64,000 nucleotides of DNA from Mucilaginibacter sp. UR6-11 (GTDB lineage: Bacteria; Bacteroidota; Bacteroidia; Sphingobacteriales; Sphingobacteriaceae): assembly GCF_020880695.1 (NCBI RefSeq), contig NZ_JAJIWO010000001.1, positions 992,001-1,056,000 on the forward strand, given 5' to 3'. Both the position numbers and the translations under genes were made by a program. A model generated the notes under the pieces. That model had not been told where the DNA came from. It was given only the letters and a program-made list of their open reading frames with translations, and made no database searches. This document shows positions 1 to 64,000 of the stretch, piece after piece. Each line of letters opens with the position of its first letter. The first letter of the stretch is position 1.

Positions 1-45
1 TTCCGCACGCCAGGGGGTAATTATAAGGTGGGGATGTTTGCGTAG
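1..45 (+). CDS. Possible C-terminal tail of a gene entering from the left edge
   Basis: Frame 1 is open from the window edge to a TAG at 43-45 and encodes about 14 residues beginning FRTPGGNYKVG. A terminator-like hairpin follows 20 bases later, which fits the end of a plus-strand gene. The fragment is too short to identify. It could be a chance open frame; frame 2 is also open as far as position 110. Confidence 0.25.
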   Translation, partial: FRTPGGNYKVGMFA

Positions 46-64
46 CGTAACCTATATGCAAGAG

Positions 65-98
65 AACCTTACGAAGTTTGAAAACTTCGTAAGGTTTT
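65..98 (+). terminator. Rho-independent terminator-like hairpin
   Basis: A near-perfect inverted repeat (arm AACCTTACGAAGTTT, about 15 bp, very short loop) is followed on the plus strand by a T-run at 95-99. It would end transcription of whatever gene enters from the left. It also lies just beyond the stop of the minus-strand gene at 99-590 and could serve that gene, although the minus-strand T-tract is weaker. Confidence 0.6.
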
Positions 99-590
99 TC
101 AATATTTAAAGTTAGGATTTCTACTGCGTTCTGAGTAGAAATGCAAGAGTGTCGCGAAGTCAGGTCCTGTAATATTCAAATTATCAATACTTATGGATAT
201 TTGTTTTTCGCTTTTAATGACATACTCGAAACGGTATGACTCCCCTCTTTTAGGGCCCATTATAACTTTTTCGGATGTTATATCGGCCCAACTATAAAAT
301 GGTATCGAATTAGTCAATATTCCTTTATTATTTATAATAATTTTGGGAACATTGCCAAAGAAAATCTTACTATTTAAATAGACGAGATAAGCAACATATA
401 AACATATTAATCCGAAAAAGATTATTGGACCCAGATCATATAAACCAGCTATAATAAAGTAAAAAATACCAAATGCAAGACCCAATGTCGATAAAATTAA
501 CTTAATAAACACACGCATTTTTGAATAGTAGATCTTTGTCTCATCCGGTATCGGGTTAGCTACAACAATATTTTGGGTGGTGAAGTTCAT
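99..590 (-). CDS. Two-helix membrane protein, possibly STM3941-like, unknown function
   Basis: This 163-residue protein has two hydrophobic segments at roughly residues 28-48 and 52-72. A soluble C-terminal half follows, with a strand-rich pattern (IIINNKGILT, FYSWADI) reminiscent of the small PH-like membrane proteins annotated as the STM3941 family. That assignment rests on the overall pattern only. There is no signal peptidase site, so the protein probably sits in the inner membrane with the C-terminal domain in the cytoplasm. It is a single gene with no obvious partner: the divergent neighbourhood up to hemA is empty, and the hemA stop lies more than 100 bases away. No function can be assigned. 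Confidence 0.7.
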   Translation of the reverse strand: MNFTTQNIVVANPIPDETKIYYSKMRVFIKLILSTLGLAFGIFYFIIAGLYDLGPIIFFGLICLYVAYLVYLNSKIFFGNVPKIIINNKGILTNSIPFYSWADITSEKVIMGPKRGESYRFEYVIKSEKQISISIDNLNITGPDFATLLHFYSERSRNPNFKY

Positions 591-706
591 TTAACTTTAG
601 ATGATAGCTAAGCTATTAAATTACATCAGCAAAAACAATAAGCGAAGCTTTAGCATGTAAGATGCTGAACAAGTTCAGCATGACGGGAAGAGAAAAATGC
701 GTAGTA

Positions 707-1933
707 TTAATTATTGTTGATCAAAATATCCTTAGCCATTACCATAGGTACGCTAATATATTTTTTCTCCATGTAGTTGATCACCTTTTCCAGCACCTCG
801 CGCGATTGCGCGTCCATGCTCAGCAGCTCGTCAGCAAAAACACTGTTGATGGCGGTGTTGCGGATCTCTTTGATCTTTTCGGGCACCTGGCGCATAGCCA
901 GTTCAACTTTACGTTGTTTCAGCATCAAACAAAACTCGGCAATATTTTGCTCAATAATTTCTTCGGCCTGGGTAAGCTCCTGGTAACGTTCCTGCAGGTT
1001 GCGTTTGGCAACTTCATTTAAGGAGCATACCTCGATAAAATTAACCGGGAACTGCTCTAAAACCTCGGGTGCGGTATCATTGGGTATGGCCAGGTCGACA
1101 ATGGTTTTTTTAGCGGTGCAGCCATTAAGCAACGACGCATAAATTTCGGGCGTAATAATAGGCTCGGTTGCCGATGTGCAGGTAATGATCACATCAAAAC
1201 CTTTTTTATAAGCCGGCAATGCATCCAGCGTAAAGGCTTCGCCGTTTAAATCAGCAGCCAGTTTCTGCGCTTTTGACAGGGTACGGTTAAATACCGAAAA
1301 ATTAGAGAATTTATGTTTTTGAAGATATTTGGAGATGTTTTGGTTGGTTTCGCCGGCGCCTATGATGAGGATGCGGGCGTTTGAGCATAACCTGAGGTCA
1401 TTAAGCTTGCGGTAGGCCAGTGATACTACTGAAATTGGGTTGCGCGAGATGTTGGTGTTGGTGTAAACCTCCTTGGCTGTTTTAACTACGCAGTTCATAA
1501 ACATGCGCAGCCCGTCGCCGGTAAGCCCTGCCTCGCGGCAACTGTCATACGCTTTTCGCAGCTGGGCCAGGATCTCTTTTTCGCCAACTATCAGGCTCTC
1601 TAATGAGCACGACATTCGCAACAGGTGATTCAGGGCCTCGCGGTCCTCATATATCGAAGCTGCTTCAACAAAAGTGCCCATATGGCTTGAGCACAAACCG
1701 GTGTTTAGCTTTTCAATGAATTTTGTGGCAAATGCTTTATCTACAACCTGCGGGGTTAGCATTACAAACTCAACGCGGTTACAGGTAGCCAGGTAAAAAA
1801 GTTCGGTAATGCCAAATTCGGTTTTCACCTGGTGAAGCTTCTCAGTTAAGTTCTCCTCACAGATCACCAACTTACCCAGTTCCTTCAGCTCTATCTGTTT
1901 GTGCGTAAAAGCTATTACCTTTAAATACTTCAA
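707..1933 (-). CDS. hemA: Glutamyl-tRNA reductase
   Basis: This 408-residue protein reduces glutamyl-tRNA(Glu) to glutamate-1-semialdehyde with NADPH, the first step of C5 tetrapyrrole synthesis. The N-terminal catalytic domain carries the active-site cysteine in the family context ATCNRVEF near residue 50. The SCSLESLIVGEKEILAQ motif follows near residues 108-124, then a Rossmann NADPH domain with ILIIGAGET near residue 190, and a helical dimerisation domain at the C-terminus. Length is normal for the family. The ATG at 1933 gives the usual N-terminus. A TATTTTTG -7-like box on the minus strand lies at 1955-1962, but its -33 partner is poor. No other heme genes are adjacent. Confidence 0.95.
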   Translation of the reverse strand: MKYLKVIAFTHKQIELKELGKLVICEENLTEKLHQVKTEFGITELFYLATCNRVEFVMLTPQVVDKAFATKFIEKLNTGLCSSHMGTFVEAASIYEDREALNHLLRMSCSLESLIVGEKEILAQLRKAYDSCREAGLTGDGLRMFMNCVVKTAKEVYTNTNISRNPISVVSLAYRKLNDLRLCSNARILIIGAGETNQNISKYLQKHKFSNFSVFNRTLSKAQKLAADLNGEAFTLDALPAYKKGFDVIITCTSATEPIITPEIYASLLNGCTAKKTIVDLAIPNDTAPEVLEQFPVNFIEVCSLNEVAKRNLQERYQELTQAEEIIEQNIAEFCLMLKQRKVELAMRQVPEKIKEIRNTAINSVFADELLSMDAQSREVLEKVINYMEKKYISVPMVMAKDILINNN

Positions 1934-2108
1934 AGCATTTTAAATTTGACCCAACAAAAATAGCATCTTGAACCACAATCAATGTCAAGCCTTTGTCATA
2001 CAGTAGTATTTAGAATGTTTATAAATAACCGCCTAAATGATATTAAAACAACCGCTTTAGCGTAAAGAACGTAACTAAACAATAAAATACGGCATCGAAA
2101 TTATAAAA

Positions 2109-2501
2109 ATGATAAAAAAGACAAGTCTGGTAATTTTGATAACCGGTTACCTGTATGCAGGGATCAATCATTTTCGCAACCCTGAGTCGTACAGGGCTAT
2201 CATTCCGCATTATATTCCGTTTCCCGCATTAATAAATTCGCTGGCCGGGTTATTTGAAATATTGTTTGGCCTGCTGCTGATCTTTAAAACCACCCGGCCC
2301 TTTGCCGCCCTGGGCATTGGTTTGATGCTGACGGCCTTTTTACCCGTCCATATCCAGATGATCATTGACGCCCCTTTTAAACTGGGCGCCTTCATTGTTA
2401 CCCCGCTGGTTGCCTGGGCGCGGCTTGCGTTACAGCCCTTATTAATATTATGGGCGTGCTGGTATATTAAGCCGGACAAGAATGTAATTATGCTATCATA
2501 A
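2109..2501 (+). CDS. DoxX-like small membrane protein
   Basis: This 130-residue protein has four predicted transmembrane helices. The early motif YAGINHFRNPESY resembles DoxX/DoxD-like membrane proteins, which usually carry a short G-x-x-H-F signature in helix 1. Members are often linked to quinone or redox partners, but no substrate can be read from the sequence. It lies 54 bases upstream of the hydrolase at 2556 on the same strand, so the two may be co-transcribed. It is the first of three DoxX-like proteins in this window; the others are at 20550 and 42465, and the three are not close copies. Confidence 0.75.
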   Translation: MIKKTSLVILITGYLYAGINHFRNPESYRAIIPHYIPFPALINSLAGLFEILFGLLLIFKTTRPFAALGIGLMLTAFLPVHIQMIIDAPFKLGAFIVTPLVAWARLALQPLLILWACWYIKPDKNVIMLS

Positions 2502-2555
2502 ATTGACTATAATTTGGTTGGTACCACCTATTATGGTATTATTGACTATCTACAA

Positions 2556-3386
2556 ATGATAAAAAAAGAATTTTTCACCTTATCGGGCAGTAAAGGCAGG
2601 GGCATGTTAATGGACCTTACCTATGATGATAAGCTAAAAGACGCCCCGTTAGTGATTTTTGCCCACGGCTTTAAAGGTTTTAAAGACTGGGGCACCCATA
2701 ACCTGATGGCCGGCTATTTTGCAGAAAATGGTTACCGCTTTTTAAAATTTAACTTTAGCCATAACGGCACCACACCTGATAACCCCGTTGACTTTACCGA
2801 CCTCATCGCTTTCAGCGACAACACGTTTTCAATGGAACTGGATGATTTGAACACCGTTATTGATTTTGCCTGCAATGGTTCGGCCATACCGCGTGCAAAC
2901 GGTGTTTATTTAATAGGCCATAGCATGGGCGGCGGCATCAGCATCGTTAAAACTGCCGAGGACAAACGGATCAAAAAACTGGTGAGCATGGCCGCTATTT
3001 CCAGCTTTCATAACCTTTGGCCCAAAGCCGCCGAAGAACAATGGAGGCTGCAGGGGATATTGTATATGCTTAATACCCGCACCAATCAGCAAATGCCGTT
3101 AAAAGCAACTTTACTGGATGACCTGGATAAGAACCCGGGCAGGCTGGATATTGCCGCTAAGGCAGCTCAAATAACCCAACCCTGGTTAATTGTACATGGT
3201 GACGAGGATAAAACAGTACCGCTTAGCCATGCCCAACAGTTAAAAGCGGCACAACCCCACGCCGTTCTCTCCATAATAAAAGGTGGCGACCATACGTTTG
3301 GAGGCTTACACCCCTATGCCGAAAACACGCTACCGGCCCACCTGAAGGAGTTTTGCAGCCTGGCAGTTAATTTTTTTAATAAATAA
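2556..3386 (+). CDS. Alpha/beta hydrolase (dienelactone hydrolase or serine aminopeptidase-like)
   Basis: This is a cytoplasmic alpha/beta-fold hydrolase of 276 residues. The lid-free core shows VIFAHGFKGFKDWG (oxyanion region, HGF), the nucleophile elbow GHSMGGG, an acid in VHGDEDKTVP and the catalytic His in GGDHTFGG, giving a full Ser-Asp-His triad. The frame extends upstream to a TTG at 2514, but the ATG at 2556 gives a natural start (MIKKEFFTL) and is preferred. The substrate is unknown; relatives cleave esters, lactones or short peptides. No signal peptide is present. The neighbouring DoxX-like gene gives no clue to function. Confidence 0.85.
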   Translation: MIKKEFFTLSGSKGRGMLMDLTYDDKLKDAPLVIFAHGFKGFKDWGTHNLMAGYFAENGYRFLKFNFSHNGTTPDNPVDFTDLIAFSDNTFSMELDDLNTVIDFACNGSAIPRANGVYLIGHSMGGGISIVKTAEDKRIKKLVSMAAISSFHNLWPKAAEEQWRLQGILYMLNTRTNQQMPLKATLLDDLDKNPGRLDIAAKAAQITQPWLIVHGDEDKTVPLSHAQQLKAAQPHAVLSIIKGGDHTFGGLHPYAENTLPAHLKEFCSLAVNFFNK

Positions 3387-3450
3387 CCAAAAACGCCCAA
3401 CAATTACCCTGCTGTCGGCATTATCTATAATATCCTTAGCCAGTCCCATC

Positions 3451-4449
3451 ATGAGTATACCAGCATCAACAAAACAAGACAATAAGTTTTTAAACCCGAT
3501 CCCTACTTCTGAGGTTGGCTTTGACAAAATGTTGCCCCTGATGAAAGCTTATGCTACCAATAAAGCAGAAGTTGTCCCCCATAAAACGTTAGGACCTTTT
3601 ACGACAGACACTTCTGTATATCAATCCCCGCCTGCAAGCGGACTGAGAATAACCTGGGTGGGCCATTCAAGTTTATTGATTGAGATTGACGGGCGCACCA
3701 TACTGACAGACCCAATTTGGAGCCAGCGGGCGTCATTTACTCAACTTATGGGGCCCCGGCGGTTCTTTAATCCGCCTTTAAAATTGAGCGAACTGCCGCC
3801 GCTGGATGCCATTATCATATCGCACGACCATTACGACCATTTAGATAAAGCAACTATTAAATTTTTTGCAGGTACCACCATACCCTTCTTTTGTTCGCTG
3901 GGAGTAAGCCAACACCTGGAAAGCTGCGGCATTATAAAAAATTTTATTACGGAACTGGATTGGAGCGACAGCATCATGATAGGTCACGACTGTGTTATAA
4001 CAGCGGCCCCGGCAAGGCACTTCTCGGGCAGGGGGATAATTGGGCGCAATGAAACGTTATGGTCGTCATTTGTAATTAAAGGCAAAAAGCATAATATTTT
4101 CTTTGGTGCCGATTCAGGTTATTTCCCCGGATTTAAAGACATCGGCGAAACCTTCGGCCCTTTTGATTTGTCGATATTGGAGATTGGCGCTTACGGCGAA
4201 TACTGGCCGGATATCCACATGGGACCAGACAAAGCATCAAACGCACAGCTGGACCTGAACAGCAAATTAATGATGCCTATTCACTGGGGCACCTTTAACC
4301 TGGCCCTGCATGATTGGTTTGAGCCCATCGAACAGCTTCAACAACATGCCACCGACAAAAACATAGCGTTGTTTGTGCCCGAACCGGGCAAACCTACAGA
4401 GGTTACCGGCGCATATAACTCGGGTTGGTGGCGTAAGTTTAAATCGTGA
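3451..4449 (+). CDS. MBL-fold metal-dependent hydrolase (UlaG/NAPE-PLD-like)
   Basis: This 332-residue metallo-beta-lactamase-fold protein has a textbook metal motif HDHYDHLD near residue 125. A further metal ligand lies in the region ARHFSGRG, an Asp in FGADSGYF, and a final His in MPIHWGTF. The order and the WVGHSSLLIEIDG opening strand match the UlaG/NAPE-PLD-like branch (lactonases and phosphodiesterases acting on small molecules or lipids). No secretion signal is visible, so it is probably cytoplasmic. The natural substrate cannot be deduced. Its stop lies 54 bases from the end of the convergent poxB gene, with an AGTC-type repeat in between. Confidence 0.88.
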   Translation: MSIPASTKQDNKFLNPIPTSEVGFDKMLPLMKAYATNKAEVVPHKTLGPFTTDTSVYQSPPASGLRITWVGHSSLLIEIDGRTILTDPIWSQRASFTQLMGPRRFFNPPLKLSELPPLDAIIISHDHYDHLDKATIKFFAGTTIPFFCSLGVSQHLESCGIIKNFITELDWSDSIMIGHDCVITAAPARHFSGRGIIGRNETLWSSFVIKGKKHNIFFGADSGYFPGFKDIGETFGPFDLSILEIGAYGEYWPDIHMGPDKASNAQLDLNSKLMMPIHWGTFNLALHDWFEPIEQLQQHATDKNIALFVPEPGKPTEVTGAYNSGWWRKFKS

Positions 4450-4460
4450 GCTCCGGGTCC

Positions 4461-4500
4461 AAAGTCGTGAGCCGCTGTCTGACTCAAGACTTTGAATCTA
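4461..4500. repeat. Degenerate AGTC-type intergenic repeat
   Basis: The convergent gap between the MBL hydrolase and poxB holds words such as AAAGTCGTGAG and GACTCAAGACTTTG. The 11-mer GACTCAAGACT at 4481-4491 recurs on the opposite strand inside ispG at 8403-8413, where a longer block of the same kind is found. Short AGTC-rich blocks like this are, to my knowledge, scattered between genes in sphingobacterial genomes. No function is known to me. Confidence 0.5.
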
Positions 4501-4503
4501 AGG

Positions 4504-6240
4504 CTACAGAACTTCCTTCAAATGCTTATAGTTTGCTTTAACGGTATCCAGCACTTCTTCCATCCTGCCGTTTAATATCAGCTTGGTCATGGATAGCGCC
4601 ATGCCTTTAACCTGTTCAAACTCTATTTTGGGTGGCATAGCCAGGGCGTTAGGATCGGTCATGATGTTCACTAAAACCGGGCCGTCAAATGCCAGTGCTT
4701 CTCTAAGGGCCAATTTTACATCTGCCGGCTCGGTTACGGTAACACCTTTTATGCCCATGGCCTGGGCCACCAAAGCAAAATCCGGATTAACCATATCGGT
4801 TTGCCAGTCGGGCAAGCCCGCAACTTCCATTTCCAGCTTTACCATTCCTAATGACCGGTTATTAAACACGATGATCTTAACCGGCAACTTATATTGAGCG
4901 ATGGTAGCCAGGTCGCCCAGCAACATAGATATGCCACCATCACCACACAGGGCTATTACCTGCCTGCCCGGGCAGGCCAAAGCCGCCCCGATAGCCTGCG
5001 GCATAGCATTAGCCATTGAGCCATGATTAAATGAGCCCAGCATCACCCGCCTGCCGGTAGCATTGATATAGCGGGCGCCCCATACGCACGACATCCCGGT
5101 ATCAACCGTAAATATGGCGTCGGCGGCGGCAAGTTCATCCAATACACTGGCCACCATTTCGGGGTGGATATTATCTTTTTCACCGCCATCGTCTACATAG
5201 CTTCGCATTTGTTTTTTTACCCCGGCATAAAGCTCAAGCTGCGCCTTTAAAAAGCTATCGTCTTTTTTTGGTGCCACCAAAGGCAGCAAAGCGGTTAACG
5301 TATCTTTTACATTTCCGCATAAACCCATATCAACTTTAGCGCGGCGACCCAAACGCTCGGGCTTAATATCTATCTGTACAATCCTGCAATCGGGTGGCAT
5401 AAACTGAGCGTACGGAAAATCAGTACCTAACAGTATTAACAGATCACATTCATGCATACTATGAAATGCCGATGGCAGGCCCAATAAACCGGTCATGCCA
5501 ACTTCGTTTGGGTTATCGTATTGAATGCTCATCTTACCTTTAAAAGAGTATCCAACGGTGGCTTTCAGTTTATCAGCTAAAGCCACCACCTCATCATGTG
5601 CATCCACACAGCCAATACCGCAAAAAAGGGTAATTTTTTTATGCTGATCTATCAGAGCCGCCAATTGCTTCAGATCGGCCGCAGACGGTTTTATTTCAGG
5701 AACCGGATTGTAGTTTTGCATGGATGATATGCTCTCATCAGCGTCCATCTTTGTCAAATCACCGGGCAGGCCAATAACTGCTACGCCTTTTTTATGCAGG
5801 GCCTGCTGTATCCCGGCCTGTAACATCCTGGGGAACTGTGCCGGTGTGGTAGCCATTTGATTGTAATGGCTGCAATCATCAAACAGCTTAATAGTATTGG
5901 TTTCCTGGAAATAGTCGGTGCCAAACTCTGTACTCATTACAGTAGAAGCTATGGCAATTACCGGAGCGCCTGATTTATGGGCATCATACAAACCGTTAAT
6001 TAAATGTACATGGCCCGGGCCGCTGCTGCCTGCGCAACAGGCAAAGCCAGTTAATTGCGCTTCGGCGCTGGCGGCAAATGCGCCGGCTTCTTCATGCCGT
6101 ACATGGATCCATTGTATACTGCCTTCGCGCCTTACCGCGTCGTTTACTTCGTTTAAGCTATCGCCGGTTACGGCATATATTCTTTTAATACCGGCGTTAA
6201 CCAACATTTCTACCAGTTGATCTGCAACACTTTTTGCCAT
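4504..6240 (-). CDS. poxB: PoxB-type pyruvate oxidase (pyruvate:quinone oxidoreductase)
   Basis: This 578-residue ThDP/FAD enzyme probably converts pyruvate to acetate and CO2 and passes electrons to quinone at the membrane. It aligns by eye with E. coli PoxB throughout. It has a VTGDSLNEVND N-terminal motif, the catalytic Glu in RHEEAGAFA near residue 50, a central FAD-type domain, and the ThDP-binding stretch from GDGG to NN at about residues 430-462. The block GSFNHGSMANAMPQA is almost identical to that of PoxB. The C-terminal tail (KLILNGRMEEV) resembles the PoxB membrane-binding segment. A strong Shine-Dalgarno-like AAGGAG lies about nine bases before the ATG, which is unusual in Bacteroidota. 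It is divergent from the ABM-fold gene. Confidence 0.88.
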   Translation of the reverse strand: MAKSVADQLVEMLVNAGIKRIYAVTGDSLNEVNDAVRREGSIQWIHVRHEEAGAFAASAEAQLTGFACCAGSSGPGHVHLINGLYDAHKSGAPVIAIASTVMSTEFGTDYFQETNTIKLFDDCSHYNQMATTPAQFPRMLQAGIQQALHKKGVAVIGLPGDLTKMDADESISSMQNYNPVPEIKPSAADLKQLAALIDQHKKITLFCGIGCVDAHDEVVALADKLKATVGYSFKGKMSIQYDNPNEVGMTGLLGLPSAFHSMHECDLLILLGTDFPYAQFMPPDCRIVQIDIKPERLGRRAKVDMGLCGNVKDTLTALLPLVAPKKDDSFLKAQLELYAGVKKQMRSYVDDGGEKDNIHPEMVASVLDELAAADAIFTVDTGMSCVWGARYINATGRRVMLGSFNHGSMANAMPQAIGAALACPGRQVIALCGDGGISMLLGDLATIAQYKLPVKIIVFNNRSLGMVKLEMEVAGLPDWQTDMVNPDFALVAQAMGIKGVTVTEPADVKLALREALAFDGPVLVNIMTDPNALAMPPKIEFEQVKGMALSMTKLILNGRMEEVLDTVKANYKHLKEVL

Positions 6241-6466
6241 AATTGTTATCTCCTTTACAACTAACCAACGAATAGGTACAGAGTTTTAAATTTATGGCTG
6301 AACCTGTTTTATAATTTAGATCATAATAACCGGCTTATTAATCGCAAAGATTATTACAAATAACACACCAAAGCAATAATCGCAACAAAACATCAAAATT
6401 ATTGTTAATTTAACAAATTATTAGTATTATTATTTGTAAATTTGCAACAAAGCAACAAGTAGAGAT

Positions 6467-6784
6467 ATGGAAAGAGTAGCAATAGTTGCTTATAAGCCCA
6501 ACCCCGGCAAGGAAGAGGCTTTAAGAGCACTAATTAAAAAGCACGGGCCGGTTTTAAAACAAGAGGGACTTGTGACGGCCAAAGACAAATTTATTTTAGA
6601 AACTGCAGACGGTACAATAGTAGAAGTGTTCGAATGGAAATCGGCACAAGCTATGAAAACTGCGCACACTAACCCAAAAGTGCAGCAAATGTGGCGCGAA
6701 TACGCAGCAGTATCCACCTACACCCCTTTAAATCGTTTACCCGAAGCCGGTAGCTTATTTGCCCATTTTACTTCGGTAAATTAG
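6467..6784 (+). CDS. ABM-fold (antibiotic biosynthesis monooxygenase-like) protein
   Basis: This 105-residue protein has the dimeric alpha-beta barrel pattern. A first strand VAIVAYKPNPGKEEAL is followed by a helix, a strand ILETADGTIVEVFEWKS, and a helix with HTNPKVQQMWREY. Such proteins act as small monooxygenases, heme or quinone binding modules, or stress proteins; no catalytic residue singles out one role. It is divergent from poxB across a 226-base AT-rich gap that contains a TAAATTTG -7-like box at 6437-6444 without a convincing -33. It ends 5 bases before the convergent reductase gene. Confidence 0.75.
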   Translation: MERVAIVAYKPNPGKEEALRALIKKHGPVLKQEGLVTAKDKFILETADGTIVEVFEWKSAQAMKTAHTNPKVQQMWREYAAVSTYTPLNRLPEAGSLFAHFTSVN

Positions 6785-6789
6785 GCAGG

Positions 6790-7320
6790 CTATCGCTTCC
6801 TCAGGTAACGGCTTTTAACAAGCCCTCCATAGTATACATCGGTTTCGATGTGCTCAAACTTAAGTTCAGAATTACCGGTACTGAATAACGGGATGCCGCC
6901 GCCTAAGAGGATTGGGATCTTTGTGATCACCATTTCGTCTATCAGGTCAAGCGCCAGGAAGCTTTGTATCGTTTTACCACCATCAACGTAAATATTATTT
7001 ATGCCACGGCTGTTAAGGTTGTTTATTACTTCCGTTGGTTCACCTTTTACAATTTCTGCCTTGCCAGCCCACTTGCCCGGTAAAGCTTCCAAAGTTTGGG
7101 TTAATACAAACACAGGTTTGGTGTAGATCCATTGGTCAAAATTCTGTACGATCTCGTAGGTCTTCCGGCCCATTAATACGCCGTCAACCCGGTTCATAAA
7201 GCCAGCAAAACCATAGTCGCTTTGGTCGGGGTTGGGTATTTCCATCAACCAGTCAATCCCGCCATCAACTTTGGCAATGTAGCCATCAAGGCTGGTTGCT
7301 ATATAAACGATATTAGACAT
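6790..7320 (-). CDS. Dihydrofolate reductase-like (RibD C-terminal domain) protein
   Basis: The 176 residues have the DHFR/RibD-C fold: YIATSLDGYIAKVDGGIDWL at the start, then VLMGRKTYE and the NADPH-binding region NIYVDGGKTIQSFL, ending with PILLGGGIPLF. Proteins of this stand-alone type (YyaP/YwjB-like) are NADPH-dependent reductases of uncertain substrate and are not the folA enzyme. It is cytoplasmic. It lies 27 bases downstream of ispG on the same strand and may be transcribed with it. Confidence 0.88.
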   Translation of the reverse strand: MSNIVYIATSLDGYIAKVDGGIDWLMEIPNPDQSDYGFAGFMNRVDGVLMGRKTYEIVQNFDQWIYTKPVFVLTQTLEALPGKWAGKAEIVKGEPTEVINNLNSRGINNIYVDGGKTIQSFLALDLIDEMVITKIPILLGGGIPLFSTGNSELKFEHIETDVYYGGLVKSRYLRKR

Positions 7321-7347
7321 GATATTTATAGGGTAATTAGTTTCGAC

Positions 7348-9363
7348 TTATCTTTCCGCCGGTTCTATCCAGTTACCGTCTTCGCAGATAATGCCTATCA
7401 GCTCATCAAGCGCATTTGCAGCGTTAATATTCTTTTTAACCGCTTCTTTTCCGCGATATAAGGTGATCTTATCGGTACCGGAGCCTACATATCCATAATC
7501 GGCATCAGCCATTTCGCCGGGGCCATTTACAATGCAGCCCATTATCCCAATTTTCAATCCTTTTAAATGGCTGGTACGGCTGCGGATCATTTGCGTGGTA
7601 ACCATCAGATCAAACAATGTACGGCCACAGCTTGGGCAGGAGATATATTCGGTTTTTGAGATACGTGAACGGGTGGCCTGTAATATGCCGAATGCTGTAG
7701 AGGTAATGGTTTTAGTATCCACCTGCGGCGCATCGATCCAGATGCCGTCGCCAAAACCGTCAATTAATAAAGCACCGAGGTCGGTAGCTGCGTTAAGTTG
7801 CAGGTTCTGGATTGTGAGTTGTGGATCCTGATTTTCAAAAATATAAGACCTTTTTATTATCACCGGAATCTCGAGCCCCAACTCTTCCAATTTGAAGAAA
7901 AATGAACGCTGGTCGGCCATACCGTGCAGTGCATCGGTTTCTAAAACAAAAACTAAGGAATTGCTGAACGGCAATAAGCCAAATTCATCCGAATCGATAT
8001 CGACGAGCTTCAGGCTTACCAGGTTTAAGGATGATGAACGGTCTACATCGCCAACATATTCTTTTAAAGTAAATAACGGATGGCAAAGTGTTTTATCTGC
8101 CAGCTTTTGCCAGGTTTGGTAATTATATAGCTGTTTTAAGTTGGATGGCAGGTTAAACGACGGCAGTTCATCGCCGAAAAACACAAAATCAACCGATTGT
8201 TCGGCCATGTTATATTTATCCAGCAACGGCGAGTAGATATAACCGGCATCGCCCAGCACTGAAGCATCTTTGAGATTGACTCCGGACAGGTCAACCACTA
8301 CACGTGGCACCATATGCCCGCCAATAAAAGCGTTGGCTTCGCAGGTTTCGCGTTTTTTGTATTCGTAGGGATTATGCGTTGAGTTCTGAGTCCTGAGTTC
8401 TGAGTCTTGAGTCAAATCAATCTTTTCAGACTTAAGACTTTCGACCTGAGACTTACGACTTGTATAACGCTCAACCAATGCTATCGCCACCGGTGCCTCA
8501 GCTTCGGGTTCTTCTGTCAGGGATACACGGACGGTATCGCCCAAGCCATCTTCCAGTAAAGTGCCAATACCTACGGCCGACTTAATGCGGCCGTCTTCGC
8601 CATCGCCGGCTTCAGTAACGCCCAAATGAAGGGGGTAATTCATTCCCTCGGTCACCATGGTTTCAACCAGCAGGCGGTAGGCTTGCACCATTACCTGCGG
8701 ATTACTTGATTTCATGGAGATGCACAAGTTGTAAAAGTTCAAAGTCTCGCACATCCTTATAAACTCCATGGCCGACTCGACCATGCCCTGTGGCGTATCG
8801 CCGTAACGGCTCATGATCCTGTCGCTTAGCGATCCATGATTGGTACCAATACGCATGGCAGTGCCGTACTCTTTACAAATTTTTACTAATGGCGTAAACT
8901 TTTGATAGATCCGGTCAAGCTCGCCCTGGTATTGCAGGTCGGTGTAATCTATCTGGTCAAATTTCTTTTTATCGGCATAATTGCCGGGATTTACCCGCAC
9001 CTTTTCAACAATGCGTGCCGCAACTTCGGCAGCGTTTGGGGTAAAATGGATATCGGCAACTAAAGGCGTGTTATAACCTCGTTGGCGCAGCTGTTTTTTT
9101 ATTTCGGCCAGATTTTGTGCTTCCTTAATACTGGGCGCGGTAATACGCACATACTCACAGCCCGCATTGATCATCCGGATAGATTGCTCAACCGTACCAA
9201 TGGTATCCATCGTATCGGTAGTGGTCATGCTTTGGATACGGATGGGGTTGGTGCCGCCCATGGGTACATCGCCTATATAAACCTCGCGCGTTATAAAACG
9301 AGAGTACCCGGTTAACGAGTTACAGTAACGGCCGGGCAGTGATTTTATAGCAGGAGCATTCAT
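7348..9363 (-). CDS. ispG: 4-hydroxy-3-methylbut-2-enyl diphosphate synthase, long form
   Basis: This is the penultimate enzyme of the MEP isoprenoid pathway, converting MEcPP to HMBPP with a 4Fe-4S cluster. The 671-residue length and the central domain between the TIM barrel and the cluster domain match the long Bacteroidota/plant form. The N-terminal barrel begins with REVYIGDVPMGG and carries ADIHFTPNAA. The cluster ligands are in SCPSCGRTLFDL (about residue 574) and GCIVNGPGEMADADYG (about residue 611). At about residues 300-328, just after the barrel, the protein holds a polar stretch encoded by an AGTC-rich block at 8379-8462. It looks like a captured intergenic repeat kept in frame, and all catalytic motifs remain intact. 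Confidence 0.95.
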   Translation of the reverse strand: MNAPAIKSLPGRYCNSLTGYSRFITREVYIGDVPMGGTNPIRIQSMTTTDTMDTIGTVEQSIRMINAGCEYVRITAPSIKEAQNLAEIKKQLRQRGYNTPLVADIHFTPNAAEVAARIVEKVRVNPGNYADKKKFDQIDYTDLQYQGELDRIYQKFTPLVKICKEYGTAMRIGTNHGSLSDRIMSRYGDTPQGMVESAMEFIRMCETLNFYNLCISMKSSNPQVMVQAYRLLVETMVTEGMNYPLHLGVTEAGDGEDGRIKSAVGIGTLLEDGLGDTVRVSLTEEPEAEAPVAIALVERYTSRKSQVESLKSEKIDLTQDSELRTQNSTHNPYEYKKRETCEANAFIGGHMVPRVVVDLSGVNLKDASVLGDAGYIYSPLLDKYNMAEQSVDFVFFGDELPSFNLPSNLKQLYNYQTWQKLADKTLCHPLFTLKEYVGDVDRSSSLNLVSLKLVDIDSDEFGLLPFSNSLVFVLETDALHGMADQRSFFFKLEELGLEIPVIIKRSYIFENQDPQLTIQNLQLNAATDLGALLIDGFGDGIWIDAPQVDTKTITSTAFGILQATRSRISKTEYISCPSCGRTLFDLMVTTQMIRSRTSHLKGLKIGIMGCIVNGPGEMADADYGYVGSGTDKITLYRGKEAVKKNINAANALDELIGIICEDGNWIEPAER
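8379..8462. repeat. AGTC-type repeat block inserted in frame in ispG
   Basis: The block reads, on the minus strand, as a run of related words: AAGTCGTAAGTCTCAGGTCG, AAAGTCTTAAGTCTG, GACTCAAGACTCAGAACTC, GGACTCAGAACTC. It is unlike the codon pattern on either side. Its length of 84 bases is a multiple of three and it contains no stop in the ispG frame. It shares GACTCAAGACT with the intergenic stretch at 4481-4491. It falls at the junction between the TIM barrel and the inserted domain, where extra residues should be tolerated. Confidence 0.75.
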
Positions 9364-9445
9364 GCAGTTGGTGTGCTTTTATTGCCACAAAAATAAGTAA
9401 TATTTAAAGATCGCGGGTTATATTAGCGTCACCAAATCTGTTATT

Positions 9446-9586
9446 ATGAAAAATTACTTGTACACGATATTTATCGCACGTACGTTGCTGGCCTGTAAAA
9501 GCAATACTAAAATCAACAGCTCAGGACAAGGCAACTACCACCAGCTCATCTTTCAATCCCAAACAAAATTTAATAGCGTAGTTTAA
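9446..9586 (+). pseudogene. N-terminal fragment of a frameshifted lipoprotein
   Basis: The ATG at 9446 opens a 46-codon frame with a lipoprotein signal (MKNYLYTIFIARTLLACKS: lipobox LLAC, Cys at residue 17) and then stops at 9584-9586. The next frame (+1) is open from 9582 and runs to 10286. A one-base change near 9580-9584 would join the two into a single lipoprotein of about 280 residues. This could be a true frameshift mutation or an assembly error. The Arg at position 12 inside the hydrophobic signal is also odd and fits a decaying gene. Confidence 0.55.
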
Positions 9587-9728
9587 CCCGGTTGTACAAG
9601 GCGCTTGGATTAAGAGCGATTATATAGATAAGGTTATTCAAACAAAATCGCAGGCAGCAAGCCGGAACCTCGCCGTAGGGATCACCACTTTTTATGCCGA
9701 CACCGCTAAAATAACCGGTGATAGCCTG

Positions 9729-10286
9729 GTGGTGAATGCCGGCTTCGGTAACCACGAAGGTGGCAGCGACGTGATAAGGTTCAGACCGAGTAAATCGCCA
9801 TTATCCATTCTTTTTTATGACGGGGAATTGACCTATACCATTGTCAATGGCGACACCACTCTGATATTAACCGAACATCATATTAAAACCAATAAACTCA
9901 TCACCACCAAATACAAAAAAGCCGTTAACAAGCAGCCGGACGACCGGTTAGATTTTGGCATGAACTATTTGGTGAACAAAGGAATTATTGGCGGTAAATA
10001 TTTATGTATTGATAGCACCGGGCATCAATCAAACGTGATGTTTACCAATGATGGCCGGGTTACGGCGTTGGCCAATTTTAAAACTTACTTCATATCTACA
10101 GATATAGGCGGCGAACCGATGAATAATTTGGATGGTATTATTTTTGAGCGGATTGATAAAACAAGGCAGTTTTTCACCTTTAACATCAATGCCGACACTT
10201 TAAAGTTATATGACACCTATGCTAATACCGACTCGACCGAATATATAGTCGGGCGGCTTAAATACAGGCTGGTCAAAAAGAAATAA
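9729..10286 (+). CDS. Unknown protein, downstream part of a frameshifted lipoprotein
   Basis: A GTG at 9729 gives 185 residues, but the frame is open and protein-like back to 9582 (FNPVVQGAWIKSDYIDKV). The GTG is therefore probably not the real start, and this is the body of the lipoprotein whose signal lies at 9446-9586. The sequence is strand-rich with Asp/Asn-containing turns (GDTTLILTEHHI, KYLCIDSTGHQ, LKYRLVKKK end), suggesting a small beta-barrel or lipocalin-like secreted protein. I do not recognise a family. Without the upstream signal the product would stay in the cytoplasm and is probably non-functional unless the frameshift is a sequencing error. Confidence 0.5.
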   Translation: MVNAGFGNHEGGSDVIRFRPSKSPLSILFYDGELTYTIVNGDTTLILTEHHIKTNKLITTKYKKAVNKQPDDRLDFGMNYLVNKGIIGGKYLCIDSTGHQSNVMFTNDGRVTALANFKTYFISTDIGGEPMNNLDGIIFERIDKTRQFFTFNINADTLKLYDTYANTDSTEYIVGRLKYRLVKKK

Positions 10287-10355
10287 GGCATTTGCATGTT
10301 TTGCAATTATTTTAAGCGGGAATTAATTACCTTTCGACCGTATTTTATACCCAAC

Positions 10356-10979
10356 ATGAACAAAGAATATTACCTGATAGAAGGCGAAGAGAAAAAGGGC
10401 CCGTACACTTATGAGGAGCTGGTGGATATGCATATTGATATCTATACCGAGATCACCACTTCAATAAGCGATACACCGAAATATGCATCAGAATTACCTG
10501 AATTTAATGATTACTTTATTGCACAGGGCGTTTATTTCCCTACTGAGGATAATTTAGCGCCGTACGTTAAAAGGCTTGGCGCCTTTTTAATTGATTATTT
10601 TGCGTTATATATTATTGTATCAAATATTGCCACACGAACGGGCTGGATTGTACTCCCTACTGATTACACCTTAGGGAAACCGGTGCCCCCAAGCATGTTG
10701 CTGCTTTCAGCAACTATAATGATTACATTTTTACTATACAAAACTATCTTTGAAGCCACTAATTTAAAAGCTACTTTAGGCAAAAAGATCTTTAAACTAA
10801 TTGTGGTTGATATTAACGGCCAGCGTTTATCAATAGGCCGCGCATTACTGCGCAACCTGGGGGTGATATTATCTATTACTATCTGGTTACCTTTTTTAAG
10901 CGTGTTTTTTAGCGAACACCGCCAGGCCTGGTATGATAGCCTGGCTAAAACTTATGTGATAACCACTGTTATAAATTAA
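10356..10979 (+). CDS. GYF-like/RDD family membrane protein
   Basis: The protein has 207 residues from the ATG at 10356; an upstream in-frame ATG at 10296 adds a non-homologous-looking 20-residue leader and is less likely. Residues 1-50 resemble a GYF_2 domain (YYLIEGEEKKGPYTYEEL), a small module seen at the N-terminus of many RDD proteins. The rest is an RDD domain with three transmembrane helices: APYVKRLGAFLIDYF carries the Arg and Asp signature, followed by KATLGKKIFKLIVVD. RDD proteins are inner-membrane proteins, some implicated in ion exchange; no specific role can be assigned. It converges with the LiaF-like gene over a shared hairpin. Confidence 0.85.
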   Translation: MNKEYYLIEGEEKKGPYTYEELVDMHIDIYTEITTSISDTPKYASELPEFNDYFIAQGVYFPTEDNLAPYVKRLGAFLIDYFALYIIVSNIATRTGWIVLPTDYTLGKPVPPSMLLLSATIMITFLLYKTIFEATNLKATLGKKIFKLIVVDINGQRLSIGRALLRNLGVILSITIWLPFLSVFFSEHRQAWYDSLAKTYVITTVIN

Positions 10980-11010
10980 GGTTAAGAGACTTAATATCTC
11001 CTAACCTTAA
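10976..11010. terminator. Bidirectional terminator-like hairpin
   Basis: The arms TTAAGGTTA (10976-10984) and TAACCTTAA (11002-11010) pair, and GAGA/TCTC pair inside after one mismatch, leaving a seven-base loop. The hairpin spans both stop codons of the convergent RDD and LiaF-like genes. It lacks strong T-tracts, so the terminator call is moderate. Confidence 0.45.
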
Positions 11011-11953
11011 AGTCGGCCATGCCGCCGCTCATTTTTATATATATTTTATTTTTTGCCGTGGCAAAACCGGGTGTTTCATATTTATGATCACTTGTTTCCG
11101 TAAAGCCTTCATAGTGGGTTGACGCCAATCCGGTATCGCTTGTTATACGGCAGGCAGCAGTTAAGGGGATATTGATGGTAGCTTCGGCCATGCCGGTGCT
11201 TACTTCAATATTAGTAACCGCAAGCGGCTGGCCCAGTTTAACATCAAATGATGCAGCGCCACCCTTTAACTTTAATGATCTGATCTTGAATTTTGTCAAG
11301 TCGAAATTCAACTTGGCTGCACCTGTTTCTACATTAATTTCCCACTCGGGATTTGGGTTTAATTTAAAAGTAGCCGAGTTTGTTTTTTCTGATTTATTCC
11401 AGCCTATATGTACATGATGCTGGCTTTTCATTTTAAAATCCAATACATAAACAGAGTCTTCTTTGGTCTTTTTAAATTCATAACGGCCATGAAATTCATT
11501 GGTATGGGCATTAAATAATTCGGCTGTAGTATCACCAAGATCGTAAATTGTGCCGCCGCCACTTATGTTCAAACGGGCAACTTTGATGTCGGGGGTAAAA
11601 GGTTCGGTAAAGACGCTGTTACCACTAACTTTCACTATGTTTTTACCGGTATCATTGTCATCATCATCAAAAGTATAGTTATAGTCATTATTCCAGATGT
11701 TGTGGTGCCTGGCAAAGCTGCCAAACAGGATCAGACAAAATCCGCCGCCAATTACCAGTAGTTTTATAGCTACGGCCAGCGGCGATTGCCTGTTATGACC
11801 AAATATCAGATTAATGCCTGCAATTACAATTAATATAGGCAATAAGTATATCAGGTTCATTATATGGAACATCGCATATCCATAGTTGTGCAGTAAAATA
11901 ATTGCGCCTATCATTATCAGGACTACGCCTGGTACAATTTTATCGTTTCTCAT
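10991..11953 (-). CDS. LiaF-like membrane protein (cell-wall stress response family)
   Basis: This 320-residue protein begins with closely spaced hydrophobic helices over residues 5-90 (VLIMIGAIILLHNYG, LIYLLPILIVIAG) of the LiaI/LiaF transmembrane type. An Asp/Asn-rich linker near residues 92-105 follows. The C-terminal half is beta-rich (VARLNISGGGTIYDLG, LKGGAASFDVKLG, IKMSGGMADFKVRRY), with the toastrack-like pattern of repeated short strands. It lies 18 bases downstream of the PspC gene on the same strand, a pairing typical of envelope-stress modules. It is an inner-membrane protein with the beta domain probably outside or membrane-adjacent. No LiaS/LiaR-type two-component genes are nearby. 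Confidence 0.8.
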   Translation of the reverse strand: MRNDKIVPGVVLIMIGAIILLHNYGYAMFHIMNLIYLLPILIVIAGINLIFGHNRQSPLAVAIKLLVIGGGFCLILFGSFARHHNIWNNDYNYTFDDDDNDTGKNIVKVSGNSVFTEPFTPDIKVARLNISGGGTIYDLGDTTAELFNAHTNEFHGRYEFKKTKEDSVYVLDFKMKSQHHVHIGWNKSEKTNSATFKLNPNPEWEINVETGAAKLNFDLTKFKIRSLKLKGGAASFDVKLGQPLAVTNIEVSTGMAEATINIPLTAACRITSDTGLASTHYEGFTETSDHKYETPGFATAKNKIYIKMSGGMADFKVRRY

Positions 11954-11971
11954 GATCTTATCTTTAAAAAA

Positions 11972-12601
11972 TTAAACCGCCGGAGGGGTGTCCTCTGTTT
12001 TATCATCTGTTTTTGCTTCGGTTACCGGCTCACCAGCGGTGTTCCAGTTTTCTTTTTCCCAGGGTTTCTGTTTCCGTGGCGAAAACACCAGTAATAAACC
12101 GCCAATAATAAATATCACCGGCCACAGGCGGTCAAAATCCCAATCTGGCAGCAAGTTAAAATTGTCCATCAAAAAGAAAGCGCCAAATGCTACCAGGGCC
12201 GCTCCAACTATTATACCCGCGCTTGACCTTTTTTTAGGCGGCATTACCACCGGTTCGCCTTGCGGCGGCGTAAAGCTGCCAAATTGGTTGGGTACACTAT
12301 AATCTACCGGCCTATTGGGTTGCGGCGGTACGGTATAATCAACCGGGCCATTGGGTTGTGGCGGCACGGTATAATCAACCGGACCGGGGTTGTTAAAATT
12401 GGCCCCGCTAAAGCCATAGGCTTTTTTCGGCATTATTATCCATAAAACAATATAAGGTATCAGCCCGCAGCCATGTAATACCAATGTTAATACAAATAAC
12501 ACCCTGATAAGGGTTACATCAATACTCAGATAGTCTGCAAGGCCCGCGCATACGCCTGCTATCATTTTATTATGTTCGTCGCGCTGAAGTTTCTTTTCCA
12601 T
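11972..12601 (-). CDS. PspC domain protein with proline-rich repeats
   Basis: Residues 1-60 form a PspC domain: KKLQRDEHNKMIAGVCAGLA, DVTLIRVLFVLTL and a hydrophobic helix ending WIIMPKKA. Residues 73-105 hold a three-copy PVDYTVPPQPN repeat. Two more hydrophobic segments follow (GIIVGAALVAFGAFFLMDN; DRLWPVIFIIGGLLLVF), the second pair resembling the LiaF transmembrane motif. The tail is charged. PspC proteins sense or stabilise the stressed inner membrane. It is the first gene of a two-gene operon with the LiaF-like gene. The TTGTTTAATTTT-type upstream region shows no clear operator. Confidence 0.88.
   Translation of the reverse strand: MEKKLQRDEHNKMIAGVCAGLADYLSIDVTLIRVLFVLTLVLHGCGLIPYIVLWIIMPKKAYGFSGANFNNPGPVDYTVPPQPNGPVDYTVPPQPNRPVDYSVPNQFGSFTPPQGEPVVMPPKKRSSAGIIVGAALVAFGAFFLMDNFNLLPDWDFDRLWPVIFIIGGLLLVFSPRKQKPWEKENWNTAGEPVTEAKTDDKTEDTPPAV
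12287..12385 (-). repeat. 36-base tandem repeat coding for PVDYTVPPQPN units
   Basis: Inside the pspC-like gene a 36-base unit occurs about 2.8 times and encodes (G/R)PVDYTVPPQPN. The first two copies are almost identical in protein and close in DNA; the third drifts (PVDYSVPNQF). It makes a flexible Pro-rich linker between the PspC domain and the C-terminal membrane part. Copy number may vary between strains. Confidence 0.8.
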
Positions 12602-12624
12602 TTCGTTTAAGTTTAAAAGTCGGT

Positions 12625-13329
12625 TTATAACTGCCCGCCGGCGGGCTTGATTACTATTTGGTCGACGTTAGCACCTTTGCTCATCTTATAAATATTAACA
12701 ACGGCCGATGCTACGTCTTCGGGTAAAACCATTGTGTCTTTATCAATCTCCTGCCCCTTCCATGAGTCGGTTAATGTTGAGCCCGGGATAACCGCAGTTA
12801 CCTTAATTCCATGCTGTTGCATTTCAAGCCTCATTACGTTATTGAGACTTAACAGGGCAGCCTTTGTTACACTATAAATACCTGCATCAACTACCGGGTT
12901 AAGCGCCGCTACCGAGCAGATATTGAAAATATGCCCTTCGCCTGCGGCTACCATGCTTTTACCAAAAAAGCGGTACAATTCGTAAGCCGGCATAAGGTTG
13001 GTATTAACCATCCTGTCAAATAAGCCCGGCTCATCATCCAATATTTTAGCGTACTGGTACATGCCCAAATTATTAACGATGATGTTGATTGTGCCCAGCT
13101 GCAGCTGCGTATTTTTGGCGAATTGCAACAACTCTGTTTTATTACTGCCATCGGCCACCGCGGTAAAAACTTTGATAGCCGGGTTGATCTGTAATAGCTC
13201 AGCTTTAAAAGCATTAAGATCATTTGCATTGCGTGAGTTAATGGCCAGGTTGATACCTTCGTGGGCAAAAGCTATTGCTATTGCACGTCCCATTCCTTTA
13301 GTTGCGCCGGTTATTAAAGCATTTTTCAT
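12625..13329 (-). CDS. Short-chain dehydrogenase/reductase (SDR)
   Basis: This 234-residue classical SDR has the cofactor loop GATKGMGRA at residues 8-16, NNLG in strand 4, the catalytic Ser in NICSVAAL, and YSVTK with the catalytic Tyr and Lys. The NSRN segment after strand 2 suggests NADP(H) preference. It lies 23 bases downstream of the pspC start region on the same strand but is transcribed toward it, so it may read into the pspC/liaF pair. The substrate is unknown; relatives reduce 3-oxoacyl chains or sugars and steroids. Confidence 0.88.
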   Translation of the reverse strand: MKNALITGATKGMGRAIAIAFAHEGINLAINSRNANDLNAFKAELLQINPAIKVFTAVADGSNKTELLQFAKNTQLQLGTINIIVNNLGMYQYAKILDDEPGLFDRMVNTNLMPAYELYRFFGKSMVAAGEGHIFNICSVAALNPVVDAGIYSVTKAALLSLNNVMRLEMQQHGIKVTAVIPGSTLTDSWKGQEIDKDTMVLPEDVASAVVNIYKMSKGANVDQIVIKPAGGQL

Positions 13330-13464
13330 AGTATAAAAGTAGATATATTTAAAAGATACCGCTTATAGAAATCGGGGAACGGGGCAGAATAGTCGGTGAA
13401 ATGGTTTTTACCTTCGGGCGGGGGTATTTTTGATAAAGTAAAAAATTGATACTATCTTCAAAAC

Positions 13465-14826
13465 ATGTTTAAAACCTTATCTACCTTTTTGCTGTCATTG
13501 ATGATTTGGCAGACAGCCAGCGCACAGAATAACAACATTAGTGACACGCTGATTTGCTATCTTAACAAAAATAATGTAATAGTCAATAATAAAGATAGTG
13601 CCACCTATGTGCTATTTGTCTATCCGCACGATTTAACCGTAAACAGAAAACTATATCCCTTTCGTCAATATTATTTAAACGGCAAGGCCAAATCCATTGG
13701 CTTTACCAGTGCACACTCTCCAATATTAACTTTAGAAGGTCCACTTATTAATTTTTTTCCGAATGGGCACCGGCAAAGCACCATGACTTTTAAGGAAGGC
13801 AAAATGTTTGGTACCGTTATACAAAATTATGCCAGCGGAAAATTATATGCGGTTCAGGAATATGATCCTTCTAACAACAACGTAAAGTTTGTTGAGTGCC
13901 GGGACACTTCAGGAAATGTTTTAGCAGAAAAAGGAAACGGCAAATGGGTTCAATTAGATGAAAATTACACCAAACTATTAAGGTATACCTCAGTTAAAAA
14001 TGGGATATTAGGTATAATATGGCACCCTATTATTGATACAACCAGATACGCATATTATGACAGTACTGGGCCTGTAATAACCCAACCTTACACAATTCCT
14101 TCATATATATATAATAGTGGTACTCAACCCTATGATTTTGATACTTTTTTAGACAACAATTTATTTTATCCTGACGAGGATGTTAAAAAGAAGATATCCG
14201 GTGATGTTGCCGTAACGGTTATTGTTGAAAAAGACGGGACGCTAACCCGGCTAAGAGTTACAAAAACGCCATCTGCCACCTTAGGTGAAGAAGCATTACG
14301 GTTACTCGGTTTGTCATCTCCATGGACACCTGGTATAGCTGTGGCCGGCGGCCCACCTGCAAGGGTACAAATTGACATTTTGGTATGTTTTAGATTATCA
14401 AATAGTGACGATAAGTTAGCTAAGGGAATATACCCTCACGCATATCTCAGCTATCTGACAACAGGTAAAGAAGTGAAACTATCTGCGGACAGTATTTATA
14501 AATTTAATAAAAGTCCTGAATTTCCAGGTGGACAGGACGCTTTCATGAAGTTTCTATTTTCTAATATTAAATACCCAAGAAATGACAGAGAAAACGGCAT
14601 ATCTGGAAAAGTCATTGTTGAATTTATAATTGAGCCGGACGGTAGCTTAACTAATATACATGTAATACAAGGCCCCAGTCAGACAATGAAGGATGAGGTA
14701 ATAAGGTTCATAAAATTATCGCCTAAATGGAAACCTGCATTACTAAATGATAAACCTGTACGAGCGAATTATAAACTGCCCGTCTCTTTTAGTTTAAATC
14801 AGCAGGTCATCAATTTTTCCAATTAA
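13465..14826 (+). CDS. Secreted protein with two TonB C-terminal-like domains
   Basis: This 453-residue protein begins with a Sec signal (LLSLMIWQTASAQ). Residues 40-150 resemble the repeated Tyr/Gly strands of MORN/YwqK-like antitoxin proteins (YYLNGKAKSIGF, FFPNGHRQSTMTF, YASGKLYAVQEYD). Two TonB C-terminal-like domains follow: about 225-315 (VAVTVIVEKDGTLTRLRV) and about 365-450 (KVIVEFIIEPDGSLTNIHV). There is no N-terminal transmembrane anchor of the TonB type, so it is probably a soluble or envelope-associated periplasmic protein and does not transmit energy. Such multi-domain TonB-like proteins are common in Bacteroidota and of unknown role. No partner ExbB/ExbD genes are near. Confidence 0.8.
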   Translation: MFKTLSTFLLSLMIWQTASAQNNNISDTLICYLNKNNVIVNNKDSATYVLFVYPHDLTVNRKLYPFRQYYLNGKAKSIGFTSAHSPILTLEGPLINFFPNGHRQSTMTFKEGKMFGTVIQNYASGKLYAVQEYDPSNNNVKFVECRDTSGNVLAEKGNGKWVQLDENYTKLLRYTSVKNGILGIIWHPIIDTTRYAYYDSTGPVITQPYTIPSYIYNSGTQPYDFDTFLDNNLFYPDEDVKKKISGDVAVTVIVEKDGTLTRLRVTKTPSATLGEEALRLLGLSSPWTPGIAVAGGPPARVQIDILVCFRLSNSDDKLAKGIYPHAYLSYLTTGKEVKLSADSIYKFNKSPEFPGGQDAFMKFLFSNIKYPRNDRENGISGKVIVEFIIEPDGSLTNIHVIQGPSQTMKDEVIRFIKLSPKWKPALLNDKPVRANYKLPVSFSLNQQVINFSN

Positions 14827-14930
14827 CGTACCCGATTAAACAATTCATCTATTTTTCCGTTAAATTACTAAATTACGCAGCATCAGGTTCAAAAAGTAAA
14901 TGTATTTTTAACCCGATTTTATATGAAAGC

Positions 14931-15662
14931 ATGTTTTATAGTTTAGGCAAGTATTTACTTTTATTACGTTTAAGTTTCAGGAAGCCTGAAAAATTTAGTG
15001 TTTACTGGTCAGAGGTAATGCGGGAGATGGTTTCCATCGGCATTGGCTCGTTAGGTATTATTGCCACTATATCATTATTTATTGGCGCCGCCACTACTAT
15101 ACAGGTAGCTTTTCAATTAAGCAGCCCTTTGGCACCAATGAGCATCGCGGGTAAAATAGCCCGCGACTCGACCATACTTGAGTTTAGCCCAACCATATCT
15201 GCCCTTGTATTAGCCGGCCGTGTAGGTTCAAGTATCGCTTCACAAATTGGCACCATGCGGGTGACGGAGCAAATTGACGCTTTAGAGATCATGGGTGTAA
15301 ATGCCCCCGGTTATTTAATATCGCCCAAAATTATTGCCAGCATGACCATGATACCTTTATTAGTTATTGTTTCAATAACCCTTGGCATTACCGGCGGCTA
15401 TATTGCCTGCGTATTTTCTGGTGATATCACCCCCGGCGATTATATTGCCGGCGTACGTGACGGCTTTGACGGATTAACTATACAGGTAGCCTTAGTTAAG
15501 GCGATAGTTTTTGGCTTTTTAATCTCTTCTATTTGTGCCTATCAGGGCTTTTATACCTCGGGCGGTGCGTTAGAGGTTGGGCAATCATCAACCAAAGGCG
15601 TGGTTTATAGCTGCGTTATGATTTTATTTGCCGACCTGGTTATAACCCGTGTCATGCTATGA
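14931..15662 (+). CDS. mlaE: MlaE-family lipid ABC transporter permease
   Basis: The 243-residue integral membrane permease has five to six helices and the MlaE signature (GRVGSSIASQIGTMRVTEQIDALEIMG, shown here only in part: GSSIASQIGTMRVTEQIDAL). The family moves phospholipids between inner and outer membrane with MlaF and an MCE protein. It overlaps the ATPase gene by four bases (ATGA), a sign of translational coupling. No mlaD-type MCE gene follows in this window, so it must be elsewhere if the complex is complete. Confidence 0.9.
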   Translation: MFYSLGKYLLLLRLSFRKPEKFSVYWSEVMREMVSIGIGSLGIIATISLFIGAATTIQVAFQLSSPLAPMSIAGKIARDSTILEFSPTISALVLAGRVGSSIASQIGTMRVTEQIDALEIMGVNAPGYLISPKIIASMTMIPLLVIVSITLGITGGYIACVFSGDITPGDYIAGVRDGFDGLTIQVALVKAIVFGFLISSICAYQGFYTSGGALEVGQSSTKGVVYSCVMILFADLVITRVML

Positions 15663-16411
15663 TCGAGATCAAGGATATTTATAAAACCTTTGGTGAGAAT
15701 GAGGTACTAAAAGGTATATCTGCCAATTTCCAGCAAGGAAAAAACAACCTGATCATCGGCGGCTCAGGCTCCGGAAAAACAACGTTGTTAAAATGTATAG
15801 TAGGCTTGCATGAGCCCACAAAAGGTGATGTTTTTTTTGACAGCGAAAATTTTACCAATATGGACTTTGAGCAACGGGTGCCTATCCGTACAAATATCGG
15901 CATGTTGTTTCAAAACTCGGCGCTGTTTGATTCGATGACGGTTGAGGAAAACATCATGTTCCCGCTAAACCTGTTTACTACGCAGACTACCGCCGAAAAA
16001 CTGGATCGCGCCAATTTCTGCTTAGAACGCGTAAACCTTGAAGGCAAGAACAAACTCTATCCTGCCGAATTATCTGGCGGAATGAAAAAACGGGTTGGTA
16101 TTGCCAGGGCTATATCCATGCAGCCAAAATATTTATTTGTTGATGAACCAAACTCGGGCCTAGACCCAAAAACATCCATTCTGATTGACGACCTGATCAA
16201 TGAACTAACCGAAGAGTATAACATGACCACCGTTATTGTTACCCACGATATGAACTCGGTTATGGGTATTGGCGAGCATGTTATATTTCTGCATAACGGC
16301 GAAAAATGGTGGGAAGGCAGCAATAAAGAAATTGCCAAAACCGATAACCAGGAACTAAACGACTTTGTGTTTGCCAGCAAATTTATGCAGGCGGCAAAAG
16401 TAAAACTATAG
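15659..16411 (+). CDS. mlaF: MlaF-family ABC transporter ATP-binding protein
   Basis: This 250-residue ATPase has Walker A GGSGSGKTTLLKC, Q-loop GMLFQNSALFDSM, signature ELSGGMKKRVGIARA (SGGMKKR is the MlaF-type variant), Walker B LFVDEPNSGLDP and switch His in VIVTHDMNSV. It would power the permease encoded just upstream, with which it overlaps by four bases. The pair forms the energy-coupled core of a phospholipid trafficking system for outer-membrane asymmetry. The gene ends about 38 bases before the convergent CBM9-like gene. Confidence 0.92.
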   Translation: MIEIKDIYKTFGENEVLKGISANFQQGKNNLIIGGSGSGKTTLLKCIVGLHEPTKGDVFFDSENFTNMDFEQRVPIRTNIGMLFQNSALFDSMTVEENIMFPLNLFTTQTTAEKLDRANFCLERVNLEGKNKLYPAELSGGMKKRVGIARAISMQPKYLFVDEPNSGLDPKTSILIDDLINELTEEYNMTTVIVTHDMNSVMGIGEHVIFLHNGEKWWEGSNKEIAKTDNQELNDFVFASKFMQAAKVKL

Positions 16412-16449
16412 CCGGTGTTTAGCCGCTAATTTGTATACCCTTGCTGATG

Positions 16450-17271
16450 TTATTTAGCCAGGGTGTATTCGCCCCAGCAATCGGTAGTTGAGAGTGCGCT
16501 TATGTAGGAGTTCGCCAGTTTTGAATTTACAACGTTCATCAGGGCTATGGTGCCGTCTTCATTCCGGGTGATCATTATGCCCGGCACAAAATCAATCTGA
16601 ATCTCATTAAACCTTATATTATAGTTAAAATGAGTTTGGTCTTTGGCCGACATGCCCAATAATTTTAGTTCTATACTCATCTCAACCGTATAAACCATTT
16701 TATTATCAAACGCGTTTGCCACCTTTATCCCGTCTGTATTATAGATCGACGTTAGTGTGTCCAGGTCTTTTAACCCGGTTAACCGGATAAACTTAGATTT
16801 TTGGGCCAGATTTTCGTTATTGGTCTTCATTAGTGAATCCGCACGTTTCTCAGCGCCGTTTGAGCCCGCTACAATATCGGCGAAAGCATTAAGATTTATA
16901 ACGGGCCTGTCCTGCATATCAAATACCGGGTAGGTAACGGTTATGCCGCCAACGGTAGTTTTTTTGGCAGCCTTACCTACCGTGAAAGAAACACCGCCAT
17001 TAATTATTTTATTAATGATCTCTTTTTTTGTAGCCTGTACCGTTAAATAAAGTTTGTTATCGTCATTAGCTATTGTGTAGAATGCCTGTATCGACCTGTT
17101 ATAGGCCTGTAATTTATTCCCCCATTCTTTGGCCTTACCATCAACTTTGATATTGGCCGGCGCGCGAAGTGAGTTTTTTTGAATGCCCGGAAGTTTTTGG
17201 GCGCTAACACTAATGGAAAACAATAAAGCAGGCCAAAGCAGCTTATAAGGTGTACGCTTAAATTTTTTCAC
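16450..17271 (-). CDS. Secreted CBM9-like protein, paralogue A
   Basis: The product has about 274 residues if it starts at the GTG at 17271, which gives the same N-terminus (KKFKRTPYKLLWPALLF...SAQKLPGIQ) as its neighbour. Upstream ATGs at 17304 and 17331 would add leaders not seen in the paralogue. A Sec signal ends at SVSAQ. The mature part has the pattern IKVDGKAKEWGNKLQAYNR, typical of CBM9-like (DOMON-related) beta-sandwiches that bind sugars or heme. No catalytic motif is visible. It forms a tandem pair with the gene at 17361-18185, from which it probably arose by duplication followed by strong divergence. Confidence 0.75.
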   Translation of the reverse strand: MKKFKRTPYKLLWPALLFSISVSAQKLPGIQKNSLRAPANIKVDGKAKEWGNKLQAYNRSIQAFYTIANDDNKLYLTVQATKKEIINKIINGGVSFTVGKAAKKTTVGGITVTYPVFDMQDRPVINLNAFADIVAGSNGAEKRADSLMKTNNENLAQKSKFIRLTGLKDLDTLTSIYNTDGIKVANAFDNKMVYTVEMSIELKLLGMSAKDQTHFNYNIRFNEIQIDFVPGIMITRNEDGTIALMNVVNSKLANSYISALSTTDCWGEYTLAK

Positions 17272-17360
17272 TACAGGGGAATAATTGGTTAAATAAAAAT
17301 ACATAATAATTGGATGCCAGGCAATTAACATCGCTTTTATTTATTGACAGCTATATTATA

Positions 17361-18185
17361 TTATTTAGCCAACGTATACTCGCCAAAAAAGAAGGTCGGG
17401 TTTGCAAAGCCAAGGTTGTCCGGTCCGGGATACCCTATGTTAACTTCGCTGCCGTCGCCGGCGGTATATACCATTCTCCGTCCGTCATCCACCACCCTAA
17501 CCTCACCCGGAGGGCCGTTTACCTGTATTTTATATTTAAATGTGCCCGGTTTATCGGCCGCAAATTTTATATAACTAAGGGGTATAGCCAGTTCATACGT
17601 GTAAGATAACTTCTTATCAAAACGGGCCACTGCTTTAAAACCTTCAGTATTATAAACAGACAGTGTGCTATCCGGAATTGAAGGTTCGCCGATAACACCG
17701 ATAGTTTTCAGCCTGTCGGCCAGGACGGCATTATAGGCGGTTACTACCGAATCCTGCATCGCATTGTTCCGGTTGGTATCCTTTACCGTTTCATAAGGGT
17801 TCCTCAAATTTAGATACGGCGGACGTTCTGATTTTCCATAAAACGGAAAAGTTACAGCCAGCCCGTCCTTATTTTGTTTGGGATCAGCCATTATGGTTAA
17901 CGTAATACCGTTAGATAGTAATTTCCGGATGATTTTTCTTTCGGTAGACTGCACCGTGAAATACAGCTTGGTTGCGCTGTTTGACAGGGTATAAAACACC
18001 TCTGTTGTGCGGTTAAACGCCTGGAACTTATTATTCCACTCGGTAGTTTTACCATCAACCTTTATATCGGCAGGAGCAGCCACACTTGTAATTTGAATTT
18101 TTGGAAGCTTTTGAGCACTGACGATGACCGGGAATAGTAAAGCCGGCAAAAACAGCTTGAATGATTTTAGATTAAAATTTTTCAC
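17361..18185 (-). CDS. Secreted CBM9-like protein, paralogue B
   Basis: The product has 274 residues with a Sec signal (LFLPALLFPVIVSAQ) and the same layout as the next gene downstream: KLPKIQ, then DIKVDGKTTEWNNKFQAFNR and LYFTVQSTERKIIRKLL, ending in WGEYTLAK-like FFGEYTLAK. The shared first 100 residues and the identical last six residues (GEYTLAK region) show tandem duplication; the middle differs. It is probably periplasmic or surface-located. Function is unknown; a CBM9-like fold is suggested by pattern only. It is the upstream member of the pair, so a common promoter probably lies in the divergent gap 18186-18391. Confidence 0.75.
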   Translation of the reverse strand: MKNFNLKSFKLFLPALLFPVIVSAQKLPKIQITSVAAPADIKVDGKTTEWNNKFQAFNRTTEVFYTLSNSATKLYFTVQSTERKIIRKLLSNGITLTIMADPKQNKDGLAVTFPFYGKSERPPYLNLRNPYETVKDTNRNNAMQDSVVTAYNAVLADRLKTIGVIGEPSIPDSTLSVYNTEGFKAVARFDKKLSYTYELAIPLSYIKFAADKPGTFKYKIQVNGPPGEVRVVDDGRRMVYTAGDGSEVNIGYPGPDNLGFANPTFFFGEYTLAK

Positions 18186-18391
18186 GCAGGTATATATTTA
18201 GTTATTATAAAATTACGCATTAAACCCAACCCCGAAAAAAAAACAGGTTAATCTAACAAACATGTTACTGCGGGGGTGCAATCGCGGTTTATCAAAAATC
18301 AAGCCGCCTATCCGTGTTAACTTTATAGTTATCCTTATATTTGCCCAAAATCAAACGTACTGCTTAAACGTATTGCGTATAATATACAAGT

Positions 18392-19276
18392 ATGATCCAA
18401 CTCCTTACGCCCATACACTGGAAAGATTACGAGCTTATTGATTGCGGCGATTTTGAAAAACTGGAACGTTTTGGTAATGTGACACTGATCCGCCCCGAGC
18501 CACAGGCAGTCTGGAGCAAGGTTTTGCCGCAGGCAGAATGGCAGCGTTTGCACCACATCAGGTTTAAGGGCCGTTCGGCCACATCCGGCGAGTGGGTAAA
18601 GAAAAATCCGGCGACGCCTGACCGGTGGCATGTTGAATATAAAAACCCCGAGGCCGCTATTAAATTCAGGCTGGCGCTTACCTCATTTAAACACCTGGGC
18701 ATTTTCCCCGAGCAGGCCGTTAACTGGGATTATATATCGCAAAACATCAAAAAATTTAAAACGCCCGAACCCAAAGTGCTTAACCTGTTTGCTTATACTG
18801 GCGGCGCATCATTAATAGCCCGCGCTGCGGGCGCCGATACAACGCACGTTGATTCCATAAAACAGGTTGTGACCTGGGGAAACGAGAACCAGGAACTATC
18901 CGGCCTAAAAGATGTCCGCTGGGTGGTTGAAGACGCCCTTAAATTTGTAAAACGCGAATTAAAGCGCGGCAAAAAATATAATGGTATCATCCTTGATCCG
19001 CCGGCTTATGGCCACGGGCCAAATGGCGAAAAATGGAAATTGGAAGATCATATCAATGAAATGATGCAGGATGTGGTACAGCTGCTTGATCCCGAAGAAC
19101 ATTTCCTGATATTAAATACCTACTCTCTGGGTTTCTCGGCCGTTATTGTTGAGAATTTAATTAAAAGTGCTCTTCCTAAAGTACAAAACCTTGAAATTGG
19201 CGAGCTTTATTTGCAGGCCACATCAGGCATAAAACTACCTTTGGGAGTGTTTGGCAAATTTTATAAACACAAATAG
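18392..19276 (+). CDS. Class I SAM-dependent methyltransferase (RlmI-like)
   Basis: This 294-residue protein binds SAM through LNLFAYTGGASLIAR, an acidic residue in THVDSIKQV and the catalytic-region motif ILDPPAYGHGPNG. The DPPAYG motif is the hallmark of rRNA cytosine-5 methyltransferases of the RlmI/RlmK group, but the N-terminal PUA domain of RlmI is missing and the first 120 residues form a short beta domain. The protein is therefore an RlmI-related enzyme of uncertain target. A TATATTTG box lies at 18336-18343 but lacks a good -33. Confidence 0.88.
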   Translation: MIQLLTPIHWKDYELIDCGDFEKLERFGNVTLIRPEPQAVWSKVLPQAEWQRLHHIRFKGRSATSGEWVKKNPATPDRWHVEYKNPEAAIKFRLALTSFKHLGIFPEQAVNWDYISQNIKKFKTPEPKVLNLFAYTGGASLIARAAGADTTHVDSIKQVVTWGNENQELSGLKDVRWVVEDALKFVKRELKRGKKYNGIILDPPAYGHGPNGEKWKLEDHINEMMQDVVQLLDPEEHFLILNTYSLGFSAVIVENLIKSALPKVQNLEIGELYLQATSGIKLPLGVFGKFYKHK

Positions 19277-19395
19277 CACTTTTGTGGATAATTTTAAGGT
19301 GACAGCCCCATTAAAAGATGTTATTTTGCACTTGGTATAATATGCCAGGCCCGTACCACACAATTAGCCCAAATACAGTAAAACAAATTGATTAA

Positions 19396-20454
19396 ATGAA
19401 AAATATATTTCTATCCACAGTATTCATGCTGTCATCGTTAGGTTTATTCTCTAACTGCACTCAAAGTAAACCTGGTGTCAAGGATACTAAAGCAACAACT
19501 ACAACCGCTGCTGCCGTCGAAAAAGAAGAACCCGCACCTGGCGACACCACTGTAAAAGTAGCTTACCCCCCTATTGATAAGAAACAGTACGATTCATTGA
19601 TGAAACGCATGGCCCACGGTGATACCACCGGCAAATGGCCCGTTAAAAACACGCCTTACCCTATACCGGGTGCTATTTTACCTTTTAAAAGGGTAGTTGC
19701 TTATTACGGCAATCTGTACTCAAAAAAGATGGGCATTTTAGGCGAACTTCCGGCAAACGAGATGCTTGCCAAGCTAAAAGGCGAAGTGAAGCACTGGGAA
19801 AAAGCCGATCCGCAGGTACCCGTACAACCTGCTTTACATTATATTGCCGTAGTAGCCAGTGGCGATCCGGGTAAAGATAAAATGTACCGTCACCGTATGC
19901 CGTTCAAACAAATTGATACCGTTTTATATCTGGCTAAAAAAGCGCATGCCATTGTATTTTTAGATGTGCAGGTTTCTTTAAGTAATATCCGCACAGAGTT
20001 ACCACTGTTAGAGAAATACCTGATTATGCCACAGGTGCATTTTGGTATGGACCCTGAGTTTTCTATGAAAGACGGTTCACTTCCGGGCAAAAAGATAGGC
20101 ACCTATGATGCTAATGATATTAACTACGTATCGGGCTACCTTGCCGGCCTGGTTAAGAAATACAACCTGCCTCCTAAAATTTTAATTGTACACCGTTTTA
20201 CTAAAAAGATGGTAACCAACTATCAAAACATCAAACTACACCCGGAGATTCAGTTAGTAATGGACATGGATGGCTGGGGTGAGCCTGACTTGAAAGAAGG
20301 TACCTGGCGTTACTTTATTTACAATGAGCCGGTACAGTTTACAGGCTTTAAATTATTTTATAAAAATGATATTAAAAAAGCACCTCACCACATGTTAACG
20401 CCCGAGGAGGTTTTGAAGAAAAAACCTTACCCAATGTATATTCAATACCAATAA
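19396..20454 (+). CDS. Lipoprotein of unknown function
   Basis: The product is 352 residues long. The signal MKNIFLSTVFMLSSLGLFSNC places a candidate lipid-modified Cys at residue 21; Asn at -1 is atypical for a lipobox. A Thr/Ala/Glu-rich linker follows (residues 30-55). The main domain (about 60-352) alternates strands and helices (ALHYIAVVASGDPG, HAIVFLDVQVSL, PKILIVHRFTKKM, IQLVMDMDGWGEP), which looks like a TIM-barrel or alpha/beta hydrolase fold with a conserved-looking Asp/Glu in DMDGWGEPDLKEG. I recognise no family. It is monocistronic, ended by a strong terminator at 20475. Confidence 0.75.
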   Translation: MKNIFLSTVFMLSSLGLFSNCTQSKPGVKDTKATTTTAAAVEKEEPAPGDTTVKVAYPPIDKKQYDSLMKRMAHGDTTGKWPVKNTPYPIPGAILPFKRVVAYYGNLYSKKMGILGELPANEMLAKLKGEVKHWEKADPQVPVQPALHYIAVVASGDPGKDKMYRHRMPFKQIDTVLYLAKKAHAIVFLDVQVSLSNIRTELPLLEKYLIMPQVHFGMDPEFSMKDGSLPGKKIGTYDANDINYVSGYLAGLVKKYNLPPKILIVHRFTKKMVTNYQNIKLHPEIQLVMDMDGWGEPDLKEGTWRYFIYNEPVQFTGFKLFYKNDIKKAPHHMLTPEEVLKKKPYPMYIQYQ

Positions 20455-20474
20455 CTTGATACAACCGGAAAAAG

Positions 20475-20508
20475 AAAGGTCCCCTGAATTATCAGGGGAC
20501 CTTTTTAT
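20475..20508 (+). terminator. Strong rho-independent terminator
   Basis: A perfect 13-bp stem (AAAGGTCCCCTGA with TCAGGGGACCTTT) around the loop ATTA is followed by TTATTA. It ends the unknown lipoprotein gene and also faces the convergent DoxX gene, where the A-run on the left arm could serve the minus strand. Confidence 0.85.
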
Positions 20509-20549
20509 TACAAATGATTGCCAGACCTGGCGATCATTAACTTTCGTAA

Positions 20550-20939
20550 TTATACCGTCGGCTTAGCCGTAAACACGCTTTTGTAATATTTAATATACCC
20601 TATGCACAAAAATATATTCAATACAATAACCACTGCACCAACAGGTATCCCTGCGGGCAGTAATATGGCATGATATAGAAAGATGTTTACGCTGATAGGC
20701 AACAGCGCCAGTAAAAAGAATGCGGTGTAACGGTTTAATAACAAAAACAATCCGCTTACAATTTCAATAACTTTCAAATACTGGAAAAAATAACCCGAGC
20801 CCCAAAGACCACCGGCAAATGCACCTGCCGCACCAGTCGGCATAGGTTGTTTTGGCATGAAAGGAAAAAAGAAATTTAGTCCGAACACCACGAAGATCAA
20901 ACCAAGTAAGATCCGGGCAATTAATACTGCAATTTTCAT
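20550..20939 (-). CDS. DoxX family membrane protein
   Basis: This 129-residue protein has four transmembrane helices and the DoxX start RILLGLIFVVFGLNFF, followed by a polar loop with FMPKQPMPTGAAGAFAG and helix 2 beginning YLKVIEIVSGLFLLLN. DoxX-type proteins associate with thiosulfate:quinone oxidoreductases or with redox-stress modules, but none is adjacent here; msrA, a methionine-sulfoxide repair gene, is divergent next door. A functional tie to oxidative stress is only suggestive. Confidence 0.85.
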   Translation of the reverse strand: MKIAVLIARILLGLIFVVFGLNFFFPFMPKQPMPTGAAGAFAGGLWGSGYFFQYLKVIEIVSGLFLLLNRYTAFFLLALLPISVNIFLYHAILLPAGIPVGAVVIVLNIFLCIGYIKYYKSVFTAKPTV

Positions 20940-21047
20940 AAGTTGTGAGTTTTAAGTTTATTATACAAAACTTATCAATTAAATCGACAAATCAAATGTT
21001 TAAACACATATTTTTAAACCAAAGAGTCATACCTTCGTTATAATATT

Positions 21048-21593
21048 ATGAATATACAGAAAATAACATTTGGCAGCGGTTGCTTTTGGTGCACCGAGGC
21101 CATATTTCAAACCGTAAAAGGTGTAAGGGCCGTTATATCGGGCTATATGGGTGGCGAAACTAAAAACCCGACTTATGAACAGATCTGCACCGGAGCCACC
21201 GGCCATGCCGAAGTGGTTGAGGTAGAATATGATGCGGATGAAGTTAGTCTTGACGAAATATTGCTGATATTTTTTAAAACGCACGATGCTACCAGCTTAA
21301 ACCGCCAGGGCAATGATGTGGGGACGCAATACCGCTCGGTTATATTTTATCATACCGAAGAGCAAAAGCAAAAAGCCGAAGCAATGGTCAAAAGATTGAC
21401 CGATGAACAGATTTACGACAAACCCATCGTTACCGAGATCAGCCCGGCAAGTGAATTTTATAGAGCCGAGGATTATCACCAGAATTATTTTGCTGATAAC
21501 TCCTCAAAATCCTATTGCGCCTTTGTCATCCAGCCCAAACTAAATAAGTTTGCTAAAGAGTTTACCGATAAAATTAAACCGGAGCTATTATAA
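21048..21593 (+). CDS. msrA: Peptide-methionine (S)-S-oxide reductase
   Basis: This 181-residue MsrA repairs oxidised methionine. The catalytic motif GCFWC is at residues 11-15 with Cys12 as nucleophile; TGHAEVVEVEYD and FFKTHDATSLNRQGNDVGTQYRS are family signatures (shortened: HDATSLNRQGNDVGTQYRS). No signal peptide is present, so it acts in the cytoplasm. The acid phosphatase gene starts two bases after its stop, so the two are probably co-transcribed. Upstream, TACCTTCG at 21030-21037 is a near-match to the Bacteroidota -7 box. Confidence 0.96.
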   Translation: MNIQKITFGSGCFWCTEAIFQTVKGVRAVISGYMGGETKNPTYEQICTGATGHAEVVEVEYDADEVSLDEILLIFFKTHDATSLNRQGNDVGTQYRSVIFYHTEEQKQKAEAMVKRLTDEQIYDKPIVTEISPASEFYRAEDYHQNYFADNSSKSYCAFVIQPKLNKFAKEFTDKIKPELL

Positions 21594-21595
21594 CC

Positions 21596-22393
21596 ATGAA
21601 AAAAATACTGCTGCTGACAGGTTTGCTGTTTTATTTTTTTGCCGCTAAAGCGCAGGATGCTTCAAAAACCCTGTCTATCGCCAACGGCGGTAAAGTATGG
21701 GCATCGCTGTACCAACAGCGAGCCGCCGAGTACAAAGCTTTATGTTTCCAGGCTTATAACCTGGCCAAATTGCGGTTAGATGCTGCTTTGAAACACAAAA
21801 GCAAAAAGCCCCTGGCGGTGATCACCGATATCGATGAAACGCTGTTAGACAATAGCCCCTATGATGCCATAAGGGCCGTAAATAACCTGGAGTTTGATCT
21901 TAAAGCCTGGAAACAATGGACCGCCAAAGGCATTTGCGATACAGTACCCGGCGCGCCTTCGTTTTTTAAATACGCGGCATCAAAAGGCGTAGCTGTTTTT
22001 TATATCACCAATCGTGATGAGGACGAACGCCCCGGCACCACAAAAAATTTAAAACTATATAACCTGCCGTATGCTGATGATGCGCATATTATCTTAAAAC
22101 AAACGGTATCAAGCAAAGAGAGCCGTCGGCAACAGGTACTGGCAAAATATAATGTCGTACTGCTTTGCGGCGATAACCTGCCGGATTTTGACGCGCTGTA
22201 TGACAACAAACCAACTGAAGAAAGCCGCAGGATAACTACCGAGAAACTTAAAAAGCAATTTGGCAGCAAGTATATTATTATACCCAACCCAGCCTATGGC
22301 GATTTTGAGAACGCCCTGTTTAAGTTTAATTATAAGCTAACCGGCGCGCAAAAAGATTCTGTCATCAGGTCCTTAATAAAATTAGATCAGTAA
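21596..22393 (+). CDS. HAD acid phosphatase, 5'-nucleotidase e(P4) family
   Basis: This 265-residue secreted phosphatase has the HAD motif I DIDET at residues 78-82 (VITDIDETLLDNSPYD), FYITNRDED as motif II and GDNLPDFDALYD as motif IV. The e(P4) family hydrolyses NMN and other nucleotides in the envelope. The N-terminus is a Sec signal ending AKAQ with no lipobox Cys, so unlike the Haemophilus prototype this one is probably free in the periplasm. It follows msrA by two bases. Confidence 0.9.
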   Translation: MKKILLLTGLLFYFFAAKAQDASKTLSIANGGKVWASLYQQRAAEYKALCFQAYNLAKLRLDAALKHKSKKPLAVITDIDETLLDNSPYDAIRAVNNLEFDLKAWKQWTAKGICDTVPGAPSFFKYAASKGVAVFYITNRDEDERPGTTKNLKLYNLPYADDAHIILKQTVSSKESRRQQVLAKYNVVLLCGDNLPDFDALYDNKPTEESRRITTEKLKKQFGSKYIIIPNPAYGDFENALFKFNYKLTGAQKDSVIRSLIKLDQ

Positions 22394-22469
22394 CAATTAT
22401 ATTAAGTTTGTGTTAAATAGGATTTTACCGTAAATCAATTGCTATTTTTGATTTACCCAGTTAAAAATC

Positions 22470-24911
22470 ATGAAACATAAACTATTATTTGGTTTTGCAG
22501 CGCTTATTACCATCGGGCTGCAGGCACAGGCGCAATTACCCGGTAAAATACCACAAACCGGCCAGGTACTTTTGCCTAACGGATGGAAATTGAGTCCGGC
22601 GGGCACGGCGCTGCCATTAGGCGATCTGCCCTTAAACATCCAGCTTTCGCCATCCGGAAAATTGCTGGCTGTTACCAATAACGGGCAAAGCACACAATCA
22701 ATCCAGCTAATTGACCCGGTTAATGAAAAACTGCTTGATGAAAAAGTAATCGGGAAGTTATGGTACGGATTAACCTTTAGCCATGATGAGAAGCACCTGT
22801 ATGCATCAGGCGGCCACGATAACTGGATAATAGATTTCAGGGTAAAGGATAATAAAATAATCCCCGCCGATACGATTAAATTTGGTTTACCTTATCCAAA
22901 AGACAAAATATCGCCAACCGGCATCGTTGTTAATAGAAGCAATACGCTTTTGTATACTGTGACCAAAGAGGACAATAGCCTGTATATCGTCGATTTAAAA
23001 ACCCGCGCTGTAAAATCAAAAATAAAACTGGCTTCCGAAGCTTATAGCTGTACGTTGTCGCCTGATGAAAAAATCTTGTACATATCTGCCTGGAACGCTC
23101 AGGAAATTACCCGTTATAATACGGTATCCGGCAGGCTAAGCAATATTAAAGTGGGCAGCCACCCCAATGAATTGCTGCTAAACAAAAAAGGCACACGGTT
23201 ATTTGTTGCCAATGCTAACGATAATTCGGTATCAATTATAAATACCGCGACTGACAAGGTAACCGAAGTGGTTTCAACATCATTGTTCCCGACAAAGTTA
23301 ACCGGGTCAACTACCAACGGGCTGGCATTATCTGCCGATGAAAAAACACTTTACATTGCCAACGCCGACAATAACTGCCTGGCTGTTTTTGATGTGAGTA
23401 AACCCGGCAACAGTCAAAGCCGCGGTTTTATTCCGGTTGGCTGGTATCCCACCAACGTTAAAACATTGGGTAATAAAATTTTAGTAGCTAATGGTAAAGG
23501 GTTTACTTCAATGGCAAACCCCGACGGGCCACATCCGATAAGAAAAGCAGATAACAGCAGCTATCAAAAAGGCGCTACCAATACAAAAGAGCAATACATT
23601 GGCGGCTTATTTAAAGGCACCTTATCCTTTATCAATACCCCTACTGGCGGTCAGCTTAAAGTTTATACCAAACAGGTTTATGCCAATACGCCGTTTAATG
23701 ATAAATTAGAAAAAATGGCACCGGGCGAACAGGGCAACCCTATCCCCCGCAGCCGGGCAGATCAATCACCCATTAAATATGTGTTCTATATCATTAAAGA
23801 GAACCGAACTTACGACCAGGTTTTAGGTGACCTGCCAAAAGGCAATGGCGACACTTCGCTTTGTATTTTTGGCAATAGCGTTACCCCCAACCTGCACGCT
23901 ATAGCCAATGAGTTTTCATTGCTTGATAATTTTTATGTAGACGCTGAAGTAAGTGCAGATGGCCATAACTGGAGCACGGCCGCCTATGCAACCGACTATA
24001 TTGAAAAAACCTGGCCAACCAGCTATGGTGGCCGCGGTGGCGATTATGGCAGCGAAGGCGTGCGCAAGATCGTTGATCCGCGCGATGGTTATATATGGGA
24101 TTATTGCAAACGCGCCGGGGTAAGCTATCGCAGTTACGGCGAGTTTGCCGCCTATGGTAAAACAACTATTAAAGCTTTAGAGGGGCACATGTGCGTACAA
24201 ACACCCGGGTTTGATTTAAACATAACCGACAGGTTTCGTGAAAGCGTATGGGCGCATGATTTTGATTCGCTGCTTAATATTAACCAGGTGCCGCGGCTGA
24301 ATATTGTACGGATGGGTAACGACCATACCAGCGGACAACGTAAAGGCGCAATTTCGCCAATTGCCGCTGTTGCTGATAATGACCAGGGTGTAGGTATGCT
24401 GATCGAGCATCTTTCAAAAAGCCCGATCTGGAAAGAATCGGTAGTGTTTGTTCTGGAAGATGATGCGCAAAACGGATCAGACCACGTCGATGCGCACCGG
24501 TCGCCGGTATACGTGGCCGGGCCGTATGTAAAGCGCAATGCCGTGGTACATGGCATGTACTCAACATCAGGCGTACTGCGTACCATGGAACTTATTCTGG
24601 GCCTGCCGCCGATGAGCCAGTATGACGCCGCGGCCATGCCTTTATATGATTGCTTTACCAGTGCGCCTGATTTTACCCCCTACCGGCTAAAAGCGCCACT
24701 GGTTGATGTAGAAAAACGCAACATCGCGGTAAATAAAAGCAGTAAGATTTCTGATTCATTTAATCTTGCGGATGAAGATAAGGTACCGGATTTGTTGCTG
24801 AACGAAGTGGTATGGAAATCGGTAAAAGGCGAAAATTCGGTTATGCCGGCGCCAAGGCGGAGCGCTTTTGTAATTTTAGAACAAAAAAGCAAAAAGGATG
24901 ATGATGATTAA
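22470..24911 (+). CDS. YncE-like beta-propeller fused to a phosphoesterase domain
   Basis: This 813-residue secreted protein has a Sec signal (FAALITIGLQAQAQ). Residues 40-330 form a YncE-type seven-bladed propeller: repeated motifs such as LSPDEKILYISAWN, GTRLFVANANDNSVSIIN and ADEKTLYIANADNN. Residues about 420-740 form an alkaline-phosphatase-superfamily phosphoesterase: FYIIKENRTYDQVLGD, FYVDAEVSADGHNWSTAAYA and VFVLEDDAQNGSDHVDAHRSP (metal Asp/His). The architecture is common in Bacteroidota; the substrate is not known. The tail ends in a Lys/Asp-rich stretch. It stands alone between intergenic gaps. Confidence 0.9.
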   Translation: MKHKLLFGFAALITIGLQAQAQLPGKIPQTGQVLLPNGWKLSPAGTALPLGDLPLNIQLSPSGKLLAVTNNGQSTQSIQLIDPVNEKLLDEKVIGKLWYGLTFSHDEKHLYASGGHDNWIIDFRVKDNKIIPADTIKFGLPYPKDKISPTGIVVNRSNTLLYTVTKEDNSLYIVDLKTRAVKSKIKLASEAYSCTLSPDEKILYISAWNAQEITRYNTVSGRLSNIKVGSHPNELLLNKKGTRLFVANANDNSVSIINTATDKVTEVVSTSLFPTKLTGSTTNGLALSADEKTLYIANADNNCLAVFDVSKPGNSQSRGFIPVGWYPTNVKTLGNKILVANGKGFTSMANPDGPHPIRKADNSSYQKGATNTKEQYIGGLFKGTLSFINTPTGGQLKVYTKQVYANTPFNDKLEKMAPGEQGNPIPRSRADQSPIKYVFYIIKENRTYDQVLGDLPKGNGDTSLCIFGNSVTPNLHAIANEFSLLDNFYVDAEVSADGHNWSTAAYATDYIEKTWPTSYGGRGGDYGSEGVRKIVDPRDGYIWDYCKRAGVSYRSYGEFAAYGKTTIKALEGHMCVQTPGFDLNITDRFRESVWAHDFDSLLNINQVPRLNIVRMGNDHTSGQRKGAISPIAAVADNDQGVGMLIEHLSKSPIWKESVVFVLEDDAQNGSDHVDAHRSPVYVAGPYVKRNAVVHGMYSTSGVLRTMELILGLPPMSQYDAAAMPLYDCFTSAPDFTPYRLKAPLVDVEKRNIAVNKSSKISDSFNLADEDKVPDLLLNEVVWKSVKGENSVMPAPRRSAFVILEQKSKKDDDD

Positions 24912-25007
24912 TCAGGTTTGAGTATGTTTATCGGCGCGAATAGTGATTAAGTTAAAACTACTGTGTTTGATAATTGTTAAACTATTCAACCATTAATCAA
25001 CCCGATA

Positions 25008-25874
25008 ATGACGATCATAGAGAACCATCTTTTTAAAATAGCTATTCGTAACCAGGGCGGCGAGCTCACCTCTTTTTTTAACAAAACTACCGGCGTTGAA
25101 CACTTATGGCAGGGCGATGCGGGCATCTGGCCCTGGCATGCCCCTAACCTGTTCCCGATAGTGGGGCAATTAATAAACAACGAGCTTTTGGTTGATGGGA
25201 ATACCTACGAATTGCCGAGGCATGGTTTTGCCCGCACGTCAGAATTGTTATTGATATCGTCAAACGAACAATCAGCCTGGTTCTCTTTGCCGTATTGCGA
25301 AAAAACGCTGGCTAAGTATCCTTATAAGTTTGATTTCCAAATTCATTACGACCTGATAGACGATGCCTTGCGGGTAACTTATAAGGTCATCAACCTGGAT
25401 AAAAAAACTATCTATTTTTCGGTTGGCGGGCACCCCGCTTTTAATGTGCCGTTTAACAAAGGCGAAAACCACGAGGATTATTATATTGAATTTGAACTGG
25501 ACGAAAAGTTAGAAACGCATCTGCTTTCATCCGAAGGCACATTTAATGGCGAAACCGAACCGGTACCCACCGATAAAGGCAAGCTATTTTTAACCCGCGA
25601 ACTGTTTGCTAAAGACGCACTGGTATTTAAAAACCTGCGCTCAAGAGTGGTGACTATTAAAAGCACCCAACACGATCAATCATTAACAGTAGAGTTCCCG
25701 CATTTTAACTACCTGGGACTCTGGAATAAACCCGGTGCAGATTTTGTTTGCATTGAGCCATGGTTGGGTTGCGCCGATAGCACCGGAAAACATGTTGAAA
25801 TCAGCCAAAAAGAAGCCATACAAAAACTGCAGGTAGGACACGTATTTGAGGCTGCCTTTTTTATAAGTATGTAG
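25008..25874 (+). CDS. Aldose 1-epimerase family protein
   Basis: This 288-residue beta-sandwich protein belongs to the galactose mutarotase-like superfamily (YihR/LacX type). Markers are IAIRNQGGELTSFFNKTTG, LPRHGFARTSELLL with the catalytic-type His, and YFSVGGHPAFNVPF. The region FVCIEPWLGCADSTG near the C-terminus carries the catalytic Glu. It probably interconverts anomers of an aldose or a phosphosugar in the cytoplasm. The methyltransferase gene begins three bases after the stop, so the two are likely co-transcribed, though a shared function is not evident. Confidence 0.92.
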   Translation: MTIIENHLFKIAIRNQGGELTSFFNKTTGVEHLWQGDAGIWPWHAPNLFPIVGQLINNELLVDGNTYELPRHGFARTSELLLISSNEQSAWFSLPYCEKTLAKYPYKFDFQIHYDLIDDALRVTYKVINLDKKTIYFSVGGHPAFNVPFNKGENHEDYYIEFELDEKLETHLLSSEGTFNGETEPVPTDKGKLFLTRELFAKDALVFKNLRSRVVTIKSTQHDQSLTVEFPHFNYLGLWNKPGADFVCIEPWLGCADSTGKHVEISQKEAIQKLQVGHVFEAAFFISM

Positions 25875-25877
25875 CAA

Positions 25878-26636
25878 ATGACGGCTCCGACCCAGCGTTT
25901 TAGTAACCGTGTAGATAATTATGTAAAATACCGGCCCGGCTACTCCGAACAGGTATTGGTTTTTTTGAGTGAACAGGCGCATCTTTCTAATCAATCCACT
26001 ATCGCGGATATCGGTTCGGGTACCGGTATATTCACCAAATTATTACTGGATAAGGACTATAAAGTTTATGCCGTTGAGCCCAACGACGCCATGCGCCAGT
26101 ATGCTGAAGAAGATCTAAAAAAATACAATACATTCCATTCAGTAAATGGCACAGCGGAAAAAACAACATTGGCAGGTAACAGCATGGACCTGGTAGTTTG
26201 CGCCCAGGCTTTTCATTGGTTTGATCAGCAAAAAACAAAATCCGAATTTAAACGAATCTTAAAGCCTAACGGCTTAGTGGCCCTGATCTGGAATAACCGG
26301 CAGATAGAAGCGGACGCTTTTGCAATTGCCTATGAGCTTCTATTACAAAATCAGGGGTCGGACTATAAAGAAGTAAATCACCGAAATATTACCGACATTA
26401 ATTTTAATAATTTTTTTAGTGGCGGGAAGTATGAGCTGGCAAAATACAGCCACCTACAGGTTTTTGATGAAGATGGTTTAGTGGGCCGTGCGTTTTCGTC
26501 ATCCTATGTTCCTCCAAAAGATACCGAAGCTGGGCAAGCTTTTCTGGCCCAGTTGAAATTGCTGTTTGAACAGTATCAAGCTAACGGCACAGTAAACTTC
26601 GAATATCAGACAGAGGTCTATTTAGGTAAGATTTAA
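25878..26636 (+). CDS. Class I SAM-dependent methyltransferase
   Basis: This 252-residue methyltransferase has the SAM-binding motif IADIGSGTGIFTKLLL at about residues 41-56, an acidic residue in VYAVEPNDAMRQ, and VVCAQAFHWFDQ, the motif of the UbiE/COQ5-like and TAM-like methyltransferases of small molecules. FKRILKPNGLVALIWNN is the usual post-III motif. No substrate can be assigned. It follows the epimerase by three bases. The gene converges with parC across about 100 bases with no clear terminator. Confidence 0.88.
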   Translation: MTAPTQRFSNRVDNYVKYRPGYSEQVLVFLSEQAHLSNQSTIADIGSGTGIFTKLLLDKDYKVYAVEPNDAMRQYAEEDLKKYNTFHSVNGTAEKTTLAGNSMDLVVCAQAFHWFDQQKTKSEFKRILKPNGLVALIWNNRQIEADAFAIAYELLLQNQGSDYKEVNHRNITDINFNNFFSGGKYELAKYSHLQVFDEDGLVGRAFSSSYVPPKDTEAGQAFLAQLKLLFEQYQANGTVNFEYQTEVYLGKI

Positions 26637-26734
26637 TCCCTTTCCGAAATTCAGCTTAGACTAACCAACTAATTATTCATTTTATTTCAGAACAGATTAC
26701 TATCCAGCATCTTATAAAATAGATCTTTATCTCT

Positions 26735-29566
26735 TTAAAATAACCCTAACTGTCCCTTATCGTCTATATCGATATCATCTGGATTAGTTATCTCAAAATC
26801 TATCTTTTTAACCGGCGGTTCTTCCGCAGGCTTTGGCGCTTCAACCACAGGTTCAGGCTCTTCGGCAGGCTTTTCTGCCAACGGCTCAGGTTTTTGCGCC
26901 CGTATTGGTGGCTTTGGTTTTTCTACCGGCAGGGATACGGGCTCTTCCACTATCGCAGGCGCCTCATCCAATACTACTTTATCCTCCGGTGTTATTAAGA
27001 TTTCGGTATCGGCAACCGAATCCGGTTCTGGATCCGGTACATCTTCCTCATCGTCATGCTCTGCTTCCAGCACTACGCTTTGTATAATATGGACCGATAA
27101 CCGGTTACCCATTGCTTTCATACCTTTAACATCAATCAGGTCGGCCAGGTTAAGCTCAACCGTCTCGGGCGTTTTTGCCGCACCTTTTAACTGATCAACC
27201 TTTACTACAGCCTGCGACGCACCTGATATTACGATCAATTTTGATCCGGGCTCTTCACTGATAATGCTGGTTTGTTTACCGATAACCGTATTCTCAAAAA
27301 CGAAACGTTTAACCAGGTAGTTTTTTGATTTGCCATCATAATGCACTACCGAAAAAACTTTTTCCGGATTATATTTTTCGATAATGACCATCTTATCATC
27401 AAAATGGTTATTCAGGTCGAAACTGGTTAGTTCATAAACGCCGTTGGCAAATACGGTCAGTATCCGGTCATCACCGTCAAACTCGCCCAGGAACTTGCCA
27501 CGCGCGTCAATATTTAAACGTTTTAAAATATCGTCATACCAAATTTTACGCCCGGCAAGGGTTGAGACCCCTTTGCTCTTTAACAGGATCTTTTTAACCG
27601 GGTATTTGGTAATGATATTACCCATTGACCCGCGACCTTTAATAGCCAGCAACGCAAAGTCCTCATCAAACTGCAACTTCTTTAGTTTCGCGTGAGGCTT
27701 TAACTGTACATTAACCACCTCGGCTTCGCCGTTGGGGTTGGCAGAAAAGTATAAAACTTTTGAGCCCTTGCTACCCTTGGTCAGATCATACTCCTTATCG
27801 CGGGTTACGCCGGTAACTGCAAAACGTTTGATATAGCTTACGCCGCTTTGCCCGTCTTTATAAATCATGTTGTATACAGTGCGTTCATCGTTCTTTTTAA
27901 ATACCGCAACGTGAATGATCTCTTTCCCCACAAAAACTTTCTCCTGCACTTTGGTGATGATACAGCGCCCATCTCCGCGAAAAACAATGATCTCATCTAT
28001 ATCAGAACAATCGCCTACAAATTCGTCTTTCTTTAAGCCCGTCCCTATAAAGCCGTCCTCGCGGTTAACATATAGTTTAACGTTTGCCAATGCCACCTGC
28101 GATGCCTCAACCTTATCAAAAGTGCGCAACTCTGTTTTACGCTCACGGCCCTTGCCATATTTCTCTTTTAACCTTTCAAACCAGTCGATGGTATATTCGG
28201 TAAGATGTTTAAGATGATTTTTTACGGTTTTGATCTCATTTTCCAGATTTTTGATCTGCTCGTCCGTTTTCTTAAAGTCGAAACGGGTAATGCTGCTCAT
28301 CGGTTTATCGATCAGCTTGCGATAATCCTCGGCCAGTATCGTGCGATAAAACAAAGGCAAAAATGGCTCGAACAACCGATTTAATACCACCAGCACTTCA
28401 TCAAACGTACCAGATTTTTCATAATCCGGATGCTTGTACATCCCTTCCTGGATAAAGATCTTAAGCAATGAGCTGAAGAATATTTTCTCCATTAACTCTT
28501 TAAGCTTAATCTGCAGCTCCAGTTTAAGCAGCTCTTTGGTAAATCCGGTGCTTTCGGTAAGCATATCGTTCACGCTCATAAAGCGTGGCTTATCGTTTTG
28601 TATTACACAGGTATTTGGCGATATAGACACCTCGCAATCGGTAAAAGCATACAGGGCGTCAATAGTCACATCGGGCGAGATACCCGGCGCCAGGTGGATC
28701 ACTATCTCCACATTTTGCGCGGTATTATCTTCAATTTTTTTGATTTTGATCTTACCCTTATCATTGGCAGCTATAACGCTGTCAATCAAACCGCCGGTGG
28801 TTGTTGTAAAGGGGATCTCGGTAATAACCAGCGTCTTTTTATCGCGCTCCACAATTTTTGCGCGTACGCGGATACGTCCACCGCGCTGTCCGTCATTATA
28901 GGCAGATGCATCCGCCATCCCGCCGGTGGGAAAATCAGGCAGCAAATTTGGTGTCTGACCCCGTAATACAGCAACCGATGCATCCAGTAATTCAATAAAG
29001 TTATGGGGTAATATCTTGGTGGCCAAACCTACCGCAATACCCTCGGCGCCCTGTGCCAGCAGCAACGGAAATTTTACCGGCAGCGTGATAGGCTCTTTGT
29101 TACGGCCATCATAGCTGGCCTGCCAAATGGTAGTATCGGCATTAAAAACAACCTCTAACGCAAATTTGGATAACCTGGCCTCAATATAACGCGGCGCGGC
29201 TGCCGAGTCGCCGGTTACCGGATCGCCCCAGTTGCCCTGGCAATCTATCAACAGGTTTTTTTGGCCTATTTGTACCATGGCATCGCCAATTGACGCATCA
29301 CCATGCGGATGATACTTCATGGTGTTACCAATAACATTGGCGGCTTTATTAAAACGCCCGTCATCCATCTCTTTAAGCGAGTGGAGGATACGGCGCTGTA
29401 CGGGCTTTAAACCATCATTTATATGCGGAACGGCACGGTCAAGGATTACATACGAGGCGTAGTCAAGGAACCAGTTTTCATACAATCCGTCGAGTGAGGT
29501 TACGTTATGGATTTTATCGTCGTTATTTGCAGCAGGTATATCGTTTTCGTTCAGATCTTCACTCAT
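26735..29566 (-). CDS. parC: DNA topoisomerase IV subunit A
   Basis: This 943-residue protein is the DNA-cleaving and religating subunit of topoisomerase IV (decatenation). It begins with an acidic leader and then RAVPHINDGLKPVQRRILHS. The catalytic Tyr lies in APRYIEARL at about residue 125. C-terminal blades run from about residue 500 to 800. The last 110 residues are a Pro/Glu-rich tail (EKPAEEPEPVVEAP) ending GQLGLF, absent from E. coli ParC. Its partner parE lies 2.4 kb away on the same strand, which argues for ParC and not GyrA; the gyrA-specific repeats are not apparent. Confidence 0.93.
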   Translation of the reverse strand: MSEDLNENDIPAANNDDKIHNVTSLDGLYENWFLDYASYVILDRAVPHINDGLKPVQRRILHSLKEMDDGRFNKAANVIGNTMKYHPHGDASIGDAMVQIGQKNLLIDCQGNWGDPVTGDSAAAPRYIEARLSKFALEVVFNADTTIWQASYDGRNKEPITLPVKFPLLLAQGAEGIAVGLATKILPHNFIELLDASVAVLRGQTPNLLPDFPTGGMADASAYNDGQRGGRIRVRAKIVERDKKTLVITEIPFTTTTGGLIDSVIAANDKGKIKIKKIEDNTAQNVEIVIHLAPGISPDVTIDALYAFTDCEVSISPNTCVIQNDKPRFMSVNDMLTESTGFTKELLKLELQIKLKELMEKIFFSSLLKIFIQEGMYKHPDYEKSGTFDEVLVVLNRLFEPFLPLFYRTILAEDYRKLIDKPMSSITRFDFKKTDEQIKNLENEIKTVKNHLKHLTEYTIDWFERLKEKYGKGRERKTELRTFDKVEASQVALANVKLYVNREDGFIGTGLKKDEFVGDCSDIDEIIVFRGDGRCIITKVQEKVFVGKEIIHVAVFKKNDERTVYNMIYKDGQSGVSYIKRFAVTGVTRDKEYDLTKGSKGSKVLYFSANPNGEAEVVNVQLKPHAKLKKLQFDEDFALLAIKGRGSMGNIITKYPVKKILLKSKGVSTLAGRKIWYDDILKRLNIDARGKFLGEFDGDDRILTVFANGVYELTSFDLNNHFDDKMVIIEKYNPEKVFSVVHYDGKSKNYLVKRFVFENTVIGKQTSIISEEPGSKLIVISGASQAVVKVDQLKGAAKTPETVELNLADLIDVKGMKAMGNRLSVHIIQSVVLEAEHDDEEDVPDPEPDSVADTEILITPEDKVVLDEAPAIVEEPVSLPVEKPKPPIRAQKPEPLAEKPAEEPEPVVEAPKPAEEPPVKKIDFEITNPDDIDIDDKGQLGLF

Positions 29567-29706
29567 TAGTAACTAAAAAATTTGGATGGATAAAGATAGG
29601 GAAATGTAAAGATGTCCGAATAGGCAGACATCCAGATTTTATGCACATTTTTAACTTTCTTAACTTAAATTGACCCGTATTAAAGATTATAAAACAAACA
29701 CCTTTT

Positions 29707-30072
29707 ATGAAACTAAGAGTAGCCCGTCATACGTCCGACCTGAAATCGCTGATCAACTTTTACACAATTATTGTGGGGTTGGAAGTAATTGGCGATTTTA
29801 AGGACCACGCCGGTTATAACGGCGTTTTTATAGGTGGCAAAAATACAGGCTGGCACCTGGAGTTTACTACTTCGGCCCATGCTGCAAACCATCAGGCAGA
29901 TGATGATGACCTTTTAGTTTTTTATGTTGATGAAGAAGATTACAATAATATCAGGACAAATGCGGCGGCTAATAACATCAGGCAGGTGGAAGCTAAAAAT
30001 CCCTACTGGGCCGCTAATGGTTTTAAGCTGCCTGACCCGGACGGGTTTAGGGTTGTGATTACAATGTGCTAA
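29707..30072 (+). CDS. VOC family (glyoxalase-like) protein
   Basis: This 121-residue protein has the two beta-alpha-beta-beta-beta modules of vicinal-oxygen-chelate proteins: LRVARHTSDLKSLINFYTIIVGLEVIGDF, GWHLEFTTSAHAAN and KLPDPDGFRVVI. His, His and Glu residues that could ligate a metal are visible (RHTSD, HLEF), so it may be a metal-dependent lyase or a binding protein. It is monocistronic and ends three bases before the convergent YdeI gene. Confidence 0.85.
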   Translation: MKLRVARHTSDLKSLINFYTIIVGLEVIGDFKDHAGYNGVFIGGKNTGWHLEFTTSAHAANHQADDDDLLVFYVDEEDYNNIRTNAAANNIRQVEAKNPYWAANGFKLPDPDGFRVVITMC

Positions 30073-30075
30073 GTA

Positions 30076-30585
30076 TCAGTCTTCGTTTCTCATTTCGCGG
30101 ATCATTACATTATAACTCCATTTACGCAACATAGCATTTATGGTGTTAACGATTCGTTTTGCGCGTGTCTCGTCAGTTTTTGCGCTCTCTATCCATTTGA
30201 TAAAATAATTGCGATGCGACATAGCCAGGCCTTCAAATTGGGTAAGCGCTTCCGGATCAAACTCAAAACATTCCTGCAGGTCGGCTGGTACCGCTACCTT
30301 AAAATCTTTATGTTCCTCCAGCTTCACGGTAAGCATAGCGCCAACTTCTTTGCGGATGCTTTTGCGGATCTCGGCTTTTATGGGCATGATAAATCTCCCC
30401 TCGCCCATAGGCAAAAGTGCGAAACCCTGAATAGGAAAACTGTCTAACATACCACGCACCCGGAAGGCTTTTTTATTGCCCGGTTTTAACTTTTGAGCAA
30501 GGTCTGCCGGGATTTCAATATACCGCCAGCCTGTTTTTTCGCCCTGCTCGCCAAACTGCAAAATGGTGGTTTTATACTCGATCAT
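30076..30585 (-). CDS. YdeI/OmpD-associated family protein with DUF1905 domain
   Basis: This 169-residue protein has two parts. Residues 1-95 match the DUF1905 beta-barrel fold (YIEIPADLAQKLKPG, VRGMLDSFPIQGFALLPMGEGR), and the last 65 match the YdeI/OmdA tail (LTQFEGLAMSHRNYFIKWIESAKTDETRAKRI; motif HRNYFIKWIESAKT). The C-terminal helix contains the usual RAKRIVNTINAML. The family has been tied to peptide-resistance and envelope phenotypes, but the mechanism is unknown. No signal peptide is present. Confidence 0.88.
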   Translation of the reverse strand: MIEYKTTILQFGEQGEKTGWRYIEIPADLAQKLKPGNKKAFRVRGMLDSFPIQGFALLPMGEGRFIMPIKAEIRKSIRKEVGAMLTVKLEEHKDFKVAVPADLQECFEFDPEALTQFEGLAMSHRNYFIKWIESAKTDETRAKRIVNTINAMLRKWSYNVMIREMRNED

Positions 30586-30739
30586 GCTATAAATATCCCC
30601 TAAATATGGATCATTTAAAAATAAGACAAATGTTAAATTTTGGTTAAATCGATAATAAATATTTTTTTCTGTGTAACGTTTTGATGGGTGCCGCTGTCTT
30701 ATGGATATAAAAATTAATTAATAACCTTAAATACATATT

Positions 30740-31165
30740 ATGAAAACTTTAAAATCAATTATGCTAGGTTTAGCATTTTTAGTAGTTGGCACAGTTGCCA
30801 ACGCTTCAACTAAACAAGCTACAGCTGCCTTAACAAAAAACGATGTTTTAAATATCTATGTGAACGCTGTAATTCACGGCAAAATAGATGGTGTTGAAAA
30901 TATACTTGCCAAAGACGTTAAGTTCACCATGTACCGTGGCGACAAAGAATTTAACCTTGACAAAAAACAATTATTGGAGTCATTAAAAGCATCAGAAAAC
31001 ATTGAACAAGGTTGCACCTATAATACCTCAATTTTGGATGAAACCGATAACAGAATGACCGTTAAATTAACCATGCGTTATGATGGCTACGTACGTGTTA
31101 ACCTGATAACTATCGCATTAAACCACGCCGATTTTAAAATTACCAAAATCGAAACACAATCTTAA
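30740..31165 (+). CDS. Secreted NTF2-like protein (lumazine-binding-like)
   Basis: This 141-residue protein has a Sec signal (GLAFLVVGTVANAS) and one NTF2/SnoaL-like domain: DVLNIYVNAVIHGKIDGVENILAKDVKF (part: VNAVIHGKIDGVENIL), then MYRGDKEFNLDKKQLL and curved strands ending DFKITKIETQ. Such proteins bind small ligands or are non-catalytic. Many Bacteroidota carry several copies. It is monocistronic and followed by a hairpin terminator at 31191. Confidence 0.8.
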   Translation: MKTLKSIMLGLAFLVVGTVANASTKQATAALTKNDVLNIYVNAVIHGKIDGVENILAKDVKFTMYRGDKEFNLDKKQLLESLKASENIEQGCTYNTSILDETDNRMTVKLTMRYDGYVRVNLITIALNHADFKITKIETQS

Positions 31166-31190
31166 TTTTAGTTTAGTTTTGTTTATAGTT

Positions 31191-31218
31191 AAGGCTGCCG
31201 TAACGGGTGGCCTTTTCT
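31191..31218 (+). terminator. Rho-independent terminator of the NTF2-like gene
   Basis: AAGGCTGCCG pairs with CGGGTGGCCTT around the loop TAA (one bulged G, two G-T pairs), and TTTT follows directly. The position, 26 bases after the stop, fits a terminator. Confidence 0.65.
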
Positions 31219-31272
31219 TATATACGCTAACTTATTATGACATCAGCCTGGCCTTTCGGAAGCGACAAGAGG

Positions 31273-31758
31273 TTATGACAGCCGGTCTTCAAAAAACAAA
31301 AACGGCAAAAAGGCTTCAATACCGTTGGTTACCCAAACAGGGCCTTTACTAGCAAACAATATAACTTTTACCGGTTGTTTCTGCTTTTTTTCGTATTCGG
31401 CTAATACCTGCAAGCACGACCCGCATGAGGTTATTGGCTTTTGTAATTCAAATTCATCTGTATGGGCGGTTACAGCCATACTTATAATAGGATCGGCCGG
31501 ATGGTTGGCACCCCAATAAAAAAGGGCTACCCGCTCGGCACACAGGCCTGATGGATAGGCTACATTTTCTTGGTTGCTTCCATGTATTATTTTACCGCTT
31601 TTTAAAAGCAACGCCGCCCCTACTCTAAATTTTGAATAAGGCGAATGCGAATTTTCCATTGCTTTTACCGCCTCCGCACACAAATCCCGGTGGGTTGTTT
31701 CTAATTCTTTCACAGAAGCATATTCCTGGAAAGCTATTTTTATTTCGTGGTTAGTCAT
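31273..31758 (-). CDS. cdd: Cytidine deaminase
   Basis: This is the pyrimidine salvage enzyme that deaminates cytidine and deoxycytidine. The product is 161 residues long from the ATG at 31758; an upstream GTG at 31767 is possible. Family motifs are SPYSKFRVGAALL, the catalytic CAERVALF (Cys and Glu), and the zinc motif SCGSCLQVLAEY. The Pro normally before CxxC is Thr-Ser here (ITSCGSC), a small deviation. No obvious operon partner is present: the upstream gene parE is 190 bases away across repeat-rich DNA. Confidence 0.93.
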   Translation of the reverse strand: MTNHEIKIAFQEYASVKELETTHRDLCAEAVKAMENSHSPYSKFRVGAALLLKSGKIIHGSNQENVAYPSGLCAERVALFYWGANHPADPIISMAVTAHTDEFELQKPITSCGSCLQVLAEYEKKQKQPVKVILFASKGPVWVTNGIEAFLPFLFFEDRLS

Positions 31759-31767
31759 TAGCCTCAC

Positions 31768-31848
31768 CTACCCGCTCCAAAGGAGAGGGTTCTTTTTTAA
31801 GTTTATAAAAAAACATTCCCACCTCTAAAAAAGAAGGGGGAAACAAGA
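31768..31848. repeat. Degenerate CTCC/GGAG-type intergenic repeat
   Basis: The segment upstream of cdd reads CTCACCTACCCGCTCCAAAGG, AGAGGG, poly-T and then CCCACCTCTAAAAAAGAAGGGGG. The word pair CTCC-AAAG-GGAG and its looser second copy form short inverted repeats. Similar phrases recur between genes in many Bacteroidota to my knowledge, but I cannot test copy number here. Confidence 0.4.
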
Positions 31849-31891
31849 TAAGGAATTATCCGGTAAATTAAAATGGAATTAACTATCATCA

Positions 31892-31918
31892 GCTGCGGCG
31901 TGACAATCACGCCGCAGC
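31892..31918. repeat. Perfect GC-rich inverted repeat downstream of parE
   Basis: GCTGCGGCGTGA and TCACGCCGCAGC pair perfectly over 12 bp around the loop CAA. It lies 32 bases past the parE stop on the minus strand. No T-run follows on either strand, so it could stop or stabilise RNA ends, or be a REP-like dispersed element. Confidence 0.6.
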
Positions 31919-31950
31919 GAACGCTATCTTTCAAAATGAAATTGGGTGGT

Positions 31951-33840
31951 TTAACTGGCTATCGGCAACTCTTCTGCATCCTCAGCAATAGTTGGGTTTA
32001 CGGTTTCATCATCTTTTTCGACCCGTAAGTTGCCTATGATATGCTGCTGCCTTGCCGGGGTATTTTTCCCCATAAAATATTCAAGCAAGCCTTTGATGTT
32101 GGCATCTTTAAGGATAACCGGATCAAGGCGGATGTCTTTGCCAATAAACAAGCCAAACTCGTCCGGTGATATTTCGCCAAGGCCTTTGAAGCGGGTTATT
32201 TCTGGCTTTGCCCCTAATTTAGCAATGGCGTTTTTGCGCTCTTCATCACTATAACAATAAATGGTTTCTTTTTTATTACGCACGCGGAACAGTGGTGTTT
32301 GCAATATAAACACGTGCCCGGCTTTTACCAGGTCCGGAAAAAACTGCAGGAAAAAAGTCATCAGCAACAACCGGATGTGCATGCCATCCACGTCAGCGTC
32401 GGTGGCTATTACAATATTGTTATAGCGCAGCCCGTCAATACCGTCCTCTATATTAAGCGCATGCTGTAGCAGGTTAAATTCCTCATTCTCATAAACTACT
32501 TTTTTGGTCAACCCGAAGCAGTTCAGCGGCTTGCCTTTTAAGCTAAATACAGCCTGGGTCATCACATCCCGCGATTTGGTGATCGATCCGCTGGCCGAGT
32601 CACCTTCGGTAATAAACAGCGTGGTATCCTGTTTGCGTTCATGTGTGTCGTCAAAATGCAATTTACAATCGCGCAGCTTGCGATTATGCAGTGATGCCTT
32701 TTTCGCCCGGTCATTAGCCAGTTTTTTAATGCCTGCAATATCCTTACGCTCACGCTCTGATTGCATGATGCGCTTTAACAAAGCATCGGCCGTTGCGGGA
32801 TTTTTATGCAGATAATTGTCTAATTCTTTTTTGACGAAATCGCCTATAAATGAGCGCACAGACGGACCCTCCGGGCCAATGTTTTGCGAGCCCAGTTTGG
32901 TTTTGGTTTGCGACTCGAAAACCGGCTCCTGGACCTTGATCGCGATAGCAGCAACAATAGAGGCCCGTACATCTGACGCGTCAAATTCCTTTTTATAAAA
33001 CTCACGGATGGTTTTTACAACCGCTTCGCGGAAGGCTGCCTGATGCGTACCACCCTGTGTAGTATGCTGGCCGTTCACAAACGAGTAATATTCTTCACCG
33101 TACTGCTGCCCATGGGTCATGGCGATTTCTATATCCTCGCCTTTTAGATGGATGATGGGATAACGCAGGGTTTCAACATCCGTGTTTTTAGTTAACAGAT
33201 CATAAAGTCCGCGCTCTGAAAAATATTTTTGGTTATTAAAGTTAATGGTAAGGCCCGAGTTTAGGAACACGTAGTTCCAGATCATATTGTCTACAAACTC
33301 GGGGATAAAACGGTAATGCCTGAAAATCGTATCATCAGGATAAAAATTTATAGCGGTGCCATTGCGTTGCGAGGTTTCTTTTTCCGGCTCGTCCCTTACC
33401 AGTTCGCCTTTTTCAAATTCAGCTATTTTTGTACGACCGTCACGATAGGATTGTACAATGAACGAGGTTGAAAGCGCGTTAACCGCCTTGGTACCCACCC
33501 CGTTTAATCCAACCGATTTTTGGAACGCCTTGCTATCATATTTACCGCCCGTATTAATTTTTGATACACAATCAATCACTTTACCCAATGGTATGCCGCG
33601 GCCATAATCGCGTACAGAAACCTTATGGTCGCTTATATTGATCTCAATGGTTCTGCCCGAGCCCATGACAAACTCATCTATCGAGTTATCTACAATTTCT
33701 TTCAGTAATACATATATCCCGTCGTCATAAGCTGATCCGTCGCCGAGCTTGCCGATATACATGCCGGGACGCAGGCGGATGTGCTCTTTCCAGTCGAGCG
33801 ACCGGATACTATCTTCACTATAATTTACTGGTTCTGCCAT
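31951..33840 (-). CDS. parE: DNA topoisomerase IV subunit B
   Basis: This 629-residue ATPase subunit of topoisomerase IV has a GHKL domain with [13 protein letters not shown] and [11 protein letters not shown], then KAVNALS. The TOPRIM domain carries [11 protein letters not shown] near residue 413 and [15 protein letters not shown] near 482. Length matches ParE better than GyrB, which in Bacteroidota is about 650 residues and normally paired with other genes. It is on the same strand as parC, with four other genes between the two. The C-terminal tail ([13 protein letters not shown]) is acidic. Confidence 0.94.
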
Positions 33841-34002
33841 TTTATACGCGTAATTTTTATTGGGGAGACAGGAAGCCTCTCAACAGCAAAAATAAAGTTT
33901 ACAGGTTGAAATGCTAACGCAAATCTCTTAACTTATTAACATTGTGTGACGGGTGACAGGGACCAAAGCCGGGAGATTGGCCTGAGCCTGGTTGGCTATC
34001 TT

Positions 34003-34060
34003 TCAAACTAATCTCTAAACCCTGATTAACCGGTCTCTAACCACTACTCTCTAAACTTCA
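34003..34060. repeat. TCTCTAA-type degenerate repeat
   Basis: The stretch contains AATCTCTAAACC, GGTCTCTAACCA and TACTCTCTAAAC, that is, several copies of TCTCTAA(A/C)C at irregular spacing. It reaches into the 3' end of the secreted-protein gene at 34044, whose last codons (FRE stop) are made of this repeat. The pattern resembles other phrase-like intergenic repeats of Sphingobacteriaceae. Confidence 0.5.
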
Positions 34061-34670
34061 CACAGTTGCTTGCCCTGTTCATATCTTTAAAAAACTCGGG
34101 GCCCTTATCATTTGTAAAACAAATAGCCAGCAATGTGCCTATTTTGTTTTTTTGCAGTACGGTTAAAAACGCGTATTTATAATGCTTGGTTACCGGCGAA
34201 TCATCTATGCTTACCAGGTAGATGCTACCGCCATCAGCGTTATACCGGTTTAATATATACTCCGGGAGGTTTCTTTTCATGTATTTTTTTTCGGAGGTAA
34301 AAGATGATATCTGATCTTGCGCTACGCCTAAATAAAGTGAATCGGCACAGGAAACATGTATATTTTTATCGGCGAGGAGCTTTTCATTTTCTTTTTGCGT
34401 ATTGACACGCAGCCAGATCTCGAAATCAGCATCGGGAAGCACCATTGCATAATCAAACTGAAAGCTTTCTGTAGTTGGCGCTTTAATTTCTTTAAAGCCC
34501 TCGGGGAAATTAAAAGTCATATTTACCTGTGCCAATGAGCTGTTAAAATTTTTAAGCTGGCTTTGGGCACCGGCATTTCCGTGATTTAACTGCGCAGCTG
34601 CCGGCGTAACCGACAACATCAAAAACAATATAAATAACGACCAGTTAATTCTTTTTGTGATAGCGTTCAT
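34044..34670 (-). CDS. Secreted protein of unknown function
   Basis: The product has about 208 residues from the ATG at 34670; a TTG at 34682 is possible but less likely. The Sec signal ends PAAAQ. The mature part (residues 30-208) has alternating strands and helices: FNFPEGFKEI, FEIWLRVNTQKEN, LYLGVAQDQISSF, YKYAFLTVLQKNKIGTLLAICF. It resembles the many small secreted proteins of Bacteroidota without known role. I see no catalytic motif. The gene overlaps a TCTCTAA repeat at its 3' end, which may have replaced the original stop region. Confidence 0.7.
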   Translation of the reverse strand: MNAITKRINWSLFILFLMLSVTPAAAQLNHGNAGAQSQLKNFNSSLAQVNMTFNFPEGFKEIKAPTTESFQFDYAMVLPDADFEIWLRVNTQKENEKLLADKNIHVSCADSLYLGVAQDQISSFTSEKKYMKRNLPEYILNRYNADGGSIYLVSIDDSPVTKHYKYAFLTVLQKNKIGTLLAICFTNDKGPEFFKDMNRASNCVKFRE

Positions 34671-34799
34671 AGGTAAACTCAAAAACGTTGTTTTGCAGCT
34701 TGGTTGTATTCAGACTTAAAAATAAAGAAAAATTTATATAATAATTTAAAAATAAACATTTAAGTTAAAAACAAAAGCCTGCTAAAACATTAACTTTTT

Positions 34800-35807
34800 T
34801 TAAAGTAAATATTCAATTATCCGTTTTTCAGACTCAAAAGATGTTAATTGGTTTAACCCCATTGCTTCCACGGCACTATTAATTAATTTATTTTCATTCA
34901 ATGTTTGTGATTGCCCTAGTTTTTGTCTGAAATAGGCCCCCGCATCAAGCATGGCCTTTAGCGGGATCATGCCAATCAGTTCGCTGCCAACCACAGTTAT
35001 GTTATGTGCCAGGGCCCTCGACTTTACTTCATCAAAAACAATATGGATTGGTGTTACCGCTATGTTTGTTAAATTCATTGACACTTGGGCCAGGCCATAC
35101 TCTTCTATATACCAGCCTATGGCTTTTACGTATTTTAATGCCCCGGGTATCCGTTGTTTACCATTTTCATTAATCACAATCCGGCCGGTTTCGCGTACTT
35201 CGCAGGCAATTTCATTGGCTATGTTGATTGACTGCGTATCCAGGTTGATATTATAAGCGATCAAAAAATCGCGCGCGCCGATAACGGTTGCACCGCGCCG
35301 GGCATCCATTTCGGCCGGGCCAAAATCCGGTTTCCAAGCGGGTAATTTTATTTTTTTGAAGAACCCCTCGTATTCGCCTGCCCTTATAGCGGCCAGGTTG
35401 CTGCGGGTTTTATTGGGTTGCGAGTGCTCATATAAATAAACCGGTATCTGCAGCTCTTCGCCAACCCTCCGGGCCAGGTGTTCGGCATATACAGCAACTT
35501 CATCAAGTGTAATATGGCTAATGGGGATGAGCGGGCAGACATCCGTAGCGCCCATGCGTGGGTGCTCCCCTTTTTGGGCCCGCATATCAATCAGTTCGCC
35601 GGCCATTTTAATAGCCAGGAAGGCAGCCTCAACAACTGCATCCGGCTCGCCGGCAAAAGTCACCACCGTTCGGTTGGCGTCCTTACCCGCGTCGACATTT
35701 AATAATTTAACCCCGGTTACCGACGCTATTTCACCGGTAATACTATTGATGATGTCAGGATCAACACCCTCGCTAAAATTGGGCACGCACTCTATGATTG
35801 GCTTCAT
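34800..35807 (-). CDS. ftcD: Glutamate formimidoyltransferase
   Basis: This 335-residue enzyme transfers the formimidoyl group from formiminoglutamate to tetrahydrofolate, the last step of one histidine degradation route. The sequence begins ECVPNFSEG, the family signature, followed by DAGKDANRTVVTFAGEP, GEHPRMGATDVCPLIPI and VSMNLTNI. It is the mono-functional form, lacking the cyclodeaminase domain. No hut genes are next to it. The start at 35807 gives the canonical N-terminus. Confidence 0.93.
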   Translation of the reverse strand: MKPIIECVPNFSEGVDPDIINSITGEIASVTGVKLLNVDAGKDANRTVVTFAGEPDAVVEAAFLAIKMAGELIDMRAQKGEHPRMGATDVCPLIPISHITLDEVAVYAEHLARRVGEELQIPVYLYEHSQPNKTRSNLAAIRAGEYEGFFKKIKLPAWKPDFGPAEMDARRGATVIGARDFLIAYNINLDTQSINIANEIACEVRETGRIVINENGKQRIPGALKYVKAIGWYIEEYGLAQVSMNLTNIAVTPIHIVFDEVKSRALAHNITVVGSELIGMIPLKAMLDAGAYFRQKLGQSQTLNENKLINSAVEAMGLNQLTSFESEKRIIEYLL

Positions 35808-36011
35808 ATGGCATGCAAGTTAATTATTATTTGACAACTGTAATATGATGATGCCAAGCCAAAATCAGCTAATTTATAAGCTGAATATTGTAACTAACTA
35901 ACAAAACCGCAGTCTTATCACCGGGAGTAAGTGTTAATTTAAGTTAAGAAGTGTTAAAAATCCTCCAGCACTATCTTTTTAGTTATACATTAGCCTAAAC
36001 TAAATCTACCT

Positions 36012-38807
36012 ATGAAAATCACAATTTTATCAATAGCGTTATTAACGCTGTTGTCAATAACCGGGTACGCGCAAAGCAATTATGCGGTCACCGGCTCGGC
36101 TATTGACACATCCGAAAAAAAAGCTCTCCAAAACACCACCATCATGATTCTGAATGCTAAAGACTCTACCCTGTCAAAGTTTAGCCGCGCTGACGGAGAT
36201 GGAGCATTTCGCATTAATAATCTTAACGCTGGCAAATTTATACTGGTAATGTCTTATCCGGGTTACGCGGATTATACCGAAGATTTTATACTGGACGGCA
36301 AAACGGAACCTATCCATAACTTCGGCAAAATAAGCCTGGTACTGAAATCACGCTTATTGAAAGACGTGATCATTAAGGGCCAGGTAACGGCAATAAAAGT
36401 AAAAGGTGACACTACCGAGTTTAACGCCAAGGCCTACGTCATACAACCCAATGATAAGGTCGAGGACCTGATAAGGCAATTCCCGGGGATACAGGTTGAC
36501 AAAGACGGGAAAATAACGGCCCAGGGCCAAACCGTTAACAAGGTATTACTTGATGGTGAAGAATTTTTCGGCGATGATCCAACCCTGGTGACCAAAAATA
36601 TACGTGCCGATATGGTTGATAAAGTACAGCTATATGATAAGAAAAGCGACCAGGCGACTTTTACGGGGATTGATGACGGTGTTAAAACCAAAACTTTAAA
36701 TATTAAATTGAAAGATGGCAAAAAGAGCGGCTACTTTGGTAAAGCAGACTTTGGGATAGGTACAGACAAGTACTATACCGGGCAGCTGCTGTTTAATAAA
36801 TTTCAAAACAAAGAGAAATTCTCATTATACGGCACAGCGGCCAACACAGGTAAAACCGGGCTTAGCTGGGATGATGCACAAAAATATGCCGACGGCAGCG
36901 CACCTACTTTTGAGGACGGCGGGGTTTATTATGTTGGCGGCGGCGACGATCTGTATTACACCGGCGAAGGTATCCCCAAGGCAAAAACCAGCGGGGCGCA
37001 TTATGACAACAAATGGGATAGTGACAAATACGCCGTTAACAGTAACTATAAACTTGGCGCCCTGGATATTGACGGAACGAAAAGAACGGTGAGCCAAAAC
37101 AACTTACCGGGCCGTGTTATCAATAGTAATACCAGCCAGGAATCTCATAATTCTACATTCAGGCAAAAAATTGATGCTACCTTAACCATTAAACTTGATA
37201 CTACCTCCAACTTAAAAATTGCGGTTGACGGCACCTATAAACATCTTAAATCCAAAACAACAACTGTAGATACCAACCGGCGCGGTGATAACACTTTACT
37301 AAACATCAGCAATAACGATTTGAGTAATGATCGCGATCAGCATATATTTAACGCCAGTACTTTTTATACTAAAAAGTTAAAGAAAAAAGGGCGCACTTTA
37401 TCGGCATTGGTAAGTGCTTCATCAAATGATGATCAAAGCACGGGCTACCTAAAATCAAACCTGGCTTATTTTGACACCACCGGAACCTTAACCCGTAACG
37501 AGCCAACCGACCAGTATAAAACCAGCCACAATAAAAACACCACGCTAAATACAAACATTACTTATACCGAGCCGCTTACGAAGGAATTTTCAGTTATATT
37601 TAATTATGGCTTAAACGTAAACAACGGCAGCTCAGACCGCCGGGCATATAGTAAAGCCGCTGCCGGGAACAATTATGATGTGCTTGTAGACTCGTTGAGT
37701 AATTATTTTAAGCTGAACCAGCTATCTAACCAGGCTGGCGCCGTAATTAATTATACCAAAGGAAAAACGGTGATAAACTTTGGCACCAAAGCGTCTGATG
37801 TCTCTTTCAAACAAATCAATGAGTATACTGATGAAATCCTTAAAAGGCATTTCATAAACTGGAACCCCCAGGCTATGGTTTCGTATAAATTTTCTCAGCA
37901 GCAAACCGTAAGATTAAGCTATAACGGCAATACTAATCAACCGTCTATTAATCAGATACAGCCTGTTAAAAATAACAACAACCCGTTATATGTTATACTG
38001 GGCAATCCGGATCTTACCCCCTCGTTCAGAAACAGTTTTGACGGGTATTTTAACTCCTATAAAGTGTTAAGCGGACAAAGCATCTACCTGTCTGCCAACT
38101 ATTCATTTACCACAAACCCCATTGTAAACAATACGGCTACCGACGCGGGGGGAAAAACAACTGTACAATATTTTAACCTTCATGGTAAAAGCCCGCATAA
38201 CTTTAACGTTTATGCCGATCTGGGCCGCAAAATAAAAGGGCCGGATATTAACGTTGGTATAGGTGGCAGCATATATGGCAATACCTCATACAATATGGTA
38301 AAAAATGATATAAACGCCAGCAACCAGTTAAACACTACCAACGCCATTAACTATTCGGGCAGAATAAATGTTAATAAATATGTAGAGAATAAATATAGTT
38401 TTTACCTGTCGGGCGGCCCAACTTATAGTATCAATCAATCATCATTACAAGCTATTAGCAACAGTAACGGTGGGGGATTTAACGGCTATGGCGGATTTAA
38501 CGGCTATCTGCCACATCAATTTGAAATAGGTACTGATGTTAATTACACCTATACCGCAAAAACTGCGGCACTGCCCCAGGGTTTTAGGTCTACCATATGG
38601 AACGCCACTTTAGCCAAATATTTCTTTAAAGAGAAAAGCCTGAAACTATCTGCAACCGTTAATGACCTATTGAACCAGAACAATGGTTTTAACCGCTATG
38701 CCAGTGGCAGTGTTATTACCGAAGAAAGATACACTACCATAAAAAGATATTTCATGTTCTCCATAACTTATGATTTTACCAAAATGACAGCCGGATCAAC
38801 TAAATAA
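36012..38807 (+). CDS. Outer-membrane beta-barrel receptor with carboxypeptidase-like N-terminal domain
   Basis: This 931-residue TonB-dependent-receptor-like protein has a Sec signal (LLTLLSITGYAQ). A carboxypeptidase-D regulatory-like domain spans about 22-105 (GSAIDTSEKKALQNTTIMI). A plug-like domain follows at about 130-250 (DLIRQFPGIQVDKDGKI; VNKVLLDGEEFFGDDP), then a large beta-barrel of the outer-membrane beta-barrel (OMP_b-brl) type. It ends in an aromatic strand (YFMFSITYDFTKM). The ligand is unknown. The GLPGLI-family gene starts six bases later, a pairing seen often in Bacteroidota, suggesting a joint role in export or surface assembly. Confidence 0.88.
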   Translation: MKITILSIALLTLLSITGYAQSNYAVTGSAIDTSEKKALQNTTIMILNAKDSTLSKFSRADGDGAFRINNLNAGKFILVMSYPGYADYTEDFILDGKTEPIHNFGKISLVLKSRLLKDVIIKGQVTAIKVKGDTTEFNAKAYVIQPNDKVEDLIRQFPGIQVDKDGKITAQGQTVNKVLLDGEEFFGDDPTLVTKNIRADMVDKVQLYDKKSDQATFTGIDDGVKTKTLNIKLKDGKKSGYFGKADFGIGTDKYYTGQLLFNKFQNKEKFSLYGTAANTGKTGLSWDDAQKYADGSAPTFEDGGVYYVGGGDDLYYTGEGIPKAKTSGAHYDNKWDSDKYAVNSNYKLGALDIDGTKRTVSQNNLPGRVINSNTSQESHNSTFRQKIDATLTIKLDTTSNLKIAVDGTYKHLKSKTTTVDTNRRGDNTLLNISNNDLSNDRDQHIFNASTFYTKKLKKKGRTLSALVSASSNDDQSTGYLKSNLAYFDTTGTLTRNEPTDQYKTSHNKNTTLNTNITYTEPLTKEFSVIFNYGLNVNNGSSDRRAYSKAAAGNNYDVLVDSLSNYFKLNQLSNQAGAVINYTKGKTVINFGTKASDVSFKQINEYTDEILKRHFINWNPQAMVSYKFSQQQTVRLSYNGNTNQPSINQIQPVKNNNNPLYVILGNPDLTPSFRNSFDGYFNSYKVLSGQSIYLSANYSFTTNPIVNNTATDAGGKTTVQYFNLHGKSPHNFNVYADLGRKIKGPDINVGIGGSIYGNTSYNMVKNDINASNQLNTTNAINYSGRINVNKYVENKYSFYLSGGPTYSINQSSLQAISNSNGGGFNGYGGFNGYLPHQFEIGTDVNYTYTAKTAALPQGFRSTIWNATLAKYFFKEKSLKLSATVNDLLNQNNGFNRYASGSVITEERYTTIKRYFMFSITYDFTKMTAGSTK

Positions 38808-38813
38808 CAACCT

Positions 38814-39590
38814 ATGAAAAACCTTTTAATAACATTTGGCTGCTTTTTGATATTAGCCAACACCAACTGCCTGGCACAAACAGAACACTTTACCACATCG
38901 GGTATTATTGAGTTTACCAAAACGTCAAATGCCTATGCTATAATTCGTAAAGAGATAAATAAAGACAATGAATCGTATACTCAAAACGCTTTTGAGGAAT
39001 ACAAGAAAACACAACCGCAGTTTAAAGTATTAAAGAGCACTTTAAAATTTGGCAGTAATAAAACGTTATTTACACCTGTTGAGCCCGAGACACCGCCAAC
39101 CAATTATTTTTTTAACGTGGTGATAGCTGAACAGAACTCGACCGTTTATACTGACCTGAATACGGGTATAAGCACCAGCCAGAAAAAAGTATTTGAAGAA
39201 ACCTTTTTGTTGAAAGATACGGTCCGCAAAATTAAATGGAAAATTACTGACGAAACCCGCGAAATAGCAGGCTACCAATGCCGCAGGGCCAATGCGCTGA
39301 TAATGGATTCTGTTTATGTAGTTGCTTTTTATACGGACAGGATATTGGTAACCGGCGGGCCGGAATCATTTACCGGATTGCCGGGTATGATACTGGGTGT
39401 AGCACTGCCACACGAAAACGTAAGCTGGTTTGCCACCAAAATAACGGATACCAGTATGCCAGAAAGCACTATAATTCCGCCAAAAAAAGGCAAGCCGGTA
39501 AACAATACGCAATTTAAAGAAACGCTTAACAGCGCTTTAAAAGAATGGGGTACTTATGCGCACAGTTATTTAAAGGCGTTTTACTTGTAG
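38814..39590 (+). CDS. GLPGLI family secreted protein
   Basis: This 258-residue protein has a Sec signal (LANTNCLAQ; the Cys is inside the signal region and not a convincing lipobox). It carries the family signature in FTGLPGMILGVALPHENVSWFA, with GLPGMI in place of GLPGLI. The family is restricted to Bacteroidota and found next to outer-membrane receptors, as here, with a six-base gap. Function is unknown. Confidence 0.9.
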   Translation: MKNLLITFGCFLILANTNCLAQTEHFTTSGIIEFTKTSNAYAIIRKEINKDNESYTQNAFEEYKKTQPQFKVLKSTLKFGSNKTLFTPVEPETPPTNYFFNVVIAEQNSTVYTDLNTGISTSQKKVFEETFLLKDTVRKIKWKITDETREIAGYQCRRANALIMDSVYVVAFYTDRILVTGGPESFTGLPGMILGVALPHENVSWFATKITDTSMPESTIIPPKKGKPVNNTQFKETLNSALKEWGTYAHSYLKAFYL

Positions 39591-39680
39591 CCCTGATCAC
39601 TCGGCAAAAAACCTGCTAAAGATTCAAAACTTAGCTACGTGTCACATAAAAACAACAAAAGCATTGACTATTAAATCAGG

Positions 39681-41558
39681 CTAGTTATCGCCATTAAAAT
39701 CAATCAACCTTCGGCCTTTGATAAGCATTTTTATGCGCTGGCGTTTTAAGGAGATCTTTACGTGGGCAAACTCATTTTTTTCGATATCGCGGCTGTAAGC
39801 ACTGATGATATCTTTATAAGCCAACACTCCAATTACCTTACCAGCTGCTGATAACACAGGCAAAACCTCGGCCCCAGTTTTTGACATCTGCTCTACGGCG
39901 TGGCGCAGATTGTCTTTTGTATTTACACCTGTTATGACTTTTGGATCCACAATTTCTTTTAACAGCAAATTATCATTCAGCTTCTGATCATAAATATCAG
40001 TAAGTTTAACAGTGCCCGCATATTCGCCCTGGTTATTTACAGCAATAAAATTATTGTCGCTACCGGGGTTGGCAGCCAGCCAGCTCCTTATATCCTGAAT
40101 GTTGGTATTTTCATTGATTACCGTTTCGGTACTGTTTACCATCTGCCCCACTGTAATTTTTTGCAGGACGTCCGGTTCAAACGAATCGGGTGTTGAAATA
40201 CCGCGGCGCGCAATTTTTTCGGTCATAATGGTGTTTTCCATCAGGAAAAAAGAAACGATGTAAGCGCCGGTACAGGCACCCAGCAAGGGCAGCAAAGCGT
40301 GCGACTGCATGGTAGCCTCCAGTGCAAAAACGATGCTGGTCAGATAAGCTCTTGATGCTCCGGCAAACATAGCCGACATCCCGATCAGCGCAGCTAATGG
40401 TATATTAATACCTGAGTCCGGGAACATCTTTAAGATCAATATCCCTATCACCGATCCGGCAGCGCCGCCCATGGTCAGCAACGGAGCCAGTGTACCGCCC
40501 GAAGTACCGCTGCCTAAGGCTATAGCCCACGACAGGAACTTGAATATACACAAGCTCAATACCAGCGCCAGCGGCCACTTACCCGACAGGATACCGGTAA
40601 TGTTATCATAACCCACACCTAAGGTATGCGGCGAATAAAAGCCGATTAAACCTACAGCCAAACCACCCAGTGCCGGCCACCACATCCAGTGGATAGGCAG
40701 TTTCTCAAAGGCATCCTCAACCCAGTAAACAATTTTAGTGATACCCAGCGAAATGAAACCAATAAAAATCCCCATGAAGCTGTATATGCCCAGCGCCAGG
40801 TTTGATGGTATGGCAACCTCAGGCATTTGAAATACCGGGCCAGATTCAAATAATAAATGATGGCCCGCTGCACCGGTAATACAGGCTAAAGCAACCGGTA
40901 ATATTGATCGTGGTGAAAACTCGAATAACAATAATTCAATAGCCAAAAATACGGCTGCTATCGGCGTGCCAAATATAGCTGACATACCCGCCGTAGCCCC
41001 GGCAGCCAGGATAATTTTACGCTCATTGGCCGTAACTTTAAACAACTGGCCCAAGGTTGACCCAAGCGCGCCACCTGTTGCGATAATGGGCCCTTCGGCG
41101 CCAAAAGGACCACCGGTACCGATGGCTATTGCCGATGAGATAGGCTTGAGTAAAGTAATAGAGGGCTTAATGTTACTCTCATTAACCAATATCTGTTCCA
41201 TAGCCTCCGGGATGCCATGCCCGCGTATGGCTTTTGATCCGTAGAGGGCCATAAAGCCAACAACGACACCGCCGATAGCCGGTATTAAAATCACCCAGGC
41301 ACCTAAATGGTTATTGGCCGGGCTGTTAAAACCCAGGGTAAATGAGCCATAAAAAGCGATATTGGTCACCAGGTTAATTAAGGATACCAGCACTTTGGCT
41401 ATAAAGCTTATGGCTACCGCCACCGCAACCGTATATGCACAAATAGTTAACAGGCGCCCTTTAATGATAAAAGGCCTTTTTAAGTTACCTTCGGCGATTT
41501 CTAAATTGTTTAATAACGGCGATATGGGAATGCCATTGGGTATTTCAGCGTTTTTCAT
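39681..41558 (-). CDS. ClC-type chloride channel or transporter with CBS domains
   Basis: This 625-residue protein has ten or more helices and the ClC motifs GHGIPEAM, GPFGAEGPII (the gating Glu is present in GAEGP) and GTSGGTLAPLLT. Two CBS domains follow at about residues 480-600 (VGQMVNSTETVINENTNI; ITGVNTKDNLRHAV). It moves Cl-, as a channel or H+/Cl- exchanger, across the inner membrane, with regulation by CBS ligands such as ATP. The first 15 residues are polar. The ECF sigma gene lies 136 bases upstream on the same strand, so a shared transcript is possible. Confidence 0.92.
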   Translation of the reverse strand: MKNAEIPNGIPISPLLNNLEIAEGNLKRPFIIKGRLLTICAYTVAVAVAISFIAKVLVSLINLVTNIAFYGSFTLGFNSPANNHLGAWVILIPAIGGVVVGFMALYGSKAIRGHGIPEAMEQILVNESNIKPSITLLKPISSAIAIGTGGPFGAEGPIIATGGALGSTLGQLFKVTANERKIILAAGATAGMSAIFGTPIAAVFLAIELLLFEFSPRSILPVALACITGAAGHHLLFESGPVFQMPEVAIPSNLALGIYSFMGIFIGFISLGITKIVYWVEDAFEKLPIHWMWWPALGGLAVGLIGFYSPHTLGVGYDNITGILSGKWPLALVLSLCIFKFLSWAIALGSGTSGGTLAPLLTMGGAAGSVIGILILKMFPDSGINIPLAALIGMSAMFAGASRAYLTSIVFALEATMQSHALLPLLGACTGAYIVSFFLMENTIMTEKIARRGISTPDSFEPDVLQKITVGQMVNSTETVINENTNIQDIRSWLAANPGSDNNFIAVNNQGEYAGTVKLTDIYDQKLNDNLLLKEIVDPKVITGVNTKDNLRHAVEQMSKTGAEVLPVLSAAGKVIGVLAYKDIISAYSRDIEKNEFAHVKISLKRQRIKMLIKGRRLIDFNGDN

Positions 41559-41694
41559 AGTAAAAAGGAAACAGCGCAGGAAGATTGATGGAGCATCAAC
41601 GTGCTGCGGATATCAAATAATTTGCAATTATATTACTTATATAATATAATTAACAACATTATGGCGTATTTATTTCATTTTTATATGATTTAAA

Positions 41695-42348
41695 TCATAT
41701 TTTATATTGTGTTATTTGCTGCATAACCACATCTACCACCCTATCACAGCGCGATAAATGAAATTCGAAGATCTCCGGCGAGCGATAGTAGTCTTTTAAT
41801 TGATCGCGCAATAACATTTTAGCGCGCATTAACCTGATCTTCACATTTGATTCTTCAATGCCCAGCACTTCCATCGTCTCTTGTGTGCTCATATCTTCCA
41901 TTTCGCGCATTACAAACACCATCCGGTACTTATCGGGCAGTGCAGCTATTGCATTTTCAAGCAGTTGCTTTAGTTCTTTATTCATAACATCATTTAACGG
42001 TGTATGTGTAACTATGTCATTGGTTCTTTTGGCGTTAATTACTTTTTGCCTGTGCTGTAATTTCTTTTTGCGCAGTATACATTCATTTATAAGTATGCGG
42101 GTTATCCAGGTATTAAATTTTGCGCGCTTATTAAAACTGCCCAGGCTTCGATAGGCATATATATAAGTGTTCTGCATAATATCCTCCGCTTCCATATCAT
42201 CCCCGATAAATGACATACTAATGCGGAACATACGTGCATTTAACCTGCGCATTATCGTTTCATACAGATAACTCTGGCCATTTATTATGCGTTCAACAAT
42301 ATCTTCATCGCTTAAAGAATCGGTATTGATCATTGACTTTATATTCAT
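41695..42348 (-). CDS. ECF-type RNA polymerase sigma factor
   Basis: This 217-residue sigma factor has region 2 at residues 14-85 (DEDIVERIINGQSYLYE; EDIMQNTYIYAYRSLGSF) and region 4 at about 125-175 (LPDKYRMVFVMREMEDMSTQE, then NVKIRLMRAKMLLRDQL). A C-terminal extension of about 40 residues after region 4 (YYRSPEIFEFHLSRCDRVVD) is longer than usual and may sense a signal or bind an anti-sigma factor, but no anti-sigma gene is next to it. An inverted repeat upstream at 42387 may regulate it and the divergent DoxX-like gene. Confidence 0.88.
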   Translation of the reverse strand: MNIKSMINTDSLSDEDIVERIINGQSYLYETIMRRLNARMFRISMSFIGDDMEAEDIMQNTYIYAYRSLGSFNKRAKFNTWITRILINECILRKKKLQHRQKVINAKRTNDIVTHTPLNDVMNKELKQLLENAIAALPDKYRMVFVMREMEDMSTQETMEVLGIEESNVKIRLMRAKMLLRDQLKDYYRSPEIFEFHLSRCDRVVDVVMQQITQYKI

Positions 42349-42386
42349 TTGCTATGCTTTACCACCCATAGAGTCAGGCCGGGACC

Positions 42387-42419
42387 AAAGGGTTACATTT
42401 TTATTTTTTGTAACCCTTT
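42387..42419. promoter_or_regulatory. Inverted repeat between divergent sigma and DoxX-like genes
   Basis: AAAGGGTTAC (42387-42396) and GTAACCCTTT (42410-42419) form a perfect 10-bp inverted repeat around a 13-base T-rich spacer, in the 116-base gap between divergently transcribed genes. It could be an operator or, because T-rich DNA follows, a leader terminator for the plus-strand gene. Confidence 0.45.
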
Positions 42420-42464
42420 TTTAACTGGCTGTCTCTAATCAATAAATTTAATCTTAAATAAATT

Positions 42465-42848
42465 ATGGACGAGAAAAAAATTAACCAGGTACAAACGTTG
42501 TTGAAATTTACGTATGGCCTTATTCCTATTGTAGCTGGCGCTGATAAGTTTACAAACCTGCTTACAAATTGGGCGCAATATCTTAATCCTTCGGTTGCCG
42601 GCGCGCTTCCGTTTACACCCCACGTATTTATGGCCATAGTAGGGGTTATTGAAATTATAGCCGGCATATTGGTATTTATAAATGCAGCAAAGGCCGGTTA
42701 CCTGGTGTCAGCGTGGTTAGTGTTAATTGCACTAAGCCTGTTAGCAAGTGGGAAGTTTATTGATATTGCCGTGCGTGATATAGCAATGGCAATTGGAGCT
42801 TATTCATTGGCGCAATTATCGGCAGCATCAAAAAAAGTTTCTTTATAG
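42465..42848 (+). CDS. DoxX-like small membrane protein
   Basis: This 127-residue protein has four predicted helices: LLKFTYGLIPIVAGADKFT, FMAIVGVIEIIAGILVFI, LVSAWLVLIALSLLAS and a C-terminal helix. The GADKF motif in helix 1 is the DoxX-like hallmark. It is divergent from the ECF sigma gene and may be a target of that factor, but this is inference. No redox partner gene adjoins. Confidence 0.78.
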   Translation: MDEKKINQVQTLLKFTYGLIPIVAGADKFTNLLTNWAQYLNPSVAGALPFTPHVFMAIVGVIEIIAGILVFINAAKAGYLVSAWLVLIALSLLASGKFIDIAVRDIAMAIGAYSLAQLSAASKKVSL

Positions 42849-42919
42849 CTGTATTAGGGTTAGCTAAGAACGTTTTTATTTATTAAAATCGTACTTTTAG
42901 CTAACCTTTCACCTGATAC

Positions 42920-44155
42920 ATGAAGACCGTCCGCCTGCTGTTAGTTTTTATCGCTTTTTTAAATGTTTGCGCAACCGCACAGGGGCACTATAACGTTATG
43001 GGTACCATTGCTGATAGTAAAGGCAAACCTGTTAACGGCGCTACCGTATTTATGAGCGGGTCTGAAAAAATAACCGCTACCAATACTGCCGGCCAGTTTA
43101 TATTTTACAATATTGATCCCGGTGCATTTCAGTTGTCGGTAAAAATGCTGGGTTACGCCTATTGTTCAAAAGACATAGTAATCCAGGACAAGTCGGTGGA
43201 AGTTAATATCTCATTAAAAGAAAAACCTATTGCACTTACCGAGGTAAAAATCGGGCCCGATGCATGGGAGAGAAATTACCGGATATTTAAGGACGAGTTT
43301 TTAGATACTACCCCTAACGGTAAAGAATGCACAATATTGAATCCACAGGTTTTAAACTTTAGCACCATGAAACTGGGGTGGGGCAGGATCCTTTTAAAGG
43401 CCGATGCGGATGAGTTTTTGATAATTGAAAACAAAAGGCTGGGATATGGGGTGCACTACCTGCTTAAAACTTTTGAAAATAATGGCCTTACGGGTATCAC
43501 CAGCTATGATGGCGACGCCGTTTTTGAGGAAATGGACGGTACCCCCGAAATGAAAAAAAATTGGGCTAAAAACAGGCTCGAGGCTTATAAAGGTTCATTT
43601 ATGCATTTTTTGCGGTCGGTTTATGCAAACACTACGCTGGATGAAGGATTTATCACGCACCAAATGTATCCTGCGCGGGGCAGTATTAACGGTATATATA
43701 TGGATACCCGGCCGGTAAATTTCGATACGCTGGTTACCCCTATTGATACGTCTTTCATATCATTAAAATTCACCTCGCTATATATTATTTATGATCCGCG
43801 TAAAGCCGGGAAGTTAAAAAGCCAGGGCATAACTTCTGTAAGAAATAAGGTACAACAAACTGATGTAAATGCAGAAATGATTAGTAACTCAAAGATTTTA
43901 CCAGACAGCGCTAATTTTAAGACCCTGGTTACCAGCGGGCCAAATGGCGTTAGCCCGGCTGTACCGGCCACCGTAAAGGTGAGCCCTGATGTAAATAATG
44001 CTTCGCAGATCATATTGAATTTAAGAGAAGCCATTATTGACGCGAAGGGCAGCTATACCGACTACCGCACATTTTTTCTCCGGAAAAACTGGGGTAAAAA
44101 GAGGGTGGGCGACCAATTGCCTTTTGAATATCAGCCTCCTGCCGTAAATAATTGA
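42920..44155 (+). CDS. Carboxypeptidase-like regulatory domain protein
   Basis: This 411-residue secreted protein has a Sec signal ending CATAQ and a carboxypeptidase-D regulatory-like domain at about 22-100 (GTIADSKGKPVNGATVFMSG; MLGYAYCSKDIVIQD). A long C-terminal part follows, with WERNYRIFKDEFLDTTPNG and MHFLRSVYANTTLDEGFI. Proteins with this architecture are abundant in Bacteroidota and usually lack an assigned role; some lie near TonB receptors. It is probably surface-associated or periplasmic. It is 71 bases after the DoxX-like gene. Confidence 0.82.
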   Translation: MKTVRLLLVFIAFLNVCATAQGHYNVMGTIADSKGKPVNGATVFMSGSEKITATNTAGQFIFYNIDPGAFQLSVKMLGYAYCSKDIVIQDKSVEVNISLKEKPIALTEVKIGPDAWERNYRIFKDEFLDTTPNGKECTILNPQVLNFSTMKLGWGRILLKADADEFLIIENKRLGYGVHYLLKTFENNGLTGITSYDGDAVFEEMDGTPEMKKNWAKNRLEAYKGSFMHFLRSVYANTTLDEGFITHQMYPARGSINGIYMDTRPVNFDTLVTPIDTSFISLKFTSLYIIYDPRKAGKLKSQGITSVRNKVQQTDVNAEMISNSKILPDSANFKTLVTSGPNGVSPAVPATVKVSPDVNNASQIILNLREAIIDAKGSYTDYRTFFLRKNWGKKRVGDQLPFEYQPPAVNN

Positions 44156-44230
44156 TTTATTCAGTCTTTGCCTGGCTGAATTTAAATTCATTCGCTCTCT
44201 CCAAATTTGGTCAAATTTTACCCTGCCATG

Positions 44231-44263
44231 TTGCACTCCTTTAAAACATTAAAGATATTTTTG
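44231..44263 (+). promoter_or_regulatory. Candidate promoter of the DACNV-like gene
   Basis: TTG at 44231-44233 and TATTTTTG at 44256-44263 are separated by 22 bases, close to the Bacteroidota form TTTG-N19-21-TAnnTTTG. The start codon is at 44282, so the leader would be very short. The -33 box is only a TTG. Confidence 0.4.
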
Positions 44264-44281
44264 AGGTATAAATAACCATTA

Positions 44282-45421
44282 ATGCTGTCAGAACCAACCT
44301 ATATAGCTGCGCGCATGGTAGCTGCTACCATTGAGGCACATTTTGCCACCCATTTGGCTGCAGCAAGCGCACAGGGTGCAATAAACCTTGCCGACGAACC
44401 ACAGGCGCCAATTATTGAGGCCATTATTGACGTAGCATTTTGGGCCAGCTTGCGTAAAGAAGAAGGGCATCCGCCAAAAATATCTATCGCGCTGTTACAG
44501 CCCGGGCAGGCCAGCCAACCGCTGATATTTGGTAACCGCATACGGCTTACTCCGCATAATCTTACTAAACTGGCTCCGGCAGTTGAAAGCCCCGGAATAC
44601 ACCTTGGCGTTTGGTTTGAAAACGATGAGCTGTATGTGTGGGGTACTACCCTTGCCATACCGGGTATTTGTTTTGTGCTGGAAGTTATTGAGCCGGGCCT
44701 GCTGGTAATAAAACATAGCCGGACTGATGGTTTTGGCAAATTTGTGAACATAGCGGTACTTAAAGGGGACGAAATCAAAATTATTGACGAGCAAAATACC
44801 GGATTACAAAATTGTCCCGCCCTGATAGATTCCCTGCTGGGGATGCCGAATCCGTTTGCTGACGGATCTGTAAACATTATGGTTGAACTGGCTGCGTCCA
44901 TGCGCATACATGGCCGCGGCGGGCTGGTATTGATAATACCCGAGCATTCAGGCCAATGGCAGCAATCTATCGTCCACCCCATAACTTACCCGGTGGTACC
45001 TACGTTTAAGGGTATTACCAGGTTGATGAAACAGGATAAATGCGATAGGTCAAAAACCGACTGGCAGGAGGCACTGCTGCGGGCGATAGATATCATTGGT
45101 GGCTTCACCGCGGTTGATGGCGCCACCATTATCAATCGTAATTATGAATTGCTGGCATTCGGTGCAAAAATTGCACGTTCAGGCATGAGCTCGCCCGTTG
45201 ATCAGATCATTACTACCGAACCCGTGATGGATGGCGGACCTGTGCTGATGCATCCCAGCCAAAACGGCGGCACCCGACACCTGGCAGCTGCCCAGTTTGT
45301 GTTTGACCAGCGGGACGCCATAGCGCTGGTGGCTTCACAGGATGGCAGGTTTACTATTTTCGCCTGGTCACCAATATTAGAGATGGTGCACGCGCACCGG
45401 ATTGATATCTTGTTATTGTAA
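44282..45421 (+). CDS. DACNV-type sensor with diadenylate-cyclase-like domain
   Basis: This 379-residue protein has an N-terminal domain (about 1-180) of unknown fold and a C-terminal DisA_N-like domain. The latter has VELAASMRIHGRGGLVLIIP, GGFTAVDGATIINRNYELLAFGAKI (DGA motif; VDGATII) and GGTRHLAAAQFVFD (GTRH motif) before ALVASQDGRFTIFAW. These are the ATP-binding signatures of diadenylate cyclases, which make c-di-AMP; the second Arg of RHR is Leu here. Burroughs and colleagues named DACNV domains as probable sensors fused to DAC domains; I match it by layout. No GdpP or CdaR partner is near. It is cytoplasmic, with no signal peptide. Confidence 0.65.
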   Translation: MLSEPTYIAARMVAATIEAHFATHLAAASAQGAINLADEPQAPIIEAIIDVAFWASLRKEEGHPPKISIALLQPGQASQPLIFGNRIRLTPHNLTKLAPAVESPGIHLGVWFENDELYVWGTTLAIPGICFVLEVIEPGLLVIKHSRTDGFGKFVNIAVLKGDEIKIIDEQNTGLQNCPALIDSLLGMPNPFADGSVNIMVELAASMRIHGRGGLVLIIPEHSGQWQQSIVHPITYPVVPTFKGITRLMKQDKCDRSKTDWQEALLRAIDIIGGFTAVDGATIINRNYELLAFGAKIARSGMSSPVDQIITTEPVMDGGPVLMHPSQNGGTRHLAAAQFVFDQRDAIALVASQDGRFTIFAWSPILEMVHAHRIDILLL

Positions 45422-45475
45422 ACCGCCCCGGATCGTCCGTGAAATTTTAAAGTTGCCCCTTTAAGAGCAAAAGAC

Positions 45476-45564
45476 CGGTAGAAAAAAATTAAAAACCGTC
45501 AGCCTTAGCGCGTACAGGTAAGAATACCTGAGGCAACTGACAAATCTCTTAATTTTTTCTACCG
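45476..45564. other. Structured inverted-repeat element between convergent genes
   Basis: An outer stem of 16 bp (CGGTAGAAAAAAATTAA with TTAATTTTTTCTACCG, one bulge) encloses GTCAG/CTGAC and GCCT/AGGC helices and an inner hairpin CAGGTA-AGAA-TACCTG. All four helices are nested in one 89-base unit. It could be a bidirectional terminator for the convergent DAC-like and SRPBCC genes, a structured RNA, or a small mobile element with terminal inverted repeats. I know no family that fits. Confidence 0.6.
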
Positions 45565-45610
45565 AACTTATATCCCTATGGACTTGTGAAGGCGCGTCCA
45601 AACGGTAGTC

Positions 45611-46039
45611 TTAATCTTTTTCTACATAATTTTTCAAACCAGTACCGGTAACATAGGTCCAGCCTTTGGCAAAACTTGTTCTGGCAAATGATGGATTATC
45701 CTGCGGGAAGGTTTCTAATCCGGTATGGGTGAGTTTAATGCGGGTTTTATCGCCTTCCTCAAATAGCTCCCAGGTTACCAGCGAGTCGCCCGGAAATTCT
45801 TCATAGCGCCACGAATGCGATAGTTTTTTAAGCGGCACCACTTCCGTAATAACACACCTGTGCCAAAAAGTAACGCCTTTATCTGTCCCGCTAAAGCGGA
45901 AGGTAAAACCAACCTCGGGCTTAAAATCATCAACATCAAAATACCACTCTTTCATTTTGGCCTTGTCGGTAATGGCGCTCCATACGCGCTCAACCGGCGC
46001 GTTGTAGGTTTGTTCAATAACAAATGGTTCTGTCGTCAT
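45611..46039 (-). CDS. SRPBCC (AHSA1-like) protein, paralogue 2
   Basis: This 142-residue START-like/AHSA1 domain protein has VIEQTYNAPVERVWSAITD, MKEWYFDVDDFKPEVGFTFRF and the C-terminal helix WTYVTGTGLKNYVEK. The family has a hydrophobic ligand cavity; function is unknown. It is 17 bases downstream of its paralogue and third in an ArsR-led operon, so it should be derepressed with that regulator. The pair shares most of its motifs (VIE.TYN, WYF/WFF, DDFKPEVGF), pointing to tandem duplication. Confidence 0.88.
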   Translation of the reverse strand: MTTEPFVIEQTYNAPVERVWSAITDKAKMKEWYFDVDDFKPEVGFTFRFSGTDKGVTFWHRCVITEVVPLKKLSHSWRYEEFPGDSLVTWELFEEGDKTRIKLTHTGLETFPQDNPSFARTSFAKGWTYVTGTGLKNYVEKD

Positions 46040-46056
46040 ATCGTAATAGCTGTTTA

Positions 46057-46479
46057 TTATTTGTTTAAGAAATCATCAAGTTTACCGGCAAGATAGGTCC
46101 AGCCACCCAGGAATTTTTCGCGGGCATACATAGGGCTGCCTTTGGCAATTTCGGCCAGTTGGCTATGGGTTAATACTAACCTGGTTTTATCTCCCTCATC
46201 AAATAATTCAAACGTAACCAACGACTCCTGCGGGTAATCTTTATAGATCATTGAATAAGCCAGTTTTTTACCGGGGATGACCTCTTTAATCACGCTTTCA
46301 TGTACAACCCTGGTGCCATTATCATTGCCTGAAAAGCTAAAGGCAAACCCGACCTCGGGTTTAAAGTCTTCCAGTTGAAAGAACCACTGGTTTATTTTAT
46401 TGATGTCTGTCAGCGCCTGCCATACCTTATCCGCAGGTACGTTATAAGTGCGCTCTATTACAATAGGCTCTGTGTTCAT
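46057..46479 (-). CDS. SRPBCC (AHSA1-like) protein, paralogue 1
   Basis: The product has 140 residues and the same fold as the next gene: IVIERTYNVPADKVWQALTD, INQWFFQLEDFKPEVGFAFSF and a C-terminal helix FLGGWTYLAGKLDDFL. It is the second gene of the operon, 25 bases after arsR, and is the likely partner of the paralogue in binding a small hydrophobic molecule. No catalytic residues are known for the family. Spacing and strand point to one transcript. Confidence 0.88.
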   Translation of the reverse strand: MNTEPIVIERTYNVPADKVWQALTDINKINQWFFQLEDFKPEVGFAFSFSGNDNGTRVVHESVIKEVIPGKKLAYSMIYKDYPQESLVTFELFDEGDKTRLVLTHSQLAEIAKGSPMYAREKFLGGWTYLAGKLDDFLNK

Positions 46480-46504
46480 AACTTTCTGTTTGATTTTTTA
46501 TTGA

Positions 46505-46828
46505 TTATTTCTTTTTAGTTTGTTGTTCTTTATCCAGAAAAGCGCCCAAAGCATCCAGTTTTTCGGTCCAGAATTTTTGATATCTGGCGGTCCAGTCGGC
46601 CACTTGTTTTAGCTTTCCAAAATCGGCATGGCAATAGCGTTCGCGTCCCTGCTGGGTTATGGTTACCAGGCCGCACTCTGTCAATATCTTTATGTGTTTG
46701 GATATGGCCGGTCGGCTGATGGCAAACTGATCAGCAACATTGTTCAAATTCAATGATTGTTGCGCCAGCATCCCGATGATCTCTCTACGGGTTGGATCGG
46801 CAATAGCCTGGAAAACGTCTCTTCTCAT
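46505..46828 (-). CDS. ArsR/SmtB-family transcriptional repressor
   Basis: This 107-residue winged-helix repressor has AIADPTRREIIGML, then the recognition region NVADQFAISRPAISKHIKIL and a wing LVTITQQGRERYCH. The metal-binding Cys motif (CVC) of ArsR is not present; the single Cys are in GLV/RYC contexts. It therefore probably senses a small molecule rather than arsenic. It is first in the operon with two SRPBCC genes. Two identical-arm palindromes over its promoter at 46848-46889 are the likely autoregulatory operators. Confidence 0.92.
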   Translation of the reverse strand: MRRDVFQAIADPTRREIIGMLAQQSLNLNNVADQFAISRPAISKHIKILTECGLVTITQQGRERYCHADFGKLKQVADWTARYQKFWTEKLDALGAFLDKEQQTKKK

Positions 46829-46847
46829 ATATAAACCGGCATAATAA

Positions 46848-46894
46848 GTAACCGTTCGGTTACAAATATATAAGTAACCATTTGGTTACGCAAA
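46848..46894 (-). promoter_or_regulatory. ArsR-operon promoter with two palindromic operators
   Basis: On the minus strand, TTTG at 46894-46891, a 20-base spacer and TATATTTG at 46870-46863 form a good Bacteroidota promoter. GTAACCATTTGGTTAC (46874-46889) fills the spacer. GTAACCGTTCGGTTAC (46848-46863) covers the start-site region. Both have GTAACC-N4-GGTTAC arms, 26 bases apart. A repressor on these sites should block polymerase, and the adjacent ArsR protein is the obvious candidate. Confidence 0.82.
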
Positions 46895-47102
46895 TTTATT
46901 TTAAAATTTATTGGCGAATGCTTCTGCTCCCCGCAGGGACGGGCTTCAATTTAAAGTGACATCTTGAACAAGCAAATGCGATAAATACGATTGAAAGTAC
47001 AGACTTTGGATATTTCGATTTGGAACGCCCGTTGTGTTGGTCCGGATTTAGTCTGCCACTCTTCCGCAAGTGAGAGCGGAGGATCACATAGATTAACTGG
47101 TA

Positions 47103-48995
47103 TTACTTCTTCTCCTTAGCAGCGTCGGGGTTTTCTTTCAGATAAATGCGGTATAGCTCAAAGAAATCCGGTGCGCTCAGCAGCTCTATTTTAGGATCCA
47201 GCTTTTTAAGTTCGGCAACTACCTGCACGTACCACGACGGGCTTTTCAAAATATTGCGGAACCAATGGAAAGGAACCCCGCGTTTATGAACACGATCATA
47301 AATGATCCGGGCGGCTTCAACCGGGTCCTGGTTAACGTCTTCATCTGATCGCAGTACCGGCATATTACCATGCAATGAAGTCAGGGGTACCTTTTGCGGC
47401 ACAATACCGTTAGGGCTAAATGCAGCGTAGGCATCAAGCCCCTTTTGGTTCAGCGGCGGCGCCTGGCCGTCAATAATAAACCCGGTAATAGTCAGGCCCC
47501 ATTGCTGGTAGTAGGGTTTGTTATGCGCTACCCAGGCATCCACACCATCGGGCAGGCCGGATAACGGCCGGGGGGCCTGCAGCATTCCAGGCATTAAATA
47601 ACCGGCGCCATTATCCGCAGCAGCAAAATAATCATTGGGCGTAGCGGTTTCGCGCCGGTAATCCAGGGCCATCGGCACCCGCTCGGCCAGTACCGGGCTA
47701 ATGCTCCACATCATGGGTACTTTGCCCCGGTTCGGATCATCCCAAAGCGTTGGGGTGGTTTGCGATACCCACGATGACGCGTCATAATCACCCACATAAA
47801 AAATAATGAAGTTGCGGCCTTTATAATCAATTTTACCATCAGCTGTCAAATAACCCTTGCCGGTTAACTGCGCTTTGGTTACCCAATTCTGCTTATACTC
47901 TTTTTTAAGCGGGAAATGCTGCCAGAACGACGCATTAGCCAACGCGCCATATCCAATAGCATCGGCATCCTTAAATGCATTGTAAGCGCTGATAATGCGC
48001 GAGTATTCCCACTCGGTTGCCACATCTTCATGGCTACCTTTGGCATGTCTGGTATATTTAAATGCCCACGGCGGGAAACCGCCCAGGTAAGCATAACCAC
48101 CTTTGTTTTGCTTATATGCCGCCAGCAATAATTCTTTTAAGGTATTAACATCTGTACCCGGCGTTTGCGTCAGGTCGTCGGTGGCAGCTTCATCTGCCCA
48201 GGGGCTCAGATCAAAAAAGAAACCGCGACGGCTGATGAAAAAATCATGGTTTGACAGCGTATGATGGTTGCGATTAGCCAGGAAAGGATTTTTCAACCAC
48301 TGCTGATCGATATAATAAGCGCCATAGCTGGTATTGACCTTACCGGTTTTCATGTACTTCTCTAAAAACCATAGATAGGCGTCGTTTTTTGCCGAACCGC
48401 TGGATACTCGGGTTGTACCGGGGATAGTACCCTTGCCAGTAAAAAGAGATGAACCGCCGGCATTTACCAAACTAACACGCACCGGGATTTTTGGGCCGCC
48501 GGTGATTATTTGCGAATAAAGGCTGTTGGGGCCGGTATCATATCTCACCACAATTAAATCCTCTGCGCCAGCCACTGACGATGCTACGTTACTGGTAGCC
48601 GGCACGTTTGGATCATAAACAACGGCGCCCCTGATCTTATTTTTATAGGCGGCTATTACATCAGCTACATTTTTATAGACGAGGGTATCGCGCCTGCTCA
48701 GCCATTTGCCTGGCGCACGGTATTTGTTCCACCAGTAGCGGTCTATATCGGCATTGGCGTTCTTTATCAGGAAAATATATAATTGCGGTCTATCCCGGTT
48801 AACAATGCCCTGCAGCGAGGCAATGGTGTGGGTATAATCCCATGCATTGTTTATGGCTTGCTGGTCGCCTTGCTGAACCTGCAGTGTAAAGCCCAGGTCC
48901 AACAAACCTATAGCTGGTAATTTTTTTGATTGAGCAAAAGAATTGGTAATGCAGGCAGCAATAAGCAGGCAAACTGCAAGGGCATATTTTTTCAT
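47103..48995 (-). CDS. Secreted GxGYxYP-family protein
   Basis: This 630-residue protein has a Sec signal (LLIAACITNSFAQ). The family motif appears as NGAGYLMPG near residue 465 (GxGYxxPG, Met in place of Tyr). Other segments include VVYDPNVPATSNVASSVAG, YLGGFPPWAFKYTRHAKGSHED and GRNFIIFYVGDYDASSWV. The GxGYxYP domain is linked by annotation to carbohydrate-active proteins, but no activity is known to me. It is divergent from the FucP-like transporter across 209 bases, which supports a role in using a deoxysugar or related carbohydrate. Its last residues (EKK) overlap no other gene. Confidence 0.8.
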   Translation of the reverse strand: MKKYALAVCLLIAACITNSFAQSKKLPAIGLLDLGFTLQVQQGDQQAINNAWDYTHTIASLQGIVNRDRPQLYIFLIKNANADIDRYWWNKYRAPGKWLSRRDTLVYKNVADVIAAYKNKIRGAVVYDPNVPATSNVASSVAGAEDLIVVRYDTGPNSLYSQIITGGPKIPVRVSLVNAGGSSLFTGKGTIPGTTRVSSGSAKNDAYLWFLEKYMKTGKVNTSYGAYYIDQQWLKNPFLANRNHHTLSNHDFFISRRGFFFDLSPWADEAATDDLTQTPGTDVNTLKELLLAAYKQNKGGYAYLGGFPPWAFKYTRHAKGSHEDVATEWEYSRIISAYNAFKDADAIGYGALANASFWQHFPLKKEYKQNWVTKAQLTGKGYLTADGKIDYKGRNFIIFYVGDYDASSWVSQTTPTLWDDPNRGKVPMMWSISPVLAERVPMALDYRRETATPNDYFAAADNGAGYLMPGMLQAPRPLSGLPDGVDAWVAHNKPYYQQWGLTITGFIIDGQAPPLNQKGLDAYAAFSPNGIVPQKVPLTSLHGNMPVLRSDEDVNQDPVEAARIIYDRVHKRGVPFHWFRNILKSPSWYVQVVAELKKLDPKIELLSAPDFFELYRIYLKENPDAAKEKK

Positions 48996-49162
48996 AGGTA
49001 ATATAATGGTGTGCCAAATGTAGTAATTGCGGGTTAAAATATTTAATAGGGCATTTATTATGAATTGTTTAATAAAATTTGTTTTTTTGATCGTGATAAG
49101 ACCTATTGCATAACCGGCGATACCTAACCAATTTAACTGTTACCAATTATTTAATGTATATG

Positions 49163-49180
49163 ATTGCAATGTCCTGCAAT
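49163..49180. promoter_or_regulatory. Inverted repeat upstream of fucP-like gene
   Basis: ATTGCA and TGCAAT flank a six-base spacer at 49163-49180, within the 209-base gap between the divergent GxGYxYP and FucP genes. It has the size of a helix-turn-helix operator that could control both genes. No regulator gene lies beside it. Confidence 0.35.
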
Positions 49181-49204
49181 TATTTTACCCTAACCAACTA
49201 ACCA

Positions 49205-50440
49205 ATGAGCCAAAAAGCAGCTTTTACCGAGAAGAAATTTATTGTCACCTTTATTTTTGTCACCTCGCTGTTCCTGATGTGGGGTGTGCTACACGCTATG
49301 AGCGATGTACTGAACAAGCACTTTCAAAACGTTTTAAATCTATCCATCTCACAATCAGGCCTGATCCAGCTTTCTGTTTTCGGTGCCTATTTTATAATGA
49401 GTATACCGGCTGGGTTATTCATGAAGAAATACGGTTATAAAGCCGGGGTAATATTAGGATTATTGCTATTTGCCGGCGGTTTATTTTTGTTTGTGCCGGC
49501 AGCTAACGCAGCCTCTTTCATTTTTTTCAGGGTAGCTTTATTTATAGTGGGTTGCGGGATGGCAACGTTAGAAACCGTTGCGCATCCGTTTGCTGCTGCC
49601 CTTGGCGACCAGCGTAAAAGCGACCTGCGTGTAAACTTTGCGCAGACGTTTAATGCTGTTGGTACCATCATTGGCCCAACCATTGGCGCATTCTTTCTTT
49701 TAAGTGGCGATACGGTAAAGTCGACGGACCTTACTTCCGTAAAAACCTTATATGTAGCTATAGGTATTGTGGTATTGTTAATAGCCGTTGTTTTTGCGTT
49801 TTTAAAGATCCCCGCGCTGGTTGACCCACATGCAGCCGCGCCGTCTGACGATCCGGAAGCAATAAATGTAGACGTAGCCCCGACAAAAAAACTATACCAG
49901 CACAGCCACTTTGTTTGGGCCTGTGCGGCACAGTTCTTTAACGTAGCCGCTCAGGGTGGTACCTGGGCCTACTTTATCAATTATGGTGTGAGTGTTATGC
50001 ATTTCAGTGATGAAAAAGCGGGTTATTTTATGAGTTTGTTTATGGGGATGATGTTGCTTGGCCGCATAGTGGGCACGTCATTAATGACTGTTATAGCACC
50101 TAACAAACTGTTGGCCATTTTTGCTGCAGGTAATATCCTGATGTGTTTAATTGTAGCGCAACATCTGGGCTGGCCATCATATATCGCTTTATTAATGATT
50201 AATTTCTTCTTTAGTATCATGTTCCCAACCATCTTTAGTTTGGGATTAAAGAACCTGGGAAGCCATACTCAACAAGCCTCCTCATTTATTGCTATGGGCG
50301 TAGTTGGCGGCGCTGTATTCCCTTTTATTATGGGTCAAATTGCTAATCATAACGTAGCGCAGGCTTATTACTTGCCAATTATCTGCTACGCGGTTATATT
50401 TATGTTTGGCTATAAATTTTACAAAGTAAAAGTAGCATAA
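49205..50440 (+). CDS. fucP: FucP-like sugar:proton symporter (MFS)
   Basis: The product is a 411-residue MFS permease with 12 helices. Markers of the L-fucose permease group are LFLMWGVLHAMSDVLNKHF near residues 20-38 (an Asp in the first helix loop), QLSVFGAYFIMSIPAG and GCGMATLETVAHPFAAALG (Asn/Glu-type proton and sugar sites). It imports fucose or a similar deoxysugar with H+. A strong terminator follows at 50462. No fucose isomerase or kinase gene is present in the window, so the substrate stays inferred from similarity. Confidence 0.86.
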   Translation: MSQKAAFTEKKFIVTFIFVTSLFLMWGVLHAMSDVLNKHFQNVLNLSISQSGLIQLSVFGAYFIMSIPAGLFMKKYGYKAGVILGLLLFAGGLFLFVPAANAASFIFFRVALFIVGCGMATLETVAHPFAAALGDQRKSDLRVNFAQTFNAVGTIIGPTIGAFFLLSGDTVKSTDLTSVKTLYVAIGIVVLLIAVVFAFLKIPALVDPHAAAPSDDPEAINVDVAPTKKLYQHSHFVWACAAQFFNVAAQGGTWAYFINYGVSVMHFSDEKAGYFMSLFMGMMLLGRIVGTSLMTVIAPNKLLAIFAAGNILMCLIVAQHLGWPSYIALLMINFFFSIMFPTIFSLGLKNLGSHTQQASSFIAMGVVGGAVFPFIMGQIANHNVAQAYYLPIICYAVIFMFGYKFYKVKVA

Positions 50441-50461
50441 GTTTTCTATACAGTTTTTTCT

Positions 50462-50491
50462 AGCCCGGGCAAATTGCCCGGGCTTTTTTTG
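50462..50491 (+). terminator. Rho-independent terminator after fucP
   Basis: AGCCCGGGC pairs with GCCCGGGCT around AAATT, followed by seven T residues. This is a textbook terminator 21 bases after the fucP stop. Confidence 0.9.
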
Positions 50492-50530
50492 TACCAGGAA
50501 AAAATATTTTCAAAAAAATCAACCTAACTA

Positions 50531-50560
50531 TTGTTTCGTACGAAAACTTTCCTACCTTTG
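50531..50560 (+). promoter_or_regulatory. BlaI-operon promoter with palindromic operator
   Basis: TTG at 50531-50533, a 19-base gap and TACCTTTG at 50553-50560 match the Bacteroidota promoter. TTTCGTACGAAA (50534-50545), a perfect 12-bp palindrome, fills the first part of the spacer. The blaI start codon is at 50565, so the transcript should be leaderless or nearly so. A BlaI dimer on this palindrome should repress its own operon. Confidence 0.78.
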
Positions 50561-50564
50561 ATTT

Positions 50565-50972
50565 ATGGAACCCGGAAAAGAAGACAAAGCCCCTAAAACA
50601 GAACCGACAAAAGCCGAGCTGGAGATATTACAGGTATTGTGGCAGCATGGTCCAAATACTGTGCGCTTCGTTAATGACAGGCTAAATGAGCAGCGCGAGA
50701 TCAACTACACCTCAACCCTAAAGCTGATGCAGATCATGGCGGATAAAGGCATTTTGAAAAGAGACGAAAGCCAGATGAAGCACATCTATCATGTGGTTGA
50801 GGCTGAAGAAAAAACCAAGGACCATTTACTGGATCGCTTTGTTGATACCGTTTATCGCGGATCGGCAAGTAAGCTGGTAATGCAGCTATTGGGCAACAAA
50901 AAAGCATCAAAAGAAGAACTGGCCAGCATAAGGAAAATACTGGACAACATGGAAAATAACGGTAACTTTTAA
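50565..50972 (+). CDS. BlaI/MecI/CopY-family repressor
   Basis: This 135-residue repressor has the winged-helix pattern ELEILQVLWQHGPNTVRFVND, then EINYTSTLKLMQIMADKGIL (recognition) and a C-terminal dimerisation helix. The family represses beta-lactamase, mec or copper genes and is inactivated by cleavage by an M56 peptidase, which is encoded 11 bases downstream. The palindrome TTTCGTACGAAA in the promoter is the expected operator. The first 15 residues are Lys/Glu/Thr-rich. Confidence 0.93.
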   Translation: MEPGKEDKAPKTEPTKAELEILQVLWQHGPNTVRFVNDRLNEQREINYTSTLKLMQIMADKGILKRDESQMKHIYHVVEAEEKTKDHLLDRFVDTVYRGSASKLVMQLLGNKKASKEELASIRKILDNMENNGNF

Positions 50973-50983
50973 CTTAAAAGATC

Positions 50984-52933
50984 ATGACATTTCTGACAAT
51001 CACTTCCTCTTTAATAATAACCGACCAATTTATCGGCGCGCTTTGTAATACCCTGGTACATTCGTTGTGGGAAGGGCTTTTGCTCTCGGCCGTAACCGGT
51101 TTGATTATTATTTTTACCCGGAAGGCAAGCGCCGTTACCCGGTACAATTTATTAATAACAGCGCTATTATTATTTGCTGTTGCGGCGAGCGTTACTTTTT
51201 TCATCCAGTTTAACCGGGAACAAATTACGGGGATAAGCGGGGTGTTGCCAACGGTCCGGGCGGGTTTGGTTGGGCCGCCTGTTATAGCCAATGACATAAC
51301 CGCCATTGAAACTACCGGTTTTACCAATCAGTTATTCGGCTATTTAAACAACCATCACAATGCTATTGTGTTGGTCTGGTTTCTGGTTATCTGCGCAAAA
51401 AGCATACAGCTGGTTATAGGATTATTAGGCATACGCAGATTAAGGCAGACGAATATCATCCCTGCAAACAGCTATTGGTACGATAAGATGCAGCAATTGG
51501 CTGATGAGTTAAATATAAGTCAGGTTGTGGGATTACTGGAATCCGGCCTGGCAAAAATGCCCATGGTGATAGGCAATTTAAAACCAGTGATACTGATCCC
51601 TATTGGATTATTGACCACTTTATCAACCGAAGAAGTGGAAGCCATTTTGGTGCATGAACTGGCACACATTAAACGCCGCGACTATCTGGTTAATCTGTTG
51701 CAGGGCCTGATAGAAATTGTGTTCTTTTTTAATCCGGCCGTGCTATGGATCTCGCAATTAATAAAAACCGAACGCGAAAACTGCTGTGATGACCTGGCGC
51801 TGGCCCAAAGCAGCAATAAGGTAAATTATATCCGCGCGCTGGTAAGTTGCGAGGAATATCAACAGGCCATTCCGGCCTACGCCATAGGTTTTACGGGCGG
51901 TAAACACAGTTTAATTGACCGGATCAAGCGTATGGCAAGCAACCGTAATCATTCCCTTAATTTATTTGAAAAAACCATGCTGGCTGTTTGCCTGGTAGTA
52001 TCTGGTTTATGTTTTTCGGCTTTTTCACAACAGGAAAAGGTTGAAAATATGGCCGATACTGTTGTTAAAGTAATCCACCATATTAATGTTAATCAGATTC
52101 AGCAACAAGAACTGGTAAATCCAACCCCTCCCCTAAAAAAACAGCTTGATAAGATTAACAAAAACGTTGCTGTAATTAATACCAATGCAACCGGATTAAT
52201 GGCCGCTGATACCCTGCCGTCAAAAACAGAACAACATAGCGATAGGCGTATAGATGCGGTTACCTCACAAACGCCACCTGTTAATGTTCGTCTTGACCCG
52301 TTAAATGTCAGACTTGATAACGTAAATGTATCAACCAATTTAAAAGCAGATGTAAAAGCAAACGTCAACACCTCTGTGAACGTTGTGGCCCGGGTTGATA
52401 CAACAATTAAAAAAATCGTGACGGTGCACTACGCGGATAAAAACACTAAAAAGTCTGCTCACAGTATTAACCAGGTTTTCACCTATAAAACAGATAGTGT
52501 TTATAAAAAGAACTACAATTATAACTACCACCCAAAAGTTAACGTCAACTATAGGTACACAAATAAAAACGACAGCGTTTATAAAGTAAATTCCAACTAC
52601 AAATACACGCCTAAAATTGATGTTTATTCAAAAGGATATTCGGCCGACACATCAAAAAAATCATTTCCAAAGTCAGGGCCATTAGTATTAGCCAGACCAA
52701 TGGCAATTGCAGCACCAAAGTTGAAGGTTAATCCATCAACACCCAGCTTTGCCGATGAATTGCTAAAGGCGGGTTTAATTAACAATAAAGGCAATTTTAA
52801 AGCAGAACTTAATAATAAGGAGTTAGTTATAAACGGCGTAAAGCAATCGGAGGAAAACCACCAGTTGATGTTGCAAAAATTTATGAAAAAAACCGGCGAC
52901 AAAGTGAATTTGAGTTTTAGTCAAATCCAATAG
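50984..52933 (+). CDS. M56 (BlaR1-type) membrane metallopeptidase
   Basis: This 649-residue protein has membrane helices in its first 150 residues and again near 310-325. The zinc motif HELAH is at residues 224-228 (ILVHELAHIKRRDY), with ENCCDDLAL supplying the third ligand. In BlaR1 such enzymes inactivate BlaI, which is encoded next door. The C-terminal 320 residues have no penicillin-binding sensor domain; they are Asn/Val/Lys/Tyr-rich with repeats (VNVRLDPLNVRLDNVNV; DSVYKKNYNYNY, DSVYKVNSNYKY). The signal is therefore not a beta-lactam by that route, and the tail looks like an unusual low-complexity sensor or linker. Confidence 0.9.
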   Translation: MTFLTITSSLIITDQFIGALCNTLVHSLWEGLLLSAVTGLIIIFTRKASAVTRYNLLITALLLFAVAASVTFFIQFNREQITGISGVLPTVRAGLVGPPVIANDITAIETTGFTNQLFGYLNNHHNAIVLVWFLVICAKSIQLVIGLLGIRRLRQTNIIPANSYWYDKMQQLADELNISQVVGLLESGLAKMPMVIGNLKPVILIPIGLLTTLSTEEVEAILVHELAHIKRRDYLVNLLQGLIEIVFFFNPAVLWISQLIKTERENCCDDLALAQSSNKVNYIRALVSCEEYQQAIPAYAIGFTGGKHSLIDRIKRMASNRNHSLNLFEKTMLAVCLVVSGLCFSAFSQQEKVENMADTVVKVIHHINVNQIQQQELVNPTPPLKKQLDKINKNVAVINTNATGLMAADTLPSKTEQHSDRRIDAVTSQTPPVNVRLDPLNVRLDNVNVSTNLKADVKANVNTSVNVVARVDTTIKKIVTVHYADKNTKKSAHSINQVFTYKTDSVYKKNYNYNYHPKVNVNYRYTNKNDSVYKVNSNYKYTPKIDVYSKGYSADTSKKSFPKSGPLVLARPMAIAAPKLKVNPSTPSFADELLKAGLINNKGNFKAELNNKELVINGVKQSEENHQLMLQKFMKKTGDKVNLSFSQIQ

Positions 52934-52969
52934 ATCTCTTCTTAAAACTACCTACCAACACTTATCAGT

Positions 52970-55417
52970 ATGAAAAAATATAAACTGGTTCTTTTAACCA
53001 TATGGGGATGTTTCGCCCTCAATTTTGCAGCCGCGCAATCTGCCGGATCAAAATTGTCAGGTTCGGTAACAGACAACAACACCCCACTTGATGGAGCCAA
53101 AGTAAGTTTACTTGCAGGAAAAGACTCGACAGTAATAAAAACAACACTGACTAAAGCTGATGGCAGGTTCGTTTTTGAGAACCTAAAGGCTGGCAGTTAT
53201 TCACTACGCATAACTTCCGTAGGTTATAAAAATTATCTCAGCCATGATATAAGTATAACAGCGCAAGAACCGGTCAACTTGCCGGCCGTTCATCTCTCCC
53301 CGTCAAACACCGCATTAAAAGAGGTGGCTGTAAACGGTCAAAAAGCTTATGTGGAACAAAAGCTGGACCGCACAGTAGTTAATGTTAACGCACTTATATC
53401 AAATACCGGCAGCAATGCTTTGGAGGTTTTACAGAAAACCCCGGGTGTATTTGTTGATGCCGATGGCAATATCACTTTTAAAGGCAAAAGCGGTGTAATG
53501 CTAATGATAGATGATAAGCCAACTTACCTCTCAGCGGCTAATCTGGCAACTTATCTCCGGTCGCTGCCATCATCAGCGTTAGATAAAATTGAGCTAATGG
53601 ATAACCCGCCGGCAAAATATGATGCAGCAGGTAGCGCCGGTGTAATTAACATTAAAACCAAAAAAAACACCATAAAGGGTTTTAACGGCACCTTTACCGG
53701 TAGCTATGCCCAGGGTTTTTACGGGCGAACAAGAGAGAGCCTTAATTTAAACTACCGGGTTGATAAGGTAAACCTGTTTGCCAACGTGGGTTATAATAGT
53801 AGTCGGTCTTACAGAAGGTTAGAGATAGACCGGCATTATTTTAATGCCGATGGCAGCCCGAACTTCTCATTTAAGGATGTATCTATATTTAGGGGAACAA
53901 GTACTGGATATAATGCCAAAGCGGGATTAGACTATTACCTGTCGCCAAAAACAATCTGGGGCATAGTTTTTACCGGCGGTTTATCAAACAGTCATGACGA
54001 CAGCCCGGTATTCAGCACATTTTATAATATAAGCGGCGCGGCCGATTCGACCATTAGCACCCAAAACATATCCAGGAGCAAATTTGATAATGCCGGCATT
54101 AACTTAAATTATGGTCACCAGTTTGACACCACGGGTACTGCCTTAACGTTCGATTTGGACTATATCCGAGACGTATCGGGCAGCAATCAAACTTTTATAA
54201 ACAATACTTTTACCCCTGACGGTGCTTTGCTTGCCTCGCAAACCTTAAAGAACGACCTACCGGCTTACATTAATATTTATGCAGCCAAGGCCGATTTTAC
54301 CATGCCTTTAAAAGACAATGGAAAGTTTGAGGCAGGTGTTAAAAGCAGTTACGTAAATACTGATAATGCAGCCAACTATTTTAATGTGCTCAACGGCGTT
54401 AGTACCGTAAATTACGATAATACCAATCGATTTTTGTACAAGGAAAACATAAACGCCGCCTACTTAAACTATAACCGCAACTTCGGGAGGTTTGGTGTGC
54501 AAACTGGTTTACGTATGGAAAACACCAATGGTGAAGGGCACCAGCTGGGTAATGCGCAACGCCCCGACTCGTTATTTATTAATCATTATACTAACCTGTT
54601 TCCTACTGCCTATTTATCTTATAAACTGGATAGTGCGGGCCATAATATGTTGGTGGCGTCATACGGGCGTCGTATAGGGCGGGCCAATTATGGGCAGCTT
54701 AACCCGTTTACAGATATTGTAGACAAGTTTACTCATTTTCAGGGCAACCCCTTTTTAAGGCCGCAGTTTACTTATAATTACAAACTGGCTTATAGTTATA
54801 AGAGTTTGCTAACCGTAGCGCTGATGTATAATCGCATAGTAGATGGACAGGGCGAAACCATATACCAGGACGGTAACATATTTGTAGGCACCCCGGGTAA
54901 TATCGGCGAACGCAAAAACTGGGATCTATCGGTAAACTTTAACCTTCAGCCTGCAACGTGGTGGACGGTTAATTTTTATGCCGAAACCTTTTACAATGCA
55001 TACAGCGGTTTATTACATTCCAGTTATATCAATAACTCCTATACATCCTATTCGGGCAATGCAAATAACCAGTTTACAATGGGTAAGGGTTGGAGCGCCG
55101 AGCTAAGCGGCTTTTACAATTCGAGAAGCATATTTGCTCAGTTTAAAAACATCCCTAACGGTATGCTTAATGCAGGCTTACAAAAAAAGATCCTGCAAAA
55201 TAAAGGAACTGTTAAGCTCAACATTAACGACATCCTACAAACATTCAAGCCAAGTGGCGATATTAATAATATCACTAACACAAAAGCATCCTACCATAAT
55301 ACGCTGGATACCCGGGTTACCACCCTGGCGTTTACCTATAACTTTGGCAAATCCATAAACAACCCACGCAGACGTGCAACAGGCAGTGCCGACAGTGAAC
55401 AAGGCAGGGTTAAGTAA
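52970..55417 (+). CDS. Outer-membrane beta-barrel receptor of the BlaI/M56 operon
   Basis: This 815-residue protein has a Sec signal (FALNFAAAQS). It has a carboxypeptidase-D regulatory-like domain at about 27-110 (SVTDNNTPLDGAKVSLLAG), a plug at about 125-210 (VLQKTPGVFVDADGNI; KIELMDNPPAKYDAAGSAG) and a barrel of the OMP_b-brl_3 type to the end. It starts 36 bases after the M56 gene. This makes it the likely regulated output of the BlaI operon, an outer-membrane import or assembly protein. The substrate is unknown. A shared terminator follows. Confidence 0.9.
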   Translation: MKKYKLVLLTIWGCFALNFAAAQSAGSKLSGSVTDNNTPLDGAKVSLLAGKDSTVIKTTLTKADGRFVFENLKAGSYSLRITSVGYKNYLSHDISITAQEPVNLPAVHLSPSNTALKEVAVNGQKAYVEQKLDRTVVNVNALISNTGSNALEVLQKTPGVFVDADGNITFKGKSGVMLMIDDKPTYLSAANLATYLRSLPSSALDKIELMDNPPAKYDAAGSAGVINIKTKKNTIKGFNGTFTGSYAQGFYGRTRESLNLNYRVDKVNLFANVGYNSSRSYRRLEIDRHYFNADGSPNFSFKDVSIFRGTSTGYNAKAGLDYYLSPKTIWGIVFTGGLSNSHDDSPVFSTFYNISGAADSTISTQNISRSKFDNAGINLNYGHQFDTTGTALTFDLDYIRDVSGSNQTFINNTFTPDGALLASQTLKNDLPAYINIYAAKADFTMPLKDNGKFEAGVKSSYVNTDNAANYFNVLNGVSTVNYDNTNRFLYKENINAAYLNYNRNFGRFGVQTGLRMENTNGEGHQLGNAQRPDSLFINHYTNLFPTAYLSYKLDSAGHNMLVASYGRRIGRANYGQLNPFTDIVDKFTHFQGNPFLRPQFTYNYKLAYSYKSLLTVALMYNRIVDGQGETIYQDGNIFVGTPGNIGERKNWDLSVNFNLQPATWWTVNFYAETFYNAYSGLLHSSYINNSYTSYSGNANNQFTMGKGWSAELSGFYNSRSIFAQFKNIPNGMLNAGLQKKILQNKGTVKLNINDILQTFKPSGDINNITNTKASYHNTLDTRVTTLAFTYNFGKSINNPRRRATGSADSEQGRVK

Positions 55418-55435
55418 TGAACAAATAATCGCATA

Positions 55436-55469
55436 AAAAAGCCCCGCCAGAAATCTGGCGGGGCTTTTT
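55436..55469. terminator. Bidirectional rho-independent terminator
   Basis: An A5-GCCCCGCCAGA arm pairs with TCTGGCGGGGC-T5 around a very short loop. With A and T runs on both sides it can end the receptor gene (plus) and the secreted peptidase gene (minus), whose stop codons flank it. Confidence 0.9.
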
Positions 55470-55482
55470 CTTATATAATTTT

Positions 55483-56223
55483 TTAACCTTTTGGCGTGTT
55501 AGCCGCCGCATAATCGGCCCAAAGCTGGTCGAACGTTTTGCCGGTTAGATCTTTGATCGTATTATCATTATAAGTATGCGCACGTAACCTGGCATCCAAA
55601 TTAACAACCAGGCTTGGTTTTACATTTCTTTCAACCCAGATAAAAAAGCGGGCAGTAACGCGATAGCTGTCGGTATAACTTTGAGTAGGTTTAAATTTAG
55701 GCAGGAACCATTTAGCACCCGGGTTATCAACGCCGAAAACCGCGCGTACATAATCTGCTATACCTTCAGTAAGCCAGCCCGGGCCCCCGCTATTGCCATA
55801 ATCCTGCACAATGTGCATTACCTCGTGGGTAACCACATCAATATCTGTGGGCTTTTTCAACATCCAGGCAGGGTTAAAATGCACTACGCCATTAGCTGTG
55901 GCGGCTACTCCTTTATAGTCAGGATCAATAATAAAAGTAACCTTATTTAAGGTGTTTTTATTGAAAGTCTCGGCCTCGGCGGCATACGCTGAAAAAAAGG
56001 CGTCTATCATCCGTTGTTTTACAGTGTCGCCTTTTTGAGCGAACGTAGCATCTTTATTTATAAAAATAAGTGTATATGTTTTCCGGCTGATGGTGTCGTG
56101 TGTAAGCGTATAGGTTTTGCGGGTGATTGAATCGCGGGTAATATATTTACCTGCATCTTCCCAGCCCTGGGCATTTACTTTTAAACCGGCAAACAGGATA
56201 ATAATTAACAATAGTTTTTTCAT
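55483..56223 (-). CDS. Secreted BSP-type (basic secretory protein) metallopeptidase-like protein
   Basis: The product has about 246 residues from the ATG at 56223; an upstream ATG at 56274 adds a leader that spoils the signal. A Sec signal ends VNAQ. The metal motif HEVMHIVQ with the distal ligand region GWLTEGIADYVR (HExxH...E) matches the basic secretory protein family, linked to peptidase-like activity in plants and bacteria. Residues 31-52 hold a near duplicate of an 11-residue unit (RDSITRKTYTL and HDTISRKTYTL). It is probably periplasmic or extracellular. The target is unknown. Confidence 0.88.
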   Translation of the reverse strand: MKKLLLIIILFAGLKVNAQGWEDAGKYITRDSITRKTYTLTHDTISRKTYTLIFINKDATFAQKGDTVKQRMIDAFFSAYAAEAETFNKNTLNKVTFIIDPDYKGVAATANGVVHFNPAWMLKKPTDIDVVTHEVMHIVQDYGNSGGPGWLTEGIADYVRAVFGVDNPGAKWFLPKFKPTQSYTDSYRVTARFFIWVERNVKPSLVVNLDARLRAHTYNDNTIKDLTGKTFDQLWADYAAANTPKG

Positions 56224-56570
56224 TAATTGATATTTAAGGGTTGAATAACGTTGTAACAGGTTCAAATATCCCATTATTTAAGGTAATTAACAAGTGATTG
56301 GTATAACAAAAAGGTGTAATACAGAGCGATCTGACTATTCCTGCCCTTCTATAACCATGATTAGGCTGCATATCAAATGGTCGTTGAACAAGATCTCAAA
56401 ATTGCAGGTTGATAAAAATATTGTGCGTTAGTATATTCGTTGATTTTTCCGACTTAGTTGTCGCCCATAAATAGGCTTAATGTATCTCTTGTTCTTAGAA
56501 ATTTAATATTAAGGTAATAAGCCTGTTTTACTTTGCGTCCGTTAAATATATCCCTGATCATTATAACGAC

Positions 56571-57158
56571 GTGGAACGCTTTACAGATTCTGAATTATTG
56601 GAACTGATAGTAAATGACGACAATAAAGCATTTACAATTATTTACAACCGCTATTTCCACCAGCTAAAACGCTTTGTTTTAAGGATATTAAAATCGCCTC
56701 AACTTACCGAAGATATTATACAGGAAGTTTTTATACTGATTTGGGCAAACAGAGCCAAACTAACCGGCGTTAAATCGATCAAAGCTTATTTATTTATCAC
56801 CGCCCGTAACCGGGCCCTTGATAGTTTGAAGGCGGCATTCCGATCAGAAGTTGCCATGGCCGAGATTATCCAAAAGTTTATTGAGCAGCGTAATGTTATT
56901 GACGATGCATTGCTTGATAAAGAATATCATATTTTTTTAGACAAGGTTTTGGCCACATTACCGGACCGCAGCAGGCAAATATTTGCCTTATGCCGCGAGC
57001 AAAGTAAATCATACGATGAGGTTGCCGATATTTTAGGCGTCTCACGCAATGCTGTAAAAAACCACATGGTATTATCTATGAAGATACTTCGCACTTCGGT
57101 AAAACAAGAGCTTGGTATTTCCTTAATGTTATTACTAGCCTGGGTTTTTAGCCGCTAA
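56571..57158 (+). CDS. ECF sigma factor of the FecI type (Bacteroidota)
   Basis: This 195-residue sigma-70 family factor starts at a GTG with no in-frame ATG nearby. Region 2 is at residues 5-75 (AFTIIYNRYFHQLKRF; LTEDIIQEVFILIWANRAK) and region 4 at about 120-170 (LPDRSRQIFALCREQSKSY; DEVADILGVSRNAVKNHM). It is followed by the FecR anti-sigma gene. Together they couple outer-membrane substrate binding to transcription of the SusC/SusD genes. The C-terminal end is hydrophobic (MLLLAWVFSR), a common Bacteroidota feature. Confidence 0.93.
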   Translation: MERFTDSELLELIVNDDNKAFTIIYNRYFHQLKRFVLRILKSPQLTEDIIQEVFILIWANRAKLTGVKSIKAYLFITARNRALDSLKAAFRSEVAMAEIIQKFIEQRNVIDDALLDKEYHIFLDKVLATLPDRSRQIFALCREQSKSYDEVADILGVSRNAVKNHMVLSMKILRTSVKQELGISLMLLLAWVFSR

Positions 57159-57248
57159 TTACTTAAATGCATTAAGTAATTATTAACTTTTATTTCAGTC
57201 CTACCCTGCCTTTAACTTTTACTGTCTTAGTATTTAAAAGCCATAATA

Positions 57249-58370
57249 ATGGATGAAAGATATTATAAACAGTTAGTAAAAAGATACCTGGAAGGCAGTG
57301 CCAGCAATGATGAGCTGGAAGTATTTGCGCACCTGCTAAAAGATGGCAAGCTGGATAATTATTTAATACAAACGCTAAACAGCGAGGGTGGCATTAACGA
57401 TGTAAATACCATAGCCCCAAGCAGTTTAACCAAAAAGGTTCAGGGTGTACCTTTTTGGTTAAAATACGCGGCTGCGGTATTCTTATGCACAACAATTGCT
57501 GTATACGGCTATTACTATTCTCTTAAAGATAAACAGGAGGTTGCAGTTGCGCCTGTAAAAAATGATGCTTTGCCGGGAGGTAATAAAGCTGTTTTAACTT
57601 TGGCCAATGGCCGAAAAGTTATTTTAAGTAGCCAGGCTAACGGGGCAATAAGTAAACAAGGCAGCACACGGGTTAACAAAGTGCAGGACGGTCTTTTAGT
57701 TTACCAGCCATCACGGGAAAATACAGTAGCGCAACCTGTTACTTATAACACAATTAGTACCCCTAAAGGAGGGCAGTACCAGGTTAGGCTCCCTGATGGG
57801 TCTAATGTGTGGTTAAACTCCATATCCACTATTACCTTTCCTACAGTATTCAATGGAAGTGAACGGGACGTTACCATCACCGGAGAAGTTTATTTTGAAG
57901 TAGCCAAAAATCAAGACCAACCATTTATAGTACATGCTGCCGGCCAAACTGTTAAGGTATTGGGTACCCATTTTAACATCAACGCCTATCCTGACGAAAA
58001 CGCGGTGAAGACAACGTTGCTTGAAGGTGGTATTAAAATTAGTACACCATATGGCGAGAAAATAATTATTCCCGGGCAGCAAGCTCTCGTATCCAGCCGA
58101 CATATTACCATTGTTGACGACAGTGACACGGAAGCCGCTGTAGCGTGGAAAAATGGAAATTTTGTCTTTAATAATACTAGCCTGCCGGCTTTAATGCGCC
58201 AGTTGGCGAGGTGGTATGATGTCAATATTATTTATAGCGGCACGGTGGCAGATCATGAATTTGTTGGCCAGATTAAACGAAGTGTAAAGCTTTCTGTAGT
58301 TCTTAAGATACTAGCAGCCAGCGGTTTGCATTTTACCGTAAACGGCAAAAATGTTTATATACAACCCTAA
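57249..58370 (+). CDS. FecR-family anti-sigma factor
   Basis: This 373-residue protein has a cytoplasmic N-terminal part (1-70), one transmembrane helix at about 73-92 (LKYAAAVFLCTTIAVYGYYY), a FecR domain at about 155-255 (YNTISTPKGGQYQVRLPDGS; VWLNSISTITFPTVF) and a C-terminal DUF4974-like domain near 300-370 (VAWKNGNFVFNNTSLPALM). It would hold the sigma factor until the TonB receptor next door reports substrate. It is 90 bases after the sigma gene and 162 before the SusC start. Confidence 0.94.
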   Translation: MDERYYKQLVKRYLEGSASNDELEVFAHLLKDGKLDNYLIQTLNSEGGINDVNTIAPSSLTKKVQGVPFWLKYAAAVFLCTTIAVYGYYYSLKDKQEVAVAPVKNDALPGGNKAVLTLANGRKVILSSQANGAISKQGSTRVNKVQDGLLVYQPSRENTVAQPVTYNTISTPKGGQYQVRLPDGSNVWLNSISTITFPTVFNGSERDVTITGEVYFEVAKNQDQPFIVHAAGQTVKVLGTHFNINAYPDENAVKTTLLEGGIKISTPYGEKIIIPGQQALVSSRHITIVDDSDTEAAVAWKNGNFVFNNTSLPALMRQLARWYDVNIIYSGTVADHEFVGQIKRSVKLSVVLKILAASGLHFTVNGKNVYIQP

Positions 58371-58532
58371 TTGTTCAGCAATACTAATCCCCCCTTAAAA
58401 AAATGAAACCAGAAAAGTAACCACCTCAAAATTACACCCAAAAAAACCGGCAGTGCGCTAACACCACCGGTTAATGCTTGGGTGACCAAAAAACTATCGA
58501 CAGAATTATTAACCCCCAAACAATGTAAATGT

Positions 58533-61500
58533 ATGCAATTTAACCAAAGCAGTAAAGGTGCTGCAAAGGAAGTTTTCCCTTATTTCAAATATTTCATAGT
58601 CATGAAATTAACGGTCTTATTAATAACCATAGCGTGTTTACAGGTATCGGCGGCTGCGACAGCTCAACGCATTACCCTTCATGCTAAAAATGCCCAACTG
58701 GGTAAATTGCTTCTTACTATAAAGCAGCAGAGTGGCCAAAATATCTTTTATGATAACCAATTGATCAAAAATACGCCGCCAATTGATGTTTCCATACAAA
58801 ACGGCACGTTAGAAGAAGCGCTGACCATAGTTTTAAAGGGACGGCCCTTAACTTATACAATTGTAGATAACACGGTAGTTATCAGCAAAAAACAAAGTGC
58901 AGTAAAAGCAGTTAACGCGCCGGTTCATATAACAGGCATAGTTACTGATGATCAGGATATGCCCTTACCCGGGGTATCTGTCAGCGTAAAAGGTACGGTA
59001 AACGGTGCTATTTCTGATGCTAAGGGCAGTTATAACATTACCGCCGAAACAGGCCAAACGCTGGTGTTTTCTTCTGTTGGATTTAAAAAAGCAGAGATAA
59101 TAGTAAATAACAAAACTATAATAAACATAAAAATGATACCTGATGCCGCGCAATTAAATGATGTGGTTGTAACTGCCCTTGGGATTAAACGCGAAGAGAA
59201 ATCATTAGGCTTTGCGGCGCAGACCGTTAAGGGAAAAGCGGTTGAGGATGCCAAAACCAATAACTGGGTAAACGCGCTTTCAGGTAAAGTTGCAGGTCTA
59301 AATATACAGGGTACCGGTTCGGGTCCCATGGGTTCATCGCGGATAACGCTCCGTGGCGAAAACTCACTTAACCTTGATAATAACCAGGCGCTTATCGTAT
59401 TGGACGGCGTGCCCGTAAATAGTAAAATAACAGGTACCGGCTTTAAAGCACATTTGGCTACTGATAGCCCGGTAGATTTCGGGTCGGATGTTTCCGATAT
59501 CAATCCGGATGATATTGAAAGCGTTACCGTTTTAAAAGGCCCGGGTGCTACTGCGCTTTATGGCAGCAGGGCGGCAGGTGGCGCTTTGATTATTACCACC
59601 AAAAGCGGCGCCCGGAAGGACGGTGGTTTAGGTGTTACTTATAATCTTAACCTAAGCATCGACCAGGTTAACCGCTGGCCTGCCTATCAATATGAGTACG
59701 GCGAAGGAAGAACCTCTGCGTACTATTCCTATGGTGATAGCCCTGACGGGATAAATACCAGTACCAACACTTCTGCAGGCAGGGCCTGGGGGCCTAAGTT
59801 TAATGGTCAATCTTATTTCCAATATGACCCTAATACGCCCGATAACAAAGCAACCGCACGGACTCCATGGGTAGCCTATCCGGATTATATTAAGGGCTTT
59901 TTCCAAACCGGTTCAACCGTTACCAATAACGTATCTATCGAAGGCGGTAGTGATAAAAGTTCAGCCAGGTTATCTGTTTCGCACCTCGATAATAAATGGA
60001 TCATCCCTAATACCGGCTTTAAAAGAACGTCGGTAGCTTTATCGGTTAACCAAAAAATAACTGATAAGTTAAAGATCAGCGCTAAAGCAACCTACACCAA
60101 TAAAAGCAGCGATAATTTACCATCGGCAGGTTATAATAACCAAACGTTGATGTATTTTTTAGCTATTGGGACCGCTCCTAATATTAACCATAACTGGTTT
60201 AAGCCTTATTGGACACCGGGATTGGTAGGCGTTCAACAAAAGAACCCGTTTAACCCGGGGCCCGACAATCCGTATATTGACATTTACGAAGATCTGAACA
60301 AGCTCTCAAAAAACGGATTTATTGGTACAACTTCAGTGAATTACCAATTCAATAAAAAGCTGGAGCTAATGTTACGAACCAGCCTGGATATGTCGAGCGA
60401 ATTTCGCTCGGACCAGCGTCCTTACAGTATTACCAAATATCCAAAAGGCAGCTACCGCGAATCGAACGTATTTAGTTATGAAGCTAACAATGATCTATTG
60501 CTAACCTATAAGGATGAAATAAACAGTAAAATCAAGTATTCTGTTAATGCCGGCGCTAATGCCTTGAGTCAAAAATATAATTTCCAGGGTATTTATGCCG
60601 ACCAATTGGCACAACCGGGTGTTTACCAGCTTTCTAACAGCCTTGATCCGGCTGTGGCCGATCCTTTGCGGACAGAAAAGGCGGTGAACAGTGTTTATGC
60701 AGCTACCCAATGGTCATTCAATGATGCTTATTTTCTGGACCTTACCGGCCGTAACGATTGGAGCAGCACATTACCTTATAAAAATAATTCTTTCTTTTAT
60801 CCGTCGGCAAGCCTTAGTGTTTCGCTGGGCGATGTTTTTACATTACCTCAGGAAGTATCCTTTGCAAAAGTTCGTTTATCTTACGCCCAAGTAGGCAATG
60901 ATACGCGGCCCTATCAGACCTCTAAATACTATGACAAGATTTATAGCAATAGTTTCACCACGGCCACTACACTGTATAACCCTGCGCTTAAACCCGAGAT
61001 TACATCGAGCTACGAAGCTGGTCTTGATCTGCGATTGTTTGGTAATCGTTTATCAACCGATATTGCAGTATATCGTAATAATAGCCGAAACCAAATATTA
61101 GCTATACCACTGGATCCTACTTCGGGCAACGCAAGCGCGTTGGTAAACGCCGGGCTGATAGAAAGCAATGGCGTAGAAGTTCAGCTTAAAGGCACGCCGG
61201 TAAGTAACCCCGGCTTTAAATGGAATACCACTCTGAACTGGAGTGCAAATCGTAGTTACGTACGTGAATTAACGAATGGGTTGACCAGTCAGGTTATTTA
61301 CAGCCACGATGGGAATGTAACAATCGAGGCGCGGGTTGGCGGCAGGATGGGTGATCTCTATGGCTTAGGCTTTCAACGCTCGCCAGCAGGTAAAGTTATC
61401 TATAATTCTACCGGCTTGCCGGCCCCATTAGACCCGGTGGCAAAAAACCGGGGTAACGCATTTCCTGATTGGAAAGCCGGATTGATAAATGAGTTTACGG

Positions 61501-61997
61501 TTAACAAAGTACGCTTCAGCTTCCAGTTCGATTATCAACACGGCGGCAAAATGTTCTCGCAAACCAATCATAAAAACAACACCTTGGGTAAAACGAAAAT
61601 TACCTTGCCGGGCCGCGATAATGGTATTGTTGGCGATGGGGTAGTATTGGGTAGCGATGGCGTTTATCTTCCAAACACGGTTAACGTTTCTGCAAGCTCT
61701 TATTATGAGAATTTTTATGCCATCAACAATGCCGAGAATAACATTTTTGACACCAGCTATTTGAAATTACGCGAGGCGCGTGTTGAGTTTAATCTTCCTT
61801 TGGGCTTTTTAACCCGGGCAGGCATTAAACAAACTTCAATAGCCGTCTACGGACGCGATCTTTTCAATATCACCAAGTTTCCGGGATTTGATCCTGAAGG
61901 TGGTAACTTAAATAGCGGCACATTAACGCCGGGTGTTGAATTGATGCAATTTCCTTCAGCACGCACCATGGGCCTTAATTTAACATTCAAATTATAA
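58533..61997 (+). CDS. SusC/RagA-type TonB-linked outer-membrane receptor with STN domain
   Basis: The product has about 1154 residues from the ATG at 58533; a GTG at 58482 would give 1171, and the choice is uncertain. A long N-terminal leader precedes the hydrophobic signal (VLLITIACLQVSAAATAQ). The STN domain (about 46-118: RITLHAKNAQLGKLL) signals to FecR, as expected after a sigma/FecR pair. It is followed by a carboxypeptidase-like domain (VSVKGTVNGAISDAKG), the plug (GLNIQGTGSG, ERNAMES-like ALYGSRAAGGALIITTKSG) and a 22-stranded barrel. SusD partners it. The substrate is unknown. Confidence 0.94.
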   Translation: MQFNQSSKGAAKEVFPYFKYFIVMKLTVLLITIACLQVSAAATAQRITLHAKNAQLGKLLLTIKQQSGQNIFYDNQLIKNTPPIDVSIQNGTLEEALTIVLKGRPLTYTIVDNTVVISKKQSAVKAVNAPVHITGIVTDDQDMPLPGVSVSVKGTVNGAISDAKGSYNITAETGQTLVFSSVGFKKAEIIVNNKTIINIKMIPDAAQLNDVVVTALGIKREEKSLGFAAQTVKGKAVEDAKTNNWVNALSGKVAGLNIQGTGSGPMGSSRITLRGENSLNLDNNQALIVLDGVPVNSKITGTGFKAHLATDSPVDFGSDVSDINPDDIESVTVLKGPGATALYGSRAAGGALIITTKSGARKDGGLGVTYNLNLSIDQVNRWPAYQYEYGEGRTSAYYSYGDSPDGINTSTNTSAGRAWGPKFNGQSYFQYDPNTPDNKATARTPWVAYPDYIKGFFQTGSTVTNNVSIEGGSDKSSARLSVSHLDNKWIIPNTGFKRTSVALSVNQKITDKLKISAKATYTNKSSDNLPSAGYNNQTLMYFLAIGTAPNINHNWFKPYWTPGLVGVQQKNPFNPGPDNPYIDIYEDLNKLSKNGFIGTTSVNYQFNKKLELMLRTSLDMSSEFRSDQRPYSITKYPKGSYRESNVFSYEANNDLLLTYKDEINSKIKYSVNAGANALSQKYNFQGIYADQLAQPGVYQLSNSLDPAVADPLRTEKAVNSVYAATQWSFNDAYFLDLTGRNDWSSTLPYKNNSFFYPSASLSVSLGDVFTLPQEVSFAKVRLSYAQVGNDTRPYQTSKYYDKIYSNSFTTATTLYNPALKPEITSSYEAGLDLRLFGNRLSTDIAVYRNNSRNQILAIPLDPTSGNASALVNAGLIESNGVEVQLKGTPVSNPGFKWNTTLNWSANRSYVRELTNGLTSQVIYSHDGNVTIEARVGGRMGDLYGLGFQRSPAGKVIYNSTGLPAPLDPVAKNRGNAFPDWKAGLINEFTVNKVRFSFQFDYQHGGKMFSQTNHKNNTLGKTKITLPGRDNGIVGDGVVLGSDGVYLPNTVNVSASSYYENFYAINNAENNIFDTSYLKLREARVEFNLPLGFLTRAGIKQTSIAVYGRDLFNITKFPGFDPEGGNLNSGTLTPGVELMQFPSARTMGLNLTFKL

Positions 61998-62005
61998 TCA
62001 CAATC

Positions 62006-63478
62006 ATGAAAAAGATATATACACTCATCTTCTTGTTCAGTTGCATGTCAATTTCCTGCACCAAGAATTTCGAACAGATTAATACTGACCCCAATCGCCC
62101 TAAAGAAGTAAACCCTGGTGTGGTGTTAGGCCAAATGCAATATCGCATCGTAAGCAGCAGTATTAGCGCTGCCCGCGGCTTCACGCACGAACTGATGCAG
62201 GTTGACGCGCCGCGAAGCAGTAGCGGTGGCGGGGTACACCGTTACGTTATTACCCCCGGAACCGGCGTATGGACCAGCTTTTATACCTACCTGGCCGATA
62301 TAGATGTAATCATAAAAGGTGCGGAGCGGCTAAAGGAACCCAATTACAAGGCGATAGGTTTGGTGTACAAATGCTGGGCCTACTCTATTTTAACAGATTT
62401 GTATGGTGATATTCCATATTCGGAGGCAATGAAAGCTTCTGAAGGTAATTTTCAGCCTAAGTTCGATGCGCAAAAAGATATTTATACGCAGATACTTAAA
62501 GACCTGATAACGGCCAATGACTTGTTTGATGATACAAAGGCACTTACTTATGCCGGCGACGGGGTTTATCCTTCAAATGTTTTAACCGGCGGTAAAAACA
62601 TTGGTATACAGCGTTGGAAAAAATTCTGTAATACCCTGCGTTTGCGTTTGCTGTTGCGTTTGTTAAAGCACAATGCAGAATTAAATGTGTCCGACCAAAT
62701 TACTGCTATCTTAGCTAACCCAACCAAGTACCCGGTGTTCACATCTAATGTCGATGAAGGGATTTATAAATTCCCTAACGTAACCCCTTACTTTAATCCA
62801 TACTATACTGCGAGGCAATTAGATTGGAGAGACGGCACCTATTACACAAAGTTTTTTATCGACCGCCTGAATACCTGGAATGATCCGCGCCGCGCAGTAT
62901 GGGCTTTGACCGTGCCGGTTAACGGGCAAAATGTTTATCAAGGTATTGAAAGCGGCTACCCAACGACTACTGAATATGTGGTTGGCAAAAACTCAAGCTA
63001 TACCGATGCACTTAAAACATCAGCTATAACCGGCGTAATGATTACCTATGCCGAAGAGGAGTTTATTAAAGCCGAATTAGCATTAAAAGGGTTCACTACG
63101 GGCAATACAGCTAAAGCTCATTATGAAAATGGAATAACCGCATCCATGGTACAATGGGGCGTAAGTTTACCCGCCGGGTATTTACAACAAGTGGGTGTTT
63201 TTTATGATAATGCTGCCAGCGAAGATATCCGCCTGCAACAAATTATGTTGCAAAAGTATTATGCCTATTTCTTTAACGACTACCAGGCCTGGTTTGAAAA
63301 AAGACGTACCGGCTACCCGATACTACCGCGGGGCACAGGTATCCCGGCTGAAAATCAGTTTCCTAACCGTATCCCTTACCCGACTTATCTGCAATCGTTA
63401 AATCCGACAAACCTGGCAGCGGCAGCTGCTGCTATGGGTGGCGATAACAGTATGACCAAAGTTTGGTGGGATAAATAA
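62006..63478 (+). CDS. SusD/RagB-like nutrient-binding lipoprotein (SusD-like_2)
   Basis: The product is a 490-residue lipoprotein with lipobox SISC (Cys18). FEQINTDPNRPKEVNPG and VYKCWAYSILTDLYGDIPYSEAM are markers of the SusD-like_2 branch. It forms a lid on the SusC channel and starts eight bases after the susC stop. The C-terminal half has WFEKRRTGYPILPRG and ends with WWDK, as in many relatives. The ligand is unknown. It is followed 29 bases on by a phosphodiesterase. Confidence 0.93.
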   Translation: MKKIYTLIFLFSCMSISCTKNFEQINTDPNRPKEVNPGVVLGQMQYRIVSSSISAARGFTHELMQVDAPRSSSGGGVHRYVITPGTGVWTSFYTYLADIDVIIKGAERLKEPNYKAIGLVYKCWAYSILTDLYGDIPYSEAMKASEGNFQPKFDAQKDIYTQILKDLITANDLFDDTKALTYAGDGVYPSNVLTGGKNIGIQRWKKFCNTLRLRLLLRLLKHNAELNVSDQITAILANPTKYPVFTSNVDEGIYKFPNVTPYFNPYYTARQLDWRDGTYYTKFFIDRLNTWNDPRRAVWALTVPVNGQNVYQGIESGYPTTTEYVVGKNSSYTDALKTSAITGVMITYAEEEFIKAELALKGFTTGNTAKAHYENGITASMVQWGVSLPAGYLQQVGVFYDNAASEDIRLQQIMLQKYYAYFFNDYQAWFEKRRTGYPILPRGTGIPAENQFPNRIPYPTYLQSLNPTNLAAAAAAMGGDNSMTKVWWDK

Positions 63479-63507
63479 TCAATTGTAAACATCTAAAACA
63501 GAGTATT

Positions 63508-64000
63508 ATGTTAAAAAAATCAATAGCTATAGTAAGTGTATTCATTATGCTGGTAGCTAATATCTATGCACAATCATCGTCAAATCAAAACAAAACACTG
63601 ATCGTTTTTTTTGACGGTTTACGTCCCGATTATATCACACCCGAAACCATGCCTAATTTGTATGCGTTCAGGAAACAGGGTGTATATGGCAAACAGCATC
63701 ACAGTATTTATCCTACCGTTACCCGGGTCAATTCATCGGGGTACTCAACCGGCAGCTATCCGGCAAAAACAGGTTTAATGGGTAACACCGTATATTTCCC
63801 GGAAGTGGATAAGCTAAAAGGGTTAAATACGGGTGAGGCGGAAGATCTAAACCGCATTACGAAAGCCACTAATGGCAAACTGCTTACGGCAGTATCTTTA
63901 GGCGAGTTATTACAAGCTGCCGGTAAACGGATGATGGTATTTAGTTCGGGATCAACTGGTCAGGCCTTGTTACAAAACCATACGGTGAGCGGCGGTGCTA
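63508..64000 (+). CDS. Alkaline-phosphatase-superfamily phosphodiesterase, truncated by the window edge
   Basis: The ATG at 63508 opens a frame that continues past the window end with no stop, giving 164 residues here. A Sec signal (MLVANIYAQ) is followed by TLIVFFDGLRPDYITPE with the first metal Asp and IYPTVTRVNSSGYSTG with the nucleophile Thr of the nucleotide pyrophosphatase/phosphodiesterase (NPP) type. It lies 29 bases after susD and is probably in the same operon, so the imported substrate may carry a phosphate ester or phosphodiester. Confidence 0.87.
   Translation, partial: MLKKSIAIVSVFIMLVANIYAQSSSNQNKTLIVFFDGLRPDYITPETMPNLYAFRKQGVYGKQHHSIYPTVTRVNSSGYSTGSYPAKTGLMGNTVYFPEVDKLKGLNTGEAEDLNRITKATNGKLLTAVSLGELLQAAGKRMMVFSSGSTGQALLQNHTVSGGA

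Follow-up and report, generated by a model that had tools for sequence, protein, structure and literature searches.

A DACNV protein of Mucilaginibacter with a predicted diadenylate cyclase fold and a family-wide change in the RHR motif

The window, by which we mean the whole 64,000-nucleotide stretch of Mucilaginibacter sp. UR6-11 DNA that was analysed, encodes a protein in which a DACNV domain precedes a C-terminal half predicted to adopt the diadenylate cyclase (DAC) fold. Its RHR motif reads RHL, and the second Arg is missing from all the homologues that were examined. The explanation that we favour, with a probability of about 0.45, is that the protein is an active or conditionally active second c-di-AMP cyclase, as judged from its sequence and from structural models. 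The available text of PMC9259658 reports c-di-AMP as essential for Porphyromonas gingivalis and describes second-messenger signalling across the Bacteroidetes as largely unknown.

Results

The gene is intact and under purifying selection

The gene (Table 1) begins with ATG, and most homologues align from residues 1–6 of its protein. An ORF of 227 codons on the opposite strand (44299–44982) overlaps the gene and was taken as its shadow. A profile of the whole protein matched 16 of the 395 genomes of a class sample that includes the window's genome, 15 of them across residues 1–379 and one across 4–379. The nearest relatives among the named records (L043–L047) are Mucilaginibacter proteins sharing 77–89% identity with it. 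For the six closest relatives used, dN/dS was 0.03–0.06 in five of six pairs; these ratios are rough because all dS values are at least 1.6 and saturated, and for L047 and the DAC part of L046 saturation leaves the printed ratio of 0 meaningless. A pseudogene or a local mutation was rejected, since none of the 16 profile matches has an internal stop and dN/dS is low. A scan of the 379-aa protein with NCBIfam and PADLOC (2023 database, which predates DS-2) gave nothing at E ≤ 10.

Table 1. Positions of the gene, its domains and its motifs in the window
Feature	Position	Strand	Remarks
DACNV-DAC protein gene	44282..45421	+	ATG start, 379 aa
Pfam DACNV domain, PF21751	44384..44650	+	residues 35-123; E 9.1e-35, 119.2 bits (cut-off 27)
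N-terminal part, predicted DAC-like fold without the GxRHR segment	44282..44785	+	residues 1-168
C-terminal DAC-fold domain (predicted model compared with solved DACs)	44816..45412	+	residues 179-377
DGA motif	45116..45124	+	residues 279-281; in 113/113 aligned sequences
TRHL in place of TRHR	45272..45283	+	residues 331-334; L334 codon 45281-45283
SQDG in place of SEE(T)G	45335..45346	+	residues 352-355; S352 and D354 at ATP and metal positions

A DAC fold is predicted for the C-terminal half

A full-length AlphaFold2 model was built from an alignment of 43 sequences, that of the window and 42 homologues (pLDDT 84.8, pTM 0.80). Its C-terminal part superposed on M. tuberculosis DisA (9y4s_D) with a Z of 15.7 and an rmsd of 1.9 over 134 residues, on T. 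maritima DisA (3c1y) with a Z of 14.6, and on solved CdaAs and their relatives with a Z of about 10–12.5, which assigns the model to the DAC fold.

The Pfam DAC profile (PF02457) matched residues 327–355 with an E value of 0.0023 and 17.9 bits, below its curated cut-off of 27; scanned singly, 37 of the 43 sequences matched it at E ≤ 1, the best at 0.0004. A profile of the C-terminal part matched CdaA weakly (E 0.013, against 0.034 for the best of 20 column-shuffled controls), and the alignment placed DGA on DGA, GTRH on GLRH and SQD on SEE. No match at E ≤ 1 was found by phmmer between the 379-aa protein and solved (PDB) chains. A family profile run against the PDB returned only a dehydrogenase at E 0.79, taken as chance, and a viral fold library gave nothing at E ≤ 0.001. 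Since the DAC and CdaA profile scores are weak, the assignment is based mainly on predicted fold and motif register, and the C-terminal half is predicted to be a DAC whose sequence has drifted far. The original prediction, made from the letters of the gene, had called this half a DAC-like domain with DGA and GTRH segments, and had staked itself on a significant DAC match and on the register of these segments: the register and the predicted fold bear it out, whereas the profile score stays under the cut-off.

The second Arg of RHR is lost throughout the family

The change was followed in an alignment of 113 non-identical sequences, comprising that of the window, those of 37 relatives and a further 75 from named records, Mucilaginibacter, Pedobacter, Hymenobacter, Larkinella, Dyadobacter and Chitinophaga among them. 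The search had found 104 relatives, of which 80 were retained as related loci; the window's own sequence met a second time (L003), a truncated fragment (L112), two proteins of another DACNV type (L014 and L015) and exact duplicates were left out of the alignment.

Within the GGTRHL segment (residues 329–334), residues 331–334 read TRHL in 86 sequences, TRHF in 15, SRHL in 8, TRHM in 3 and TRHI in 1. The position of the second Arg is thus occupied by Leu (94), Phe (15), Met (3) or Ile (1) and in none of the 113 by Arg, so that the GxRHRxA signature is absent from all of them. The Leu that the original prediction had noticed in one protein is L334. Both R332 and H333 are conserved in 113 of 113 sequences, and position 331 is Thr in 105 and Ser in 8. 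Where (V/I)SEE would stand, 112 sequences have SQDG and one has SVDG, with the acidic residue kept as Asp354. The position of L215, which by our alignment is equivalent to the adenine-contacting Leu of the GALI motif, is variable (Leu 39, Ser 19, Ala 19, Thr 18, Ile 17, Cys 1).

Six positions that correspond to contacts named for CdaA, D279, G330, R332, H333, S352 and D354, are invariant in the 113 sequences, whose pairwise identity goes down to 43%. With 28 of the 184 positions of the DAC part invariant, finding six of six contacts among them has a P of about 8e-6 if columns are independent, a figure that ignores shared ancestry and the general conservation bias of Gly and Asp.

The changed Arg lies outside the published list of ATP contacts

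For Listeria CdaA, the available text of PMC7288161 lists an ATP site that consists of the side chains of Leu31, Asp71, Thr102, Arg103, His104, Ser122 and Glu124, the last also on the metal, and of the main chains of Leu88, Gly101 and Glu123; the second Arg of RHR (Arg105 in Listeria numbering) is absent from these ten residues. All but Leu88 could be mapped onto the window protein, as L215, D279, T331, R332, H333, S352 and D354 for the side chains and G330 and Q353 for the main chains. These equivalences, those of the metal and adenine positions included, are our own and follow the sequence register. In Leptospira CdaA, substitution of D172 (of DGA) or of R203 abolishes activity, according to the part of PMC12974146 available. 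By our count the first Arg of GXRHRXA is R203: it precedes S222 by 19 residues, the spacing between Arg103 and Ser122 in Listeria. The equivalents of D172 and R203 are both retained in the DACNV-DAC protein.

Changing RHR to AAA abolishes the activity of M. tuberculosis DacA (PMC3328451), B. thuringiensis CdaS (PMC4568413) and M. bovis CdaM (PMC13022847), again by the available parts of these sources. Such mutants alter three residues at once, so none isolates the second Arg, and no single mutant of it appears in the available text of these three papers or of PMC12974146, nor among the titles returned by a directed literature search. The inactivity of the triple mutants therefore does not simply transfer to a natural RHL variant. 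The family offers a natural dissection of RHR, with the first Arg and the His kept and the second Arg gone, which lets the catalytic part of the motif be tested.

The change is a family-wide trait, it falls outside the contact list as far as that source was available, and most listed contacts are kept; a lost ATP contact is therefore not the obvious reading. The original prediction had offered two alternatives, an active enzyme with altered ATP handling or a nucleotide-binding sensor that lost catalysis, and both stay plausible: the alteration of RHR is real, but the nucleotide site looks kept, with a family-specific change beside it.

A second cyclase or a receptor derived from one

The second cyclase that we favour would be a stand-alone and probably soluble member of the DAC family; the protein occurs in several Bacteroidota genera, nearly always together with a canonical DAC. 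Its C-terminal DAC keeps the positions for ribose (D279), phosphate (G330, T331, R332, H333, S352) and metal (D354 for Glu), so ATP is most likely still bound. Two such domains would pair in the head-to-head manner that DACs require, making c-di-AMP slowly or conditionally. Synthesis would be controlled by the N-terminal DACNV part, a putative sensor, and the output would supplement that of the housekeeping CdaA.

The predicted DAC fold (Z 15.7), the six invariant contact positions and a dN/dS far under 1 argue for this explanation. Against it stand the loss of the second Arg, which is part of the GxRHRxA signature in known DACs, the replacement of SEE by SQD, the variable adenine-contact Leu, a DAC score below the Pfam cut-off, the weak profile match to CdaA, the canonical CdaA that the genome already has, and the common motif drift in the DACNV group.

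Several of these points also fit a pseudo-cyclase, a tentative alternative that has to be taken seriously. Its DAC domain would bind c-di-AMP (or ATP) without synthesis and relay its state via DACNV, an enzyme turned receptor; a parallel is seen in c-di-GMP signalling, for which degenerate GGDEF and EAL domains are named as effectors in the available text of PMC7288161. The second Arg and the first Glu of SEE are lost family-wide, the adenine-contact Leu is not kept and the DAC score is sub-threshold, all as such a receptor would have it, and a DAC above the cut-off accompanies DACNV in 130 of the 132 DACNV genomes of the family sample, among the matches listed. The invariance of Asp279 and of the first Arg (Arg332) in 113 of 113 sequences speaks against this alternative, though both could serve binding too. 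Also against it, Pfam and NCBIfam recognised no output domain, and there is no conserved partner, the top neighbour family being found at 17 of 78 loci. A literature search that included the Bacteroidetes listed, by title, no paper on an inactive DAC.

The N-terminal part is DACNV and may be a degenerate DAC

The protein had been named DACNV-type from the start, and its N-terminal half had nonetheless been said to match no domain that could be named with certainty. The name was right and the second statement was not: the half carries PF21751, with a score well over the curated cut-off (Table 1). This family, entitled 'Probable sensor domain DACNV', is already known in Pfam, and the window protein looks like a typical member, with no difference found; the domain was matched in 43 of 43 sequences scanned singly. 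A literature search by the name DACNV gave only an unrelated antibody, and Galperin 2023, on DAC architectures, lay outside its coverage and may already describe the motif change.

Some relatives also carry a second DACNV type of about 440–470 aa (L014 1429–2751, L015 535–1869, L123–L139), which is absent from the window's genome. Of 19 such proteins among the matches listed, 18 keep RHR, and DGA has become DGV in 17 and DGL in 2, which indicates that motif drift is common in the DACNV group. L014, the sole member scanned, matched DACNV and gave no DAC match at E ≤ 0.01.

Modelled alone (181 residues), the N-terminal part reached a pLDDT of 86.4 and a pTM of 0.85. Re-alignment of this model with 997 candidate PDB chains gave DACs as all of the best 39 listed (104–114 aligned residues, rmsd 3.2–4.3), at a Z of 5.5–7.6, a range in which, by the alignment tool's own warning for values below 8, a match may reflect merely a common arrangement. 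The top unrelated entry had a Z of 3.2, leaving a clean gap below the DACs. Foldseek also ranked a DAC first, without significance (E 0.31). In our reading of the models the strand order is like that of DACs and the helix bearing GxRHR has no counterpart. Neither hhalign (E 0.49; 46 of 50 shuffles equally good) nor profile alignment with secondary structure (z 0.79; 25 of 100 shuffles equally good, in an implausible register) detected sequence homology of the N-terminal part to the C-terminal one. With no support from either comparison, the idea of a tandem DAC stands on the predicted fold, and we treat a degenerate DAC nature of DACNV as a lead. A fuller version, which we consider unlikely, has this N-terminal DAC, devoid of its GxRHR helix, pair with the site-bearing C-terminal DAC within or between chains, the pseudo-dimer then acting as a c-di-AMP receptor or as a regulated cyclase with one site in several Bacteroidota genera. 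If the 'sensor' were indeed a degenerate DAC, it would show a c-di-AMP synthase turning into its own regulator or receptor.

The protein is probably an addition to a complete c-di-AMP machinery

The DACNV profile matched 132 of 201 genomes in a family sample and 11 of 395 in a phylum sample, the window's genome being included in both. Among the matches listed for the family sample, all 35 genomes sampled from the window's genus have DACNV. A DAC above the cut-off was found in 193 of the 201 genomes, and the two DACNV genomes that lack one (G422 and G541) are assemblies 92% and 68% complete.

Besides a canonical CdaA, the window's genome encodes a YbbR-domain protein, which we take to be of the CdaR family, a 7TM-HD protein, presumably of PgpH type, and two DHH proteins, one of them 336 aa long. 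With these, c-di-AMP turnover is probably complete elsewhere in the genome, and the DACNV-DAC protein is probably an addition to this machinery. The earlier remark that no canonical partner is nearby is correct for the locus but does not extend to the genome.

A regulatory role on CdaA is an improbable alternative, in which the altered DAC domain would pair head to head with that of CdaA and block or tune it. Catalysis requires two face-to-face DAC domains, by the available texts of PMC8573169 and PMC7288161, and a canonical DAC co-occurs nearly always with DACNV. This co-occurrence is uninformative here because DACs are near-universal in the family sample; another genus of the family (g2) has, among the matches listed, DAC in 34 of 34 genomes and DACNV in none of 34.

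The CdaA of the same genome (L002) shares the predicted DAC fold and the Asp, Arg, His and Ser contact positions with the window protein. In contrast to the latter, it has an N-terminal transmembrane CdaA_N domain, a DAC match of 128 bits and intact GLRHRA and SEETG motifs. The residue before RHR in GLRHRA of this CdaA (L002 1120–1914) is Leu, and the solved CdaAs compared have Thr there. The DisA proteins of M. tuberculosis and T. maritima have the DAC fold in common with the window protein (Z 15.7 and 14.6), but their DAC domain is N-terminal, whereas here it is C-terminal, with RHL for RHR and SQD for SEE. No literature was found for 'c-di-AMP' with 'Mucilaginibacter'.

The neighbourhood is not conserved

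The gene is chromosomal. A mobile or phage gene was considered and rejected, as tblastn at E ≤ 1e-3 matched none of 72,556 plasmid records and none of 50,697 from phages. A pattern search of IMG/VR matched 21 stretches, none encoding a relative; an RHR form could escape it because one of the two patterns contained RH[LF].

Neighbour families were counted within eight genes (blastp 1e-10, 60% coverage) at 78 of the 80 loci, the anchor of L053 and L100 having been lost in gene calling. No conserved neighbour or partner gene was found: the best recurring families were present at 17 and 16 of 78 loci, counts that are lower bounds because some loci have short flanks. In the window, the genes nearby encode by Pfam a carboxypeptidase-regulatory-domain protein, two AHSA1-type proteins and an ArsR-type regulator, and none of seven neighbours scanned with Pfam belongs to a defence family. 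The CBASS-linked DAC of DS-2, found by DefensePredictor (available text of PMC13092281), likewise belongs to the DAC family without being the housekeeping enzyme, a likeness at the level of description; DS-2 is linked to CBASS, whereas the window gene has no defence gene among the seven.

A different dinucleotide or oligonucleotide made on the DAC scaffold would agree with the unconserved adenine-contact position and with SQDG and GGTRHL, unlike the CdaA motifs, and is the least probable of the explanations considered. Against it, the seven neighbours scanned with Pfam include neither a defence gene nor an obvious effector, and the protein has no PADLOC family and no plasmid or phage copy, although none of this bears directly on the product.

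About 2.7 kb upstream, on the opposite strand (39681–41558), lies a gene whose product is of the chloride-channel type and carries a CBS domain (Pfam). CBS domains are among the known c-di-AMP binders, but the genes around the cyclase-like gene are not conserved. Further on, 50565–52933 holds what we take, by the look of the sequence, to be a pair like a BlaI-type repressor and a BlaR1-type membrane peptidase.

Between two convergent genes, at 45471–45569, lies an A+T-rich hairpin with 17-nt arms that are 88% complementary. Rfam gave no match over 38000–52000, and a simple terminator scan placed no terminator at the hairpin. The segment 45440–45600 folds better than 200 of 200 shuffles (z −3.3). 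The hairpin occurs as a single copy in the genome and may be a two-way terminator.
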